Shown here piece by piece: positions 1 through 64,000 of a DNA stretch of 64,000 nucleotides. The stretch is from Aphrocallistes beatrix. Its lineage: Eukaryota > Porifera > Hexactinellida > Sceptrulophora > Aphrocallistidae. Below the pieces are notes generated by a model. It saw only the letters and a list, made by a program, of their open reading frames with translations, did no database searches and was not told where the DNA came from. Location: NCBI GenBank assembly GCA_963281255.1, contig OY725498.1, positions 3,906,001-3,970,000 of the forward strand, read 5' to 3'. Position 1 is the first letter of the stretch. Each line of letters opens with the position of its first letter. Made by a program: the position numbers and the translations under genes.

Positions 1-279
1 CAATATCTATATGATGGCTGAGAAAATCGTTTTGCAAAATTTTGCAGGTGCACCCATTTGGAAATATTTCAAGCGTTCCCTATGTGGGAAATTAGCTCAG
101 TGTAATTCATGTAGTAAACAATTTCCGTAATTCAAAAATAGTCTCGTTATATGCACGTTATATATACGAATACTAGCATACCAATTCTTGAAAATTACTA
201 ATCCCGGGATCCCGGGATTCAGAATTTGTCAATCCCGAAATCCCGGGATTGGAATTTTAGACCGGGATTAAAAACCCTA
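1..279 (+). mobile_element. hAT-type transposon remnant with BED zinc finger
   Basis: The right end (about 261-279) reads CCGGGATTAAAAACCCTA, the same terminus as the element at 33814-34183 in the opposite orientation. Inside, positions 50-127 on the plus strand encode a fragment with W-x-YF followed by C-x2-C (IWKYFKRSLCGKLAQCNSCS), the first half of a BED-type zinc finger as found at the N-terminus of hAT transposases. An AG acceptor lies directly before it (46-47) and a stop follows at 128-130. The element is cut by the window start. The BED call is by motif; the rest of the transposase is not here. Confidence 0.6.
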
Positions 280-282
280 CTT

Positions 283-752
283 CGGGTGCTTGGGCTCACA
301 ATGAGTAATTTGTAAGGGAAATAACATTTCTAAACATGTATTTCTTAGTGATATTATAATTGATATCACTCGAAAAATCACCAAATTTGTCAATTTTGAA
401 AATTTTGATGTGTAATGATGACGTCATAAAACAGTGATAAGTTATCATTTTTGATGATAATTGCATCATATGTGAGAAATATTAATATACACACTCTATT
501 AAAATTTCAGTCTTCTATCACTTAAAATAGCTGAGTTATGGTCGAAAAACTGAAATTTCTAATTCTAAAAAAGGTGACAATTGCGTCATAATTCCACGAT
601 GAGTCGATATTTTGGTCTGAGCTTCAGAACCTAGTGGAGCCATAGCTAAAAGACTCCCACATGCCAAAAATCAGCTTTCTGCGCATGGCAGTTTCTTTAA
701 TCAATTCGTTACAGATATATATAATAATCGAGTTTTAATAGTAAGGATTTTG
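283..752 (-). mobile_element. Helitron-like non-autonomous repeat, copy 1
   Basis: Read on the minus strand, it starts near 750 with CCTTACTATTAAAACTCG, runs through a conserved block and a TGACGTCA box (about 419-426), and is cut at 283 by the hAT remnant. Related copies lie at 21299-21620, 26518-26720 and 43528-44130. The 5' end resembles animal Helitron starts (TC...TACTATTAAAACTCG). No coding region is seen. Confidence 0.45.
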
Positions 753-979
753 TCATTTTATCGAGAAGTATATACTACTTATACAAGTACAAGTAATTTT
801 GATGGATCTGGGAATATTATACAATAAAATGTTCTCAGCTTCCAGAAGCTCTGCCCCAGGATCCCACTGGGGCGCTAACAGCGCCCAGACCCCAACTGGA
901 TGCTGTGTCCCCTTCCACCCGCCACTAAAATCATTGGTTACGCAGAATCAATGCAGAAGTGCTTCCGGTGCCTCTGTCC

Positions 980-1090
980 AACCAGTTGAATATCCACTAT
1001 TCAAATTAATATATCGGTGTGGGATAAAATCAGCAGGACCCAAATAATTTTCGGGTATCCTGTCTATGCTTTTATACAAATCAAATAATA
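980..1090. repeat. Dispersed flank repeat R, copy 1
   Basis: About 100 bp containing TTTTCGGGTATCCTGTCTAT recurs at 11538-11645 and 36140-36255, each time on the 3' side of an NHL copy. It belongs to the duplicated block rather than to a gene. The small plus-strand reading frame across 799-1047 has no family signature and is not called. Confidence 0.6.
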
Positions 1091-1097
1091 CATTGAG

Positions 1098-1225
1098 ACA
1101 GTGGTTCCCAACCTGGGTCCATGGACCCCTCAGTGGTCCACAGAAGATATCAGGGTTTCCACAGGATTCGTATTACGGATAATAGGAGGGGGTCCACAGT
1201 CAAAAAATGTTGAAAACTACTAACC
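1098..1225. mobile_element. hAT-like terminal fragment
   Basis: It begins CAGTGGTTCCCAACCTGGGT, a terminus typical of hAT elements, and ends in a degraded inverted counterpart (GTTGAAAACTACTA). No clean 8-bp target duplication is visible. Confidence 0.35.
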
Positions 1226-1378
1226 AGCTTCTACTAACCAGTCTACTAACCAGTCTACTAGTATTAGAGAAAAGAATCATTACAAAGCATTGTAACACTA
1301 AAGTCAATCAATAAAATACTGAACGAAAACAAAAAATAAAACAGAAAAAGAATACACACGAGCATGGCAATGTTATAG

Positions 1379-2626
1379 TTAGAATATCAATAGACGATTA
1401 TTGTAACCTACGAGGATGATTCTCCCTCTTGCATCTAGTGTGACACCAAAAGGATCCTGTATGCTATCAGTGATTTTATGAACGAAATCTCCTTTCTGGT
1501 TGAACACAACAATAGCGTTTTGGATATTATCTGATATAATAAAGTTACCAGCACCATCTAGACAGAATGAGTAAGAATGCTTCAAATATTTGGAAATAGA
1601 ATAAAGAACACCATTCTTTACTTGATTTAGGCTATAGTTGAAAGAATAGAGGAAAGGGTTAGTGTGGTTCAGTACATAAATGTACTCGTTGGTTAGTTTT
1701 ATGTCAGAAGGACACTGCAGTATTCCATTTCCAAATTGAGACTTGAATAGGAAATCTTTGGAGAATATTTGGACTCGATCATTAGCATAGTCACACACAA
1801 ATATATCTCCATTCGATTCATTGATAGTAATGCCATATGGAGATTTTAACTGTCCTTCTCCATTCCCTGGAGTCCCTACCTGTTTCAGAAATGTTCCATT
1901 CAAATCATAAACTAATAAACAACCAGCTACGTACTGAGATACAAAAACTTTAGTTTCATAGAACGCAATAGATAGAGGAGAATTCATCTTACCAGCTCCA
2001 TCTCTATCTCCAAACTTGAATAAATACTTTCCATCTTTGTCGAATACTTGCACTATGTGGTTACTCTGATCTGCTACGAAAATATTACCAGTCTGGTAGT
2101 GCACTGCTACTCCAAAAGGATTAGAGAATTCTTGACTCTTACCACCTGATGTCCCTCCTATACTGAGTACAGGAGTCACTTTTCCATCATAATCTACTAC
2201 AGGTAGGCTAGATACTATAGAAGTGGAGTTAGTAACAGTAAGTCTACCAATAGCACCAGCTAACTCCAATATTGTCTTGTCAAAGTCAAGACTGATGTGT
2301 TTAGATTTGAATTTAGATTCAAATTCATTTCGTTTCTCGGTTGTTAGTTTGATGATAGATTCTTGAAATTGTTTGAGATCATTCGATTTGAAGTTTTCTT
2401 TAGCAAAATTCATTCCCGTTTCAAGTTCTGTTAGAGATTGTTTGTGTTTATCTCTTTCTCTTTTGTAATTATTTAGAATTTGTTCTAATTCGTTTAAAAG
2501 TTGTCTCTCCCTCTCTCTCACACAATTCATCAGTTCACGGAAACGAGATTCAATTTCACTTTTCACTTTAGAGACTTGGTTCTCGAAACTCAATTCTTCA
2601 GAAGGAACTACTGAAGCTGTAGCCAT
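1379..2626 (-). CDS. Coiled-coil NHL-repeat protein, copy 1 (intact)
   Basis: An intronless 415-residue protein. Residues 18-110 are a charged, heptad-rich coiled coil. Residues 152-415 hold consecutive NHL blades with the usual pattern (P-x-G-V-A-V, G-x-I-F-V-A-D, N-x-x-V-Q-V-F), most likely a six-bladed propeller. The layout is like the C-terminal half of TRIM-NHL proteins, but there is no RING or B-box. NHL propellers bind protein or RNA; the ligand here is unknown. No signal peptide or membrane segment is seen, so it is probably cytoplasmic. The start is the first ATG, shared by all copies, after a conserved leader (about 2627-2660). It is one of two undamaged members of a ten-copy minus-strand array. 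Confidence 0.9.
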   Translation of the reverse strand: MATASVVPSEELSFENQVSKVKSEIESRFRELMNCVRERERQLLNELEQILNNYKRERDKHKQSLTELETGMNFAKENFKSNDLKQFQESIIKLTTEKRNEFESKFKSKHISLDFDKTILELAGAIGRLTVTNSTSIVSSLPVVDYDGKVTPVLSIGGTSGGKSQEFSNPFGVAVHYQTGNIFVADQSNHIVQVFDKDGKYLFKFGDRDGAGKMNSPLSIAFYETKVFVSQYVAGCLLVYDLNGTFLKQVGTPGNGEGQLKSPYGITINESNGDIFVCDYANDRVQIFSKDFLFKSQFGNGILQCPSDIKLTNEYIYVLNHTNPFLYSFNYSLNQVKNGVLYSISKYLKHSYSFCLDGAGNFIISDNIQNAIVVFNQKGDFVHKITDSIQDPFGVTLDARGRIILVGYNNRLLIF

Positions 2627-2639
2627 TGATTATAGAAAA

Positions 2640-2989
2640 TCTAACAAATAAACAAACACAGTTATTCCATTAAAATGATCAAATGTTCTCACAATATGTT
2701 TAAAACTAGATATTTAAAGCTCTTTTCATTGTATCATATCTAGCTGGGATTATGAGGGGTGCTGGATCTGGGATCCAATCTCTCTAGAAAGTCTAAACTT
2801 GACATGTTTACACATTCTGGAACTTAGTAGACTAATTCTTGAATATGAGTAATCATGCTGAGTATTCTCTGCATTGCAGTCCTCTCAACCTGCAATTTAA
2901 CTAAATCGTGTGATGGTAAGTGACAAATCGAACCATGGTTCTAAATCGTGAGACACAAGACGAGATCCTGAGAGTTGAGAGGCCTAGTG
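2640..2989. repeat. Duplicated upstream flank of NHL copy 1
   Basis: Positions 2745-2875 match 13985-14115 (shared words GTGCTGGATCTGGGAT and GAGTATTCTCTGCATTG), so the sequence upstream of the NHL gene was duplicated with it. Positions 2877-2985 are extra in this copy. No gene is seen. Confidence 0.6.
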
Positions 2990-2997
2990 TTGTAATG

Positions 2998-3386
2998 CCG
3001 GGATTCCAGAACTGGAAAAAAAGTACGGATTTTTTTGCCAATCGTTTACTTGCTATTTCTTCCTCCATTTTAGTTTTAATTTTACTTACTCACTACTTTT
3101 TTTTCACTTGCTACGTATTTTTACCGGCATTTAGTTGGCGTGAGGAGAAGACATTATTTATCTTGTAGTATAAGACCGAAACGAGTGTGCATCAAGCGAT
3201 TTCCTGAAATATTCGAGCATTTCAGAATCAGAATCAGAATCTTCTTTATTTAACCATGTCCAGTTTCTCAAGGTGTCCGGGAAAATTACTCACTACTTTT
3301 ATTTGCTCGCCATCCAGAATATTTTATTACTACCTTTTATTTTCCTCAAAAATATAAAAAGGTAGTAAGTAGCAAGTAAATCCCTG
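2998..3386. mobile_element. Non-autonomous hAT element with 8-bp TSD
   Basis: The ends are CCGGGATTCC and GTAAATCCCTG. A perfect 8-bp duplication TTGTAATG flanks it (2990-2997 and 3387-3394), and the related flank at 14110 shows the empty site. The interior is T-rich at the left and has a GGTAGTAAGTAGCAAGTAAA block at the right. A second copy, split by another element, lies at 38828-42043. Confidence 0.75.
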
Positions 3387-3394
3387 TTGTAATG

Positions 3395-3985
3395 TTTGAC
3401 ATTTTACAGCTACTGAGTACTGGCCAATCAGTTGCCACGATTCCTTCGTGTGTCTCACCATTTTCGCTGTTATAAGAGACCAATATTACTCACAATTATT
3501 TCACGACTTAAAGGATACATTATTTTACCGTTTCCCAGGATTGCCACATGTCATCATATTGTTTAGTAAAATCACAGGTGGAGAGGTCTGCAATATCTTT
3601 GTAGAAGGATAGTCGGAGTGCATTCACTAAATTATTGGAAATAAAACAGAACACACATACAAGTATAGGAATGAACACCATGATATCAAACAAACAAATT
3701 GAATTTGAAATATACTTGGCTCAATAAACACCTATTTAACTTTACTATTACGTATGCTGATTACAGCTCCAGAGTATCATATTAACAGGTCACACGTAAT
3801 TGCGTATATGAAGGGTTTATACTGGATATTTTAATCCTTCCTTATATGGAGATCTTCTTACTTACTTGATTTAGCATGATTAAGGAGATTACATTAACTT
3901 TTAATTAATTTTGAATATTCATTTAATCATAATATACAAGAACAAAATCGTCCACAATTTCGAACATCATTCAATAGTTACAACT
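3395..3985. repeat. Duplicated flank, no gene
   Basis: Positions 3430-3600 match 14752-14920, again part of the block that duplicated with NHL genes. The remainder is AT-rich sequence in which I see no gene. Confidence 0.5.
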
Positions 3986-3988
3986 AAG

Positions 3989-4090
3989 CATGGCCTACTA
4001 CATCTAAGGTATAACATCAACTGGCGGAATTTGGACTAGGGATGCAGTGGATGATTGAATTAATACATGAGCTGTCTATAAAACCACACA
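3989..4090 (+). mobile_element. Solo arm of the P-superfamily fold-back family
   Basis: It begins CATGGCCTACTAC and contains GGACTAGGGATGC and AATACATGAGCTG, matching the terminal region of the elements at 5631, 24357, 26119 and 45455. No second arm or target duplication is found. The stretch from 4090 to 4530 is AT-rich with no gene. Confidence 0.55.
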
Positions 4091-4533
4091 GAATAGAGCA
4101 TCGAAATGTATATATAAGATGGATGTACATTAAATTCATTAAATAAACATTAAAAGTACTAATGAAGAACACAGTAATATGGACAGTTAATGTTTAATAT
4201 GGATAAGGAGATGAGGCTATGTAAGTCCATATTTCATATTAAAAAGTAGTACAAAACTTCAATCATAAAATTTCAAAATTACAAGACAAAAATCCTATTT
4301 ACTTTTGCCCAAATATTTTCAATCATAATATAGAACAAATAATTCGTCATTAGACTTAAATACTAGTCCAACTATTTGGAGAACATTTCTCGACACTCTA
4401 CAATATTTTTCAAACATGTAGAAGAATGTCCTTCTTTTGTGAAGAACCTTACCTGACAAATCACGCATCGGAAATAATCATATTTCCAAATCCGACGAGA
4501 CATAAAATAAGGTAAAGAACATTGTATTTCAAA

Positions 4534-5422
4534 TTAAAAACAAGAAAATATTTGTAATTTAAAATCACCAAACATGGACACAACAATCAGTTTGTGATTA
4601 GCTGTTAAAGTCAATCCAGTTATATACATAAACATTCCCGGACCCGGACCAGAATCTCCTAACTTCTGAAAGAGAGCTCCCTCCTTTGTGAAGAACTTGA
4701 CTTCATCCGTTATTCACATCATTTATAATCAAATTTCCATAACTATCCAAACAGAATACAGGATAATGGAAGGCCCATCGGGAGATTTCGAATACAGGCT
4801 GACTTAATCCTCGTAGGATGATGGAGCGTAGTTTGAAGCCCTTTTGATTGAATACCAGAATGCAGTAACGTGAATGTAGAGGGTTGAAACTAAGTACGAA
4901 TACTTCATCTGCATTTAGCTTAACATCACATGGGTGTACCATGGAGTAGTGTGAGATCTGTCGCTTGTAGTTTAGATCTCCATCAAGGATTTGAACACGA
5001 TGTCTACTATAATCAGTAACAAAGACATCTCCGTTATTGGATACTGCGAGTCTTCTTAACTGCTTAAACTTATCGACAGTAGATCCTATGTCCTCCTTGC
5101 TTCTGATAAGATGGAGATCATCTGCTACTTTGAAATGGACCAAAAAGGTTTTTTCTAAAAGTGTTATATATAGATTGTCCTGATGGATAGCCATTCCTTT
5201 TGGGTAACATAAACCTTTTTGTATGAATTGTTTTACAATGTTCCCTGACTCTGAGAATATAAACACACGCGTACTCTTGTAAAATTGTTCTCCTACATAA
5301 ATCTGTTCAGTAGATGGATCAACAGTGACACAAGTAGGCTTAAGAGGAGAGTCATATACAATACTAGCAGATGGAATGGCTGTTAAATGGTCGAAAAGGT
5401 AGTTATGTTCTTCGAAATCCAT
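4534..5422 (-). pseudogene. Divergent NHL-repeat gene, frameshifted
   Basis: A distant relative of the array's NHL proteins. The likely start is the ATG at 5422 (MDFEEHNYLF); the open frame extends upstream only because it runs into a small hAT-like insertion. About 240 residues of NHL blades follow (for example VFVTDYSRHRVQIL) up to a stop at 4703-4705. One extra base near 4706-4708 breaks the frame. Past it, the next frame encodes the expected last blade (DEVKFFTKEGALFQKLGD ... FKLQIF) ending at 4534. The coiled-coil N-terminus is absent. It may be a pseudogene or a single-base assembly error. Confidence 0.75.
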
Positions 5423-5503
5423 AAGTTGCTCGATTTCGTTAGAAATGATAATGTAAATATTGGCTGTTAAAAATACAACTTTTATCAAAGAAATATAATA
5501 CAC

Positions 5504-5586
5504 CAGTGATTCCCACCGGTCAATCGCGATCGACACATAGATCCATAGGTTCACTGAGTAGATCGCGATCGAATGGTGGAAACCTG
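5504..5586. mobile_element. Small palindromic hAT-like element
   Basis: The ends CAGTGATTCCCACC and GGTGGAAACCTG are inverted relatives, and the interior carries TCGCGATCGA in both arms. No exact target duplication is visible. It lies just upstream of the divergent NHL pseudogene and adds spurious codons to that frame. Confidence 0.5.
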
Positions 5587-5630
5587 TATTAACATCTCAC
5601 AAAATATTATTTGCTTATACTACGCTGTAT

Positions 5631-6900
5631 CATAGCCTACTGTATATAAGGCCTCACAGTAATTTGCGGATTTGGGACTAGGGATGCGGTGGAAGATGGT
5701 TGAACTAATACATGAGCTGCATTAAATAATTAACAAAGCACAATAGAGCTTTGGAATCAGGGCATTATACAGCCTTCCAGAGATACGCTCCTAATCTCAA
5801 ACCCCTAAATTTTCATACGCCTAAATCGATAAATTACATTAAAGTACAGGGGGAATTGGGAAAAGTTCTAAATTTTCACGCTCCTAAACACTTTTGGGCT
5901 TAAAATCATACGCCTAAAGGAGCGTCTCGCGCTCCTAGATAATCCTTTGTTTGGAATGTATTACCAGCATATATAAATATGGTGTCAAAGTACCCATATC
6001 CGTTGTTAAATTTTAGATTAGTCGCCATCTGGTTGCGTAATAGGTTATATTTGTGACAAATTGTCATTTTCAAAGGGCAAAGTCAGTGTTTTTATCATAA
6101 AATTTTTCGTAAAGAGCTGGGATGTGGATGGGTTAATTAATACGGAAAATTTGGAATTTTTCCATGAAATTTTGCTACATTCCAGTGTTGCTATGGAAAC
6201 GTGTTTTGGTCAGTTCGGGTTATATTTTGAAAACTGCAATAGCTAGACATTAAAATGTAATTCCATTTGATAGCAAATATACTACTTCCTATTAAGCGAT
6301 AATATAATTTCGACGTCTAAATTCAATGGTTTACGAGACATTCGACAATTGATGATATTGGTCACATTTGCTAATTTGTCGAATGTCTCGTAAACCATTG
6401 AATTTAGACGTCGAAATTATATTATCGCTTAATAGGAAGTAGTATATTTGCTATCAAATGGAATTACATTTTAATGTCTAGCTATTGCAGTTTTCAAAAT
6501 ATAAGCCCAACTGACCAAAACACGTTCCCATTACAACACTGGAATGTAGCAACATTCCATGAAAAAAAATCCAATTTTCCGTATTAACCCATTCACATCT
6601 CAGTTCAATGCGAAAAAAAAAAAGATAAAACACTTCGAAGTGCCCCTAAACGGCCTCTGAAAATGACCAAATTTGTCACAAATATAACCTATTGCGCAAC
6701 CATGTGGTGACTAATCTAAAATTTAACACGGGTATTGGTACTTTGACACCATATTTATATATGCTGGTAATACATTTCTAAGCGCTATTGTGCTTTTTTA
6801 ATGATTTAAGGCAGTTCATGTATTAGTTCAAACATCTTCTACCGCATCCCTAGTCCCAAATCCGAAAGTTACTGTGAGGCTTTATATACAGTAGGCTATG
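5631..6900. mobile_element. P-superfamily fold-back element 1, 7-bp TSD
   Basis: A giant inverted repeat: the left arm (5631-6345) and right arm (6355-6900) are complementary around a short loop near 6350. The termini are CATAGCCTACTGTATATAAG and its inverse. A perfect 7-bp duplication GCTGTAT flanks it (5624-5630 and 6901-6907). The same termini are seen in a transposase-carrying relative at 45455-49506. No reading frame inside looks real. The left arm has been lengthened by a hAT insertion. Confidence 0.8.
5758..5949. mobile_element. Nested hAT MITE in fold-back arm
   Basis: This 192-bp insertion begins CAGGGCATTAT and ends ATAATCCTTTG, with imperfect inverted ends. It is flanked by the 8-bp duplication TTTGGAAT (5750-5757 and 5950-5957). 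The empty site survives in the sister arms at about 24471 and 26237. The interior contains repeated GCTCCTA words. Confidence 0.8.
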
Positions 6901-6907
6901 GCTGTAT

Positions 6908-8010
6908 GTATTTTGAATTTTAGTTTCTCCCTATGCAAAGTGTTATGAAGTGTGAATAGGAAAGGGTTCCTAAAATGGAGATTAGTTAGCCTTGCCGAGC
7001 GAATCTTGTGATGCAGTTATATCTTGTGTGATCTTGAACACTTAAAAAGGTTGGGAAGGATACACTATAATTAATGGGACAGATAAAGTAGCTTATCACT
7101 TGTCTCGCTCAAGAAGCTGTTTTGTGTTTCGATGATCCAGTGATGAATTCTCGACTTCATATGTGATGATAGTAACTGTAAGAATACCTCCAAACTTAAT
7201 AACAACTAGTAAAATTTCGAATATAGCTGATAGGACAATTTGATTAATTAAAATTAGGTGACAATTCAAAGTTGAGTCACAAATTGCTTTTTTTCTTGAC
7301 TACCAGATAGAAAGTCGTAACAGCAATGTCTATGTCACCAACTTTCGCGAAAAAATCGTTTTAGAGTGGTAGCAGATATCCAATTCGGCGAGAGTAGAGT
7401 GAGTAGAGGGTCTGGGTATGTAGAGGTTAGTCAATCAGTCAATTCCCTGTCTTAACAACGGAGACTTCAGCACATAATGTAATAACCATTGGACACAAGT
7501 CCTGGACAGCGATATAAACTACCAGTAACCCATCCTACACAACTTCTGACACATCCACATGACGTAAAACTGACACCAGATGAAATGGATGTCTTCATTA
7601 CTAGTTCCCCCTGTTCACAATTTTTCTTACGCTGGAAAATCTCTTCACACACGTGGAGATAAAGGAATGCAAGCTACCAACCTTCTCCTTGGTAGGACCC
7701 TTGGGTAAGGATCAGGATTGGTAGACCAGTTTGCACAAATCGTAACAGTAACTTGAGAATTTTGAATCAGATCTACTGTGTCAAGCTCTAGTACACAAGC
7801 TACACTCTCACACTGATGTACTGAAAATAATCGCAAGACTTCAACGAGCCAAAACCTCCCAGCAAATCCGTTACCTTTGCTGAATCAAAAAGTGTAAATA
7901 GGAAGGAATCGTTAAGAACTCAACTCTAAATCTGATGACCGCCAAGACACTCAGGACAGAAGACGATTCGTCTGATGAAGTCATCGAAGTCGTTCGTTAA
8001 TAGTTTTAAT
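6908..8010. other. Mostly non-coding; shared 3' flank of NHL copies
   Basis: Positions 7760-8100 match 11700-12020 and partly 36300-36590, the shared 3' flank of NHL genes. The minus frame at 7645-7836 includes CVLELDTVDLIQNSQVTV, which faintly recalls an extracellular beta-sandwich of the integrin alpha type, and the frame at 7467-7652 is cysteine-rich. Neither is supported well enough to call a gene. Confidence 0.3.
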
Positions 8011-9282
8011 TTAACACTCGAAAGACGTCAACAAGGAAGATGTGTCAATAGGTGGTTTATGACACATCACACTGCACAGGACATATATACTTGCACAACA
8101 CAAATAGTAATTAATGTTTCGTATGCTATCAGTGATTTTATGAACTAAATCTCCTTCTTGATTGAATAGAAAAATAGCGTTTTGTTCACGATCTGAAGTG
8201 ATAAATTTGCCAGCACCATCTATACAGAATGAATAGGATTGTTTCAAATGTTTGGAAATAGAATTGAGAACAGCATTCTGTACCTGAATTAGGTTATAGT
8301 TGAAAGAATAGAGGAAAGGGTTAGTGTAGCTCAGTACATAAATATACTCGTTGGTTAGTTTTATGTCAGAAGGAGACTTCAGTATTCCATTTCCAAACTG
8401 AGACTTGAATAGGAAATCTTGGGAGAATATTTGGACTCGATCATTAGCATTGTCGCACACAAATATATCTCCATTCGATTCATTGATAGTAATGCCATAT
8501 GGGGAACTCAATTGCCCTTCTCCATTCCCTGGAGTTCCTATCTGTTTCAGAAATGTTCCATTCAAATCATAAACTAATAAGCAGCCAGCTCCGTACTGAG
8601 ATACGAACACTTTATTTTTATAGAATGCAATGGAAATAGGAGAATTCATCTTACCAGCTCCATCTCCGAACTTGTACAAATATTTTCCATCTTTGTTGAA
8701 TACTTGTACTTTTTGGTTACTCTGATCTGCTACGAAAATACTACCAGTATGGTAGTGCACTGCTACTCCAAAAGGATTTGAGAATTGTCCTTCCTTACCA
8801 CCTGATGTCCCTCCTATACTGAGTACAGGAGTCACTTTTCCCTCATAATCTACTACAGGTAGGCTAGATACTACAGAAGTAGAGTTAGTAACAGTAAGTC
8901 TACCAATAGTACCAGCTAACTTCAATACTGTCTTGTCAAAGTCAAGACTGATGTGTTTAGATTTGAATTTAGATTCAAATTCATTTCGTTTCTCTGTTGT
9001 TAGCTTGATGATAGATTCTTGAAATTGTTTGAGATCATTCGATTTGAAGTTTTCTTTAGCAAAATTCATTCCCGTTTCAAGTTCTGTTAGAGATTGTTTG
9101 TGTTTATCTCTTTCTCTTTTGTAATTGTTCAAAATTTCTTCTAATTCGTTTAAAAGTTGTCTCTCCCTCTCTCTCACACAATTCATCAGTTCACGGAAAC
9201 GAGATTCAATTTCACTTTTCACTTTAGAGACTTGGTTCTCAAAACTCAATTCTTCAGAAGGAACCACTGAAGCTGTAGCCAT
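8011..9282 (-). CDS. Coiled-coil NHL-repeat protein, copy 3, altered C-terminus
   Basis: 423 codons. The coiled coil and the NHL blades follow the family up to KITDSI (about 8120). The last half-blade (normally ending GRIILVGYNNRLLIF) is replaced by about 40 unrelated residues (NINYYLCCASIYVLCSVMCH and on to the stop). Compared with copy 4, about 330 bp of the gene end and 3' flank are missing, so the frame runs straight into flank sequence. The propeller probably cannot close with its normal last strand. It may be a broken copy that is still translatable. Confidence 0.7.
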   Translation of the reverse strand: MATASVVPSEELSFENQVSKVKSEIESRFRELMNCVRERERQLLNELEEILNNYKRERDKHKQSLTELETGMNFAKENFKSNDLKQFQESIIKLTTEKRNEFESKFKSKHISLDFDKTVLKLAGTIGRLTVTNSTSVVSSLPVVDYEGKVTPVLSIGGTSGGKEGQFSNPFGVAVHYHTGSIFVADQSNQKVQVFNKDGKYLYKFGDGAGKMNSPISIAFYKNKVFVSQYGAGCLLVYDLNGTFLKQIGTPGNGEGQLSSPYGITINESNGDIFVCDNANDRVQIFSQDFLFKSQFGNGILKSPSDIKLTNEYIYVLSYTNPFLYSFNYNLIQVQNAVLNSISKHLKQSYSFCIDGAGKFITSDREQNAIFLFNQEGDLVHKITDSIRNINYYLCCASIYVLCSVMCHKPPIDTSSLLTSFEC

Positions 9283-9619
9283 TGATTATAGAAAATCTAA
9301 CAAACAAACATGGTTATTTTATAAATAAACATGTGACATAATTTGTATATAAAAGTAAATTTCCTTTCATTGGAACATAATTTCTATTCAATATTTAACA
9401 ATAGGGTGGGGGAGCTGGGCCTGCTACTCTGTCCTCAACAGTTTGGAGCGGATACCGACAATTCGCTACTAATTTGATTGACTAATTATCATGGAGATAT
9501 TAAAATACAGAATATTTCTATTTTATTAATAACACCAAATTTAAAAATTTAAAATAATGTCAGTGGACAGAATGTGAGTGCAGCTCCATTTAGTGACTCT
9601 TAGGGAAAAGTCTAAGCTG

Positions 9620-10045
9620 AAGAATGCAAGCTGCTTACAACCAAGATGTGGAACTAACTCTACGCATACGCCTGTTGCCAGCACTCGCCTTTGCTTCACC
9701 CTTTGATGTACTCGAGGTGTTTGGTGATGTAGTACAGCAACCTTCAATGTCTCAAGCCACTGGTCTAGTTCTATACTTTGAGAAAACCGATGTCGGGCGT
9801 AAACTCCTTGGTGATACCTACCAGAATCCCTTGTTCCTAATTGATATCTGCAACTATCACTACGACACAGCGTTTGGGTTACAGCTAATGCAGTTGAAGC
9901 ATGGCACCGCTCTTTCAATGCTACTGTTGTTGGCTGTCAAGTGTCAACATCCAAATATTTGGAAGTTTATCACTGCTTTGAACTTGTAGCTGTCCAGCAG
10001 AGGATCCGTCATGGCCTCCCTCAGCAGCATCCTCAGCTAGAGGGT
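9620..10045 (+). pseudogene. MULE-type transposase remnant, copy 1
   Basis: The plus strand encodes LRIRLLPALAFASPFDVLEV, then YHYDTAFG, then a shifted frame with WHRSFNATV and HPNIWKF. This string (interrupted by frameshifts) resembles the C-terminal part of FLYWCH/MULE-like transposases, where an NA-x-E-x-WH motif precedes H-P-x-IWKF. The matching copy is at 33013-33480. No terminal repeats were found. Confidence 0.55.
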
Positions 10046-10139
10046 ATATATAGATCTTTTTAGAAGAGTTTAGTAGTATAGAATTATATTATTGCGACTA
10101 CAAAGTATCAACTAAATTATGTTGCTTTTAAGATTTATC

Positions 10140-11520
<1,381 letters not shown>

Positions 11521-11537
11521 TTGATAGTACTCCAACC

Positions 11538-12275
11538 AGTTCGACATCCACTATTCAGATTCATTTATCGGGGTGGACTAAAATAGCAGAACCAAAGTAA
11601 TTTTCGGTTATCCTGTCTATGCTTTTACAATAATCAAATAATACTTTAGGATATGGAGATATCTCACTTAGGAGCATTAATGGCTAGCAGAGAAGTAGAT
11701 ATACTGTGTCAGTTCTACACAAGCTACACTCTTACACTGATGTACAGAAATTAATTTCGCAAGACTTCAGCCAAAACATCCCAGCAAATCCGTTACCTTT
11801 GCTGGATCAAGAGGTGTGAACAGGAAGGAACTGTTAAGAACTCAACTATAAATCTGAAGTCACTCAGGACAGAACACGATTCGTAATGATGAAGTCAACG
11901 AAACGTTTGTCATTAGTTCTCAACTCTCCAAAGAGATCAACAAGGAAGAAGTGTCAATTGGTGACTGATCAAGAACTACACTACGCAGGACATAGCTACT
12001 CGCACAACGCAAAACTAAAATCACCATTTCGCTAACTCTGTTCATAACATTTACATTCATATATTTTCACACCTAACTTGAAGTTAAATTTTCACTATTC
12101 TATGAAATGCGACAAACTCATTGTTTACAGTTCTACTAACCAGTCTACTAGTATTAAAGAAAAGAATCATTACATAGCATTGTAACTCTAAAGTCAATCA
12201 ATAAAATACTGAACAAAACAAAAATAAAACAGAGAAAGAATACACACGAGCATGGTAATGTTATAAAATATGAAA
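11538..12275. repeat. Flank repeat R copy 2 and NHL 3' flank
   Basis: Positions 11538-11645 are repeat R. Positions 11640-12020 match 36260-36590 and 7760-8100. Positions 12120-12275 hold the 3' flank common to NHL copies (words ACCAGTCTACTAGTATTA and CATTGTAACTCTAAAGTC). No gene is seen. Confidence 0.6.
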
Positions 12276-13522
12276 TTAGAATATCAATAGACGATTATTG
12301 TAACGTACGAGGATGATTCTTCCTCTTGCATCTAGTGTGATACCAACTGGATGCTGGATGCTATCAGTGATTTTATGAACTAAATCTCCTTCTTGATTGA
12401 ATAGAACAATAGCGTTTTGGCTATAATCTGATATAATAAAGTTACCAGCACCATCTATACAGAATGAATAGGAACACGTCAAATGTTTGGAAATAGAATT
12501 GAGAACAGCATTCTGCACCTGAGTGAGGTTATAGTTGAAAGAATAGAGGAAAGGGTTAGTGTAGCTCAGTACATAAATGTACTCGTTGGTTAGTTTTATG
12601 TCAGAAGGAGACTTCAGTATTCCTTTACCAAACTGAGACTTGAATAGGAAATCTTTGGAGAATATTTGAACTCGATCATTACCACAGTCACATACAAATA
12701 TATCTCCATTCGATTCATTGATAGTAATGCCATATGGGGATTTTAACTGTCCTTCTCCATTCCCTGGAGTTCCTATCTGTTTCAGAAATGTTCCATTTAA
12801 ATCATAAATTAACAAACAGCCAGCTCCGTTCTGAGATACAAACACTTTACTTTGGTAGAAAGCAATGTAACGAGGAGTATTCATTTACCAGCTCCACCTC
12901 TATCTCCAAACTTGTACAAATACTTTCCATCTTTGTCGAATACTTGCACTCTGTGGTTACTCTGATCTGCTACGAAAATATTACCAGTCTGATAGTGCAC
13001 TGCTACTCCAGAAGGATTAGAGAATTGTCCTTCCTTACTACCTGATGTCCCTCCTATACTGAGTACAGGAGTCACTTTTCCCTCATAATCTACTACAGGT
13101 AGGCTAGATACTACAGAAGTAGAGTTAGTAACAGTAAGTCTACCAATAGTACCAGCTAACTCCAATATTGTCTTGTCAAATTCAAGACTGATGTGTTTGG
13201 ATTGGAACTGAGATTCAACTTCTTTTCGTTTCTCGGCTGTTAGTTTGATGATAAATTCTTGAAATTGTTTGAGATCATTCGATTTGTAGTTTTCTTTGAC
13301 TAAATTCAATCCTGTTTCAAGTTCTGTTAGAGATTGTTTGTGTTTATCTCTTTCTCTTTTGTAATTGTTCAGAATTTCTTCTAATTCGTTTAAAAGTTGC
13401 CTCTCCCTCTCTCTCACACAATTCATCAGTTCACGGAAACGAGATTCAATTTCACATTTCACTTTAGAGACTTGGTTCTCAAAACTCGATTCTTCAGAAG
13501 GAACTACTGAAGCTGTAGCCAT
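12276..13522 (-). pseudogene. NHL-repeat gene copy 4, one-base frameshift
   Basis: The first 213 codons match the family (coiled coil and first blades). At 12881-12890 the family sequence GGTAAGATGAAT is GGTAAATGAAT: one G is lost, creating a stop after GGAGK. The remaining 202 codons continue in the next frame to the normal end. Otherwise well preserved, which suggests recent inactivation. The pseudogene at 21939-23731 carries the same lesion. Confidence 0.85.
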
Positions 13523-13607
13523 TGATTATAAAAAATCTAACAAACAACACAGTTATTCTATTAAAAATGATAAAATCTTCTCATAATTTGTGTAAAACTA
13601 GATACTT

Positions 13608-13942
13608 AACCCGCGGCTGGCTAGGAATGTTGAAAGTGAAAATGAAAGTACATTGAAAGTGAACTGAAAGTGAAAATGAAAGTGGGGTTTTCTCTATTTA
13701 TACTTTTGAGACCTAGCCAGGCGAGGGTTAACCTTAATTTGACGTGGGGTCAAAGGTATAAATAGAAATGACCCCACTTTCATTTTCAATTTCAATTCAA
13801 CATTCCTCGGCAAAGTAGGGATATTATTAATTAATAAATCCCTAAGAAGACTTGGGGTGGTCAAAGGTATAAATAGAAATGACCCCACTTTCATTTTCAT
13901 TTTCAATTCACTTTCAATTCAACATTCCTAGGCAAAGTAGGG
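13608..13942. mobile_element. Fold-back element with TTAA-like ends
   Basis: Inverted arms around GGAATGTTGAAAGTGAAAAT and its complement, with ends TTAACCC and GGGTTTTAA. The interior repeats a block of GTCAAAGGTATAAATAGAAA twice (about 13755 and 13860). The ends hint at a piggyBac-type TTAA target but are not exact. The minus frame across it is repeat-derived. Confidence 0.5.
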
Positions 13943-14152
13943 TTTTAAAAGCTCTTTCCATTGAAATTTGAAACATTTCTAGTCGGGGTTTAAGAGGGTG
14001 CTGGATCTGGGATCTAGTCTCTCTAGAAGTCTATAAATGATATGTTTTTACATTCTGTATCTAAGTCGACTAATTCTCGAATATGAATGATCAAGCCGAG
14101 TATTCTCTGCATTGTAATGCTTGACATTTTACAGCTATTGGCTAATCAGCTA

Positions 14153-14750
14153 CAGTCTGTCACGTAATTATTTACAATCGTTCAATTCAATATAACTGAA
14201 GATAGAAGTATGGTTGATTGATTTTCTTTTACTACTAGATGACAATATCCATTATGTAACTATGATAACAATTTCAAATTTAAGAATCAATTTTTTCTCT
14301 GGAGAATCTATCACCAAACCGCAGCGTCTCCTCATTTATTTTACAAAGTTAGACAGACTAGTTGGAACGAAAGGACTCCCATTCAATTTTGACGAAACGT
14401 TCTACCTCTTTATCGTTTTGGGAGCCCTGACTTGAATCCTATGTTTAAGTAGCTCCATAAGTTCGCAGTAGGATTCAAATCGGGATTATTTGCAGGCCAA
14501 TCTATGCAGGATATCTCACGAAACTTTTGGTAGGCCCTTGAAAACTTAGATTTATGGATGGAATAGTCTTCTTGAAGTTTCCAACCGCCCTGGTAGCGTA
14601 AAAATGCATTATCTATCAAAACCCCATTAAGAACATTATAAAAAGATCCGTGCAATTTGCAATTTTCTCTGAAAATATGCACTAGCGTTGCTCCAAACTA
14701 CGGTTCTTTACAAAATTACTTAAAATTGTAAATAATTGCGTGACAGACTG
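14153..14750 (-). mobile_element. Tc1-like transposon, internally deleted
   Basis: Inverted ends CAGTCTGTCACGTAATTATT and its complement, each bordered by TA (14151-14152 and 14751-14752). The matching flank at 3430 shows the empty site. The minus strand at 14410-14682 encodes the C-terminal part of a DDE transposase with the typical DWPANNPDLNPTANLW string; the N-terminal part is missing. Confidence 0.8.
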
Positions 14751-14759
14751 TACCACGAT

Positions 14760-15120
14760 TTCTGATTTCTTCGTGTGTCTCACGATTTTCGCTGTTATAC
14801 GAGACTATTACTCACTATTATCTCACAACTTAAATATACTATTTTATCGTATCCCACGATTGCCACATGCCATCCATGGTTTAGTCAAACCACAGGTTGA
14901 GAGGTCTGCAGCTAATAAAAAGCCTTCTCAAACGGGTGAAAGTGTGTTTCCACCTTCTTAGACACAATTGAAATATTGCGTCATCATCTTAAGAATTCTT
15001 TTAAGGAATTTAATCAATTAAGGACAGTTATTCGAGAATACAATATTAGTTTTTGATCAATTAGAGTTGATCTCTTATAAAACTAAATAAGAATCAAATC
15101 AATATCTATAAAATTCTTAA
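14760..15120. repeat. Duplicated flank, no gene
   Basis: Positions 14752-14930 match 3430-3600. The rest is AT-rich with no gene seen. Confidence 0.4.
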
Positions 15121-15124
15121 CAGC

Positions 15125-15440
15125 TGCACCAGTGCTCACTCTAAGTTTTTCGGCTGTAAATCACCGAAAAAATGACGGCACTGTTATTTCGCTTAATAGG
15201 GGAAGGGTTCGAATGTGGACAAAATTCCCGAAAAAGTCGAGTTCAAAAAAACTATTCAGCATTCACCGAAACTGCACATATGGGCGTTATTTTCGTCGTA
15301 TGGTACCTTCCCATTGTGCATATTTCGTCAGAATTTGGATAGAAGAAAAGATTTTCTAAATCGGAAATTCCATTCAAAAGTAATAATCAAATGTAATAAT
15401 CAAATGATCACGCAATACGAACAAAATTTTCCTATTTAAC
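15125..15440 (+). pseudogene. Tc1-like transposase fragment
   Basis: Plus-strand frames encode KVEFKKTIQHSPKLHIWALF and SSYGTFPLCIFRQNLDR, the stretch around the second catalytic region of Tc1-type transposases. It is frameshifted, with no terminal repeats identified. From 15440 to 15856 I see no gene. Confidence 0.5.
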
Positions 15441-15856
15441 GGTCCGTTGAAATACCGTAACTATAGCTGTTAGAGAATTGTATCAAGAATCGGATATTTG
15501 GACATCGGGGGTCCAAATTTGTCTTCCGAAACTTGGACTTTCTCAAGGATGCTTTTGACTAAATTCACTGATAATTTTGGTCTTGTTCGGAATTTCTTTT
15601 GAGTTTTAATGTATTTTTTTCGATTGATCCTGGGCTAATTAATAATTTGAAAAATTGTACAATGTTAAAATAAAATATACCTACATTTATAAAAATGAGA
15701 AGTGATGGAATCTCATGTGTCGATTCTAACTAGAAAGAGTTGGCTAAAACTGATTCTGAACAATAATCACTACAAAATTACATAATTTTAACTAAAGGTC
15801 CAACCTAGTGTCTAGCCTAATAAAAATAAAATGAAGGAAATTTGCATATAGAAATG

Positions 15857-16973
15857 TTAGAATATGAGAAGGGAGTCTGCGTTGATAAGAACGAGTCTAC
15901 CTTTGGAATCCACACTGAAACCACGTGGTTGATGGATGATGAAGATGTTCGGGAATGGAATAATATGGTAAAAAATGATATTTTTTACTTTGAAAAGAAG
16001 TATAGTTAAAGAGAAATAAAAATGGATTCTCGGTTGTCAAAATGTATATCTCATCATTTGCGAGGATAATGTCCTGTGGATGATACACAATTCCTTGTCC
16101 AAATTGGTTTTTATATCGAAATCCTTACAGAATATTTGTACTCGATGGTTGCAATAATCGCACACGTAAATATATTCATTACTCACATCAATTGCTATTC
16201 TTCCAGGAGCATTAAACTCTCCTTCTCCACTTCCTTTCCTACCTATCTGTGCAATAAAAGTGCCATCTAACTCATAGACTAACACACAATCAGTTCTCTG
16301 TCCAACAAATACTCTCTCTTTAAAAATGGAAATACAGATGGTTTCGTCCATTTACCATATCCAGCTTGATCTCCAAACTTGTACAGATATTCTCCTTTAC
16401 TATTGAATACCTGAACTCTGTGGTTTTTACTATCACTTACGAATATATCACCAGAATTAAGCTCAATCGCCACTCCATAAGGCTCGTTGAATTGTCGGTT
16501 ACCTTTACCTTGATTACAATTCTCACTACAGGATCTTCTTTCCCCTCATAATCTAGTAGAGGTAGAGATTTGGTGTTATAACTTGTAGAGTTAAGCCTAC
16601 CAATGTTCTCAGCTAGATCCAAAATAGATCTGTCCCAGTCGAAAACAATTCGCTTTGAATTCCATTCAGATTCAGTCTCTTTCCGTGTTTCAGTAGTCAT
16701 CTGGAAGATGTTGCTTTGGAAAACTTTGAATTTATTCGATTGAACATTTTCTTGGGTGAGTTTTATCATTCGTATGAGTTGTGAAAGAGATTTATTGTAC
16801 ATTTCCTTTTCTCTCTTGAATTTAACACTCAACTTTTCCAACTGTTGCAACAGTTCTTGCTTTCTCTTCTCTAAATAATCGATCAATTCAGCAAAATTAG
16901 TTTCGATTTCAACCTTGACACGTAAAATCTGATCTTCCAAACTTTCTCTACCTGGATCATACACAGCTGCCAT
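15857..16973 (-). pseudogene. Divergent NHL-repeat paralogue, multiply frameshifted
   Basis: It starts MAAVYDPGRESLEDQILRVK with a coiled coil like the array's (residues 15-110) but clearly diverged. NHL blades then appear in alternating frames: FVSDSKNHRVQVFN (16440), YIYVCDYCNHRVQIF (16150) and a closing GRLVLINADSLLIF (15857-15910). At least four frameshifts, plus a deletion of roughly one blade, separate them. It represents an older subfamily, now dead, inside the younger array. Confidence 0.75.
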
Positions 16974-17074
16974 TATTTCTAGAGTGAATATTACTATTTA
17001 ATCTCTAAACAACAACCTAGAGGTTTCAATCATAGTGGAAATAGGACTAGATTCTAAGTATGATATTACTTGTA

Positions 17075-18304
17075 TAGGTCCCCAAAAGTCACACTTTTTA
17101 AAATTAATTTTTTGGGGTAAAATTCAACTTATTGATAATGTGTGATATATCAAAACGATCCTTACAAAATGCTCTTCCGAATAATGTACCTTATTTGTAT
17201 TTGTATATAATAAATTCTTATGCTATTTTTTAGATTTTCCAATTTTCCAACTAAAATATGGTTTACACATTGTTTCAAAAAGTCTTCTTGATTAAACACT
17301 TCTACAAAAGCAACGACAGATATTCGAAATGTGTGCAAGACGGGTTTAGAGAGCGGTTCAACCCGGAACCGGAATGGGCTGAAGCAGTTGATTAGCAAAT
17401 TTGAGGCGACAGGAAGCGGGCACGATGCACCTCGATGTGGACGCCCTAAAAGTGATTATCTAAAGAAAGATTGCGAAAGTGAAAAAGTGCATTGAAAAAA
17501 GTCCTGGAAAATCTCTAAAACGTTTGCACTAGCAAGTGCGCATATTAAAGTTTCCTGTTGAATCCGTCAGACGCATTTAAGAGTTTGAATTGAAGAAGAG
17601 TCGTACAAAGTGCAAAGAAATGCACCAATTACGCCCGGGTGATGCTGGAAATCAATTGACGTTTTACCACTGGTTTAAGTGTTTTCTTTAGCGCAATGGC
17701 AACAGCATTTTGGACAATATATATTTCAGTGATGAATCGTAGTTTACTTGTCTAAGGAGATACTTCCCAAAACCAATCGCTGAAACTGTTTGTAAAAGCT
17801 ATCGTCTGATGGGAAAGCCACCGGATGGTTCCAGCAAGACGGGGCTACATGTCATACTGCGAACCTGAGCAAAGAAGTGCTTGAGGAAGTGCTTCACACC
17901 CGACTGATATCCAAACCCAAATGGCATGCAGTAGTTCGGATTTGACCACACCAGACTTTCTCCTTTCGGGTATGTCTAAGGGACGTGTGTATGAGAAGAA
18001 TGCTCCTGTATGAGCGCATTGAAATCGAAGATTAAACGTAAAATTGTCAAAATTACCGAAGCCCAGTTGAGTGATGTTTTGGAAAATCTGAAAAATCGCG
18101 TGCAAATGTGTGAAATCGAAAATATCAACTATTTTCAACACCTTATGTAATCGGGTTAATATTGATTTTATCACTTTGTTTGTTGTTTCTTTTGTCGAGT
18201 ATTCATTTACTTTAATTCGATTTTAAAACATTATCAGTATATACTTGAATGGATCAATAATTGTGGTATTTAAAAAGGTGCTACGTGACTTTTAGGTGAC
18301 CTTG
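17075..18304 (+). mobile_element. Mariner/Tc1-superfamily element, degenerate
   Basis: The ends share AGGTCCCCAAAAGTCAC and AGGTCACCTAAAAGTCAC (inverted), with TA at both borders (17073-17074 and 18305-18306). The plus strand holds a decayed transposase: DESWFTCLRRYFPKTN, FQQDGATCHTANLS, then SDVLENLKNRVQMCE, broken by several stops and shifts. The QQDGA-x2-H string marks the DDE core. Confidence 0.75.
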
Positions 18305-18540
18305 TACTAGATTTAGCATCTTATATATTTAAACTCCAGGATTTATTTTAGTGCAGCTCCTAGTATAGGAATCCGTAACCAGGGATTTAACATTACAGTT
18401 GGCGTTGATTTTATTGATTAAAGAAAAGAATCATTACATAGCATTGTAACTCTAAAGGCAATCCAATCAAATTCTGAACAAAACAAAAATAAAATAGAGA
18501 AAGAATCCACATGAGCATGGCAATGCCATAAAATATGTGA

Positions 18541-19788
18541 TTAGAATATCAATAAACGATTGTTCCAACCTACGAGGATGATTCTCCCTCTTGCATCTAG
18601 GGTGACACCAAAAGGCTTCTGTATGCTATCAGTGATTTTATGAACTAAATCTCCTTCTTGATTGAATAGAACAATAGCGTTTTGGCTATGATCTGATATG
18701 ATAAAGTTACCAGCACCATCTATACAGAATGAATATGAACACGTCAAATGTTTGGAAATAGAATTGAGAATAGTATTCTCTACTTGAGTGAGGTTATAGT
18801 TGAAAGAATAGAGAAAAGGGTTAGTGAAGCTCAGTACATAAATGTACTCGTTGGTTAGTTTTATGTCAGAAGGAGACTTCAGTATTCCTTTTCCAAACTG
18901 AGACTTGAATAGGAAATCTTTGGAGAATATTTGGACTCGATTATTACCTCTGTCACACACAAATATATCCCCATTCGATTCATTGATAGTAATGCCATAT
19001 GGGTGACTCAATTGTCCTTCTCCATTCCCTGGAGTTCCTATCTGTTTCAGAAATGTTCCATTCAAATCATAAATTAACAAATAGCCAGCTCCGTTCTGAG
19101 ATACAAACACTTTATTTTGATAGAAAGCAATGAAAAGTGGAGTATTCATCTTACCAGATCCATCTCTATCTCCAAACTTGTACAAATACTTCCCATCTTT
19201 GTCGAATACTTGCACTCTGTGGTTACTCTGATCTGCTACGAAAATGTTACTAGTCTGGTAGTGCACTGACACTCCAGAAGGATTAGAGAATTGTCCTCCC
19301 TTACCACCTGATGTTCCTCCTATACTGAGTACAGGAGTCACTTTTCCCTCATAATCTACTACAGGTAGGCTAGATACTACAGAAGTAGAGTTAGTAACAG
19401 TAAGTATACCAATAGTACCAGCTAACTCCAATATTGTCTTGTCAAAGTCAAGACTGATGTGTTTGGATTCGAACTGAGATTCAACTTCTTTTCGTTTCTC
19501 TGTTGTTTTTGCGATTATAAATTCTTGAAATTGTTTGAGATCATTCGATTTGAAGTTTTCTTTGACTAAATTCAATCCTGTTTCAAGTTCTGTTAGAGAT
19601 TGTTTGTGTTTATCTCTTTCTCTTTTGTAATTGCTCAGAATTTCTTCCAATTCGTTTAAAAGTTGTCTCTCCCTCTCTCTCACACAATTCATCAGTTCAT
19701 GGAAACGAGATTCAATTTCACTTTTCACTTTCGAGACTTGTTTCTCAAAACTCAATTCTTCAGAAGGAACTACTGAAGCTGTAGCCAT
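18541..19788 (-). CDS. Coiled-coil NHL-repeat protein, copy 6 (intact)
   Basis: Full 415 codons without lesion, from MATASVVPSEELSFEKQ to RIILVGWNNRLLIF. Coiled coil at residues 18-110 and NHL blades from about 152 to the end. It differs from copy 1 at scattered positions, concentrated in the mid-coil (ETGLNLVKENF in place of ETGMNFAKENF) and at blade tips. Intronless, same conserved leader upstream of the ATG. With copy 1 it is the best candidate for an active gene. Ligand and pathway are unknown. Confidence 0.9.
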   Translation of the reverse strand: MATASVVPSEELSFEKQVSKVKSEIESRFHELMNCVRERERQLLNELEEILSNYKRERDKHKQSLTELETGLNLVKENFKSNDLKQFQEFIIAKTTEKRKEVESQFESKHISLDFDKTILELAGTIGILTVTNSTSVVSSLPVVDYEGKVTPVLSIGGTSGGKGGQFSNPSGVSVHYQTSNIFVADQSNHRVQVFDKDGKYLYKFGDRDGSGKMNTPLFIAFYQNKVFVSQNGAGYLLIYDLNGTFLKQIGTPGNGEGQLSHPYGITINESNGDIFVCDRGNNRVQIFSKDFLFKSQFGKGILKSPSDIKLTNEYIYVLSFTNPFLYSFNYNLTQVENTILNSISKHLTCSYSFCIDGAGNFIISDHSQNAIVLFNQEGDLVHKITDSIQKPFGVTLDARGRIILVGWNNRLLIF

Positions 19789-19905
19789 TGATTATAGAAA
19801 ATCTAACACACAAACACAGTTATTCCATTAAAATGATTAAATATTCACATAATTTGTGTAAATCATACGTAGTTTAATAGGGGGCTGGACCTGGGATCTA
19901 GTCTG

Positions 19906-20242
19906 CAGTGGCGGATCTAGGTGGAATTAACACAAATTAAAGGCCGCGGCTTCCGTTGGGAGACTGACTACCCCAGTGCCCTATGGGTACGGGGGTGCAC
20001 ATACCCCTAATTCTCTCTCGATCCCTCCTGATATTTAACTTTCCAAACAGTAGAGGATTCGTTTATTAAAATTCTAAGTGGTTGATAACTAGTAAAACCA
20101 CAACGCTTTACGCAATGCTTACATAGCCTATGCCATTAGGTAGTGCCGCACTAGTGCAGACATTTGTAGAATCCTTTTTGGTTTGAAGGGGAGACACCTT
20201 ACAATCCTACAAACCCCAACCCACCATCCTAGATCCACCCTG
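19906..20242. mobile_element. hAT-like element, CAGTGGCGGATCTAGG ends
   Basis: The left end CAGTGGCGGATCTAGG and right end CCTAGATCCACCCTG are inverted relatives of hAT type. Target duplication is unclear (AGTC occurs on both sides, offset). The same element is at about 38195-38562 upstream of NHL copy 9, so it was probably carried by block duplication. Confidence 0.5.
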
Positions 20243-21290
20243 AGTCAGAAAATTAGTACTTATACAGTGGAACCTGTATATAACGGTCACCCTATATCTC
20301 AATTAAAACAAGCAAAATGGAAAGAATTTGGTTTAAGAAGCTTTGCCTCTGGACCCCACTGAGCAGTGGCGAGCTAGGAATTTCTTCTGGGGGGCCGGCG
20401 GCCAAAGTTGCTGCTAATGCACAGGGATCTAATAGTTTACTAATTAACTCATCTCGCAGAAGCATAAATACCCCCATTTTTTAGTGGGAGATGGGGTATT
20501 TGATTTAATCATCTCACATTTTAGGATGAGCAGATACTCTATCAGAATATCTAGCATTCTGGAAAATGTTAGATGGGCTACCTTAAGTTTATACATTTCA
20601 ATGTTAACTTAAAAGTTGAACAAACTATGCATTTATTTATAATCTAGGGCCTCCAATATCCATATTTTCCCGGACCAAAAATATTTTTATTATCAACAGA
20701 GCATTAAGCGCTCCTCAATGTAGGAGCGCACTCCAGCCTCCACTCCTAATTTTAAAGAGCGCGCACCCGCTACTAAAGTCAAGGAGCGCGCTCATCTAGG
20801 CTTCCTTTCAAATATTTTTCAAAAAATTGCTTCAAATTTATCGTAAATATAATTTCAGTAGGAAACGTTGAGAAAAATGGTTAGATATCTGGAGAAATTG
20901 TGAAAACAAACTTATTTAAAGGATTGCGTTCGAGAGAGAGCGCTTATCAAAAATAGGAGCGCTGCTCCGACTTCCGCTCCAGCCTCACTTCTCAAAATAT
21001 GAGCGCGCTCCTTCAATAATATTGCTCTGATTATCAATGCTTATTATAAGTCTTCAATGAAAACATTAAAAGTAAAGTATTTTATTGTTATTTATTGTAT
21101 ATAAATATATTCACAATTCCCAGATACAGGGCTTCATATACTCGGGTGCCGAATAGTAATCGAAATCTTGGACCCATGAATTGTACGGGTCTTTTAGAAC
21201 CAGGTTCTACCCATAGTAATTATTGTACAATGAAAACTTTGAGATTTTTCTGGGGGGGGGGCGACCGCACGTTCCCGTTCCATTAACGCC
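20243..21290. repeat. Mosaic of repeat ends, no gene
   Basis: Positions 20345-20640 match 38740-38820 plus 42043-42290 and contain a hAT-like end CAGTGGCGAGCTAGGAATTT. Positions 20700-21015 are rich in inverted GGAGCGCGCTC words in both orientations. Position 20270 carries a Tc/pogo-like end (CAGTGGAACCTGTATATAAC). No gene is seen. Confidence 0.4.
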
Positions 21291-21298
21291 GCCCTTGT

Positions 21299-21620
21299 AT
21301 CTTACTGTTATAATAGATACAATATCACTCGAAAAATCACAAAACTTGTGAATGTTTACATTATTTTTTGTATGCATAATGATGACGTCATAACAGGGTG
21401 ATGAGTCATCCTTTTTTGGCGAGAGTCGTATTATATTTGAGACAAGCGCGCTTCGCTTGCTTGCGTCGCGCGGCTGGCGGACACAAAGTGATCGCCAGAG
21501 GCGTACTTCGGACGCCCAGACTCACAATGATTGATTGTAAGGTAAACAACTTCTCTAAATACGCCTGTCTTACTGTTACAATCGATAATCGAAATTTCGA
21601 CAGTTCCTCCTTAGATTTTT
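21299..21620 (-). mobile_element. Helitron-like repeats, two partial copies joined
   Basis: Positions 21299-21442 match the middle of the family (TGACGTCA box at about 21383). At 21443 a second copy begins with its hairpin end (CAAGCGCGCTTCGCTTGCTT) followed by GGCGGACACAAAGTG, as at 44080-44130 in the opposite orientation. Two head-to-tail partial copies are therefore joined. Confidence 0.45.
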
Positions 21621-21938
21621 CGTGTTACATTAGAACCTCCATAATCCGACACCTGTGTAATCCGAAAGACCTGCATAATCCGACATCGTTTTCAATCATA
21701 ACTGGAGCTGGACAGTATAAATTGAACTTATCATCCGACATTTATCATCAGACTTTGAACCTTCCAGTGGAGTGTGCCCATTCTGAGCAATGAATAAAAC
21801 ATATTTTTAGTTAAGGAATAAAGTCTACTAGTATTAAAGAAAAGAATCATTACATAGCATTGTAACTCTAAAGTTAATCCAATAAAAAACAGAACGAAAA
21901 CAATACAGATGAGCATGGCAATGTTATAAAATATGGAA

Positions 21939-23731
21939 TTAGAATACCAATAGACGATTATTGTGACCTACGAGAATGATTCTTCCTCTTGCATCTATTG
22001 TGACACCAAAAGGCTTCTGTATGCCATCAGTGATTTTATGAACTAAATTTCCTTTTTGATTGAATAGAACAATAGCGTTTTGGTTATAATCTGATATAAT
22101 AAAGTTACCAGCACCATCTATACAGAATGAAAAGGGTTGTTTCAAATGTTTGGAAATAGAATTGAGAACAGCATTCTCTACCTGAGTGAGGTTATAGTTG
22201 AAAGAATAGAGAAAAGGGTTAGTGAAGCTCAGTACATAAATGTACTCGTTGGTTAGTTTTATGTCAGAAGGAGACTTCAGTATTCCTTTTCCAAACTGAG
22301 ACTTGAATAGGAAATCTTTGGAGAATATTTGGACTCGATTATTACCTCTGTCACACACAAATATATCCCCATTCGATTCATTGATAGTAATGCCATATGG
22401 GTGACTCAATTGTCCTTCTCCATTCCCTGGAGTTCCTATCTGTTTCAGAAATGTTCCATTCAAATCATAAATTAACAAATAGCCAGCTCCGTACTGAGAT
22501 ACAAACACTTTATTTTGATTGAAAGCAATGAAAAGAGGAGTATTCATTTACCAGCTCCATCTCTATCTCCAAACTTGCGCAAATACTTTCCATCTTTGTC
22601 GAATACTTGCACTCTGTTGTTACTCTGATCTGCTACGAAAATACTACCAGCCTGGTAGCGTACTGCTACTCCAGAAGGATTAGAAAATTGTCCTTTCTTA
22701 CTACCTGATGTCCCTCCTATACTGAGTACAGGAGTTACTTTTACCTCATAATCTACTACAGGTAGGCTAGATACTACAGAAGTAGAGTTAGTAACAGTAA
22801 GTCTACCAATAGTACCAGCTAACTCCAATATTGTCTTGTCAAAGTCAAGACTGATGTGTTTAGATTCGAACTGAGATTCAAATTCTTTTCTTTTCTCTGT
22901 TGTTTGCTTGATGATCAGGGTTGCCATCTCCTCAGTCATAAAAAAAAGGACACTCAGGGATAGATCGAAGATTTAGAAAAACGAAGTAAAGAGAGAGCGT
23001 AGCGAACGACAATAATGGCTGTCTGGGTGCTAGCACCCCAAGGAATTGTTTTGAATGTTTTTAGTGTGCTTCTATATAATTATATTGGATCTCTGATCCA
23101 ATATAATGTTATAGTAGAACAGTTCTAAAATGAGTGCTGGTGTCCGGCCGTATGTGGTGTACAGACATGAGTTTAAGAGATATCGGTTTGAATTTTTTTG
23201 TGAAGCTGTGGACATATATGTAAATTCTCACCTAGGGTTTCGATTTCCAAAATATGCTAAATCATCATGATAGCCATTCTAGTATATAATCTACAAGTAA
23301 AACGTAAAAGGACAAGAATGAGTTTATAAGAACAAAAAGGACAATAAGGACAAAAAGCGAAGAAAAAGGACAAAAAGGACAGCATATTTTAAAAAGGACA
23401 GGTAGCAAAAAAGAAGGACTGTCCTTTCTAAAAAAGGACGTATGGTAACCCTGTTGATGATAGATTCTTGAAATTGTTTGAGATCGTTGGATTTGAAGTT
23501 TTCTTTAGCAAAATTCATTCCCGTTTCAAGTTCTGTTAGAGATTGTTTGTGTTTATCTCTTTCTCTTTTGTAATTGTTCAGAATTTCTTCTAATTCGTTT
23601 AAAAGTTGTCTCTCCCTCTCTCTCACACAATTCATCAGTTCACGGAAACGAGATTCAATTTCACTTTTCACTTTAGAGACTTGGTTCTCAAAACTCAATT
23701 CTTCAGAAGGAACTACTGAAGCTGTAGCCAT
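21939..23731 (-). pseudogene. NHL-repeat gene copy 7, hAT-disrupted and frameshifted
   Basis: Codons for the coiled coil (23465-23731) and for the rest of the gene (21939-22915) are collinear with copy 6 but separated by a 538-bp hAT element. In addition, the GGTAAGATG site at about 22546 has lost one base, exactly as in copy 4. All blades are otherwise preserved to RIILVGHNNRLLVF. Two independent inactivating lesions make this a clear pseudogene. Confidence 0.9.
22916..23453. mobile_element. hAT element inserted in NHL coding exon
   Basis: Ends CAGGGTTGCCAT and ATGGTAACCCTG, perfect 8-bp duplication TTGATGAT (22908-22915 and 23454-23461), and the intact gene copies give the empty site. The right half has repeated AAAAAGGACA words. 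No transposase is present. Confidence 0.9.
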
Positions 23732-23739
23732 TGATTATA

Positions 23740-24195
23740 GAAAATCTAACAAACAAATATAGTCATTCTAATATAAATGAACATATACGTAACTAGGTAC
23801 ATATGACTACCAGAATTATGACAAACATAAAGTCCAATTAAATCAAAGAATATTATTTTAAACACTAAATATAGCAATGTTAACGTAAATAGCTGTTCAT
23901 ATATGTCATGACACAACCTAACTGGATCTAGTAAGCTGATCTTCTAACTCCGAATCCCCACTCTCTTCTTCTCCCTACTCCACCACAACCATAGCTCAAT
24001 ATATGCCTAGCTCTCCTCCCCCTCGCTTACTGTATGTTCCGCACCTGACCACTTTCCCTTTTCTATTCTGGTGAGTAATTCTAGTTTTTCCTCCCTCTCC
24101 TTCTCATTCTTATTCTCATCATTCTCCTTCCCTCTTGTCTAACTCCATGCGTATTTCTCCGGATCGAAAACCATCCAACCTTATTACTATCAAGT
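23740..24195. other. No gene seen
   Basis: Positions 23940-24180 are pyrimidine-rich (many CTCTCC and TTCTC words). I find no coding pattern or repeat ends. Confidence 0.4.
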
Positions 24196-25805
24196 AGGGT
24201 TTGAATTTAACCCGGGTTAAATAGGTTTAGCCCAGCCCACTGGGCTAACCCAGTTCAAACCGGTGTAACAGCTTAGATTAACCTCCTCAGCCAATTTAAC
24301 CCTGGGTATAATCTGGGCTAGCCCGTATCAAACCCCGGAGTTAATTTAGGCTAGCCATAGCCTACTATATATAAGGCCTAAGAGTAACTTAACCAGGGAT
24401 GCGGTAGAATATGGATGAAGAAATACATGAGCTGCCTTAGATCATTAACAAAGCACAATAGAGCTTAGGAATGTATTACCAGCATATATAAATATGGTGT
24501 CAAAGCACCCATATCCGTTGTTAAAATTTAGATTAGCCATCAAATGATTGCGCAACAGGTTATATTTGGGTCAAATTTAGTGATTTTCAGAGGCTGTTTA
24601 AGGGCACTTCTAAGTGTTTTTATTATAAGGTTTTTCGCATAGAACTGAGAAGTGAGTGTGTTAATACTAAAAATTTGGAATTTTTTCATGGAATGTTCTT
24701 ACATTCCAGTATTGCTATGGAAACGTGTTTTGGTCAGTTGGGGCTAGGGCTAGGGGCTATCTTGAAAACAGCGATAGCTAGACATTCAAATTTAATCCCA
24801 TTTGATAGCAAATAGGCTACTTCCTATTTAGCTATAATACATATTTCTGTGTCTAAATTCAATGGTTCAAGAGATATTCGACAAATTACCAAATGTGACC
24901 AATATACATTGCCGAATATCTCGTAAACAATTGAATTTATACGTCGTAATTATATTATCGCTCAATAGGAAGTAGTTTATTCACTATCAAATGGAATTAC
25001 CTTTGAATATCTAGCTATCGTGGTTTTCAAGATATAACCTCAACTGACCAAAACACGTTTCCATAACAACACTGGAATGTACCAACATTCCATGAAAAAA
25101 TTCCTAATTTTTCGTATTAACACATTCACTTCACAGTTCTATGCGAAAAACTTTATAATAAAAACACATAGAAGTGCCCTTAAACGACCTCTGAAAATCA
25201 CTAAATTTGACCCAAATATAGCCTGTTGCGGAATCATTTGATGACTAATCTAAATGTTAACAACGGATATGGGTACTTTGACATCATATTTATATATGCT
25301 GGTAATACATTCCTAAGCTCTATTGTGCTTTGTTAATGATTTAAGGCAGCTCATGTATTTCTTCAACCATCTTCTACTGCATCCCTAGTGCCAAATTCGC
25401 AAGTTACTCTGAGGCCTTATTATAGTAGGCTATGGGCTAGCCCAGATTATACCCTTTAGTCCAGATTAACCCCCTTTTTGGAGTTTAATCTGGGCAAGCC
25501 TAAATCAACCCCAGGTATAGTCTGGGCGAGCCAAGATTATACTCGGGGTTAAACTGGGCTAGCCCATATTAAGCCCCGGGGTTAATCTACGCTAGCCCAG
25601 TTTAACCTTTGCGGGATATTCTGGGCTAGTCTAGTTTAACCCCTGGTGGTTAAAATAGGCTCTGGGGGTATAATCTGGGCTAGTCTAGTTTATACCCTAG
25701 GGGTTAAACTGGGCTAGCCTAGATTACACTTGGGGTTAAACTGGATGGGGGTTAATCTGGGCTGCTACACCGGGTTTAACTGAGTTAAACCGGATTGAAC
25801 TGGGT
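24196..25805. repeat. GGGCTAGCCCAG degenerate tandem repeat, interrupted
   Basis: Both flanks of the fold-back element at 24357 consist of degenerate units alternating GGGTTAAACTGGG with CTAGCCCAG, in both orientations (24196-24356 and 25435-25805). The units are partly palindromic (CTGGGCTAGCCCAG). It was one array before the fold-back inserted. Confidence 0.7.
24357..25434. mobile_element. P-superfamily fold-back element 2, 7-bp TSD
   Basis: Two long inverted arms meet near 24890, with termini CATAGCCTACTATATATAAG and GTAGGCTATG. A perfect 7-bp duplication GGCTAGC (24350-24356 and 25435-25441) flanks it. It lacks the hAT insertion found in element 1 and so gives its empty site. No coding sequence is seen. 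Confidence 0.85.
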
Positions 25806-26118
25806 GTTAGTTTTTCGATAAATCCCTTGGGTTGGGTCTCAATTAATCGTTAAATAATAATACCACGTATGTATAGTAGATAACACTATCAATGTCGGAA
25901 TACATTTTATTAAAACTGTCAACTACTACAAAGAATCAATGATAGACACAGTCAAACTCGACAGATCCTACTAGTTCACGATAACAAGTAACTAGTTTCG
26001 ATGCCTTCTCTAAGCCTAACCATAGCATTCTATATACTAAGGCAATGGCAGTCACCAAAAAATTGGTACCATGGATTGGTTAAATACTTCAATCCTAAAA
26101 CCGCTAATTAAATAACTG

Positions 26119-26517
26119 CATAGCCTACTGTATATAAGGCCTCACAGTAACTTGCGGATTTGGGACTAGGGATGCGGTAGAAGATGGTTGAACTAATACA
26201 TGAGCTGCATTAAATCATTAACAAAGCACAATTGAGCTTAGGAATGTATCACCAGCATATATAAATGTGGTGTCAAAGTACTCATGTCCGTTGTTAAAAT
26301 TTAGATTAATCACCATATGGTTGCGCAATAGGTTATATTTGTGACAAATTTAGTGATTTTTAGAGGTCGTTTAGGGGCACTTCTAAGTGTTTTATTATAA
26401 AATCTTTAGCATAGAACTGAGATGTGAATGGGTTATTAATACGAAAATTTTCGATTTTTTTCATGGAATGTTGCTACATTCCAGTATTGCTATAGAAACG
26501 TGTTTTGGTCAGTTGGG
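26119..26517 (+). mobile_element. P-superfamily fold-back, one arm
   Basis: It starts CATAGCCTACTGTATATAAG and follows the arm of elements 1 and 2 for about 400 bp. It stops at 26517, where a Helitron-like 5' end begins. The second arm is absent. Confidence 0.75.
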
Positions 26518-26720
26518 ATCATCCTTACTATTAAAACTCGAATGTTTGTTAGTGTATATATACATCTGTAACGAATTGATTGAAGAAACTGCCAGGCCCA
26601 GAAAGTTGATTTTTGGCATGTGGGGGTCTTTTGACTATAGCTCCACTAAGTTCTGAGCTCAGACGAAAATGTCGACTCATCATGGAATTATGACGTCATT
26701 ATTGTTATGAGTACTTGTTT
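26518..26720 (+). mobile_element. Helitron-like 5' end
   Basis: It starts TCATCCTTACTATTAAAACT and follows the complement of 540-750 up to a TGACGTCA box near 26692. It interrupts the fold-back arm. After 26720 the sequence leads into the untranslated leader of the Ty3 element. Confidence 0.5.
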
Positions 26721-26915
26721 GTTTACCTTAGTCGCTTAGGAACAGTAAACGAGTTGAGCTCTATTAGGCAATAGGCATTAGACTCAATCTTATATATAGT
26801 TGTGTACCTGTTGTTTTACCTAGTTCACATACTGTTTAGTATTTCTCTTTGCATTACATTGAAGTATCAGTTACATATTTCCAATCGCGACATAAATACT
26901 AAACGTATTGAAACG

Positions 26916-29460
26916 ATGGCCACACCTCTCACTATCGCGATCCCCCCATTACAGGAACGGCAAACGATAGCAGCATGGGAGCCCCTCTTTATCGCTGCGG
27001 TTTCAGCAATAGACCAGAAGGCAGCAATAAAACTCCTGCCGGCCTATGTTAAGAGAGGGAGACTCGAAGAGAAGGTCGTATTAGGCGCGATGGGGAAAGA
27101 GACGCTGGCAGATGCTTTTACCTACCTCAAAGAACGCCTGGACCCAGAGGTAGATATGTTCGACGCCGCAGCGAATTTCCGCAGGATGGCTTGGAGTCCC
27201 GGTGAAGCTATTCAAGATTTCTTTACTCGCTACCTTGAAGAGCAGTGAGGGCAGGGCTCCCGGTCAAAGCTGCGTGCGTGTTCATGGTTTCTCAAACCCC
27301 AGCGGAGATACGGCCAAAGCTGAAAGAGTGGATCAGGTCAAAGGAAGGAGACTTGGCTGAGGACGCGGCTCTGCAGTTTGGAATGGTGCTCCGAAAAGCG
27401 CTGGCGGAGAAAGGTATCCCCACCGACCATGGATGTCGTGTTCAGCATGTTAGGGAGTTCTCCCCCTCCTCTGAACTGGGCGAGTCTGGGGAAAGAAGTA
27501 ACGATTCTAGTGAACCCGAGACCATCAAAGTGCAGCAAATTAGTCGAGAAAGCCGGAAGAGAGAGCCCAAGGGAAAACCCGGACGACTACAATGCTATTG
27601 CTGTGGTTCTCGTGACCACCTGTTTCGTTTTTGTCCGAACAAGCGTTGCTCAATGTGCGGTAGATCAGGTCATAAGCCCGCCGACTGCCCTCAGAAAGGG
27701 GTTAGAACTGGAGACCAAAAGGAGTCAAGGACTAACGATAGAAACCGAGTGTTCCTGTTTCTGGCGGCGACGAAGAAGCTGTAACGATCGAGGTGTACTT
27801 AGGCCCCCATAGAATCGAAGCTATGTTAGATACGGGTGCGAAGCCCAGCGTGATCGACGTCGACACAGCACATAGGCTAGATCTTCGGGTCGTTCCGGAT
27901 GCGTACAAAGTCTACGGCCTATGTAACAACCCTGTCAGGGTTATGGGATATGTGGAAGTACCAATCAGAGTGGGCGATATGGAACCCTTAACAGAGCGGA
28001 TCGAGGTCTTGGACAGCGGTGAACCTACACTGCTATTAGGGCGGAAGTTTATGGAGAAACTCGGGAAGGTTACCTTCGACTGGGTTAATGGTCGAGTCCG
28101 GTTTGGGAAATCTTGGGCTACCGTTCACAAGACCCTAGGCGGAGCTACCCCCTTGGTGCGAGCTAGGGTGGCCAAACAAGACGATCCCGAGGTAGCCACA
28201 ATTAGTACCGATAGCGACAAGATGATATGTACGAAGCTCTTCCCAAAGGAGAGAGAGATACTCGAGCATACAGTGAAGGACTTTGACGGCATAATTGCAA
28301 CCCACCATAAACGCCCAAGACGGTGCCTCATCGACGAACCGCACCGGATCCAGACTGGTAACGCACCCCCCCAGAGATCGCGCCCGAGGAGAGTCCCCTT
28401 GCATTGGGAATCCGAAATCGCCAGACAATTAAAGGAGATGCTATCCGCCGACCCTCCCATCTGTAGACCCAGCAAGTCACCCTGGTCCTCCGACGTAGTT
28501 TTAGTCCGAAAGAGAGACGGAACCTTGCGATTCGCGGTCGATTACCGCCGACTAAACTCCGTGATTAACCGCGACGAGTATAGCCTACCTAACCCCCAGT
28601 CAATTTTCGATCGCCTCGCAGGGAGCCGCTATTTCTCGAAACTGGACATCGCCTCGGCTTATTGGTCTATATCTGTTCACCCGGATGATGTCGAGAAAAC
28701 GGCATTCCACACCCCTAGGGGTTTATACGAAATGAATGCGATGCCGTTTGGGTTATGTAATGCCCAGGCCACCTTCCAGAGGGTGATGGACAGGGCTCTG
28801 GAGGGCACCCCTAATTGCGAGAGCTATGTTGATGACATCTTGATCTATTCCCCGAATTTCGATTCCCATGTACAGCACCTAAGAATGGTATTCGACCGTC
28901 TAGGTAAGGCTGGTCTCCAATTGCGGAAGGATAAATGCAAGCTAGGTCACAGATCTCTCGAATTCCTTGGACACAGGGTAACCGAGGAAGGGAAGAGTCC
29001 AGTACCGGAATACCTAGAGAGGCTCAAGTCCTTTCCGGTACCCCGAACACTTACGGAACTTCAGCGATTTATCGGTACGGCAAACTATTATCGATGCTAC
29101 ATTGAGAGAATGTCCGAGATTGCGCATCCCCTGTACTCCCTGTTACTTAAGAGCAGGAGGTGGAATTGGGACGAAGCTTGCCAAAAGGCGTTTGAAGAGT
29201 TGCGCACACGACTAGTCCGCGAACCCGTATCTCTTGCTCACCCCAAATGGAATGAGAATTTCTACTTGGAAGCTGACGCGTGCACAACAGGAGTCGCGGC
29301 CATTCTGTCGCAGCTGGACGAGCACACCGGGAAACTAGGACCCATCCAGTTCTTTTCTGCCGCGCTTAGCTCCAGTCAGGTGAACTACTCGGCTGGCCAG
29401 CTGGAAGCGTGGGCATTAGTTGCGGCTACCCGCAAATGGTCAGTATACCTTAAGGGGGCA
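26916..29460 (+). mobile_element. Ty3/Gypsy retrotransposon, 3'-truncated and frameshifted
   Basis: Gag begins at ATG 26916 and is shifted at 27248. It ends with two CCHC zinc knuckles (CYCCGSRDHLFRFC and CSMCGRSGHKPADC). The pol frame then reads an aspartic protease (LDTGAKPSVID), a reverse transcriptase with ESYVDDILIY, and the start of RNase H (EADACTTGVAAIL) before breaking off near 29460. Integrase and the 3' LTR are missing; 26721-26915 is probably its leader or part of the 5' LTR. GC content is visibly higher than in the neighbourhood. The gag break makes it non-autonomous. Confidence 0.9.
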
Positions 29461-29462
29461 GT

Positions 29463-30903
29463 ATACCTTGAGAGGAAATATAGTCAGATTGAAAGATGTG
29501 GAAATGATAGGAGAGAATATAACATTACTACAACACGTGTATGCACCAGACTGTAGTAATAGAGCATCAGTGATGAGAAGAGAACTGTTCTTAGCTGTCA
29601 TGTCTACATTCTCTGTATTGATCAAGATATTCAAGATATTCTCTAGTTGTGTCCCATTATGGAACCAATTGATCTCGAGTGTCGGGAGAAAGTGTTCCAA
29701 CGTCATGAACTGAGAGGACAAACTGAATGTATCTCCACTGTATAGTAGTTTAGTATTAGGAATAGAAACACCAACTAAGGAAGGAGCTGGTGGGATACGG
29801 ACATTGAGAATGAATGGAGTGGAATTAACCTGTGCAGAACCCAATGAATTGATTAATCTACTCGCGCAATGGTACTCTCCTGCTTCAGAGAAAGATGTGC
29901 TACTGATACTCAGTGTACTTTCTACAATACTAGCGCCTTTATTAGACAGAGATATCTGAATGCCAGTGGAATTGCTGATCAACAGTGAAGTGTTATGATA
30001 CCAATTAATCCTCAAGGCAGATCTGAAACTGGATGGAATAGCAAACTGACATTGCAATTGAGTACGTTCTGTAAAATATGGGGCTTGTGGCGTACTTGTT
30101 AATTGTAGATAGATGGGATTTGGAGGAAGATTTAGGTTTAATTGAAGAAATTGTGAAACAGAAACCTGACTGTTTCCAACCGTCGCTTGACAAATGTAGA
30201 TTCCTTCATCATTAAATTGAACTTCAGAAATGGTCAGAGTACTGATTGCTACAGCACCAGTATGAACTGTGAGAATGGTTGTGAGATCGTTATCCTCCAC
30301 TATTACTCCATCTTTGTACCAGTTAATTAAAATTGGTGAAGAAATATTCGCAAAGCTAGAAAAACGACATTCCATTCTAATTTCATCGCCGAAATAGATG
30401 GAAGCTTGTGACAGGAATTCAATTAATAAAAATTGAGGAGATGGAGGTATAACAACAATCGTTATTGTATCTGTAGACATTCCTAATACATTGGAAGCTG
30501 TACATGTATACTCATCAGAGTTATATTCTAGTAAGAGATTGGTGTCAAGAGTAGCAGTTGATGAGCTTATGCTACCTGTCCAGAAATAGATTGGAAGTGG
30601 ATGAGGAGAGTTACTGTGTTCACAATTGAGTACAGGAGTATTGGTACCGATAACCACTTGTATCACAGTCTGACCTGGTGATATGGTAGCAGTGGGTGGA
30701 ACAGGATTCTGTGAGAATATCCCAACTGTGATTCTAGGATTAGTGTCACAAGTGTAAAACCCTTCACTCCCGCTTTCAATTGTTCCATTCAAGACAAGGT
30801 TACTTCTACCTACACGTGGGTTTGTAGTATACGGAAATATGTCTGAGTCAGTATTAACTGGTATTGGTTCTTTATTGAGACTACGATTTGGGTTTGCATA
30901 CAG
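29463..30903 (-). pseudogene. Ig-domain receptor fragment, truncated at both ends
   Basis: An open frame of about 470 codons, closely related to the receptor at 58860-60785. It includes the shared strings LNKEPIPVNTDSDIFPY and NSPHPLPIYFWTGSI, then four to five Ig-like domains with W...Y-x-C cores. Its 5' end stops at about 30903 just after an in-frame TAA, and its 3' end runs into the Ty3 fragment (the last dozen codons are transposon-derived). The membrane segment and tail are therefore absent. In the last Ig domain the first core cysteine is replaced by serine (FSLSSQF). An exon boundary at 30903 is possible, but a dead fragment is more likely. Confidence 0.75.
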
Positions 30904-31134
30904 AACTTAATAGTCACTCTGTAAACGCGCCACAGTTTTCGAAAAGGCAACCCGGTTGCAGTCTGTTTCGGTTTGAGGGAGCCCTGTTATTCAGAAGTGG
31001 ACTGTAGGATTAAAGAAAAAGAATCATTACATAGCATTGTAACTCTAAAGTCATTACAATAAAATTTTGAAAGAAAATGAAAAATAAAACAGCGAAAGAA
31101 TATACATGAGCATGACATGTTATAAAATAGGGAA

Positions 31135-32383
31135 TTAGAATATCAATAGACGATTGTTGTAACCTACGAGGATAATTCTCCCTCTTGCATCTAGTGTGAC
31201 ACCAAAAGGACTCTGTATGCTATCAGTGATTTTATGAACTAAATCTCCTTCTTGATTGAACAGAACAATAGCGTTTAGGCTACAATCTGATATAATAAAG
31301 TTACTAGCACCATCTATACAGAATGAATTGGGTTGTTTCAAATGTTTGGAAATAGAATTGAGAACAGCATTCTGTACCTGAGTCAGGTTAAAGTTGAAAG
31401 AATAGAGGAAAGGGTTAGTGTAGCTTAGTACATAAATGTACTCGTTGGTTAGTTTTATGTCAGAAGGAGACTTCAGTATTCCTTTTCCAAACTGAGATTT
31501 GAATAGGAAATCTTTGGAGAATATTTGGATTCGATTATTACCATAGTCACACACAAATATATCTCCATTCGATTCATTGATAGTAATGCCATATGGGGAT
31601 TTTAACTGTCCTTCTCCATTCCCTGGAGTTCCTATCTGTTTCAGAAATGTTCCATTTAAATCATAAACTAACAAACATCCAGTTCCCAAATGAGATATAA
31701 ACACTTTACTTTGATAGAAAGCAATGCAAAGAGGATAATTCATCTTACCAGCTCCATCTCTATCTCCAAACTTGTACAAATACTTTCCATCTCTGTCGAA
31801 TACTTGTACTCTGTTGTTACTACTGATCTACTACGAATATATTACCAGTCTGGTAGTGCACTGAGACTCCAAAAGGATGAGAGAATTGCCCTTCCTTACT
31901 ACCTGATGTCCCTCCTATACTGAGTACAGGAGTTACTTTTCCCTCATAATCTACTACAGGTAGGCTAGATACTACAGAAGTAGAGTTAGTAACAGTAAGT
32001 CTACCAATAGTACCAGCTAACTCCAATATTGTCTTGTTAAAGTCAAGACTGATGTGTTTAGATTCGAAATGAGATTCAACTTCTTTTCGTTTCTCTGTTG
32101 TTTTTGCGATTATAAATTCTTGAAATTGTTTGAGATCATTCGATTTGAAGTTTTCTTTGACTAAATTCAATCCTGTTTCAAGTTCTGCTAGAGATTGTTT
32201 GTGTTTATCTCTTTCTCTTTTGTAATTGTTCAGAATTTTATCCAATTCGTTTAAAAGTTGTCTCTCCCTCTCTCTCACACAATTCATCAGTTCACGGAAA
32301 CGAGATTCAATTTCACTTTTCACTTTAGAGACTTGTTTCTCAAAACTCAATTCTTCAGAAAGAACTACTGAAGCTGTAGCCAT
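31135..32383 (-). pseudogene. NHL-repeat gene copy 8, one-base insertion
   Basis: Codons 1-187 are normal. Near 31826 one extra base turns CAGAGTAAC into CAGTAGTAAC, giving a stop just after FVVDQ. The remaining blades continue in the other frame (31135-31820) to RIILVGYNNRLLIF. It belongs to the second large duplication block. Confidence 0.85.
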
Positions 32384-32525
32384 TGATTATAGAAAATCTA
32401 ACAAACAAACACAGTTATTTTATAAAGAAACATGTGACATAATTTGTATATTAAAGTAAATTTCTTAAAGGACCTTTCATTGGAACATAATTTATATCCA
32501 ATATTTAATAATGGGGTGGGGGAGC

Positions 32526-32956
32526 TGGATTATTCATCTACCTATTATTACTTGTATCTTTGGCTTTGAGTTGGATTGGACAGTTTCTAAAATATTATGC
32601 CACAAATAATGGAGTGTCCTTGTGGACTCCGAAACATTTGCAAGCCATTTCCTATGGAATTTTATTTATTCTCTTTATGGAAAAATGATAGTTGGGAACA
32701 AACTTTTGATAATTCAATATTATCAATGATGCGATATATTCATAATCCGGGGGGATTATATGATTATCATATTTAAATTTCGTTTGCAAAACTTAAATAA
32801 ATGTTCAAAAATATTCCAATTCAACACTTTTGGTTGTGTTTTCATAGATGCTAATACAAAATATCTTGACAATTTCTTCATCACAATATTTTAGAAAGTT
32901 GCCCGATTGAAATCAAACTCAAAGTCAAAGATAATAATAGGTAGGTGAATAATCCT
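32526..32956. mobile_element. TIR element of about 430 bp
   Basis: Inverted ends of about 50 bp (GGATTATTCATCTACCTATT and its complement). It is absent from the equivalent place in block 1 (about 9410), so it is an insertion. Target duplication is unclear (possibly TA), and no coding sequence is seen. Confidence 0.65.
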
Positions 32957-33012
32957 AGAAATTTTCAACAAAATCAAACGGAAGCAACTACTCCAGGTTC
33001 AAAACATATTGA

Positions 33013-33480
33013 GTGACCCTCGTACAAGCTGAAGGAATGCAAGTTGCTTACAACCAAGATGAGGAACTAACTCTACGCATACGTCTGTTGCCAGCATTCG
33101 CCTTTGCTTTACCCTTTGATGTACTCGAGGTGTTTGGTGATGTGGTACAGCAACCTTCAATGCCCCAAGCCACTGGTCTAGTTCTATACTTTGAGAAAAC
33201 CTATGTCGGACATAAACTCCCTGGTGGTACCTACCAGGATCCATTGTTCCAAATTGAGATGTGGCACTATCACTACGACACGGCGTTTGGGTTCCTCGTA
33301 TAACTAATGCAATTGAATCATGGCACCGCTCTTTCAATGCTACTGTTGTTGGCTGTCAGCATTCAAATATTTGGAAGTTTATCGCTGTCTTGAAGCGTGG
33401 ACTTGTAGCTGTCCAGGAGAGGATCCGTCATGGCCTCCCTCAGCAGCATCCTCAGCTAGCTGGTAAATATAGATCTTTTT
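33013..33480 (+). pseudogene. MULE-type transposase remnant, copy 2
   Basis: The same decayed string as copy 1 but better preserved: FDVLEVFGDVVQQPSMPQAT, then YHYDTAFG, then after a shift ITNAIESWHRSFNATVVGCQ and IWKFIAVLKRGL. The NAIESWH motif supports the MULE/FLYWCH transposase assignment. It precedes the helicase pseudogene, as in block 1. Confidence 0.6.
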
Positions 33481-33813
33481 AGAAGAGTTTGTATGTATTG
33501 AATTATATTATTGAGACTACAAAGTATCAATTAAATTATGTTGCTTTTAAGATTTATTGCTGGACTGATGGTGAGGAAGTGGGTCATTGGATCCTCTACT
33601 TTTTTAGAAAAATATGAAAACTCTACGCCTATACTGATGAGCACACTCTGCGCACTGATTTATAAATAGAATTGAGTTGAAACAGGAATAAAAAATAAAA
33701 AAAATTACAACACACACAGACAATCATGAGAACGAGAACAATTCTAGGCTACAAAACAGCTAGCAACCATACCTACGGAATGTATATTGCATTTTCTCTG
33801 AGTCCATCATGTG

Positions 33814-34183
33814 TAGGGTTTTTAATCCCGGTCAGAAATTCCAATCCCGGGATTTCGGGATTGACAAATTCTGAATCCCGGGATCCCGGGATTAGTAATT
33901 TTCAAATATTGGTATGCTAGTATTTGTATATAGTTTAATATAACGTGACTATTATGAATTACGGAAATAATATGAGTAATGAATATAGAATTAACATCTC
34001 TATTTCTTTTCTTTTTTCAGGTTGTTCCTAATAAATACAAGTGTGTCTAAAGTGCTATCATTCAGCCTTGTTCTTAACTTGTTGCATAGATATCCTGAGG
34101 ATCAGTATCCCGGGATTGAAAAATGAATCCCGGGATTCAATCCCGGGCAAAAACAAGCCGGGATCCCGGGATTAAAAACCCTA
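33814..34183. mobile_element. hAT element with AATCCCGGGATT repeats
   Basis: Ends TAGGGTTTTTAATCCCGG and its complement, flanked by ATCATGTG and ATCACGTG (33806-33813 and 34184-34191, one mismatch). The subterminal regions hold several CCCGGGATT palindromes. It is absent from block 1 and related to the BED-bearing remnant at 1-279. Confidence 0.8.
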
Positions 34184-34249
34184 ATCACGTGATGTGTTCT
34201 TTCAGTTGTAATTTCTTAATTAATTTCTCCAACTCTCGCTTGGCCTCCC

Positions 34250-36130
34250 ATCCAGGAAGTTGTCTATGTCGTAGTATACCTGAGCCTGTGACAACAGCAC
34301 TCAGGTTTAATGTCTGTGACGGTGTGGATGTGGTTATTACTGAAGAGCAGGAATCGTTGTAGAGCCTCGCTGGGGCTTGAGGTCCAGACAGGAGGACGGG
34401 TGGAGCTGTACCACCTGGTTGTCCTCACAGTCAGGAAGTGGTCGGATCGCTCCAGAAGCAACACCTGCATAAATAATAAACTCAGCAGCAGGCGTCTGAT
34501 GTTCAAATTGTAGTCTTTGCTATGGTTGCTTGAAATGTTACTGCTCTTTGGTTCAGGAGAGCTGTTGGCATACGTCGTCTACCGCCGTGAGAGAGAGAGG
34601 TAGCTGAGGAAGTTGTAGCACCACTGCTGCGCCATGGAACTGTTCTGCTTGAAGGCGTGGTACACGTTCAAGAGGTGGGGTGGTCCTTGTCGATGTGAGG
34701 AATCTCATCTTCGCATCGTCCGCCTTCTTCTTCTCTCCCGGACGCTGGAAGTCTGCTCCACGGAGAGCAGGCGGGGAAGCTGAGGATCTCGTTGGACCAG
34801 AGTTGCATGCGGGGCGGGCCGAGTTTTTTTGTCGCGGGCCTTAGGCCCGCACAATACCTGATAGTACTGGATTTATAATCAACGATTATAAGATATTTAC
34901 TAGATATTAGTCGTCCATCCTAACGATAGTTTATCTGCAAATTGCGAATTCAAATATGTAATTGAACTTCTATGTTTTGAAGAATTGACTAACGTTGTTG
35001 ATGACTTGTAATTGTTACCTCTATGTACGTATTCCTATTACCACAATGAATAGATGCATTATACTTTTGACACAAACAGTGAATACATACACCACTCAAT
35101 GTGAATTCTCAATACGTATTCTCTGTAATACACAAAGATTTGCATGGCGAAACAAATGTTCTGGATATTCGCGGGCCTGTTGCGGGCTGCGGGCTGGATT
35201 TACTCAAATTGCGGGCCGCGGTTACGAAATTCCGGCCCGCGTGCAACTCTGCGTTGGACAGTCGCACTGCGCTGTTGATCAGCTTCTTGGCAGAGCTGTA
35301 ACTCCACTCGGATGTGGGGTGTACACATTCTGCTTGGAGAAGCCGGGGTCTATCACGAACACCAACCCATCAATGGAGAGATCTCCACGATGTTCTGGAC
35401 ACGACGCACTTGCGACCGAATTCCCTTCTCTGTCCGGTGACGGCTCTTCGAAAACTTCTAATGCAGGACGGGGGAAGGATGGAGTAGAGGGAATAATCTT
35501 CAGCTCGACCACATCCGATCCAAATTCTCCACTTCCTTCAGGAGCTTCTCGCACGTCTTCTTCTCAATCTATTCCTGTCCGGTGAGGAAGAACAGCACGT
35601 TGCCTTTCTCGCTCGCACCTGTGAATCTGCACCACCGTGAGAATGGTGGTCTCCAGGTTTTCCTTCTCCGGCTCTGGCGTTAGATCTCCACGGGCTGACC
35701 AGGAATGTTCAGGAATGGTCTTGTCGAAGTAGGCCTGGAACTTGTCCGCAACTAGCGTGGCATTAATTACAACTATTTTGAGGTCACTCCTCTTCTTTGC
35801 AATCTGCTGGAGCAGTCCCAGCAGAATGTCCGCAGTCAGCATCAGCTCGTGCGCCTCGTCCAGTCTCACACCCGTAGCTGTCCAGCAGAGGTCCGTCATG
35901 GCCTCCCTCAGCAGCATCTCGTCCATCAACTACTTTCAAATGGTTCGGTTAGAACTGCAGTCCTCGAATCGGATGAGAATCCACCTCGTTCCAGCTTCAG
36001 TCCATCTCGTCTGCCACTCTCTGCGTTACGCTCATCGCTGCCACTCATCGCGGCTGAGAAGCCACGTGCTTGTCTCCAGACCAGCTCCTTGCACCATTGC
36101 GGGATCTGTGTCCTCTTCCCTGAGCTTCAG
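34250..36130 (-). pseudogene. DHX15-like DEAH helicase pseudogene, copy 2
   Basis: Frames in order on the minus strand: QPR-RVAAMS region (about 36050), MDEMLLREAMTDLCW and a degraded DEAH string (LDEAHELML), LTPEPEKENLETTILTVVQI, VVELKIIPSTPS, LSIDGLVFVIDPGFSKQNVY, KMRF region, and HLERSDHFLTV-like C-terminal text. It is intronless and has many shifts and deletions. It is split by a hAT element at 34798-35251. DHX15 is a spliceosome-disassembly helicase; this copy cannot encode it. Confidence 0.8.
34798..35251. mobile_element. hAT element with GCGGGCC-rich ends
   Basis: Ends CAGAGTTGCATGCGGG and CCCGCGTGCAACTCTG, with a perfect 8-bp duplication CGTTGGAC (34790-34797 and 35252-35259). The empty site is seen in the helicase fragments at about 10650 and 50160. 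The interior has GGGCCGCGG and GCGGGCC repeats. Confidence 0.9.
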
Positions 36131-36139
36131 ACTTGATGG

Positions 36140-36845
36140 TACTCCAACCAGTTCAACATCCACTGATCAGATTCATTTATCGGGGTGGACTAGAATAGCA
36201 GAATCCAAAAAATTTTCGGTTATCCTGTCTATGCTTTTACACTAATCAAATAATACATTAGGATATGGAGATATCTCACTTAGGAACATTAATGGCTAGC
36301 AGTGGAGCACAGAGAAGCAGATCTACTGTGTCAAACTCAACAAGTTGCACTCTTAGTCAAAACCTCCCAGCAAATCCGTTATCTTTGCTGGATCAAAAGT
36401 GTGAACAGAAAGGAACTGTTAAGAACTCAACTATAATTCTGATGACCGCCAAGACACTCAGGACAGAAGACGAATCGTACAGATGAAGCCATGATGTCAG
36501 TAGTTCTTAACTCTCCAAAGAGGTCAATTGGTTGCTCATCACACACTACACTACGCAGAGCATATCTACTCGCACAGCGCAAAATTCAAGATTAGTGTAA
36601 CTCTAATTACATTTACATTCAAATATTTTCACACCCAACTTGGGAGAAAGTTCAATATTCACTTTTCCACGAAATAGCGACAAACCCATTGTTAACAGCT
36701 CTACTACCCAGTCTACTAGTATTATAGGAAAGAATCATTACACAGCATTGTAACTCTAAAGTCAATCAGAGTAAATACTGAACAAAACAAAAATAAAACA
36801 GAGAAAGAATACACATGAGCATGGCAATGTTATAAAAATATGTAA
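36140..36845. repeat. Flank repeat R copy 3 and NHL 3' flank
   Basis: Positions 36140-36255 are repeat R, 36260-36590 match 11640-12020, and 36700-36845 are the common NHL 3' flank. No gene is seen. Confidence 0.6.
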
Positions 36846-38070
36846 TTAGAATATCAATAGACGATTGTTGTAACCTACGAGGATGATTCTCCCTCTTGCA
36901 TCTAGTGTGACACCAAAAGGACTCTGTATGCTATCAGTGATTTTATGTACTAAATTTCCTTCTTGATTGAATAGAACAATAGCGTGTTGGGTATAATCTG
37001 ATATAATAAAGGTACCAACAACGTCTATACAGAATGACCAAGGTTGTTTCAAATGTTTGGAAATAGAATTGAGAACAGCATTTTGTACCTGAGTGAGGTT
37101 ATAGTTGAAAGAATAGAGGAAAGGGTTAGTACAGCTCAGTACATAAATGTACTCGTTGGTTAGTTTTATGTCAGAAGGACACTGCAGTATTCCTTTTCCA
37201 AACTGAGACTTGAATAGGAAATCTTTGGAGAATATTTGGACTCGATTATTACCCCAGTCACACACAAATATATCTGGATTCAATTCATTGATAGTAATGC
37301 CATATGGGGATCTCAATTGTCCTTCTCCATTCCCTGGTGTTCCTATCTGTTTCAGGAATGTTCCATTCAAATCATAAACTAACAAACAACCAGCTCCGTG
37401 CTGAGATACAAACACTTTATTTTGATAGAAAGCAATGCAAAGAGGAGTATTCATCTTACCAGCTCCATCTCTATCTCCAAACTTGTACAAATACTTTCCA
37501 TCTTTGTCGAATACTTGCACTCTGTGGTTACTCTGATCTGCTACGAAAATATTGCCAGTCTGGTAGTGCACTGCTACTCCATGAGGAGAAGAGAATTGTC
37601 CTTCCTTACCACCTGATGTCCCTCCTATACTGAGTACAGGAGTCACTTTTCCCTCATAATATACTACAGGTAGGCTAGATACTACAGAAGTAGAGTTAGT
37701 ACAACTCCAATATTGTCTTGTCAAAGTCAAGATTGATGTGTTTAGATTCGAACTGAGATTCAAATTCTTTTTGTTTCTCTGTTATCTTTCCGATCATAAA
37801 TTCTTGAAATTGTTTGAGATCATTCGATTTGAAGTTTTCTTTGACTAAATTCAATCCTGTTTCAAGTTCTGTTAGAGATTGTTTGTGTTTATCTCTTTCT
37901 TTTTTGTAATTGTTGAGAATTTGTTCTAATTCGTTTAGAAGTTGTCTCCTCTCCCTCTCTCTCACACAATTCATCAGTTCACGGAAACGAGATTCAATTT
38001 CACTTTTCACTTTAGAGACTTGGTTCTCAAAACTCAATTCTTCAGAAGGAACTACTGAAGCTGTAGCCAT
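36846..38070 (-). pseudogene. NHL-repeat gene copy 9, 26-bp deletion
   Basis: The coiled coil is normal except for one added arginine codon (RERERRQLL). Near 37700 about 26 bp encoding ELAGTIGRLTV are missing, which shifts the frame and gives two overlapping open frames (38070-37696 and 37763-36846). The blades run on to the standard end RIILVGYNNRLLIF. Confidence 0.85.
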
Positions 38071-38194
38071 TGATTATAGAAAATCTAACAAACAAACACA
38101 GTTTTTCCATCAAAAGTGATTAAATATTCACATAATTTGTGACATACGTAGCTTATAGTTGGGATTTAATAGGGGGCCTGGACCTGTGATCTAG

Positions 38195-38562
38195 TCCCGT
38201 GGCGGATCTAAGGGAGGTTTGTGGGGTTGCTAACCTCCAAACATTATGTAAACATGACTAACACCAATTTAAGGGTGCATCTTCCAGTGCGAGACATACA
38301 AACCCAGTGTCCTATGGGTACGGGGGTGTATGTGCCCCCAATTCTTTTCGATCTCCTGATATTTAACCTTCCAAACAGTGGAGGATTCGTTTAATAAAAT
38401 TATAAATGGTTGATAACTAGCAAAACCACAACACTTACGCAATACTTACATGTCATTAAGTTACGCTGCACCAGTGCAGCGTTTGTAGTTTTTTGGTTGG
38501 GAGGGGAATGACCTTTCAATCCTACAAGCCCCACCCCAACACCCTCCATAGATCCGCCCTGA
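38195..38562. mobile_element. hAT-like element, second copy of 19906-20242
   Basis: It contains GTGGCGGATCTAAGG at the left and GATCCGCCCTGAGTCAG at the right, matching 19906-20250. The left terminus is mutated. Positions 38570-38820 continue the match to 20260-20400. Confidence 0.5.
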
Positions 38563-39761
38563 GTCAGAAATTCAGTAGTTATAGTTAGTTACTGGTTTAG
38601 TATACGTATAGATAGTTACAACAAACTATTATGAGCTGTATACTACATGCATAGAAGTGAAATTTCTCTGGGTCTATGCCTATATTTCAATTAGAACAAG
38701 CAAAATTGAAAGAATTTGGTTCAATTATAATAAAATTGCTCAGCTTCCAGGGGCTTTGCCTCTGGACCCCACTGAGCAGTGGTGAGCTATGAATTTCGTC
38801 TGGGAGGGGGGGAGCGGCGGCAATGCAAGGATGTCAGAACTGGCAAAAAAATTGTACTGATTTTTTTTGCCAAACTTTTACTTGCTATTTTTTCCTCCAT
38901 TTTAGTTTTATTTTACTTACTCACTATTTTTTCTTTACTTGCTACCTATTTTTTGCCAGGCATTTAGTTGGGGTGGGGTGACTTACACATAGTGTAAGGG
39001 GAATTCCATGTCAAGTCAACCAGCCATTTCACCAACATCAACCGATTTGTTTGAAAGTCGGTCCATCCATAGCTCTATGCTAGTCATTTAATATGTTCAA
39101 TTTTCAAATCATTCGGTCAACTGGTTCCAGACTTATGACGTCACAAAATTACCATTTTTTGATACTAAATCCACATTTTCAAAATTTAGAAACTAACCTC
39201 GCTTACTAAAACTCGTACAAAATCGTCAATATTTGTCTGATTAACACTAAACTTTACAATTTAATAGTTTAAAATGTACTGAATTCAATGAAGCTGATAA
39301 CAATCTGATATTCGTTCGCTTTGTACCTCAAAAATGGAACTGAAACTAATACCGGAAGTGAAACCGGAACTATGACGTAGCATTCGGGGAGATTTTCAAA
39401 ACCCAAATTTTAGTCTTTTATCTTGTTGTATATACAGACTTTGCAATGTGTAGAAATTTTGGTTTGGTTTTGAAGTATTCCCTTCGAGTTATTTCAGTTT
39501 CGCTGTCAATGACCGCAACCAGTGATATTTTAAAAATTCTGAAATGTTCCTAAGTTTGCAGTCTAAGGCTGTTCCCATATACATCTGACTTACCTATTAA
39601 TTGAGATTGTTTCTCGAAATTTCTCATTCAAGGATACAAAGTTCTGTAAATGCTATGCAGCTAATTATTATTATCTGACTTAACCACAACTAATTTCAAT
39701 TCAAAATAACGGTTGCTATGTATAAAAAGAAATGGAATTTGACATATTTAAGTATGTGATT

Positions 39762-39966
39762 CAGGGGTTTTTCTAGGTGCCTGATCGGCACTGATAAGTG
39801 CCAGCCTGGCATCGTCCGAGGAGCTAAGGTGCTTGAAGGGTGATTCTATTTTGGTGCCTGGTTACCACCGCCCCTGGAATTTCAAGATAAACCCCTAATT
39901 GGGTGCCATGTAACCTTTATCACATTAAAAAGAGTGCCGGACTGGAAAATCCTAGGTAAACCCATG
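39762..39966. mobile_element. hAT MITE inside the long-TIR element
   Basis: Ends CAGGGGTTTTTCTAGGTGCC and ATCCTAGGTAAACCCATG, flanked by ATGTGATT and ATGTTATT (39754-39761 and 39967-39974, one mismatch). This is the third level of nesting at this site. Confidence 0.7.
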
Positions 39967-40028
39967 ATGTTATTACTCTACTGAGCTAATGGCTTTCACC
40001 ACATCTTTTCCAAAACTGATCATTAGTC

Positions 40029-40999
40029 ATGTCGTTACCGTCTTGTTCAATAGTTATCGAAAACTCCGAATGTCATAAGATGATACATACGCATGGAAAA
40101 ATTGGAATTTTAGAGATTATTGAACTCTCAAAGGAGGACATCGAATTATTAGTATGGGGAACAGGAATCCGTAAAGACAGCTTAAAAACCGTATGTCTAC
40201 ATCATCAAAAGCAGTATCTGGATTGGTTTACTTCGTTGAACCTTTTTTGTTGTGATCCATTTGGTCACCATGCAGGGAAGAAAAATTACGGTAAGCTCAA
40301 TACTGGTGCATATTTCAACAATTTTAATAGCAGATGTTATTACATTTAACAAATAGGAAAGTTTGTAGTTACTAAAAGTAAGGCTACAGATTTATTATGC
40401 TTTGATGTTTCTGTTGTTCCTGGGTATAAGGTTTGTTCGAATTGTTCTACCAATCTCTCTGCAATTCTAAATGTAAATGCAGAATATGAACTAATTAGAT
40501 CTCTTCAAACTTTCGAGATTATCAAATCCCCTTCAACATACAAGAAAGCACCATTAACTTACACCATTGACTACAATCCTAATTGCAGCAAAGCGAATTA
40601 GTGAACGAATAGCATATAATATTACATATGACATTACATCAAATCGTGTAACAGATCCTACAAAAACTCTCAAACTCCCCTACATTCATGAGAATGTTTA
40701 CATTACCCGTTTGTATGATAACAACTGGTAAACTGGTATTATAGGGTGTGTCGAAAAGGTGTGTGAAGAAGGTGATATAAAGGTAAGCTTCATGGATCCC
40801 GAAGGGCCAGGACGACCAGAAAATTGTTTCTTCTGGCCTTCAAGAGAAGACATTCGTTATATTCCTGAAAATGATATTCTATGCAAAATATCAGCTCCAA
40901 TACCATCAAAAAATGCACGAAAGTATAAAATTTTCCATTTGATACAAAAGCAAATAATTGAATCACGAATTACTAACAGAAGAGAACAGTACGTAGATT
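40029..40999 (+). pseudogene. Split gene in the long-TIR element core, disrupted
   Basis: Exon 1 (40029-40290) begins MSLPSCSIVIENSECHKM and includes CLHHQKQYLDWF and CCDPFGHH. A GTAAGC donor (40291) and TAG acceptor (40355-40356) give an in-phase second exon with VSVVPGYKVCSNCSTNLSAI. Further on, the frame changes to ITSNRVTDPTKTLKLPYIHE and, after a small duplication at 40728-40745, to EEGDIKVSFMDPEGPGRPEN and FFWPSREDIRYIPENDILCK. The paired CxxH and CxxC motifs suggest zinc binding. The last part resembles a module I recall from proteins carried by transposons in cnidarians and fish (GDIKV-x-FM-x-P-x-GP...FFWP). Function unknown; this copy is broken. Confidence 0.55.
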
Positions 41000-42429
41000 A
41001 ATTAAATACCTTTACATGCTGGATTACATGATACGTACTTAGGATATACGTATGCCTATATAGGCAAGCGAATCACTTAAAATGTTGTAGATGTGAAAAA
41101 TATCATACAAGTGTCTATATAGTATATTTGTGTTCGGAGTTCAGAAAAGTAATGTATTATAACAAATATAGCTAGTTACGGTCAGAGGAGAAAAAGGAAC
41201 ACAAATTGATCCCAAGATCACGAGAACAGCATCAGATTACATTTTCATTGAACATTTCAGAATTTTTTAAATATCACTGGTTGCGGTCATTGGAAGTGAA
41301 ACTGAAATAACAAGGGAATACTTCAAAACCAAACCAAAATTTCTACACATTGCAAAGTCTGTATATACAACAAGATAAAAGACTAAAATTTGGGTTTTGA
41401 AAATCTCCCCGAATGCTACGTCATAGTTCCGGTTTCACTTCCGGTATTAGTTTCAGTTCCATTTTTGAGGTACAAAGCGAACGAATATCAGATTGTTATC
41501 AGCTTCATTGAATTCAGTACATTTTAAACTATTAAATTGTAAAGTTTAGTGTTAATCAGACAAATATTGACGATTTTGTACGAGTTTTAGTAAGCGAGGT
41601 TAGTTTCTAAATTTTGAAAATGTGGATTTAGTATCAAAAAATGGTAATTTTGTGACGTCATAAGTCTGGAACCAGTTGACCGAATGATTTGAAAATTGAA
41701 CATATTAAATGACTAGCATAGAGCTATGGATGGACCGACTTTCAAACAAATCGGTTGATGTTGGTGAAATGGCTGGTTGACTTGACATGGAATTCCCCGT
41801 AAGTCACCCTACCCCGGTAACCAATTATCTTGTAGTGTAAGGCCGAAATGAGTGGGTATAAGAGCGATTTGTAGAAATATTTGAGTATTTCAGAATCCGA
41901 GTTTTCTTTATGTTAATAATGTCCAGTTTCTCGAGGTGTCCTGGAAATTACTCGCTACTTTTTTTGCTCGCCATCCAGAATATTTACTCACTACCTTTTT
42001 TCCACCAAAAAAAAAAGGTAGTAAGTAGCAAGTAAATCCCTGGACCAAAGTTGCTGCCAATGCCAGGGATCTAATTGTTTACTAATTAGCACTTATCTAG
42101 CGGAGGCTTGAATACCCTCATTTTTTAGTGGGAGATGGGGTGCGTTTGATTTAATCGTCTCACATTTTAGGATGAGTAGATACTCTATAAGAATATCTAG
42201 CATTCGGGAAAATGTTAGATGGGCCACCCTAAGTTAAAACATTTTAATGTTAACTTTTAATGAAGTTGAACAAACTATGCGTTTATATATAATCGTGTTC
42301 ACTATTCATAGTAGAGAGGTGTTCACTGTTCAGAGGGTAGCTCTAATGTTAAGCTAATGAGACCAAATCGGGACCAGGAAAAAGTGTTCACTAACGGGGG
42401 GTGTTCACTAATCGGAGGTGTTCACTATC

Positions 42430-42690
42430 GGAGGTTTTACTGTATATGATTTTTTAAAATAGTCTTCTTTTGTTATACTGATCAAATTAACAACTTGGTT
42501 GTGCATCTTTTTATAATTCTTAAAATCTTTAGTAGATTTAAGTTTATCACGTTGGATCATCAGAGTGATTATGTCATCGAAAAACCACTCAGGTTTTCTA
42601 AGATGCTTAATTCGTCGTTCCCTAAGTCGTGCGTGTCGATTGATCAATGGCTTAGTTCTAGGGAGGTCAATTTAAATCCAAACAAATTCT
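42430..42690 (-). pseudogene. LINE fragment (linker before RT)
   Basis: The minus strand encodes RHARLRERRIKHLRKPEWFF followed by DDIITLMIQRDKLK and NYKKMHNQVVNLI, the segment between endonuclease and reverse transcriptase in many non-LTR retrotransposons. It has no RT and no ends. Adjacent GTGTTCACTA repeats (42295-42435) resemble a DNA-transposon end. Confidence 0.55.
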
Positions 42691-42699
42691 AATTCTGGC

Positions 42700-43527
42700 G
42701 ATGTGGCTCAATATCAGTCCTTCTTCTGTAAATTGTTCCATCTTCTATACATATGTTAGAATGCCTCCATCAGTTCTACTAGCTGTCCGATCGCGTCTTT
42801 CAAAGGAAAAAACATTTATTGCAGGCCATACGATATTGTAAGTGTCATGTTTCAGTTAAACCGAGTATATGCATTCCCTGGCTACAGTTTAGGATTAGTT
42901 CGAGATCTTTCATGTGACATATGCTGCGAACATTCTATTGACCCATTCTGAGACCTTAATCATTCATTCCTAACTTTTGTAATTATCAATCAGTGCCACC
43001 TTATGCCACACACACACACACACACCCATTTTGACCACTATACATGATAAATCCGGTTTAGTATTATTTGTATGGGAAAGAATCAAGTGTTGAAATACTT
43101 TGTCTCCTTGGTGTACTATATATACACTCCCTGGACAAAAGTATTCGTACACCTCAATATTTTCCATCCAATTTTTTATAATTCTAATCAACTTGTGAAG
43201 TCAAAAACGTTTAATTAGTAACAGATACACTAAATCTGGTTTCGAATCCGTTTTCTCCACATTAAATTACTCACTTTGTAAGCTTTCAACCTAAATACTC
43301 TCCTTTAAGATTTAGTATTTTCACCAATTGCTACTCTATGACACATATCACGAAATATCACCCTTGTATAATATGTGATTGGTGGTACGAGGTCAGTACC
43401 TTTCCCTAAAATAGTTTACTTGTGTATTTCAAAATCTTTAATTACATATATTCGGCCTTCATTTAAAATCCAGGGAAATTTTCAAGAGGGGTTGGTAAGT
43501 ATGGGCCAGGTGGAACAGTTTGATTTT
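42700..43527. other. No gene; solitary Tc1-like end
   Basis: Positions 43009-43025 are a CA microsatellite. Positions 43125-43165 contain CTCCCTGGACAAAAGTATTC, a typical Tc1-like terminus, but no partner end is found. No supported reading frame. Confidence 0.35.
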
Positions 43528-44130
43528 TATTTGTTTGTTTGTTTGTCCAGAGTTGATTGAGGAACTGGAGGTGCTAGAAATGTGAAATTTGGCACACAGG
43601 TAAATAATAATGAGTCTGCGATTAAATAAGATCTAAGTGAAACCTTCACACCTCGCCGAGATAGGTGACAAATTGTGCTGACCAATCAAATTCGTTTCTT
43701 TTAAATGTAAATAAATTAGGATCAAACAGTAGTGACTTATGCATACAATCAAAAGGACTATTTGTCATTGAAATTCATTGGCTCATGTAATATGAGAAAT
43801 TATTCGCTAACCTTTGTTTAATATTAATTTCGACTATAACTTTAATAGAATGTGCATATTAATATATTTCAAATATGATACAACTATCATCAAAAAAGGA
43901 TGACTTATCACTCTGTTATGACGTCATCATTATGAATCCAAAAAAAGTTTTAAAAATTGATAAATTTGATGATTTTTCGAGTGATATTGATTTTAGCAAT
44001 AAGAAAGACATAATTAGAAATGTTTACTCTCTTATAAATAATCAATGTGAGCCCAGGCGTCCGAGGGCACCTCCAGGGGACACAAAGTGTCCGCCAGCTG
44101 CCCAGCGCAAGCAAGCGGAGCGCGCTTGTT
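43528..44130 (+). mobile_element. Helitron-like repeat, most complete copy
   Basis: It has the family's 5' segment (GTTGATTGAGGAACTGGAGG), the TGACGTCA box (about 43919-43926), and a 3' segment with GGGGACACAAAGTGTCCGCC and a hairpin-capable GCAAGCAAGCGGAGCGCGCT. The extreme 5' end is not clear. No coding sequence. Confidence 0.5.
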
Positions 44131-46301
44131 TTTATTTATATTCAGATATTTTCACACCTAACTTGAGGTAAAGTTCAATATTAACTTTCAATGAAATGGA
44201 AAGAACAAGTTGGTAACAGTTCTACTAACCAGTCTACTAGTATCAAAGAAAAGTCAAAGTTATCATTACATAGCATTGTACTAGTAACTCTAAAGTCAGT
44301 CAATAAAATACTGAAAGTAAAAATAAAACAGAGAAAGAATACACATGAGCATGGTAATGTTATAAAATAATTAATTAGAATATCAATAAACGATTATTGT
44401 AACCTACGAGGATGATTCTCCCTTTTGCATCTAGTATCACACCACAAGGTTCCTGTATATTATCAGTGATTTTATGAACTAAATCTCCTCCTTGTTTGAA
44501 CACAACAATAGCGTTTTGGTTATTATCTGATATACTAGTAATAAAGTTACCAGCACCATCTATACAGAATGAAAAGGAATACGTCAAATGTTTGGAAATA
44601 GAACTGAGAACAGCATTTTGTACCTGAGTGAGGTTATAGTTGAAAGAATAGAGGAAAGGGTCAGTGTAGCTCAGTACATAAATATACTCGTTGGTTAGTT
44701 TTATGTCAGAAGGACACTGCAGTATTCCTTTTCCAAACTGAGACTTGAATAGGAAATCTTTGAAGAATATTTGGACTCGATCATTAGCTTTGTCACACGC
44801 AAATATATCTCCATTCAATTCATTGATAGTAATGCCATATGGGTATTTCAACTGTCCTTCTCCATTCCCTGGAATTCCTCTGTTTTATTCTGTTTTAGAA
44901 ATTTTCCATTCAAATCATAAACTAACAAACAACTAGCTCTGTGCTGAGATACAAACACTTTATTTTGGTAGAAAGCAATGCAAAGGGGAGAATTCATCTT
45001 ACCAGCTCCATCTCTATCTCCAAACTTGAATAAATACTTTCCATCTTTTTCGGATACTTGCACTCTGTGGTTAGTCTGATCTGCTACGAAAATATTTCCA
45101 GTCTGGTAATGCACTGCCACTCCCCTAGGATCAGAGAATTATCCTTCCTTACCACCTGATGTCCCTCCTATTATACTGAGTACAGGAGTCACTTTTCCCT
45201 CATAATCTACTACAGGTAGGCTAGATACTACAGAAGTAGAGTTATTAACAGTAAGTCTACTAATAGTACCAGCTAACTCCAATATTGTCTTGTCAAAGTC
45301 AAGATTGATGTTTTTGCATTGGAACTGAGATTTAACTTCTTTTAGTTTTTCTGTTGCTTTTGCGATTGTAACGTTCAAGTAGTTTTTAGAGAACCTTAGT
45401 GTTCTCACTTAGCTAGTAGTTCAATAGTAGATCCCAGGCTAGTTAGGGTATAGCCATGGCCTACTTAACTCAGGCCTCACAGTAGAATGTGAAATTTGGA
45501 CCAGGGATGCGATCGAAGCCGAACAATGAAATACCAACTTTTCAATATTTCGTGGTAATTTAAGTACATAATGATTTGAGTGATAGCCTTGAGCGTTCAC
45601 ATTTGATCTAACCCTCATTAATTTCTATTTTAAATGTCTCCATCATCTATACTATATTGAGTATTGAAGTGATATCATATCATATATTTCATTTAAATAA
45701 TTGAAATAAACAAGACAATACTAGTATTACAATCACAATTAATAATGTATTAAAACAGTTTTACAATACATAAACTTTCTTTCGATCATTTTAGCGCTGT
45801 TGTTGTCTCCGATTAACAAATTGAGGGTTGAGTTACTGGCATGTGAGAAAGGTTGGCCGCGCTTACAGCTGAACTAAATAAAGAAAAATAAAGTTAAACA
45901 CATACTATATTAAAATATAAGGATATTAAGAGTTAAATTTTTTCAATTTACGTTTTTCAATTCCTCTACATACTACCATGGAATTATATTTTTTTACTTT
46001 ATTAGCTATCATACTTGTACAATTTCCTGAAACAAATAACAACCTACGTAGAATCGAAAAATAAGGAATATTGCAGGAAGGACATGTATTTTCCCAGACA
46101 TCACAATCATTGTTATCTACTATTGAGTTTAAAGCAAGCTCGACTAGAATTTTCCTCGCTGGCCCTTCATGGTAACAGACGAACAATACAGGACCATTTT
46201 TTCTGAAGGCTAGAGACCATGATAGCAATTACAGTTTTCGTAGGATATCTGGACATACACGTATATTGGATCCTATAATTTTGCCTCCCTTGTATGATAT
46301 A

Positions 46302-46458
46302 CAGTAGAACTCGGTTAGTACGTATCCCTCCAGGAAGCGGAAAAAAAGCACGTACTAACCGAGTTGATATTACATAGAAATCTATATAATAAATGAATTC
46401 TGGTTCAGAGAAATGAGTACGTACTAAACCGAAGTACGTTGTATCCCGAGTTCTACTG
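46302..46458. mobile_element. MITE with CAGTAGAACTCGG ends
   Basis: Inverted ends CAGTAGAACTCGG and CCGAGTTCTACTG. The interior repeats GTACGTACTAACCGAGTT-like words. It lies between DEIHVNP and YKGGKI of the transposase. The ends resemble pogo/Tc-type MITEs; the target duplication is not exact. Confidence 0.65.
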
Positions 46459-47053
46459 ACCGGGTTTACGTGAATTTCATCCATTTGAAGGATGACATGT
46501 TTTTGTTCATTCGAAAAAGAACACGTTGCTTGGCTCAGGAATGGAAATAATTCATTTTCGAGCCCAAATGAAGAGTACAATTTTTCTAAAGTATTAAAGT
46601 GAGGAAGTGATAGGCAAGGCATGTGCTGGAGATACTATAACAAGCTGCCGAGATCAGATGTGTTTTAAGAGATAATATTTGTGTGAGTATGTTGTATCTA
46701 CGTCTATTTTTGGGAACAAGGCTGTTTTCTAACTGGCATTGAATGAATTCGACAAATTTCTGGATGCTCAGATGTTTCCACATCCGAACTGGTATGCATA
46801 ATATCAATGGCTTGTTGGATATGGATATTCGCTGATGATATATGGGAAGTAGTAGATTCAGAATTCTTAGATGGCTCACATCGATAAGGCGCACTAGAAA
46901 TTTCATTCACAAGTGATTCAAGTTGTCGAATATCACTTAGGCAACTGAGCGAATGTGGAAAAATCACATTTTTACAAAAGGCCTTGATAGAAAGATCGAA
47001 CGTTACTACCAAATAAACATCAACTAATATACTAGAACTCTCTAAACTAGGAC

Positions 47054-47217
47054 CAGTGTTTCATACAGGATTTGCATGCAAGGGGGGCAATATGGGATAT
47101 CTAAGGGGGGCATGTACTAAATCACATCTCTTCATGTTATGCATTTTATTTCTAGGGGGGCACTTGAATGAACAGGGGGGGCAAGTACCCCCCTACTACC
47201 CTCTGTATGAAACCCTG
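47054..47217. mobile_element. Small hAT-like element in transposase intron
   Basis: Ends CAGTGTTTCATACAG and CTGTATGAAACCCTG, with a G-rich interior (repeated GGGGGGCA). AGGAC abuts both ends. It lies in the intron downstream of the donor at 47294. Confidence 0.6.
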
Positions 47218-47660
47218 AGGACGCATAAAAATAAAATGTTCATCTGGGTCCCATAATGACCAGGTTTTAGGTAAAGAAATAAGTGATAACTTACCTTGCA
47301 TTTCCTGGAAGCAGCTAACCTTGAATCTCTCTTTTTCTTCTGCATCAGATCTCACGCTAAGTGTCAATGCTTGATTGAGGAACTCGTCATCTTTTGAGTC
47401 GAGAGACCGACGACTTCGCTTAGCTGCAGATTGGGAGTAGTATGAGGGACATCTTGGTAGAAAGACTGGTACAGCATCATCCCTCAGCTTTGGGTTCACT
47501 CTAGGGATTTCGCGAAAGTACTTTCCCCGTTGGGAACCTTGTGCGTGTACTCGATATCTTCAGTCCTAAAGTGCTTCGCGCAGACGTAAACAGCCTTTAA
47601 CTCGTCTATATCATCTCTGCGGAGTGCCCGAACCCAAGCGTGTCTTATAAGTTGATCTGG

Positions 47661-49166
47661 GGGCCGTATTCACTAAGAAGTTAAGCACTAAGTTCGAACT
47701 TAAGTACTAAGTTCGAACTTAAGTATTAAGTTCGAACTTAGTTAAGTCGGAGCAAAACCCGTATTCACTAAGAGTTCGTACTTAAGTACTAAGTTTAAAC
47801 TTAGTTAAGTTCGAACTTAACTCGTATTCACTAAGATTTAAGTTCGAACTTAAGTTTAAACTTAACTAAGTTCGAACTTAAGTACCAACTTTTATTATGA
47901 ATATACTTGAGCACATGATTAAATAGTGCTAACAAGCAAAACACTGGATATCTTTGAAGTATGATATTTAAAAGACATCAACTACATTCATTTTCACACA
48001 AGTAACCAAAATCAAACGAACAAAATAACGGCTAAATATATACATCAAAGTATCCAAAAAATCATAAACAGTTCGGAAAAAGAAATAGTAGAAGTGCAAA
48101 ACGATTGAATAAAGGAAGAGGAATGCACATTGATTGAAAGCATTGAAATTGTTGGTGATTCGGTTAGGGGGTCAGTTAATAACGCCGAAATCAACAAGAA
48201 AAAAGGCACTGTGGATTGACAAGGAAGTTCCTTACAAATAGAGGGGTTGATGAGGTGGAAACAAGTGGAACAAGCTCAAACTAGCCGAAAGGTTACTGCT
48301 AACCATCGCCATAGGAAGGCTAATGGGACTGGAAGTGGCTCTAACTAATGTTGGTATCGTTCAAGAAGTTGAGACACTCATTCTCTCTGCAGACAAGACT
48401 CTGACAAACACCAAGAGAATATCACAAATGTTTGAGAGTAGCCCATCTTTCAGTGGGAATTCAGGCACAGCGAAAGTCAAATCGAAGTCGAAAACGGAGA
48501 CGTGAAGCTTCCTCCGAGTTTGATCAGCCAAAGTTGACAGCATCCGTTTTAGTCTCTGCGAAGTACTCTATTAACCAATGCTAGTTCTCGGAGCAGCTGA
48601 TATTAATCGAAGAGCAAGAGCTTCTCATAAACTGAGAAGGGAAAATATTGAATCGTTAACAGCTAGATGTAGAGTTTGTGTAGATCTTTAATTTAGATAA
48701 GTTTAGAAATGTTGTATTGTTAGGCATACCGGCGTGAATCAAATTTATACATCAAATGATGTTATGAAATTGAAGCAATATTATCGAATAGAATGACGAA
48801 CAAAACAAGTTAGATGCTAATCTCTATGTAGTGTAATGTCATAAGTGTTGATACTTCAAAGAAAAGTAGACTATATGTCGATAATTAGAAGCTTACGAAT
48901 ATTTAAGCCACCTCTGGAGGTTACTTAAAGTTGTTACTTAAGTCTAAACTTAAGCACAAACTTAAATCTTAGTGAATACCGATCTCGGCAAAAACGAGTT
49001 AAGTTCGAACTTAGTGCTTAACTAGGTTGCTTAAAGTTCGTACTTAAGTTCGTACTTAAGTTCGAACTTAAGTTGATCTTAGTGAATACCATTTAAGCTC
49101 GAACTTAGTACTTAAGTACTAAGTTCAAACTTAAGTACGAACTTAAAATGTTAGTGAATACGGCCC
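47661..49166. mobile_element. TIR element with GGGCCGTATTCAC ends, 4-bp TSD
   Basis: Ends GGGCCGTATTCACTAAG and TTAGTGAATACGGCCC, bordered by CTGG on both sides (47657-47660 and 49167-49170). Removing it restores the THAP finger frame. Both subterminal regions (about 250 bp) are packed with TTAAGTTCGAACTTAAG palindromes. The core (48180-48530) has out-of-frame pieces such as KWNKLKLAERL and TANHRHRKANGTGSGS, vaguely like a Myb/SANT-type domain of Harbinger-like elements. Superfamily uncertain. Confidence 0.75.
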
Positions 49167-50089
49167 CTGGTTTCTGCGGCATCTTGAAAAGAGTCACACG
49201 ATCTTCAGACTTGTAGTTACACTTGCAGCCAGGTGCCGAGCAACTGGTCGGCATTTCAAATGTAAGTACGTAGCTAGTGCAAAAAAGAAATGTATGTAAA
49301 TATTTATTATTATGATTAAATTATATATGAATACTATTTTTACAAATTAAAGTATATACGAACATGATTAAATGAAAATGTTATGGGTAATTGTGAATAG
49401 ATAAACATGAATAAAATATTGTGGTTAATTAACAATTACCGGCTTCGACTGCATCCCTGGTACAATATTTCCATTCTACTGTGAGGCCTGAGTTAAGTAG
49501 GCCATGGTATAGCTAAACTTATTGGTATTTCTTATATACACAATAAACCTTATTGTTAACTGTTTGCGTTCGCGTCACACGATTATAAATTCTTGAAATT
49601 GTTTGAGATCATTCGATCTGAAGTTTTCTTTGACTAAATCCAATCCTGTTTCAAGTTCTGATAGAGATTGTTTGTATTTATCTCTCTCTCTCTTGTAATT
49701 GCTGAGAATTGTCTCTCCCTCTCTCTCACACAATTTATCAGTTCTCGGAAACGAGATTCAATTTCACTTTTCACTTTAGAGACTTGGTTCTCAAAACCCA
49801 ATTCTTCAGAAGGAGCTACTGAAGCTGTAGCCATTGATTATAGAAAATCTAACAAACAGATACATTATTTTATGGAAAATTTGTTCTAACATAATTTGAA
49901 TATAAAAGTAGATTTCTTAAAGTACCTTTGCTACCGAGGAAGCCTTGAAGCAACTGGTTACCAGCTAAGTGTGGCGACCAACCATGGAATTCTTACGAGG
50001 TCTAGCACACCATTTTAGTTTAGAGGCAGATTGAGTAATAATACTGAATACAGAGTTTATGTACGATAATATCCTAACACTTTTATTGC

Positions 50090-50235
50090 ACTGCTCTGCG
50101 TGGTGCTGGAAGACCTGCTCTACGGAGAACAGGCAGGGAAGCTGAGGATCTCATTGTACAGTCGCACTGCGCTGTTGATCAGCTTCTTGCCAGCTGCGGT
50201 CCAGTGGAACTCCGATGGGTGTGAAGTTAGCAGCA
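50090..50235 (-). pseudogene. DHX15-like pseudogene fragment, copy 3
   Basis: It matches 34740-34797 joined to 35260-35290 and 10590-10680 (shared words GAACAGGCAGGGAAGCTGAG and CAGTCGCACTGCGCTG), giving the empty site of the hAT element at 34798. It lies upstream of NHL copy 10, as the other two lie near NHL copies. From 49860 to 50090 no gene is seen. Confidence 0.65.
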
Positions 50236-50241
50236 CGTTCA

Positions 50242-51771
50242 GCGAAAGGTGAGCAGGGTATAATTGATTATAACTTGATAGTGTCTCATAGGATCTTACT
50301 CAAATTTGAATGCAAGCAATAACAGTGGTGTAGCTTTATTTTATTTTATCTAATACCTCCTGATTAAAACCACATGACAATGACGATGCAAATTCGATAA
50401 ATTTCTATAGGATTTCAGTATAGCTTAAAGTGAGCAGGATATTCGTAACTAGTTCTAGTTCACAGTGCCTTGTAGGATCTTGAGATCAAATTTGAAACAG
50501 AACATTATGAGTGAGGTAGCTGTCGAATTTCCAGGGATTTTTCAAAAGCTTCGTTCTCATACAAAACACCCTTTGTGTACGTCATTTGCAGAAATTTGCA
50601 TTCTTCTTTCTGTCAGCTTTGTGTTACTGGCTTGAAATTTTCGTAATAAAAAATGTAATTCCTCAACGGAGATAGGTTCGTCATTAAGACTATCATCATA
50701 ATGCATTGTTCCATTTTATTCCGATTGATTTATGTTCAGCTGAAGGATTTCGATCACTTGTAGATAGGTATTCAGAACAAGGAGGGATGGTAGGGATTCG
50801 ATTGGATAGTGATTGAGAAGCTGAAATCCTTACATTGGATTTTGAATGATGAGCTAAAACCTTTCCAGGTTCAAAATAACTTCGCTTCTTTTTTTCTTTG
50901 CCCAAATTTCTTCTATTTGATCATCACTTCTGAAATTTATTTTTCTTCTTTTTATAATTTTATCGTTTAATGGTTCGAATGCAAACCTAAATGCTCTGAT
51001 TCTACCGACAATCCCTTCACGTATTTTACGAATAAAATCTCCCGGCCTTAGTTAGGATTCGTTTTGTAATAATGTAATTTTTACAATTCTCATCCAGTTC
51101 TCAGCGACCGCATTTGTAAATGTAATTCTTGCACTATTTGGAAATAAATTCGGACTTATATGATTCCTGACCAGAGGGAACATATAGGCATGTAATTGTG
51201 TGCATTTGTTTAGTTCGCTCTGAAAATAGATACCAAATGGTGATCTTGTTTTATAGGTATTGCTATTTCCCAAATTAATGTCTAGTTCTTCATCGAGGTC
51301 TTCCAAATATTCCAGATCAATATTAGATTCGTCATTACTATTGCTAAACCTGGATTTTTATATGTGTTGGGATCTGAGTACATCAGTTGAATGGAAAGAA
51401 TTAAAGTCACCATGTTTCGCAGCAATAAAAATGTCAGGTTCAGTGAACAGAGAACAATGGAAATTTGAAACACTTTTATTCTCGAGTTGTTCAGATATAC
51501 GTACCTCGCTCATAATGTTCTGTTTCAAATTTGATCAAGATCCTACAAAGCACTGTGAAACTAGGACTAATTATACCCTGCTCACTTTAAGCTATACTGA
51601 TATAGAAATTTATCGAATTTGGATCGTCATTGTCATGTGGTTTTAATCAGGAGGTGTTAGATATTAAAATGACATAAAGCTACCTCGCTCATAATGTTCT
51701 GTTTAAAATTTGATCCAGACCCTACAAGGCACTGTGAAACTAGAACTAGTTATACCCTGCTCACCTTTCGC
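50242..51771 (-). mobile_element. TIR element with transposase-like coding core
   Basis: The ends GCGAAAGGTGAGCAGGGTAT and its complement are inverted. Subterminal repeats of the pattern TACCTCGCTCATAATGTTCT occur twice at the right and inverted at the left. On the minus strand, 50660-51480 encodes pieces such as SPFGIYFQSELNKCTQLHAY, TNAVAENWMRIVKITLLQNE and, past a stop, LRPGDFIRKIREGIVGRIRA, resembling the last part of an unclassified cut-and-paste transposase. Several stops interrupt it. The superfamily is not identified. Confidence 0.6.
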
Positions 51772-52124
51772 ACGATTGGTATAGAATCACATCAGATATT
51801 TCTATTTCTGAAGGTGAAGCGATCTCGGATTTATAATGGTTAATAGAAAGAAAATTGGTAACTCTGGTAAAAAAATAAAAACGGACGTCGTACACTTATC
51901 ATAATCATACATAAGGCATCTCCTATACTAGGAGCTGCACTAAAAATCAGCAATGTAGATAAATACTTCTAGATTATGATCACGAAATAGAGCAATTTAA
52001 AATCAAACCAAAAATAATTCAGAAATTTTTCGATTCAAATTTGAAAACAGACAGTTTTGGAATTTAAAATAATCCAAACAAATGATGACTTATTAAATAA
52101 ATAACAACACTCACCATTCTGGGT
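51772..52124. other. No gene seen
   Basis: AT-rich sequence downstream of the NLR gene. A GTGAGT donor-like site at about 52113 (minus strand), just after the NLR stop, could mark the end of an exon. Confidence 0.3.
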
Positions 52125-55100
52125 TTAATGCAAGAATTCAATCTTGACAGAACCCTGGTCAGCTAACTGCTCGAGGAGTTCCAACTGTTCTGATTCAGGA
52201 CTGGATAGCTCAGGTTTGTTAAAGTACAGTTGTCTCACATGTGGAAGTGTCTGTATGAGACACATTAGCGTGACACATGAAGCAGAAGTGAGTTTGCAAT
52301 ATCGTACAGTTAGCAGCCTGATAGCTGGATGGCAGGATAGACTGCTACACAGTACCAGCATACCTGAGTCTTGGAATGGGATATCGTAGAGTGACAAGTA
52401 AACCAGTGAGTTTAGAGCTGACACAGCTCTGTACCAGCAACTCATATCCTCAGAACTGAATCAAGTACGACTCAGCTCTAACCTCATCAAGTTAGAGCAT
52501 GACGTGATAACATTGAAGAAACTATTCAAACTGTGAAACTCGACTTCATGTAAAAAAGGTAAATAAATATGTCTCAGCGATTTAGAGTTTGAATTAATGA
52601 GTTCAGTCAGTGAGTGTAGAAGGGATTCATTGGGAGATGGACGAGTACGAGAGAATAGATTCAGTTGTGTGAGAGAGTTAATGCCTTGTAAGGAAGGCAT
52701 GAGACTGTAGCTATCTCCTTCAGTTACCCAATCTAACTCTATTAGGGAGGAGAGGCTTGATAAGTCAGGTGTCACTGGGAGGTAACCTTGAAGATCTCGA
52801 ATGTAGAGTCCATTAAGCTGATGGTTAGCTATTAACTGGGAGATAATGGACCAATCGGATTCACTCGACTTAGGACTATAGAACAAATTCTGTAGAAAAG
52901 AGAATTGATTGGCTAACTCGACTAACATCTGTTGGTTCATTTCACATTCGTATAACATCAAACTCCCAGTGAATTGATTGGCGCAGGAGAATAGCCGTAG
53001 AGAGGAGTGGCAGGCTGTCAGGTCACAGGAATGCAAGTGGATACTAACTTTAGTGTTAAGTGGCAGAGTGGCAGAGGTGAGGATATTCGTGTATGGATGG
53101 ATTCCATCAAATTCCTTTTCATTGAAAAACAGTGCTACGTGTCGGACACAACAAGTGGACAGCTGATCGAGGAGGGAGCGGAATTGTGTCGCGGTTACGT
53201 AATCAGATTGGAATTGGATTATTTGGAATTGGCGGACATATTCCATCGCTCGCAGGAAGCAGTGCCATTCGTTCGGGGAGATGGTGTCGAGAAAATAGAG
53301 GTAGAGAGGGGAGGGAAACCTCTCTTTGAAATAGTTGAAGTGTTCAGGAATGGAATCTGAGTTGGTTTCCATTATGACAGTACAAAGGAGAAGGAATGAT
53401 TGTGTGAATTCCCTACAATCTGAGATGTCAACAAGTTCTTTGTAATAACGTAACCGATCGCTCATGGGGACTTCACAGAGTGACATGGGCACTGGGAGTG
53501 CGTGGTGGCAGAGAACGGGCGTCATGAAACCTGCGTCCCGCTTCAAGATGCCACTAACAAAGCGAATCACCATATTGTACATGGACAGGTACTGGGTGGA
53601 AGTCGTGAAATAGCGGATGATGTAGCACTGATTTCTCCACGCATTGTCGCATATGGAAACTGCGGCCATGAACTCTTGAATTGTGAGGTGTTGGAATGTC
53701 CACACCTTCACACGAACACCAAAACTCGTCACTTTAATATGAGCCTGCATCAGACCGAGACGTTCACTGTTCAGGGATTCGCCTTCAAGTTTTAGTGGAA
53801 TGTGTCTGTCAGAAGTTAGTTCTCTTTCGAAAATTCCTTGATTCGCTTCCAGTCCGATTTCATGGATGCATTCTCTGATGGCCGGGTCGAAATTAGACAA
53901 ATGGAGAACTTTGCTGTGTTCTTTGAGGCCCATTCTGGACAATTGGCGCCTGATTATGTATACGATCAGCTGGAGGTACAGGTGGGACAGAGTGTGACTT
54001 AGGATGGAATATGATTGGTTAAATAGAGAGCTAAACAGACTCGCGTTCACTGGCACGAGTGCGAGCTGTTTTATCTCGTCGTGACGAAGGAACATCTCAC
54101 GGACGGCATTCAACTTTTAAACACTCTCAATTCGTTTGGAAAAGTATAGGTCTCGGTTTTGAGGAGAGAATCCGAGGACCTGGAAGTTGTCATCGATCTT
54201 GAGATCCTTGCCATAATCGAGATGGAGTTCAGTCCATTGGCTGGGACGACTTGTCACTAGGATGGTAGAGAGAGTGAGGAAGCGTCTCTCTAGAATTTTA
54301 CAGAGTAGAGTGGAGTCGAACGGAATGCTCTTAATCAACTCATCGGTACCGTCCATGATGATGAACAGTCCCTCTCCGTCTGATCTCAGCAAGTGCTGGG
54401 AGAGGGATCGACTCCATTTAGCGCCAAAATACATGGAAAGGGTGAGCCATCTCAAAATGAATTCCTCGTCGATCTTATTTTATTTCTCGTGTCTCGCCTC
54501 CTCGAGTTGATGCCACTCCGGATTGCGACACGGTATGGAAATGGTGTAGCGGAAATTGGTCAGCTGGTGACTGCCATACAGGAAGGCAAAGTGTGTGCAG
54601 AGGAAGCTCTTACCACTGCCGGGGTTCCCTATCAAGCACCATACTTTACTTTCTGAAGAATCGCTAGTGGTGACAATGGACTCGAAATCTACCACTTCTA
54701 CCTTTTCGAACTCGACCTTTTCATGGATGTGTCGCAAGAAATCGTTTTCGTTTATGCCACTATCCTCCTCCATTCTCTTTTCAGGAGTTTCAACCTTTAT
54801 GACAGTGAGGGGTGTGAAGACGGATTCTATGGGGACACTGGCCTCATCGAGAACGACACTAACATCCTTGTGGTGTGTTTTCATGTATTTGGTTAGTTTG
54901 AATTCCCAAAATTCAAGATCTTCATCGTTATCATTGCCAATATTTAATTCGAGAAGCATTTCACTTTGAAAACGTTCTTGAGACATATCTCGGAACACTG
55001 AAACGTAATTACGAACTTGCTTCGCCATGTCCTGTCGCTCCATTAGGTCTAGGGATTCGCAGAGGTCATTCATGTCAGTGGTTATAATGTTATTCTCAAC

Positions 55101-55526
55101 GCAGAGTCTCAACATTTCGTGTGACCCTTCATCTCCCTTAACACTCACTTCCGCACTACAGCTGGTTAGTACGACCCATTGTTGTGTGGTTATTTCGGTC
55201 GTAAGTAAATCAACCAGCGTTTTCGCGGATTTCGGTTTGTCGCTAGTTCTAGGTTTAAAATAAGGCGTGCTTAGCCATTCTAACTGTCTAGCTTGGTGGA
55301 GAATGCTGTGATGCCCAATGGACTGTAATGCTAAGTCAAACCTGCTAGGATTGAAATGTTTCCAATTCTTCAGTGAATTCAAAAAGAGAATTGGATCCTT
55401 CCCTGTGTCCTGTTGAATTTTGGAGGATAATTCGATAGCGTTCTGTAACCTTTGGAGAATTTCTGGTGTAAACAGTTTTCCGAGTTCTGTAAATACTTTT
55501 ATCTGTCGTTTTCTATCGTCAGACAT
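52125..55526 (-). pseudogene. NLR: death-fold-like domain, NACHT, LRR; three in-frame stops
   Basis: One frame of 1,134 codons, interrupted only by TAA (54480-54482), TAA (54117-54119) and TGA (52461-52463); no shift is needed across them. Residues 1-90 and about 100-185 look like helical death-fold modules (for example FLNSLKNWKHFNPSRFDLAL). NACHT follows with Walker A GNPGSGKSF (300-308) and Walker B LFIIMDGTDEL (about 387-397), then a winged-helix region and, from about 800, irregular leucine-rich repeats. Such proteins are cytosolic sensors that oligomerise on ligand; the ligand here is unknown. ATG 55526 follows an in-frame stop. It is either a young pseudogene or an allele or assembly with errors. 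Confidence 0.8.
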
Positions 55527-56152
55527 TTTAACCTAAAGGAAAGTGTCTCGAGTCAATTCCTAACTAAGATCTTGCTAAAGTTTAGTTGTATTATCACATA
55601 TATCGTACAATTCTTATTGGTAGAAACTCTAGAAGCAAATTGTGTCGCGCTGCACAACCCCCTATATAATATGTGCATGCTCTCACTAGAAAAGGGCTGT
55701 ATAATACCCTGATATCCAGAACATCAAAGGAGCAGCGCTCTTATTTTGAGGAGTGACTCACTGAGGCGATCTCCCTTTAATAAAGTTTGTTGAACTCAAT
55801 ATTCCCCGGTATCTAAAAATTTTTCTCAACGTTTCCTAATGAAATTTGTGATTCAATACATTAAAATGATAGGAAATAACGGCTCACTTTATAACGCATT
55901 ATCCATGGTTATGTAATAAATAAACAATACTAAATTAACTCCTAACTTCATTTAACATTATCCATGGTCATTAAACGATCAATTAACATAGAAATAAGGA
56001 CTTTGCTCTAATTCTACATTGTCCATGGTTAACCAATGAATAAGCAATACTAAAATTAGCTCTTAGCTCGATTTTTCATATCCATGGTCCGTAATGGACA
56101 TCTACAGGATAGTACAGATTCCAATGTAAGATTTAGCTCCAACTATCCCAAC
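55527..56152. repeat. Spacer with ATCCATGG tandem repeat
   Basis: From 55900 to 56110, four degenerate units of 50-70 bp each carry CATTATCCATGGT or a close variant, followed by AATAAACAATACTAAATTA. The spacing is irregular. The remainder upstream of the NLR start holds no gene that I can see. Confidence 0.55.
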
Positions 56153-58050
56153 TTGCATGAATCGCCAACACGTATCCCTTCTGGTTCTTCTTGATCTTAG
56201 CTCAGCCTTCGACACCGTCGACCATACCATCTTACTCAACCGTCTCCAGTCTCATTTCGGCATTTGCGGCTCTTCTCTGTCCTGGTTTGAATCTTACCTC
56301 TCTGGTAGGACTCAATTCGTCTCGATTAAGGGTTCTAATTCCTCCAATATCCCGGTCCAACACGGAGTTCCTCAGGGTTCTTGTCTTGGTCCGCTTCTCT
56401 TTAGCCTCTATACTAGTCCTCTATTCGACCTCATTAGGTCCCACCTCCCCGACATGCACTGCTATACCGACGATACTCAGGTCTATCTTTCTTTTAAACC
56501 CGGTTCCATCTCTTCTGAAGAATCTGCTTTCTCTGCCATACAATCTTGCATCTCCGCGATCCGTTCCTGGCTCCTCACCAACAAGTTGCTTATCAATGAC
56601 ACCAAGATTGAGTTCCTTATAATAGGGACTCGTCAACAACTATCTAAGGTTCAAACTGATAGCATCTCTGTTGGTGAGTCGAGAATCTCTTCTTCCAAAG
56701 AAGTACGGAATCTTGGAACTTGGCTCGACAATACCCTCTCAATGTCTACTCAGGTCAGCAAAGTTGCCTCCTCCTGCTTCTATTACATCTATAACATCCG
56801 GCGTATTAGAAAGTATCTCTCTAGGGAAGTCTGTGAAACTCTTGTTAATTCTCTTATCACATCTCGTCTTGATTATTGTAACAGTATCTTGTATGGTTGC
56901 CTCTCATCCCTCTTAGCTCGACTCCAGCGAGTCCAGAACAGTGCAGCCAGGCTTATCTACAATGTCTCTCGTGCCTTTTCGTCATCTCCTCTTCTTATTA
57001 ACCTCCACTGGCTGCCTGTTAAACATCGTATCCTCTTCAAAATCCTCCTCATAACTTACAAAGTCATCCATTCTCTTGCTCCGGACTATATCATCCAGCT
57101 CATACAGGTTAAGTCATCCAATCGTACTCTACGATCATCCAACGCCATCCTCCTTGAACATCCTACTATCAAATCTTCCAAAACTCTGGGTGATCGTGCA
57201 TTCACTTTAGCTGCGCCTGTTGAGTGGAATCTTCTGCCTCCGAGCATTCGGAATGCCCCCTCACTTCTTCTCTTCAAAACACTCTTGAAAACTCATCTTT
57301 TCCGTATCGCGCACGACACATCCACTTAAATTAATTTCAATGCATATACATACCTTACAAGCATACATACGCATACATACACATCAGAGTGGACCATGGG
57401 TCACTTACAGTGACCCATGACCCATCTGACCCATTGCATGTGTGACCCATGACCCAGTGACCCAGTGACCCAGTGACCCAGTACGTGACCCAGTGACCCA
57501 GTATGTGACCCAGTATGTGACCCAGTGACCCAGTGACCCAGTATGTGACCCAGTGACTCAGTATGTGACCCAGTGACTCAGTATGTGACCCAGTGACTCA
57601 GTATGTGACCCAGTGACCCAGCACGTGACCCAGTGTAATACTCAATCATATAAATTTGTTGTGGTTACCTACAAACACTTTAATTATAAAGAAGTTTTCG
57701 AATCGTTTGTTTGCGACTATACAATAGTATAGTCGCCAACTATAAAAATGAGCGGCTATATATTATATATTATATATATAGGTCACTGGGTCAAGGGATT
57801 GTGACCCATGACCCATCGACTTATGTAGCCCATGACCCTGTAATCCAGTGACCCAGTGACTGGGTCAAGAGGTCGTGACCCATGACCCAACTGACCCAGC
57901 GATTTATGTGACCCAAGTGACCCATGACCCAGTGACCCATGGTCCACTCTGATACACATACATACGTACATGCATAACACACACCTACTTTTATTGAATT
58001 GTACAACGCACTTGAACATATTAATATGGAATCTTCGCTATATAAATGTA

Positions 58051-58082
<32 letters not shown>
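56153..58082 (+). mobile_element. CR1/L2-like LINE, 5'-truncated
   Basis: The open frame 56157-57329 (about 390 codons) gives the central and C-terminal reverse transcriptase: [39 protein letters not shown], the active-site variant [11 protein letters not shown], then [11 protein letters not shown] and the closing HLFRIAHD. The endonuclease and N-terminal RT are missing. The 3' tail (57952-58082) reads GAATCTTCGCTATATAAATG followed by an ATT microsatellite (58049-58081), as in CR1/L2-type elements. A hAT element interrupts the 3' UTR. The frame is undamaged, so the truncation is probably recent. Confidence 0.85.
57385..57951. mobile_element. hAT element built of GTGACCCA minisatellite
   Basis: Ends CAGAGTGGACCATGGGTCAC and its exact complement, with a perfect 8-bp duplication ATACACAT (57377-57384 and 57952-57959). 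The left part (57410-57640) is a tandem array of GTGACCCA units with TATGTGACCCAG variants. The right part (57781-57950) carries the same units partly inverted. An AT-rich hairpin sits between them. No coding sequence; the frames across it are repeat-derived. Confidence 0.9.
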
Positions 58083-58083
<1 letters not shown>

Positions 58084-58859
58084 ATATATGAGCTTATTTG
58101 TATGTATGATTAAATTGTAAATAAACTATTGAATTCAGCGGATTATAACTAAAATGGAGGAATTAACTTACTCGGATCAAATTCAAGTTCGTTGTTTCCG
58201 TTGATTTGTGTGTTGATTCTCAATGATTGAAATGTTTATGTTATTATTAGTGTTCAGATTCGTGTTTAGATTCGGCTGGAATCGTTTGGAAATCGTGGCG
58301 ATTAGTCCTGAATAGTTGTTCAGTATAGCTGTTGCTAGTTTGAAGAAAATGGTCTAGATGTTATCTCTATTGATTTGTGCATACAAGCAACGAGATTGGG
58401 GCAGAGAACTCTGCTACAGGGTCACTCATGAATTAATTACTCCCTATCTTGTCTAGAACTGACCATTAAGCACATTCCTTCGCCTAATCACTGCGGAAAT
58501 CGCTTATTTAGATTGATTGAAATTTTCAAATTCTAGAATCATTCACGAAAATTGAGCTGATTGCAGTGATACTTGTATATACACACTCGAGTTTCCACAC
58601 GAGTTCAATTATAACTCGAATCTCATAGCATTATCAATAATCATAAAGTTTAAGTTTCATATATACAAATAGCACTATTCTAAAGAAACAAACACTAATT
58701 TTGTACAATTTGTCCAAACTCTATCAACAAGTATACTTCTTCTCCAGAATAGATATAGAGCGATCAGAAGCGCTTAGGAGAGCTAACTATAAGACAGAAT
58801 AAATGTTATTATACTTCGGTCAATATTAACTATAGTAAGTATGAGTAATAGCAACTTAC
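58083..58859 (-). other. Downstream region of Ig receptor; possible last exon
   Basis: The receptor exon ends at a GTAAGT donor (58859-58854, minus strand), so at least one more exon should lie at lower coordinates. A candidate at about 58165-58225 (minus) encodes INTQINGNNELEFDP and is followed by a second GTAAGT. This is weak; nothing else in the stretch looks coding. Confidence 0.3.
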
Positions 58860-60785
58860 ATTGTAATAAGGAGTATCCTGAGTATCAGTCTCTGGAGCTG
58901 GCAATACTTCATAGTCCCTATCTTCCTTCACATCTTCAACTTTTCCAAAATGTTCTATTTCCTTATCAAGCTCATCTATGCAAGCGTATGTTCGAGTAGT
59001 ATCCTCACTCCCTATCTCTTCTAGAGTTGTTTTAGCGTAGTATTGAGGTTCTTCGGAGAGATCTTTACCTACATTGTAATTAGCACCTACAGCATCTGTG
59101 ATCTGATCCATCTCAAAATGTGGTTGATCTTCTTTGGGGGTTTTGGACGTGCATCGACGAAAAATCCTGATAATTAAAATAATCACACATCCAAATATAA
59201 ATAATAACAAAATGATGGAGAGAATTGGAACTATAATGACAAAATAATTATCTAGATTTTGTTTGGATTCGGGAGGAAACAAAGTTGGATCTAGTGTGGT
59301 GGGCGTGAGGACATTTAGGGTGTAAGGAGTAGAATTCGTTTGCCCAGAACTCAAAATGTCCAACATTTTACCCACACAACGATATTCACCGGCTTGGATA
59401 AAAGTTATGTTGAAGAGACTTAGGCTGCTTTCGACCATGTAATGACCCGTATTCATCATCGTTATCTCGATTTCTTTGGTAATGGATAATTTCGTATTGT
59501 TGTGGGACCAGTCAATCTTCAACATTGGTTGGAAACGTCTTTCGGTAGAGAACTCACACTGTAGAAGGGTATCCTGTCCCAGATAATGTGCTTGCGATAT
59601 ACTAACTAATCGTATATGTATTGGATTTGGAGGAGGACTGACTTTTAGTGTCAGATTAGGGGAAACAGACGCCTGACTAGCTCCAATCCTTGCCTGACAA
59701 TGGTAATCTCCTTCTACCTCAATTTGGCTATTTAATAAGTTCAGAAAACCTGTGATTGTATTCTCAATACGGGTAGGACTGATGTTAGCTTCAGATACAA
59801 TTATCCCGTCTTTATACCAATCAATGAGAATTTGAGATGTGACATTTTGAAAAGTAGAGAATTCGCACTGAAGCGTCACGTCATCACTTATATATATCGT
59901 ATCTTGTAATGATTGAATGGAGTTGAATTGAGGAGGTGGAGGTATGACATTTATTGTTACTGTGTCTGTAGACAGTCCTACCACATTTGAAGCTGTACAT
60001 GTATACTCACCAGAGTTAGATTCTAGAAAGAGATTGGTGTCAAGAGTAGCAGTTGATGAGCTTATGCTACCTGTCCAGAAATAGATTGGAAGTGGATGAG
60101 GAGAGTTACTATGTTCACAATTGAGTACAGGAGTATTGGTACCGATAACCACTTGTATCACAGTCTGACCTGGTGATATGGTGGCAGCGGGTGGAACAGG
60201 GTTCTGTGAGAATATCCCAACTGTGATTCCAGGATTAGTGACACAAGTGTAAAACCCTTCACTCCCGCTTTCGATTGTTCCACTCAAGATAAGGTTACTT
60301 CTACCAACACGTGGGTTTGTAGCATACGGAAATATGTCTGAATCAGTATTAACTGGTATTGGTTCTTTATTGAGGCTGCGATTTGGGTTTGCATCAACTA
60401 ACCAATGAGCAGAGTTCTCATTGGATTGTGTTATACAATAAATTATATTAGGAATATCGACACCTATTAAATCAGTTCCATTTGCAATCGGAGTATCGGA
60501 ATCCTCGCTGTTTAAAAGCTGGATAGCTTCACTTGCCAGTATTCTAATGCTAAAGGAAACACTATCTCTGTACGTGTCTTCGCATACGAAATTTCGTTCT
60601 AGTGCTAGAGTAGCTAGAGTGTTCATATTGAAGAACAATCTCCTGGATGTGTCCACAGTGAATTCATTTTGAATTAGACTGAACTCACTTACATCAAGAA
60701 AACGTGAACCAAATATCAATGGACATGTGATATAGAGTTCGATTGAACCAAATCTTGTCTCTGAGAATGCTAGAACTAATACACT
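58860..60785 (-). CDS. Ig-superfamily transmembrane receptor, 3' part
   Basis: About 640 codons. An N-terminal cysteine-containing module (ITCPLIFG... and FVCEDTYRDSVSF) is followed by a LNKEPIPVNTDSDIFPY segment, then three or four Ig-like domains with C...W...Y-x-C cores, many N-glycosylation sequons, one membrane span (YFVIIVPILSIILLLFIFG and following, about residues 516-545) and a tail of about 100 residues with tyrosines in QYYAK, TYACI, DYEVL and YYN contexts; TYACI and DYEVL fit Y-x-x-hydrophobic motifs. The exon ends at the GTAAGT donor, so the last nine codons before the open-frame stop are intronic. The first ATG (60788) is probably not a real start: the missing upstream module lies inverted next to it. 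Confidence 0.8.
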
Positions 60786-60945
60786 CATAACTCAAGCTCA
60801 GTTCAACCCTAATGCTACATGTCAGTACATCAGTTGTAATCCATCTGTTCAGTATCCTGTATTCTCTGACAAACCCTTCTTCCTACAAACCAATGTAACA
60901 GGTGGACAACCTAATTGCAGACCGAACGACCACCTTTATGAATTC
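60766..60945 (+). pseudogene. Inverted receptor segment between the two receptor parts
   Basis: The plus strand here encodes AQFNPNATCQYISC, FSDKPFFLQTNVTGGQPNC and RPNDHLYEF. This matches the module that, in the first repeat of the same gene (about 63500-63700, minus strand), lies between the FGIYWV module and YTCPLVF (FSNTSVCQ, ISDRAFF, LSNSAC). It is exactly the piece missing between the neighbouring minus-strand parts. Flipping it gives a C-to-C spacing of 22 residues at the right-hand join, identical to that in the first repeat. GAAT (60765-60768) and ATTC (60942-60945) are inverted microhomologies at the breakpoints. The other join is one base out of frame. Confidence 0.75.
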
Positions 60946-63900
60946 ATTTTGGGATCACCACAAATTCCCATTGACTTATTTGGTTAGAAGTATCCAAGCA
61001 TTCGATATCATATTTGGATGCAAGATCGACAGAAAAAGTCCCAATTTGGTAAACGAACTCGTAAATTACATTTCCAGGTCCATATAGTCTGACTCCGAAT
61101 ATGTCATCATTATCCTGTCCTACGTAGTATATACCGAAACTTGATTCAATAACTGGACCAGAAGATGGAGTAAAGCTACAAGTAAAGTTGCTCCCTTCTG
61201 TATTAGACGTAATGCCGTTGTTTGTATACAACACACTCTCTCCTGTGTTAGCATTACGGATGTGGTATAGACCTGATGATTGAGCATCAATTGGAATGAC
61301 ATCACCATTCGGTGCATACCAGGTTATTACTTGATCAGGACTGTCTGGTACACAGTAGAACTCAAACACTCCTCCAATAATTATGCTATGAGTTCCACCT
61401 CTGAAGATAGACCCTGATGCAAACTGGACAATCTCTCCATCTCTCATGAAATGCAACCTCACTTCATCAGTACTGAATGTAGTGTCAGGTCCTTGTGTTG
61501 TACCGAATCTATTGGTAGCGTTGACATATACTCTGTATTGACTGTTGAATAGCAATCCTGTTAATGGAAATGAGGTGGAATTGAGTGTGTTAATAGTCTG
61601 GTAGGAGCTATCACCAACTCTCTGATACACCAGTGTGCATGTCTCAGTCAATGATGGAAATTGAATCGATGGAGTCCAAATAATGGTTGCAATTCTTAAT
61701 TCTGAATTTGTGATCGCGACAGGGATTACATTTGGTAATGTTATCGGATTAATAATGACAGAGATAGGAGTGGAATTAGTTGGACTACTAGCACCTACTG
61801 TAGCCACACAAAGATAGTCTCCAGCTTGTGAAAGTGATGAAGCAGTTACTGTGAGTGTACTTGTAGCTGTGTTTCCGTTGGTATTGGTTGTATTAGGGAA
61901 AATAGTATTAAGCGTATTATTGTGATACCATTGTATGGAAATTGAAGATATGAAGGTGGTTTCAAATTTACAAGATAATTGGAAGGAATCTGTAACGAAT
62001 ATATCTCCTAAATCTGGTTGTGGGAGATATATGGCTTGGGGAAGAGGAGGATTTGTGCTGAAATCCTCTCGAGTTCCATTAGTGGATCCGTAGCGATTTG
62101 TTGCAGTTACAAACACAGAATAACTGAAATTAATTTTGAGTCCAGTTATCGCATAAGATGTATTAGCTAGTGATGGAGACTGAGTATAACTATTACATTG
62201 AGGTAGCTCGCAATAGAAAACTACATACGTTTCAGGTGTTGTTCTATTTATATATGTGCCATTCCAATTCAATTGTACGCTCTCTGAACCTATCACCAGT
62301 TGTAATGATATAGAATCAGGCTGATAAGATGCTTCTATTACAATGTTAGTAGAGTTTGAACTGATTGGTTCACTCGTACCAACTACTGCTTGACATCTGT
62401 ACTCTCCAGTATTAGCAGTGACAGTACTAGCTACAGATATTACAGTACGAATTGTATTAGGAACACTTGTAGACATATATTGTATTTGTACACCATTAGT
62501 CTCATTTAGAATAAATATTTCATCCCGTGTCCAGAAGATACGTAGAGAAGTTAGAAATCCAGATTCATAACTGAAGATACAAGAGAGTTGGAATGAGTCT
62601 TCTTCAAAATAGAAATCCATCACAGTCAAATTAGAAGATACAAGTGATGCACGAGGTGGTGAAATAGCAATATTAATTGTCACATCATCTTCTCCTACCA
62701 CATTAGTTCCGTGACATGTGTAGAAACCAGAATTCCCCAATGTAAACCCAGTCGTATCAAGGAAACTCAAGGAGTAGAAATTAGGTCCAGTCCAGTAGTA
62801 CAGAGCAGGAGGATAAGGAGAGTTAGAAGCTACACATGTGATGTTAATCGGATCATTTGTTGGGACTTCAATGCTTGATGCTGTAACTACAGGGGCTACT
62901 GGAGTTTGCAAGAACACTCCTACTCTAACCTCACTAGTACCATCACTACAAGTGTAATAGCCTTCTGTCTCTGAGGTAACTGTTGCATTCAGGAACAAGT
63001 CACTTCTACCAATGCGAGGAGTGATGGCGTAAGGGAGATAGGATGAATTAGAGTGAACTTGTACAGGAGAAACAAACTGACTACGGTTTACAATGTTATC
63101 AAATTTCCACGTCACCTCAACTGTACTACTCATCGACACGCAATACAATGTAGTAGGAATGGCGGTTGAAATATAGTTAATCGAATCTACGACTCCAGTT
63201 GTTGCAGAAACAGAATCAAATACTTCAAGTGGATTATTCCCATCAACATTCATCCTGAAGGATATCCTGGTGCTATACAAATCCTCACAAACATATTCTC
63301 TGTCGTAAACGAGAGAAACTGGGAATGAAGGACTAAAATCTATCCAAATTCTCCTTCTGTTTTCTGTTAGATTTAATGGAGCACTTACTGCTGTCACATT
63401 GCTATTTCCAGTATCTAAGTTTAAATTTCCGGTATCCATGAAAACTCCGTTGAACACGAGTGGACAAGTGTACCTTCTGTCTGGAGATACATCCCCGATT
63501 GTAAGAGTAAGTGGACTTATTGTGCCATTCTCAATGCAAGCGGAATTTGATAATCGTGGATTGTCAATATTTCCTGGTTCATAATTGAAGAAAGCTCTAT
63601 CAGATATTGTTGTATAGAGTTGATCCGAATCACTGGTTCCAATCGACTGACAAACTGAAGTGTTCGAGAAAGTAACATTATCAATGATTGAGGGGATGGA
63701 TGATGGACTAGATGTAACCACATCTGGTCTGAATACAATGCTGCTAGAACCCTTCAATGACTGGATTTTATAACGCTTACTGAAATCGAAATTGAACAAT
63801 CCTCTTTGTAATGTGAACTCAGAGATCACAAGTGGAGTGTCTTTAGTGGAAATTCGAAATCCCCTCAAATCAGTTTGGATAGTATTCGGACCGCTAAGTA

Positions 63901-64000
63901 TTGGTCTCACCCAATAGATGCCGAAATATTTAATCTGTGCATTTACTCCATTCACTCTACAAGTGAAATTATTCCCCTGATTAGCTACACTTATGAAATT
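60944..64000 (-). CDS. Ig/FN3 receptor ectodomain, 5' part (runs off window)
   Basis: Open from the window edge to a stop at 60944; the frame has no ATG at its left end, so the true start lies beyond 64000. Order: a module with FTCRVNGV...FGIYWV, a cysteine module (SVCQ...SDRAFF...YTCPLVF...VCEDLY), two Ig-like domains, FN3 (YVVFYCELPQ...VFVTATNRYGSTNG), Ig, FN3 (YRVYVNATNRFGTTQG), then a second FGIYYV module ending QWEFVVIPK. It is rich in N-glycosylation sequons. With 58860-60785 and the inverted piece it appears to form one gene with two internal repeats. Extracellular recognition or adhesion is likely; the ligand is unknown. Confidence 0.75.
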   Translation of the reverse strand, partial: NFISVANQGNNFTCRVNGVNAQIKYFGIYWVRPILSGPNTIQTDLRGFRISTKDTPLVISEFTLQRGLFNFDFSKRYKIQSLKGSSSIVFRPDVVTSSPSSIPSIIDNVTFSNTSVCQSIGTSDSDQLYTTISDRAFFNYEPGNIDNPRLSNSACIENGTISPLTLTIGDVSPDRRYTCPLVFNGVFMDTGNLNLDTGNSNVTAVSAPLNLTENRRRIWIDFSPSFPVSLVYDREYVCEDLYSTRISFRMNVDGNNPLEVFDSVSATTGVVDSINYISTAIPTTLYCVSMSSTVEVTWKFDNIVNRSQFVSPVQVHSNSSYLPYAITPRIGRSDLFLNATVTSETEGYYTCSDGTSEVRVGVFLQTPVAPVVTASSIEVPTNDPINITCVASNSPYPPALYYWTGPNFYSLSFLDTTGFTLGNSGFYTCHGTNVVGEDDVTINIAISPPRASLVSSNLTVMDFYFEEDSFQLSCIFSYESGFLTSLRIFWTRDEIFILNETNGVQIQYMSTSVPNTIRTVISVASTVTANTGEYRCQAVVGTSEPISSNSTNIVIEASYQPDSISLQLVIGSESVQLNWNGTYINRTTPETYVVFYCELPQCNSYTQSPSLANTSYAITGLKINFSYSVFVTATNRYGSTNGTREDFSTNPPLPQAIYLPQPDLGDIFVTDSFQLSCKFETTFISSISIQWYHNNTLNTIFPNTTNTNGNTATSTLTVTASSLSQAGDYLCVATVGASSPTNSTPISVIINPITLPNVIPVAITNSELRIATIIWTPSIQFPSLTETCTLVYQRVGDSSYQTINTLNSTSFPLTGLLFNSQYRVYVNATNRFGTTQGPDTTFSTDEVRLHFMRDGEIVQFASGSIFRGGTHSIIIGGVFEFYCVPDSPDQVITWYAPNGDVIPIDAQSSGLYHIRNANTGESVLYTNNGITSNTEGSNFTCSFTPSSGPVIESSFGIYYVGQDNDDIFGVRLYGPGNVIYEFVYQIGTFSVDLASKYDIECLDTSNQISQWEFVVIPK

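Follow-up and report, generated by a model that had tools for sequence, protein, structure and literature searches.

Organization of the receptor gene and its surroundings

The window analyzed here is a 64,000-nucleotide stretch (C12:3906001–3970000) of an assembly that totals 100.5 Mb in 28 contigs and whose gene content points, tentatively, to an early-branching animal, perhaps a sponge. It contains, on the minus strand, most of a receptor gene (gene D) whose two halves are separated by a flipped segment. The upstream half (window 60947–64000, minus strand) comprises Ig and FN3 domains and forms an open frame of 1140 amino acids (C12:3966947–3970366), which runs past the window edge to a signal-peptide-like start at C12:3970327 (or an ATG at 3970339). 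The downstream half (58833–60745, minus strand) is a 653-amino-acid open frame consisting of Ig domains, as recognized by Pfam, a putative transmembrane segment at about 59160–59245 and a tyrosine-rich tail ending in ...TPYYNVSCYYSYLL; both the signal-peptide-like start and the transmembrane stretch were recognized by eye alone. Pfam reported Ig_3 above the cut-off in both halves and fn3 in the upstream half only (28.2 bits, cut-off 25), in agreement with the initial annotation of the gene as an Ig/FN3 receptor. Apart from the flip, both halves are free of frame breaks.

Several other features lie in the window. A gene judged NACHT-like by eye occupies 52461–55532 on the minus strand, and between it and gene D sits a 399-amino-acid open frame (56130–57329, plus strand) that looks, again by eye, like a LINE reverse transcriptase. 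At least eight dispersed copies, 90–95% identical, of a sequence of about 1 kb that is NHL/TRIM-like by eye lie at 1581–2666, 8243–9611, 12479–13567, 18744–19860, 22141–22905, 31337–32527, 37048–38106 and 44584–45366, with a relative at C12:3868.6–3870.0k. A fragment of the receptor family (29443–30906) contains a 488-amino-acid open frame that is about 94% identical to gene D over 469 bp; one end of the fragment overlaps an open frame on the plus strand whose protein sequence looks, by eye, like that of a mobile element. An Rfam scan of the window returned no matches.

Orientation of the segment in six relatives

Using window positions 60766–60945 as the query, a BLASTN search of the whole genome identified at least seven places matching the segment, every one on C12. 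Besides the window itself there are six, 88–98% identical and lying within about 610 kb of the contig. All seven candidates were scored, and the counts are lower bounds. In each of the six other copies found, the segment has the same orientation as its own gene; only in the window copy is it reversed. Five of them (B, E1 and the three tandem units E2a, E2b and E2c) keep the segment collinear with its immediate flanks on both sides, all within one open frame. In the sixth, A1, the downstream flank is collinear, about 340 bp of the upstream flank is missing, and collinearity resumes beyond the gap. Counting the end bases common to flank and segment, the window matches its relatives over 218 bp (60743–60960), here on the opposite strand from its flanks, with a best E value of 3e-98, which excludes a chance match. 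The window segment is thus the reverse complement of its homolog, in place, and its un-flipped state in all six other copies indicates that the window copy is derived. The initial annotation had described a plus-strand coding segment lying between two minus-strand gene parts, corresponding to the piece absent between them, and had read it as an in-place inversion within a single receptor gene; the six relatives bear out both points.

The relatives show uninterrupted frames of 1766, 2318 and 3702 amino acids, so nothing in the compared region points to introns. B is the closest relative over the whole of gene D; the two are about 115 kb apart, oppositely oriented, and stay similar into the neighboring NACHT-like gene (so called by eye). 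B has a lesion of its own, a 1-bp deletion near the 5' end (C12:3848440) that places its signal-peptide-like start out of register with the 1766-amino-acid frame. E1 is open over 2318 amino acids, and both E1 and E2 encode an intracellular Y_phosphatase domain with the signature VHCSAGVGRTG. Both full-length copies of the tail type that were compared, D and B, are therefore broken, by different single events, and the two phosphatase-type genes are open.

The giant frames at C12:4382232–4389185 and C12:4392845–4403950 (2318 and 3702 amino acids) each combine a D-like ectodomain with an intracellular protein tyrosine phosphatase. Among known systems, receptor-type protein tyrosine phosphatases whose ectodomains consist of Ig and FN3 domains come close: E1 and E2, near relatives on the same contig, have Ig domains (E1 also FN3) together with Y_phosphatase domains inside the cell. 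Gene D, with a similar ectodomain, lacks the phosphatase and ends instead in a short tyrosine-rich tail. Having near-identical ectodomains attached in some genes to a phosphatase and in others to such a tail is reminiscent of paired receptors. A genome search with the downstream half of gene D gave 27 matches, located on C12, on C11 and, in one weak case, on C7.

Ends and joins of the inversion

Comparison with the six relatives by BLASTN, followed join by join, places the inverted segment, a cysteine-bearing piece of the ectodomain, at 60746–60960 on the plus strand. It measures 215 bp in the window versus 213 bp in B, E1 and E2a–c. The ends proposed initially, 60766 and 60945, fall inside these positions, and the relatives align farther out on both sides. 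At the first join, the flank carries CAA (TTG on the coding strand; 60961–60963), with two bases more than an exact TTG/CAA exchange would leave. At the second, TTG (60743–60745) is common to flank and segment, constituting a 3-bp microhomology. Across the left end the relatives have gggaatTTG|AACC, and across the right one CAC|CAAtcg (CAC|CAAtag in E2b), so TTG...CAA forms a 3-bp inverted match exactly at the ancestral ends. An exchange at TTG/CAA accounts for both joins, apart from the two extra bases at the first.

These joins revise several details of the first description. The GAAT/ATTC motif taken there for breakpoint microhomology is internal to the segment, the joins themselves showing TTG/CAA and a 2-bp insertion. 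The cysteine spacing of 22 residues, said to be restored by flipping, is not that of the five relatives (B, E1 and E2a–c), which have 37 residues between cysteines at the first join and 20 at the second. The second join had been described as one base out of frame; this is correct in effect, since +2 equals −1, and its cause is the two extra bases.

The suggestion that the inversion was microhomology-mediated fits the TTG/CAA at the ends, but weakly, as the match is only 3 bp long and, among comparably sized cut pairs drawn at random from gene B, about 6% show an inverted match of at least 3 bp in total. A 10-bp inverted repeat, TGAACCAAAT, is present at the left end and 31 bp past the right end (B, E1); a 10-bp inverted repeat near both cuts was found at 70 of 736 sampled positions (9.5%). 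Neither the 3-bp match nor the 10-bp repeat establishes a mechanism. Inverted recombination sites at both ends of the segment were not found, the sequence there offering only the shared 3 bp and a repeat lying 31 bp off on one side.

Effect on the reading frame and search for further inversions

The upstream frame meets a stop (60944–60946) just inside the flipped piece (...QWEFVVIPK-stop), and the flip thereby terminates the gene D frame ahead of the transmembrane segment. We re-flipped the segment in silico at 81 breakpoint pairs (60740–60748 by 60955–60963). None of the 81 yielded an open frame through gene D, the best one opening as far as residue 1094, counting from window base 64000; the result thus lends no support to simple flip-flopping between two functional states.

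For further in-place inversions, 224 kb of sequence were compared all against all by BLASTN (E up to 1e-3), with a reversed match of 20–3000 bp and flanking matches of at least 40 bp within 60 bp on both sides; the result describes these 224 kb rather than a genome-wide rate. Twelve rows were returned, ten pairing the window segment with five relative copies in both directions and two representing one 45-bp repeat pair; A1 was not among them, its upstream flank being partly missing. No second in-place inversion was found among receptor-family copies in the 224 kb, and a family-wide programmed inversion was rejected on this basis. The members of the 45-bp repeat pair (47681–47725 and 49093–49137) are oriented differently from their flanking repeats.

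Divergence and selection on the two halves

At sites aligned in D, B and E1, changes found only in the window amount to 4 of 213 within the segment, 32 of 1460 downstream of it and 88 of 3405 upstream, where the aligned stretch takes in a few bases ahead of the start codon. Exchange between copies by gene conversion could have blurred these figures as well as the dN/dS values below. The segment is about as diverged from its relatives as are its flanks, which argues that a piece of the gene itself was reversed rather than recently imported. Import of the segment from a relative, which we also considered, is not supported, given the same near-equality.

In the downstream half, the D branch carries 13 synonymous and 15 replacement changes (dN/dS 0.33), compared with dN/dS values of 0.38 for B, 0.24 for E1 and 0.29 pooled. 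The corresponding upstream values are 0.59 for D versus 0.42 for B and 0.34 for E1, a nominal rise. In the upstream half, the tally of steps to a stop gave one single-base step each for D and E1; these derive from multiply changed codons, and both frames are open. No stop occurs in the 1911 nt of the downstream half, and no decay is seen behind the flip. Had the downstream half decayed along the whole D branch, 15 or fewer replacements among 28 changes would be expected with P = 0.004 (0.06 for half the branch, 0.24 for a quarter), and 2.97 stops would be expected where none is seen (P = 0.05; P = 0.23 for half the branch). An old pseudogene is thus unlikely where decay over the whole branch is concerned (P = 0.004 for replacements, 0.05 for stops), and decay over half of it is not firmly excluded. 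With no stop and a dN/dS of 0.33 near the pooled 0.29, the inversion looks recent relative to the gene duplication, judging from the sequence comparison. The near absence of decay is also expected of an artifact, a rare allele or a gene still in use.

Discussion

We consider it probable (about 0.75) that a germ-line microinversion, arising after gene duplication through microhomology-assisted repair or template switching, truncated one receptor duplicate. Duplication would have come first, followed by the inversion of about 213 bp in one member of a family of Ig/FN3 receptor genes, each of which reads as one long exon. The segment would have been copied or rejoined in reverse between the short inverted matches TTG...CAA, possibly by microhomology-mediated break-induced replication or a double template switch, the rejoining leaving two extra bases at one join. 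The outcome would be a truncated gene whose product, if made, would be a soluble ectodomain devoid of the transmembrane segment and tail. What the sequence shows is the reversal relative to six relatives, its ends, its effect on the frame and the lack of decay behind it; the germ-line origin, the repair route and this product are what we infer. Counting against the proposal, the 3-bp match is not significant alone, matches of this kind being found at about 6% of random cut pairs.

Comparable events have been described in primates. The part of PMC8755829 drawn on here reports 59 human–chimpanzee microinversions of 17–33 nt, 45 of the 59 being pure. In 11% of the 59, the inverted repeats measure just 3 nt per flank, and the model put forward there is one of microhomology-mediated break-induced replication. 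Like those inversions, the one in the window puts the reverse complement of a segment where the segment itself stood, and short inverted matches meet it on either side; unlike them, as far as that account goes, it is 213–215 bp long and impure (two extra bases), was found through paralogs within one genome and lies inside a coding frame. Template-switch mutations are, according to the portion of PMC7954356 used here, widespread in great apes, and they share with the present case that local reverse-complement copying explains the sequence. The microinversions of that set are mostly shorter than 15 nt, according to the same part of PMC8755829, and the window case, in contrast, comes from one species.

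On one assembly, an assembly flip or a heterozygous polymorphism is possible. The reading in which the genome itself is un-flipped and the reversal arose only in the library or the consensus, through faulty assembly or DNA amplification, strikes us as unlikely. Multiple-displacement amplification makes inverted chimeras and is a possible source, and the rest of gene D is undamaged, with no clear relaxation behind the flip. Yet the assembly is contiguous, with no N across the six blocks examined, and clean ends with two extra bases would rarely be a product of consensus errors. Moreover, the junction was found once when up to two mismatches were allowed, and the genome search revealed no un-flipped near-identical copy, the next best copies being 96% (over the full 180 bp) and 98% (over 168 bp) identical.

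That the flipped gene is in use, yielding a soluble decoy ectodomain and perhaps, from a new start, a shorter membrane protein as well, seems quite improbable. Both halves are open and show no further damage, the upstream half keeps its signal-peptide-like start, and the antisense of the flipped piece provides a candidate new start (MSVLVLAFSETRFGS...), whose ATG opens the downstream frame. However, the new N terminus looks by eye like a poor signal peptide, a recent break predicts equal openness, and upstream dN/dS on the D branch is if anything higher than in the relatives (0.59 versus 0.42 and 0.34). We think it very improbable that the population maintains the flipped form as a standing allele because a membrane receptor becomes a secreted ectodomain, perhaps plus a shorter receptor. 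Were this true, near-identical ectodomains would occur both in soluble form and on membranes, beside phosphatase-bearing relatives.

We give hardly any credence to the reversible or somatic DNA switch raised initially, which would turn the receptor on and off: although a receptor family with near-identical copies and the 10-bp repeat TGAACCAAAT at the left end and 31 bp past the right would suit it, only 3 bp are common to both ends, one join has two extra bases, leaving the segment that much longer than in five relatives, no re-flip of the 81 restores the frame, the 10-bp repeat does not lie at both ends and its like is found near both cuts at 9.5% of sampled positions, the six relatives found are all in one state, and the search of 224 kb yielded no further inversion among family copies.

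What happened in gene D thus looks like an ordinary recent mutation and not like a switch. The case is clean and well bounded, a microinversion of intermediate size inside a coding frame, polarized by six close relatives from the same genome. Both orientations, if found in living animals, would raise its importance greatly. As it stands, the inversion shows one route by which gene copies are lost in a receptor cluster.
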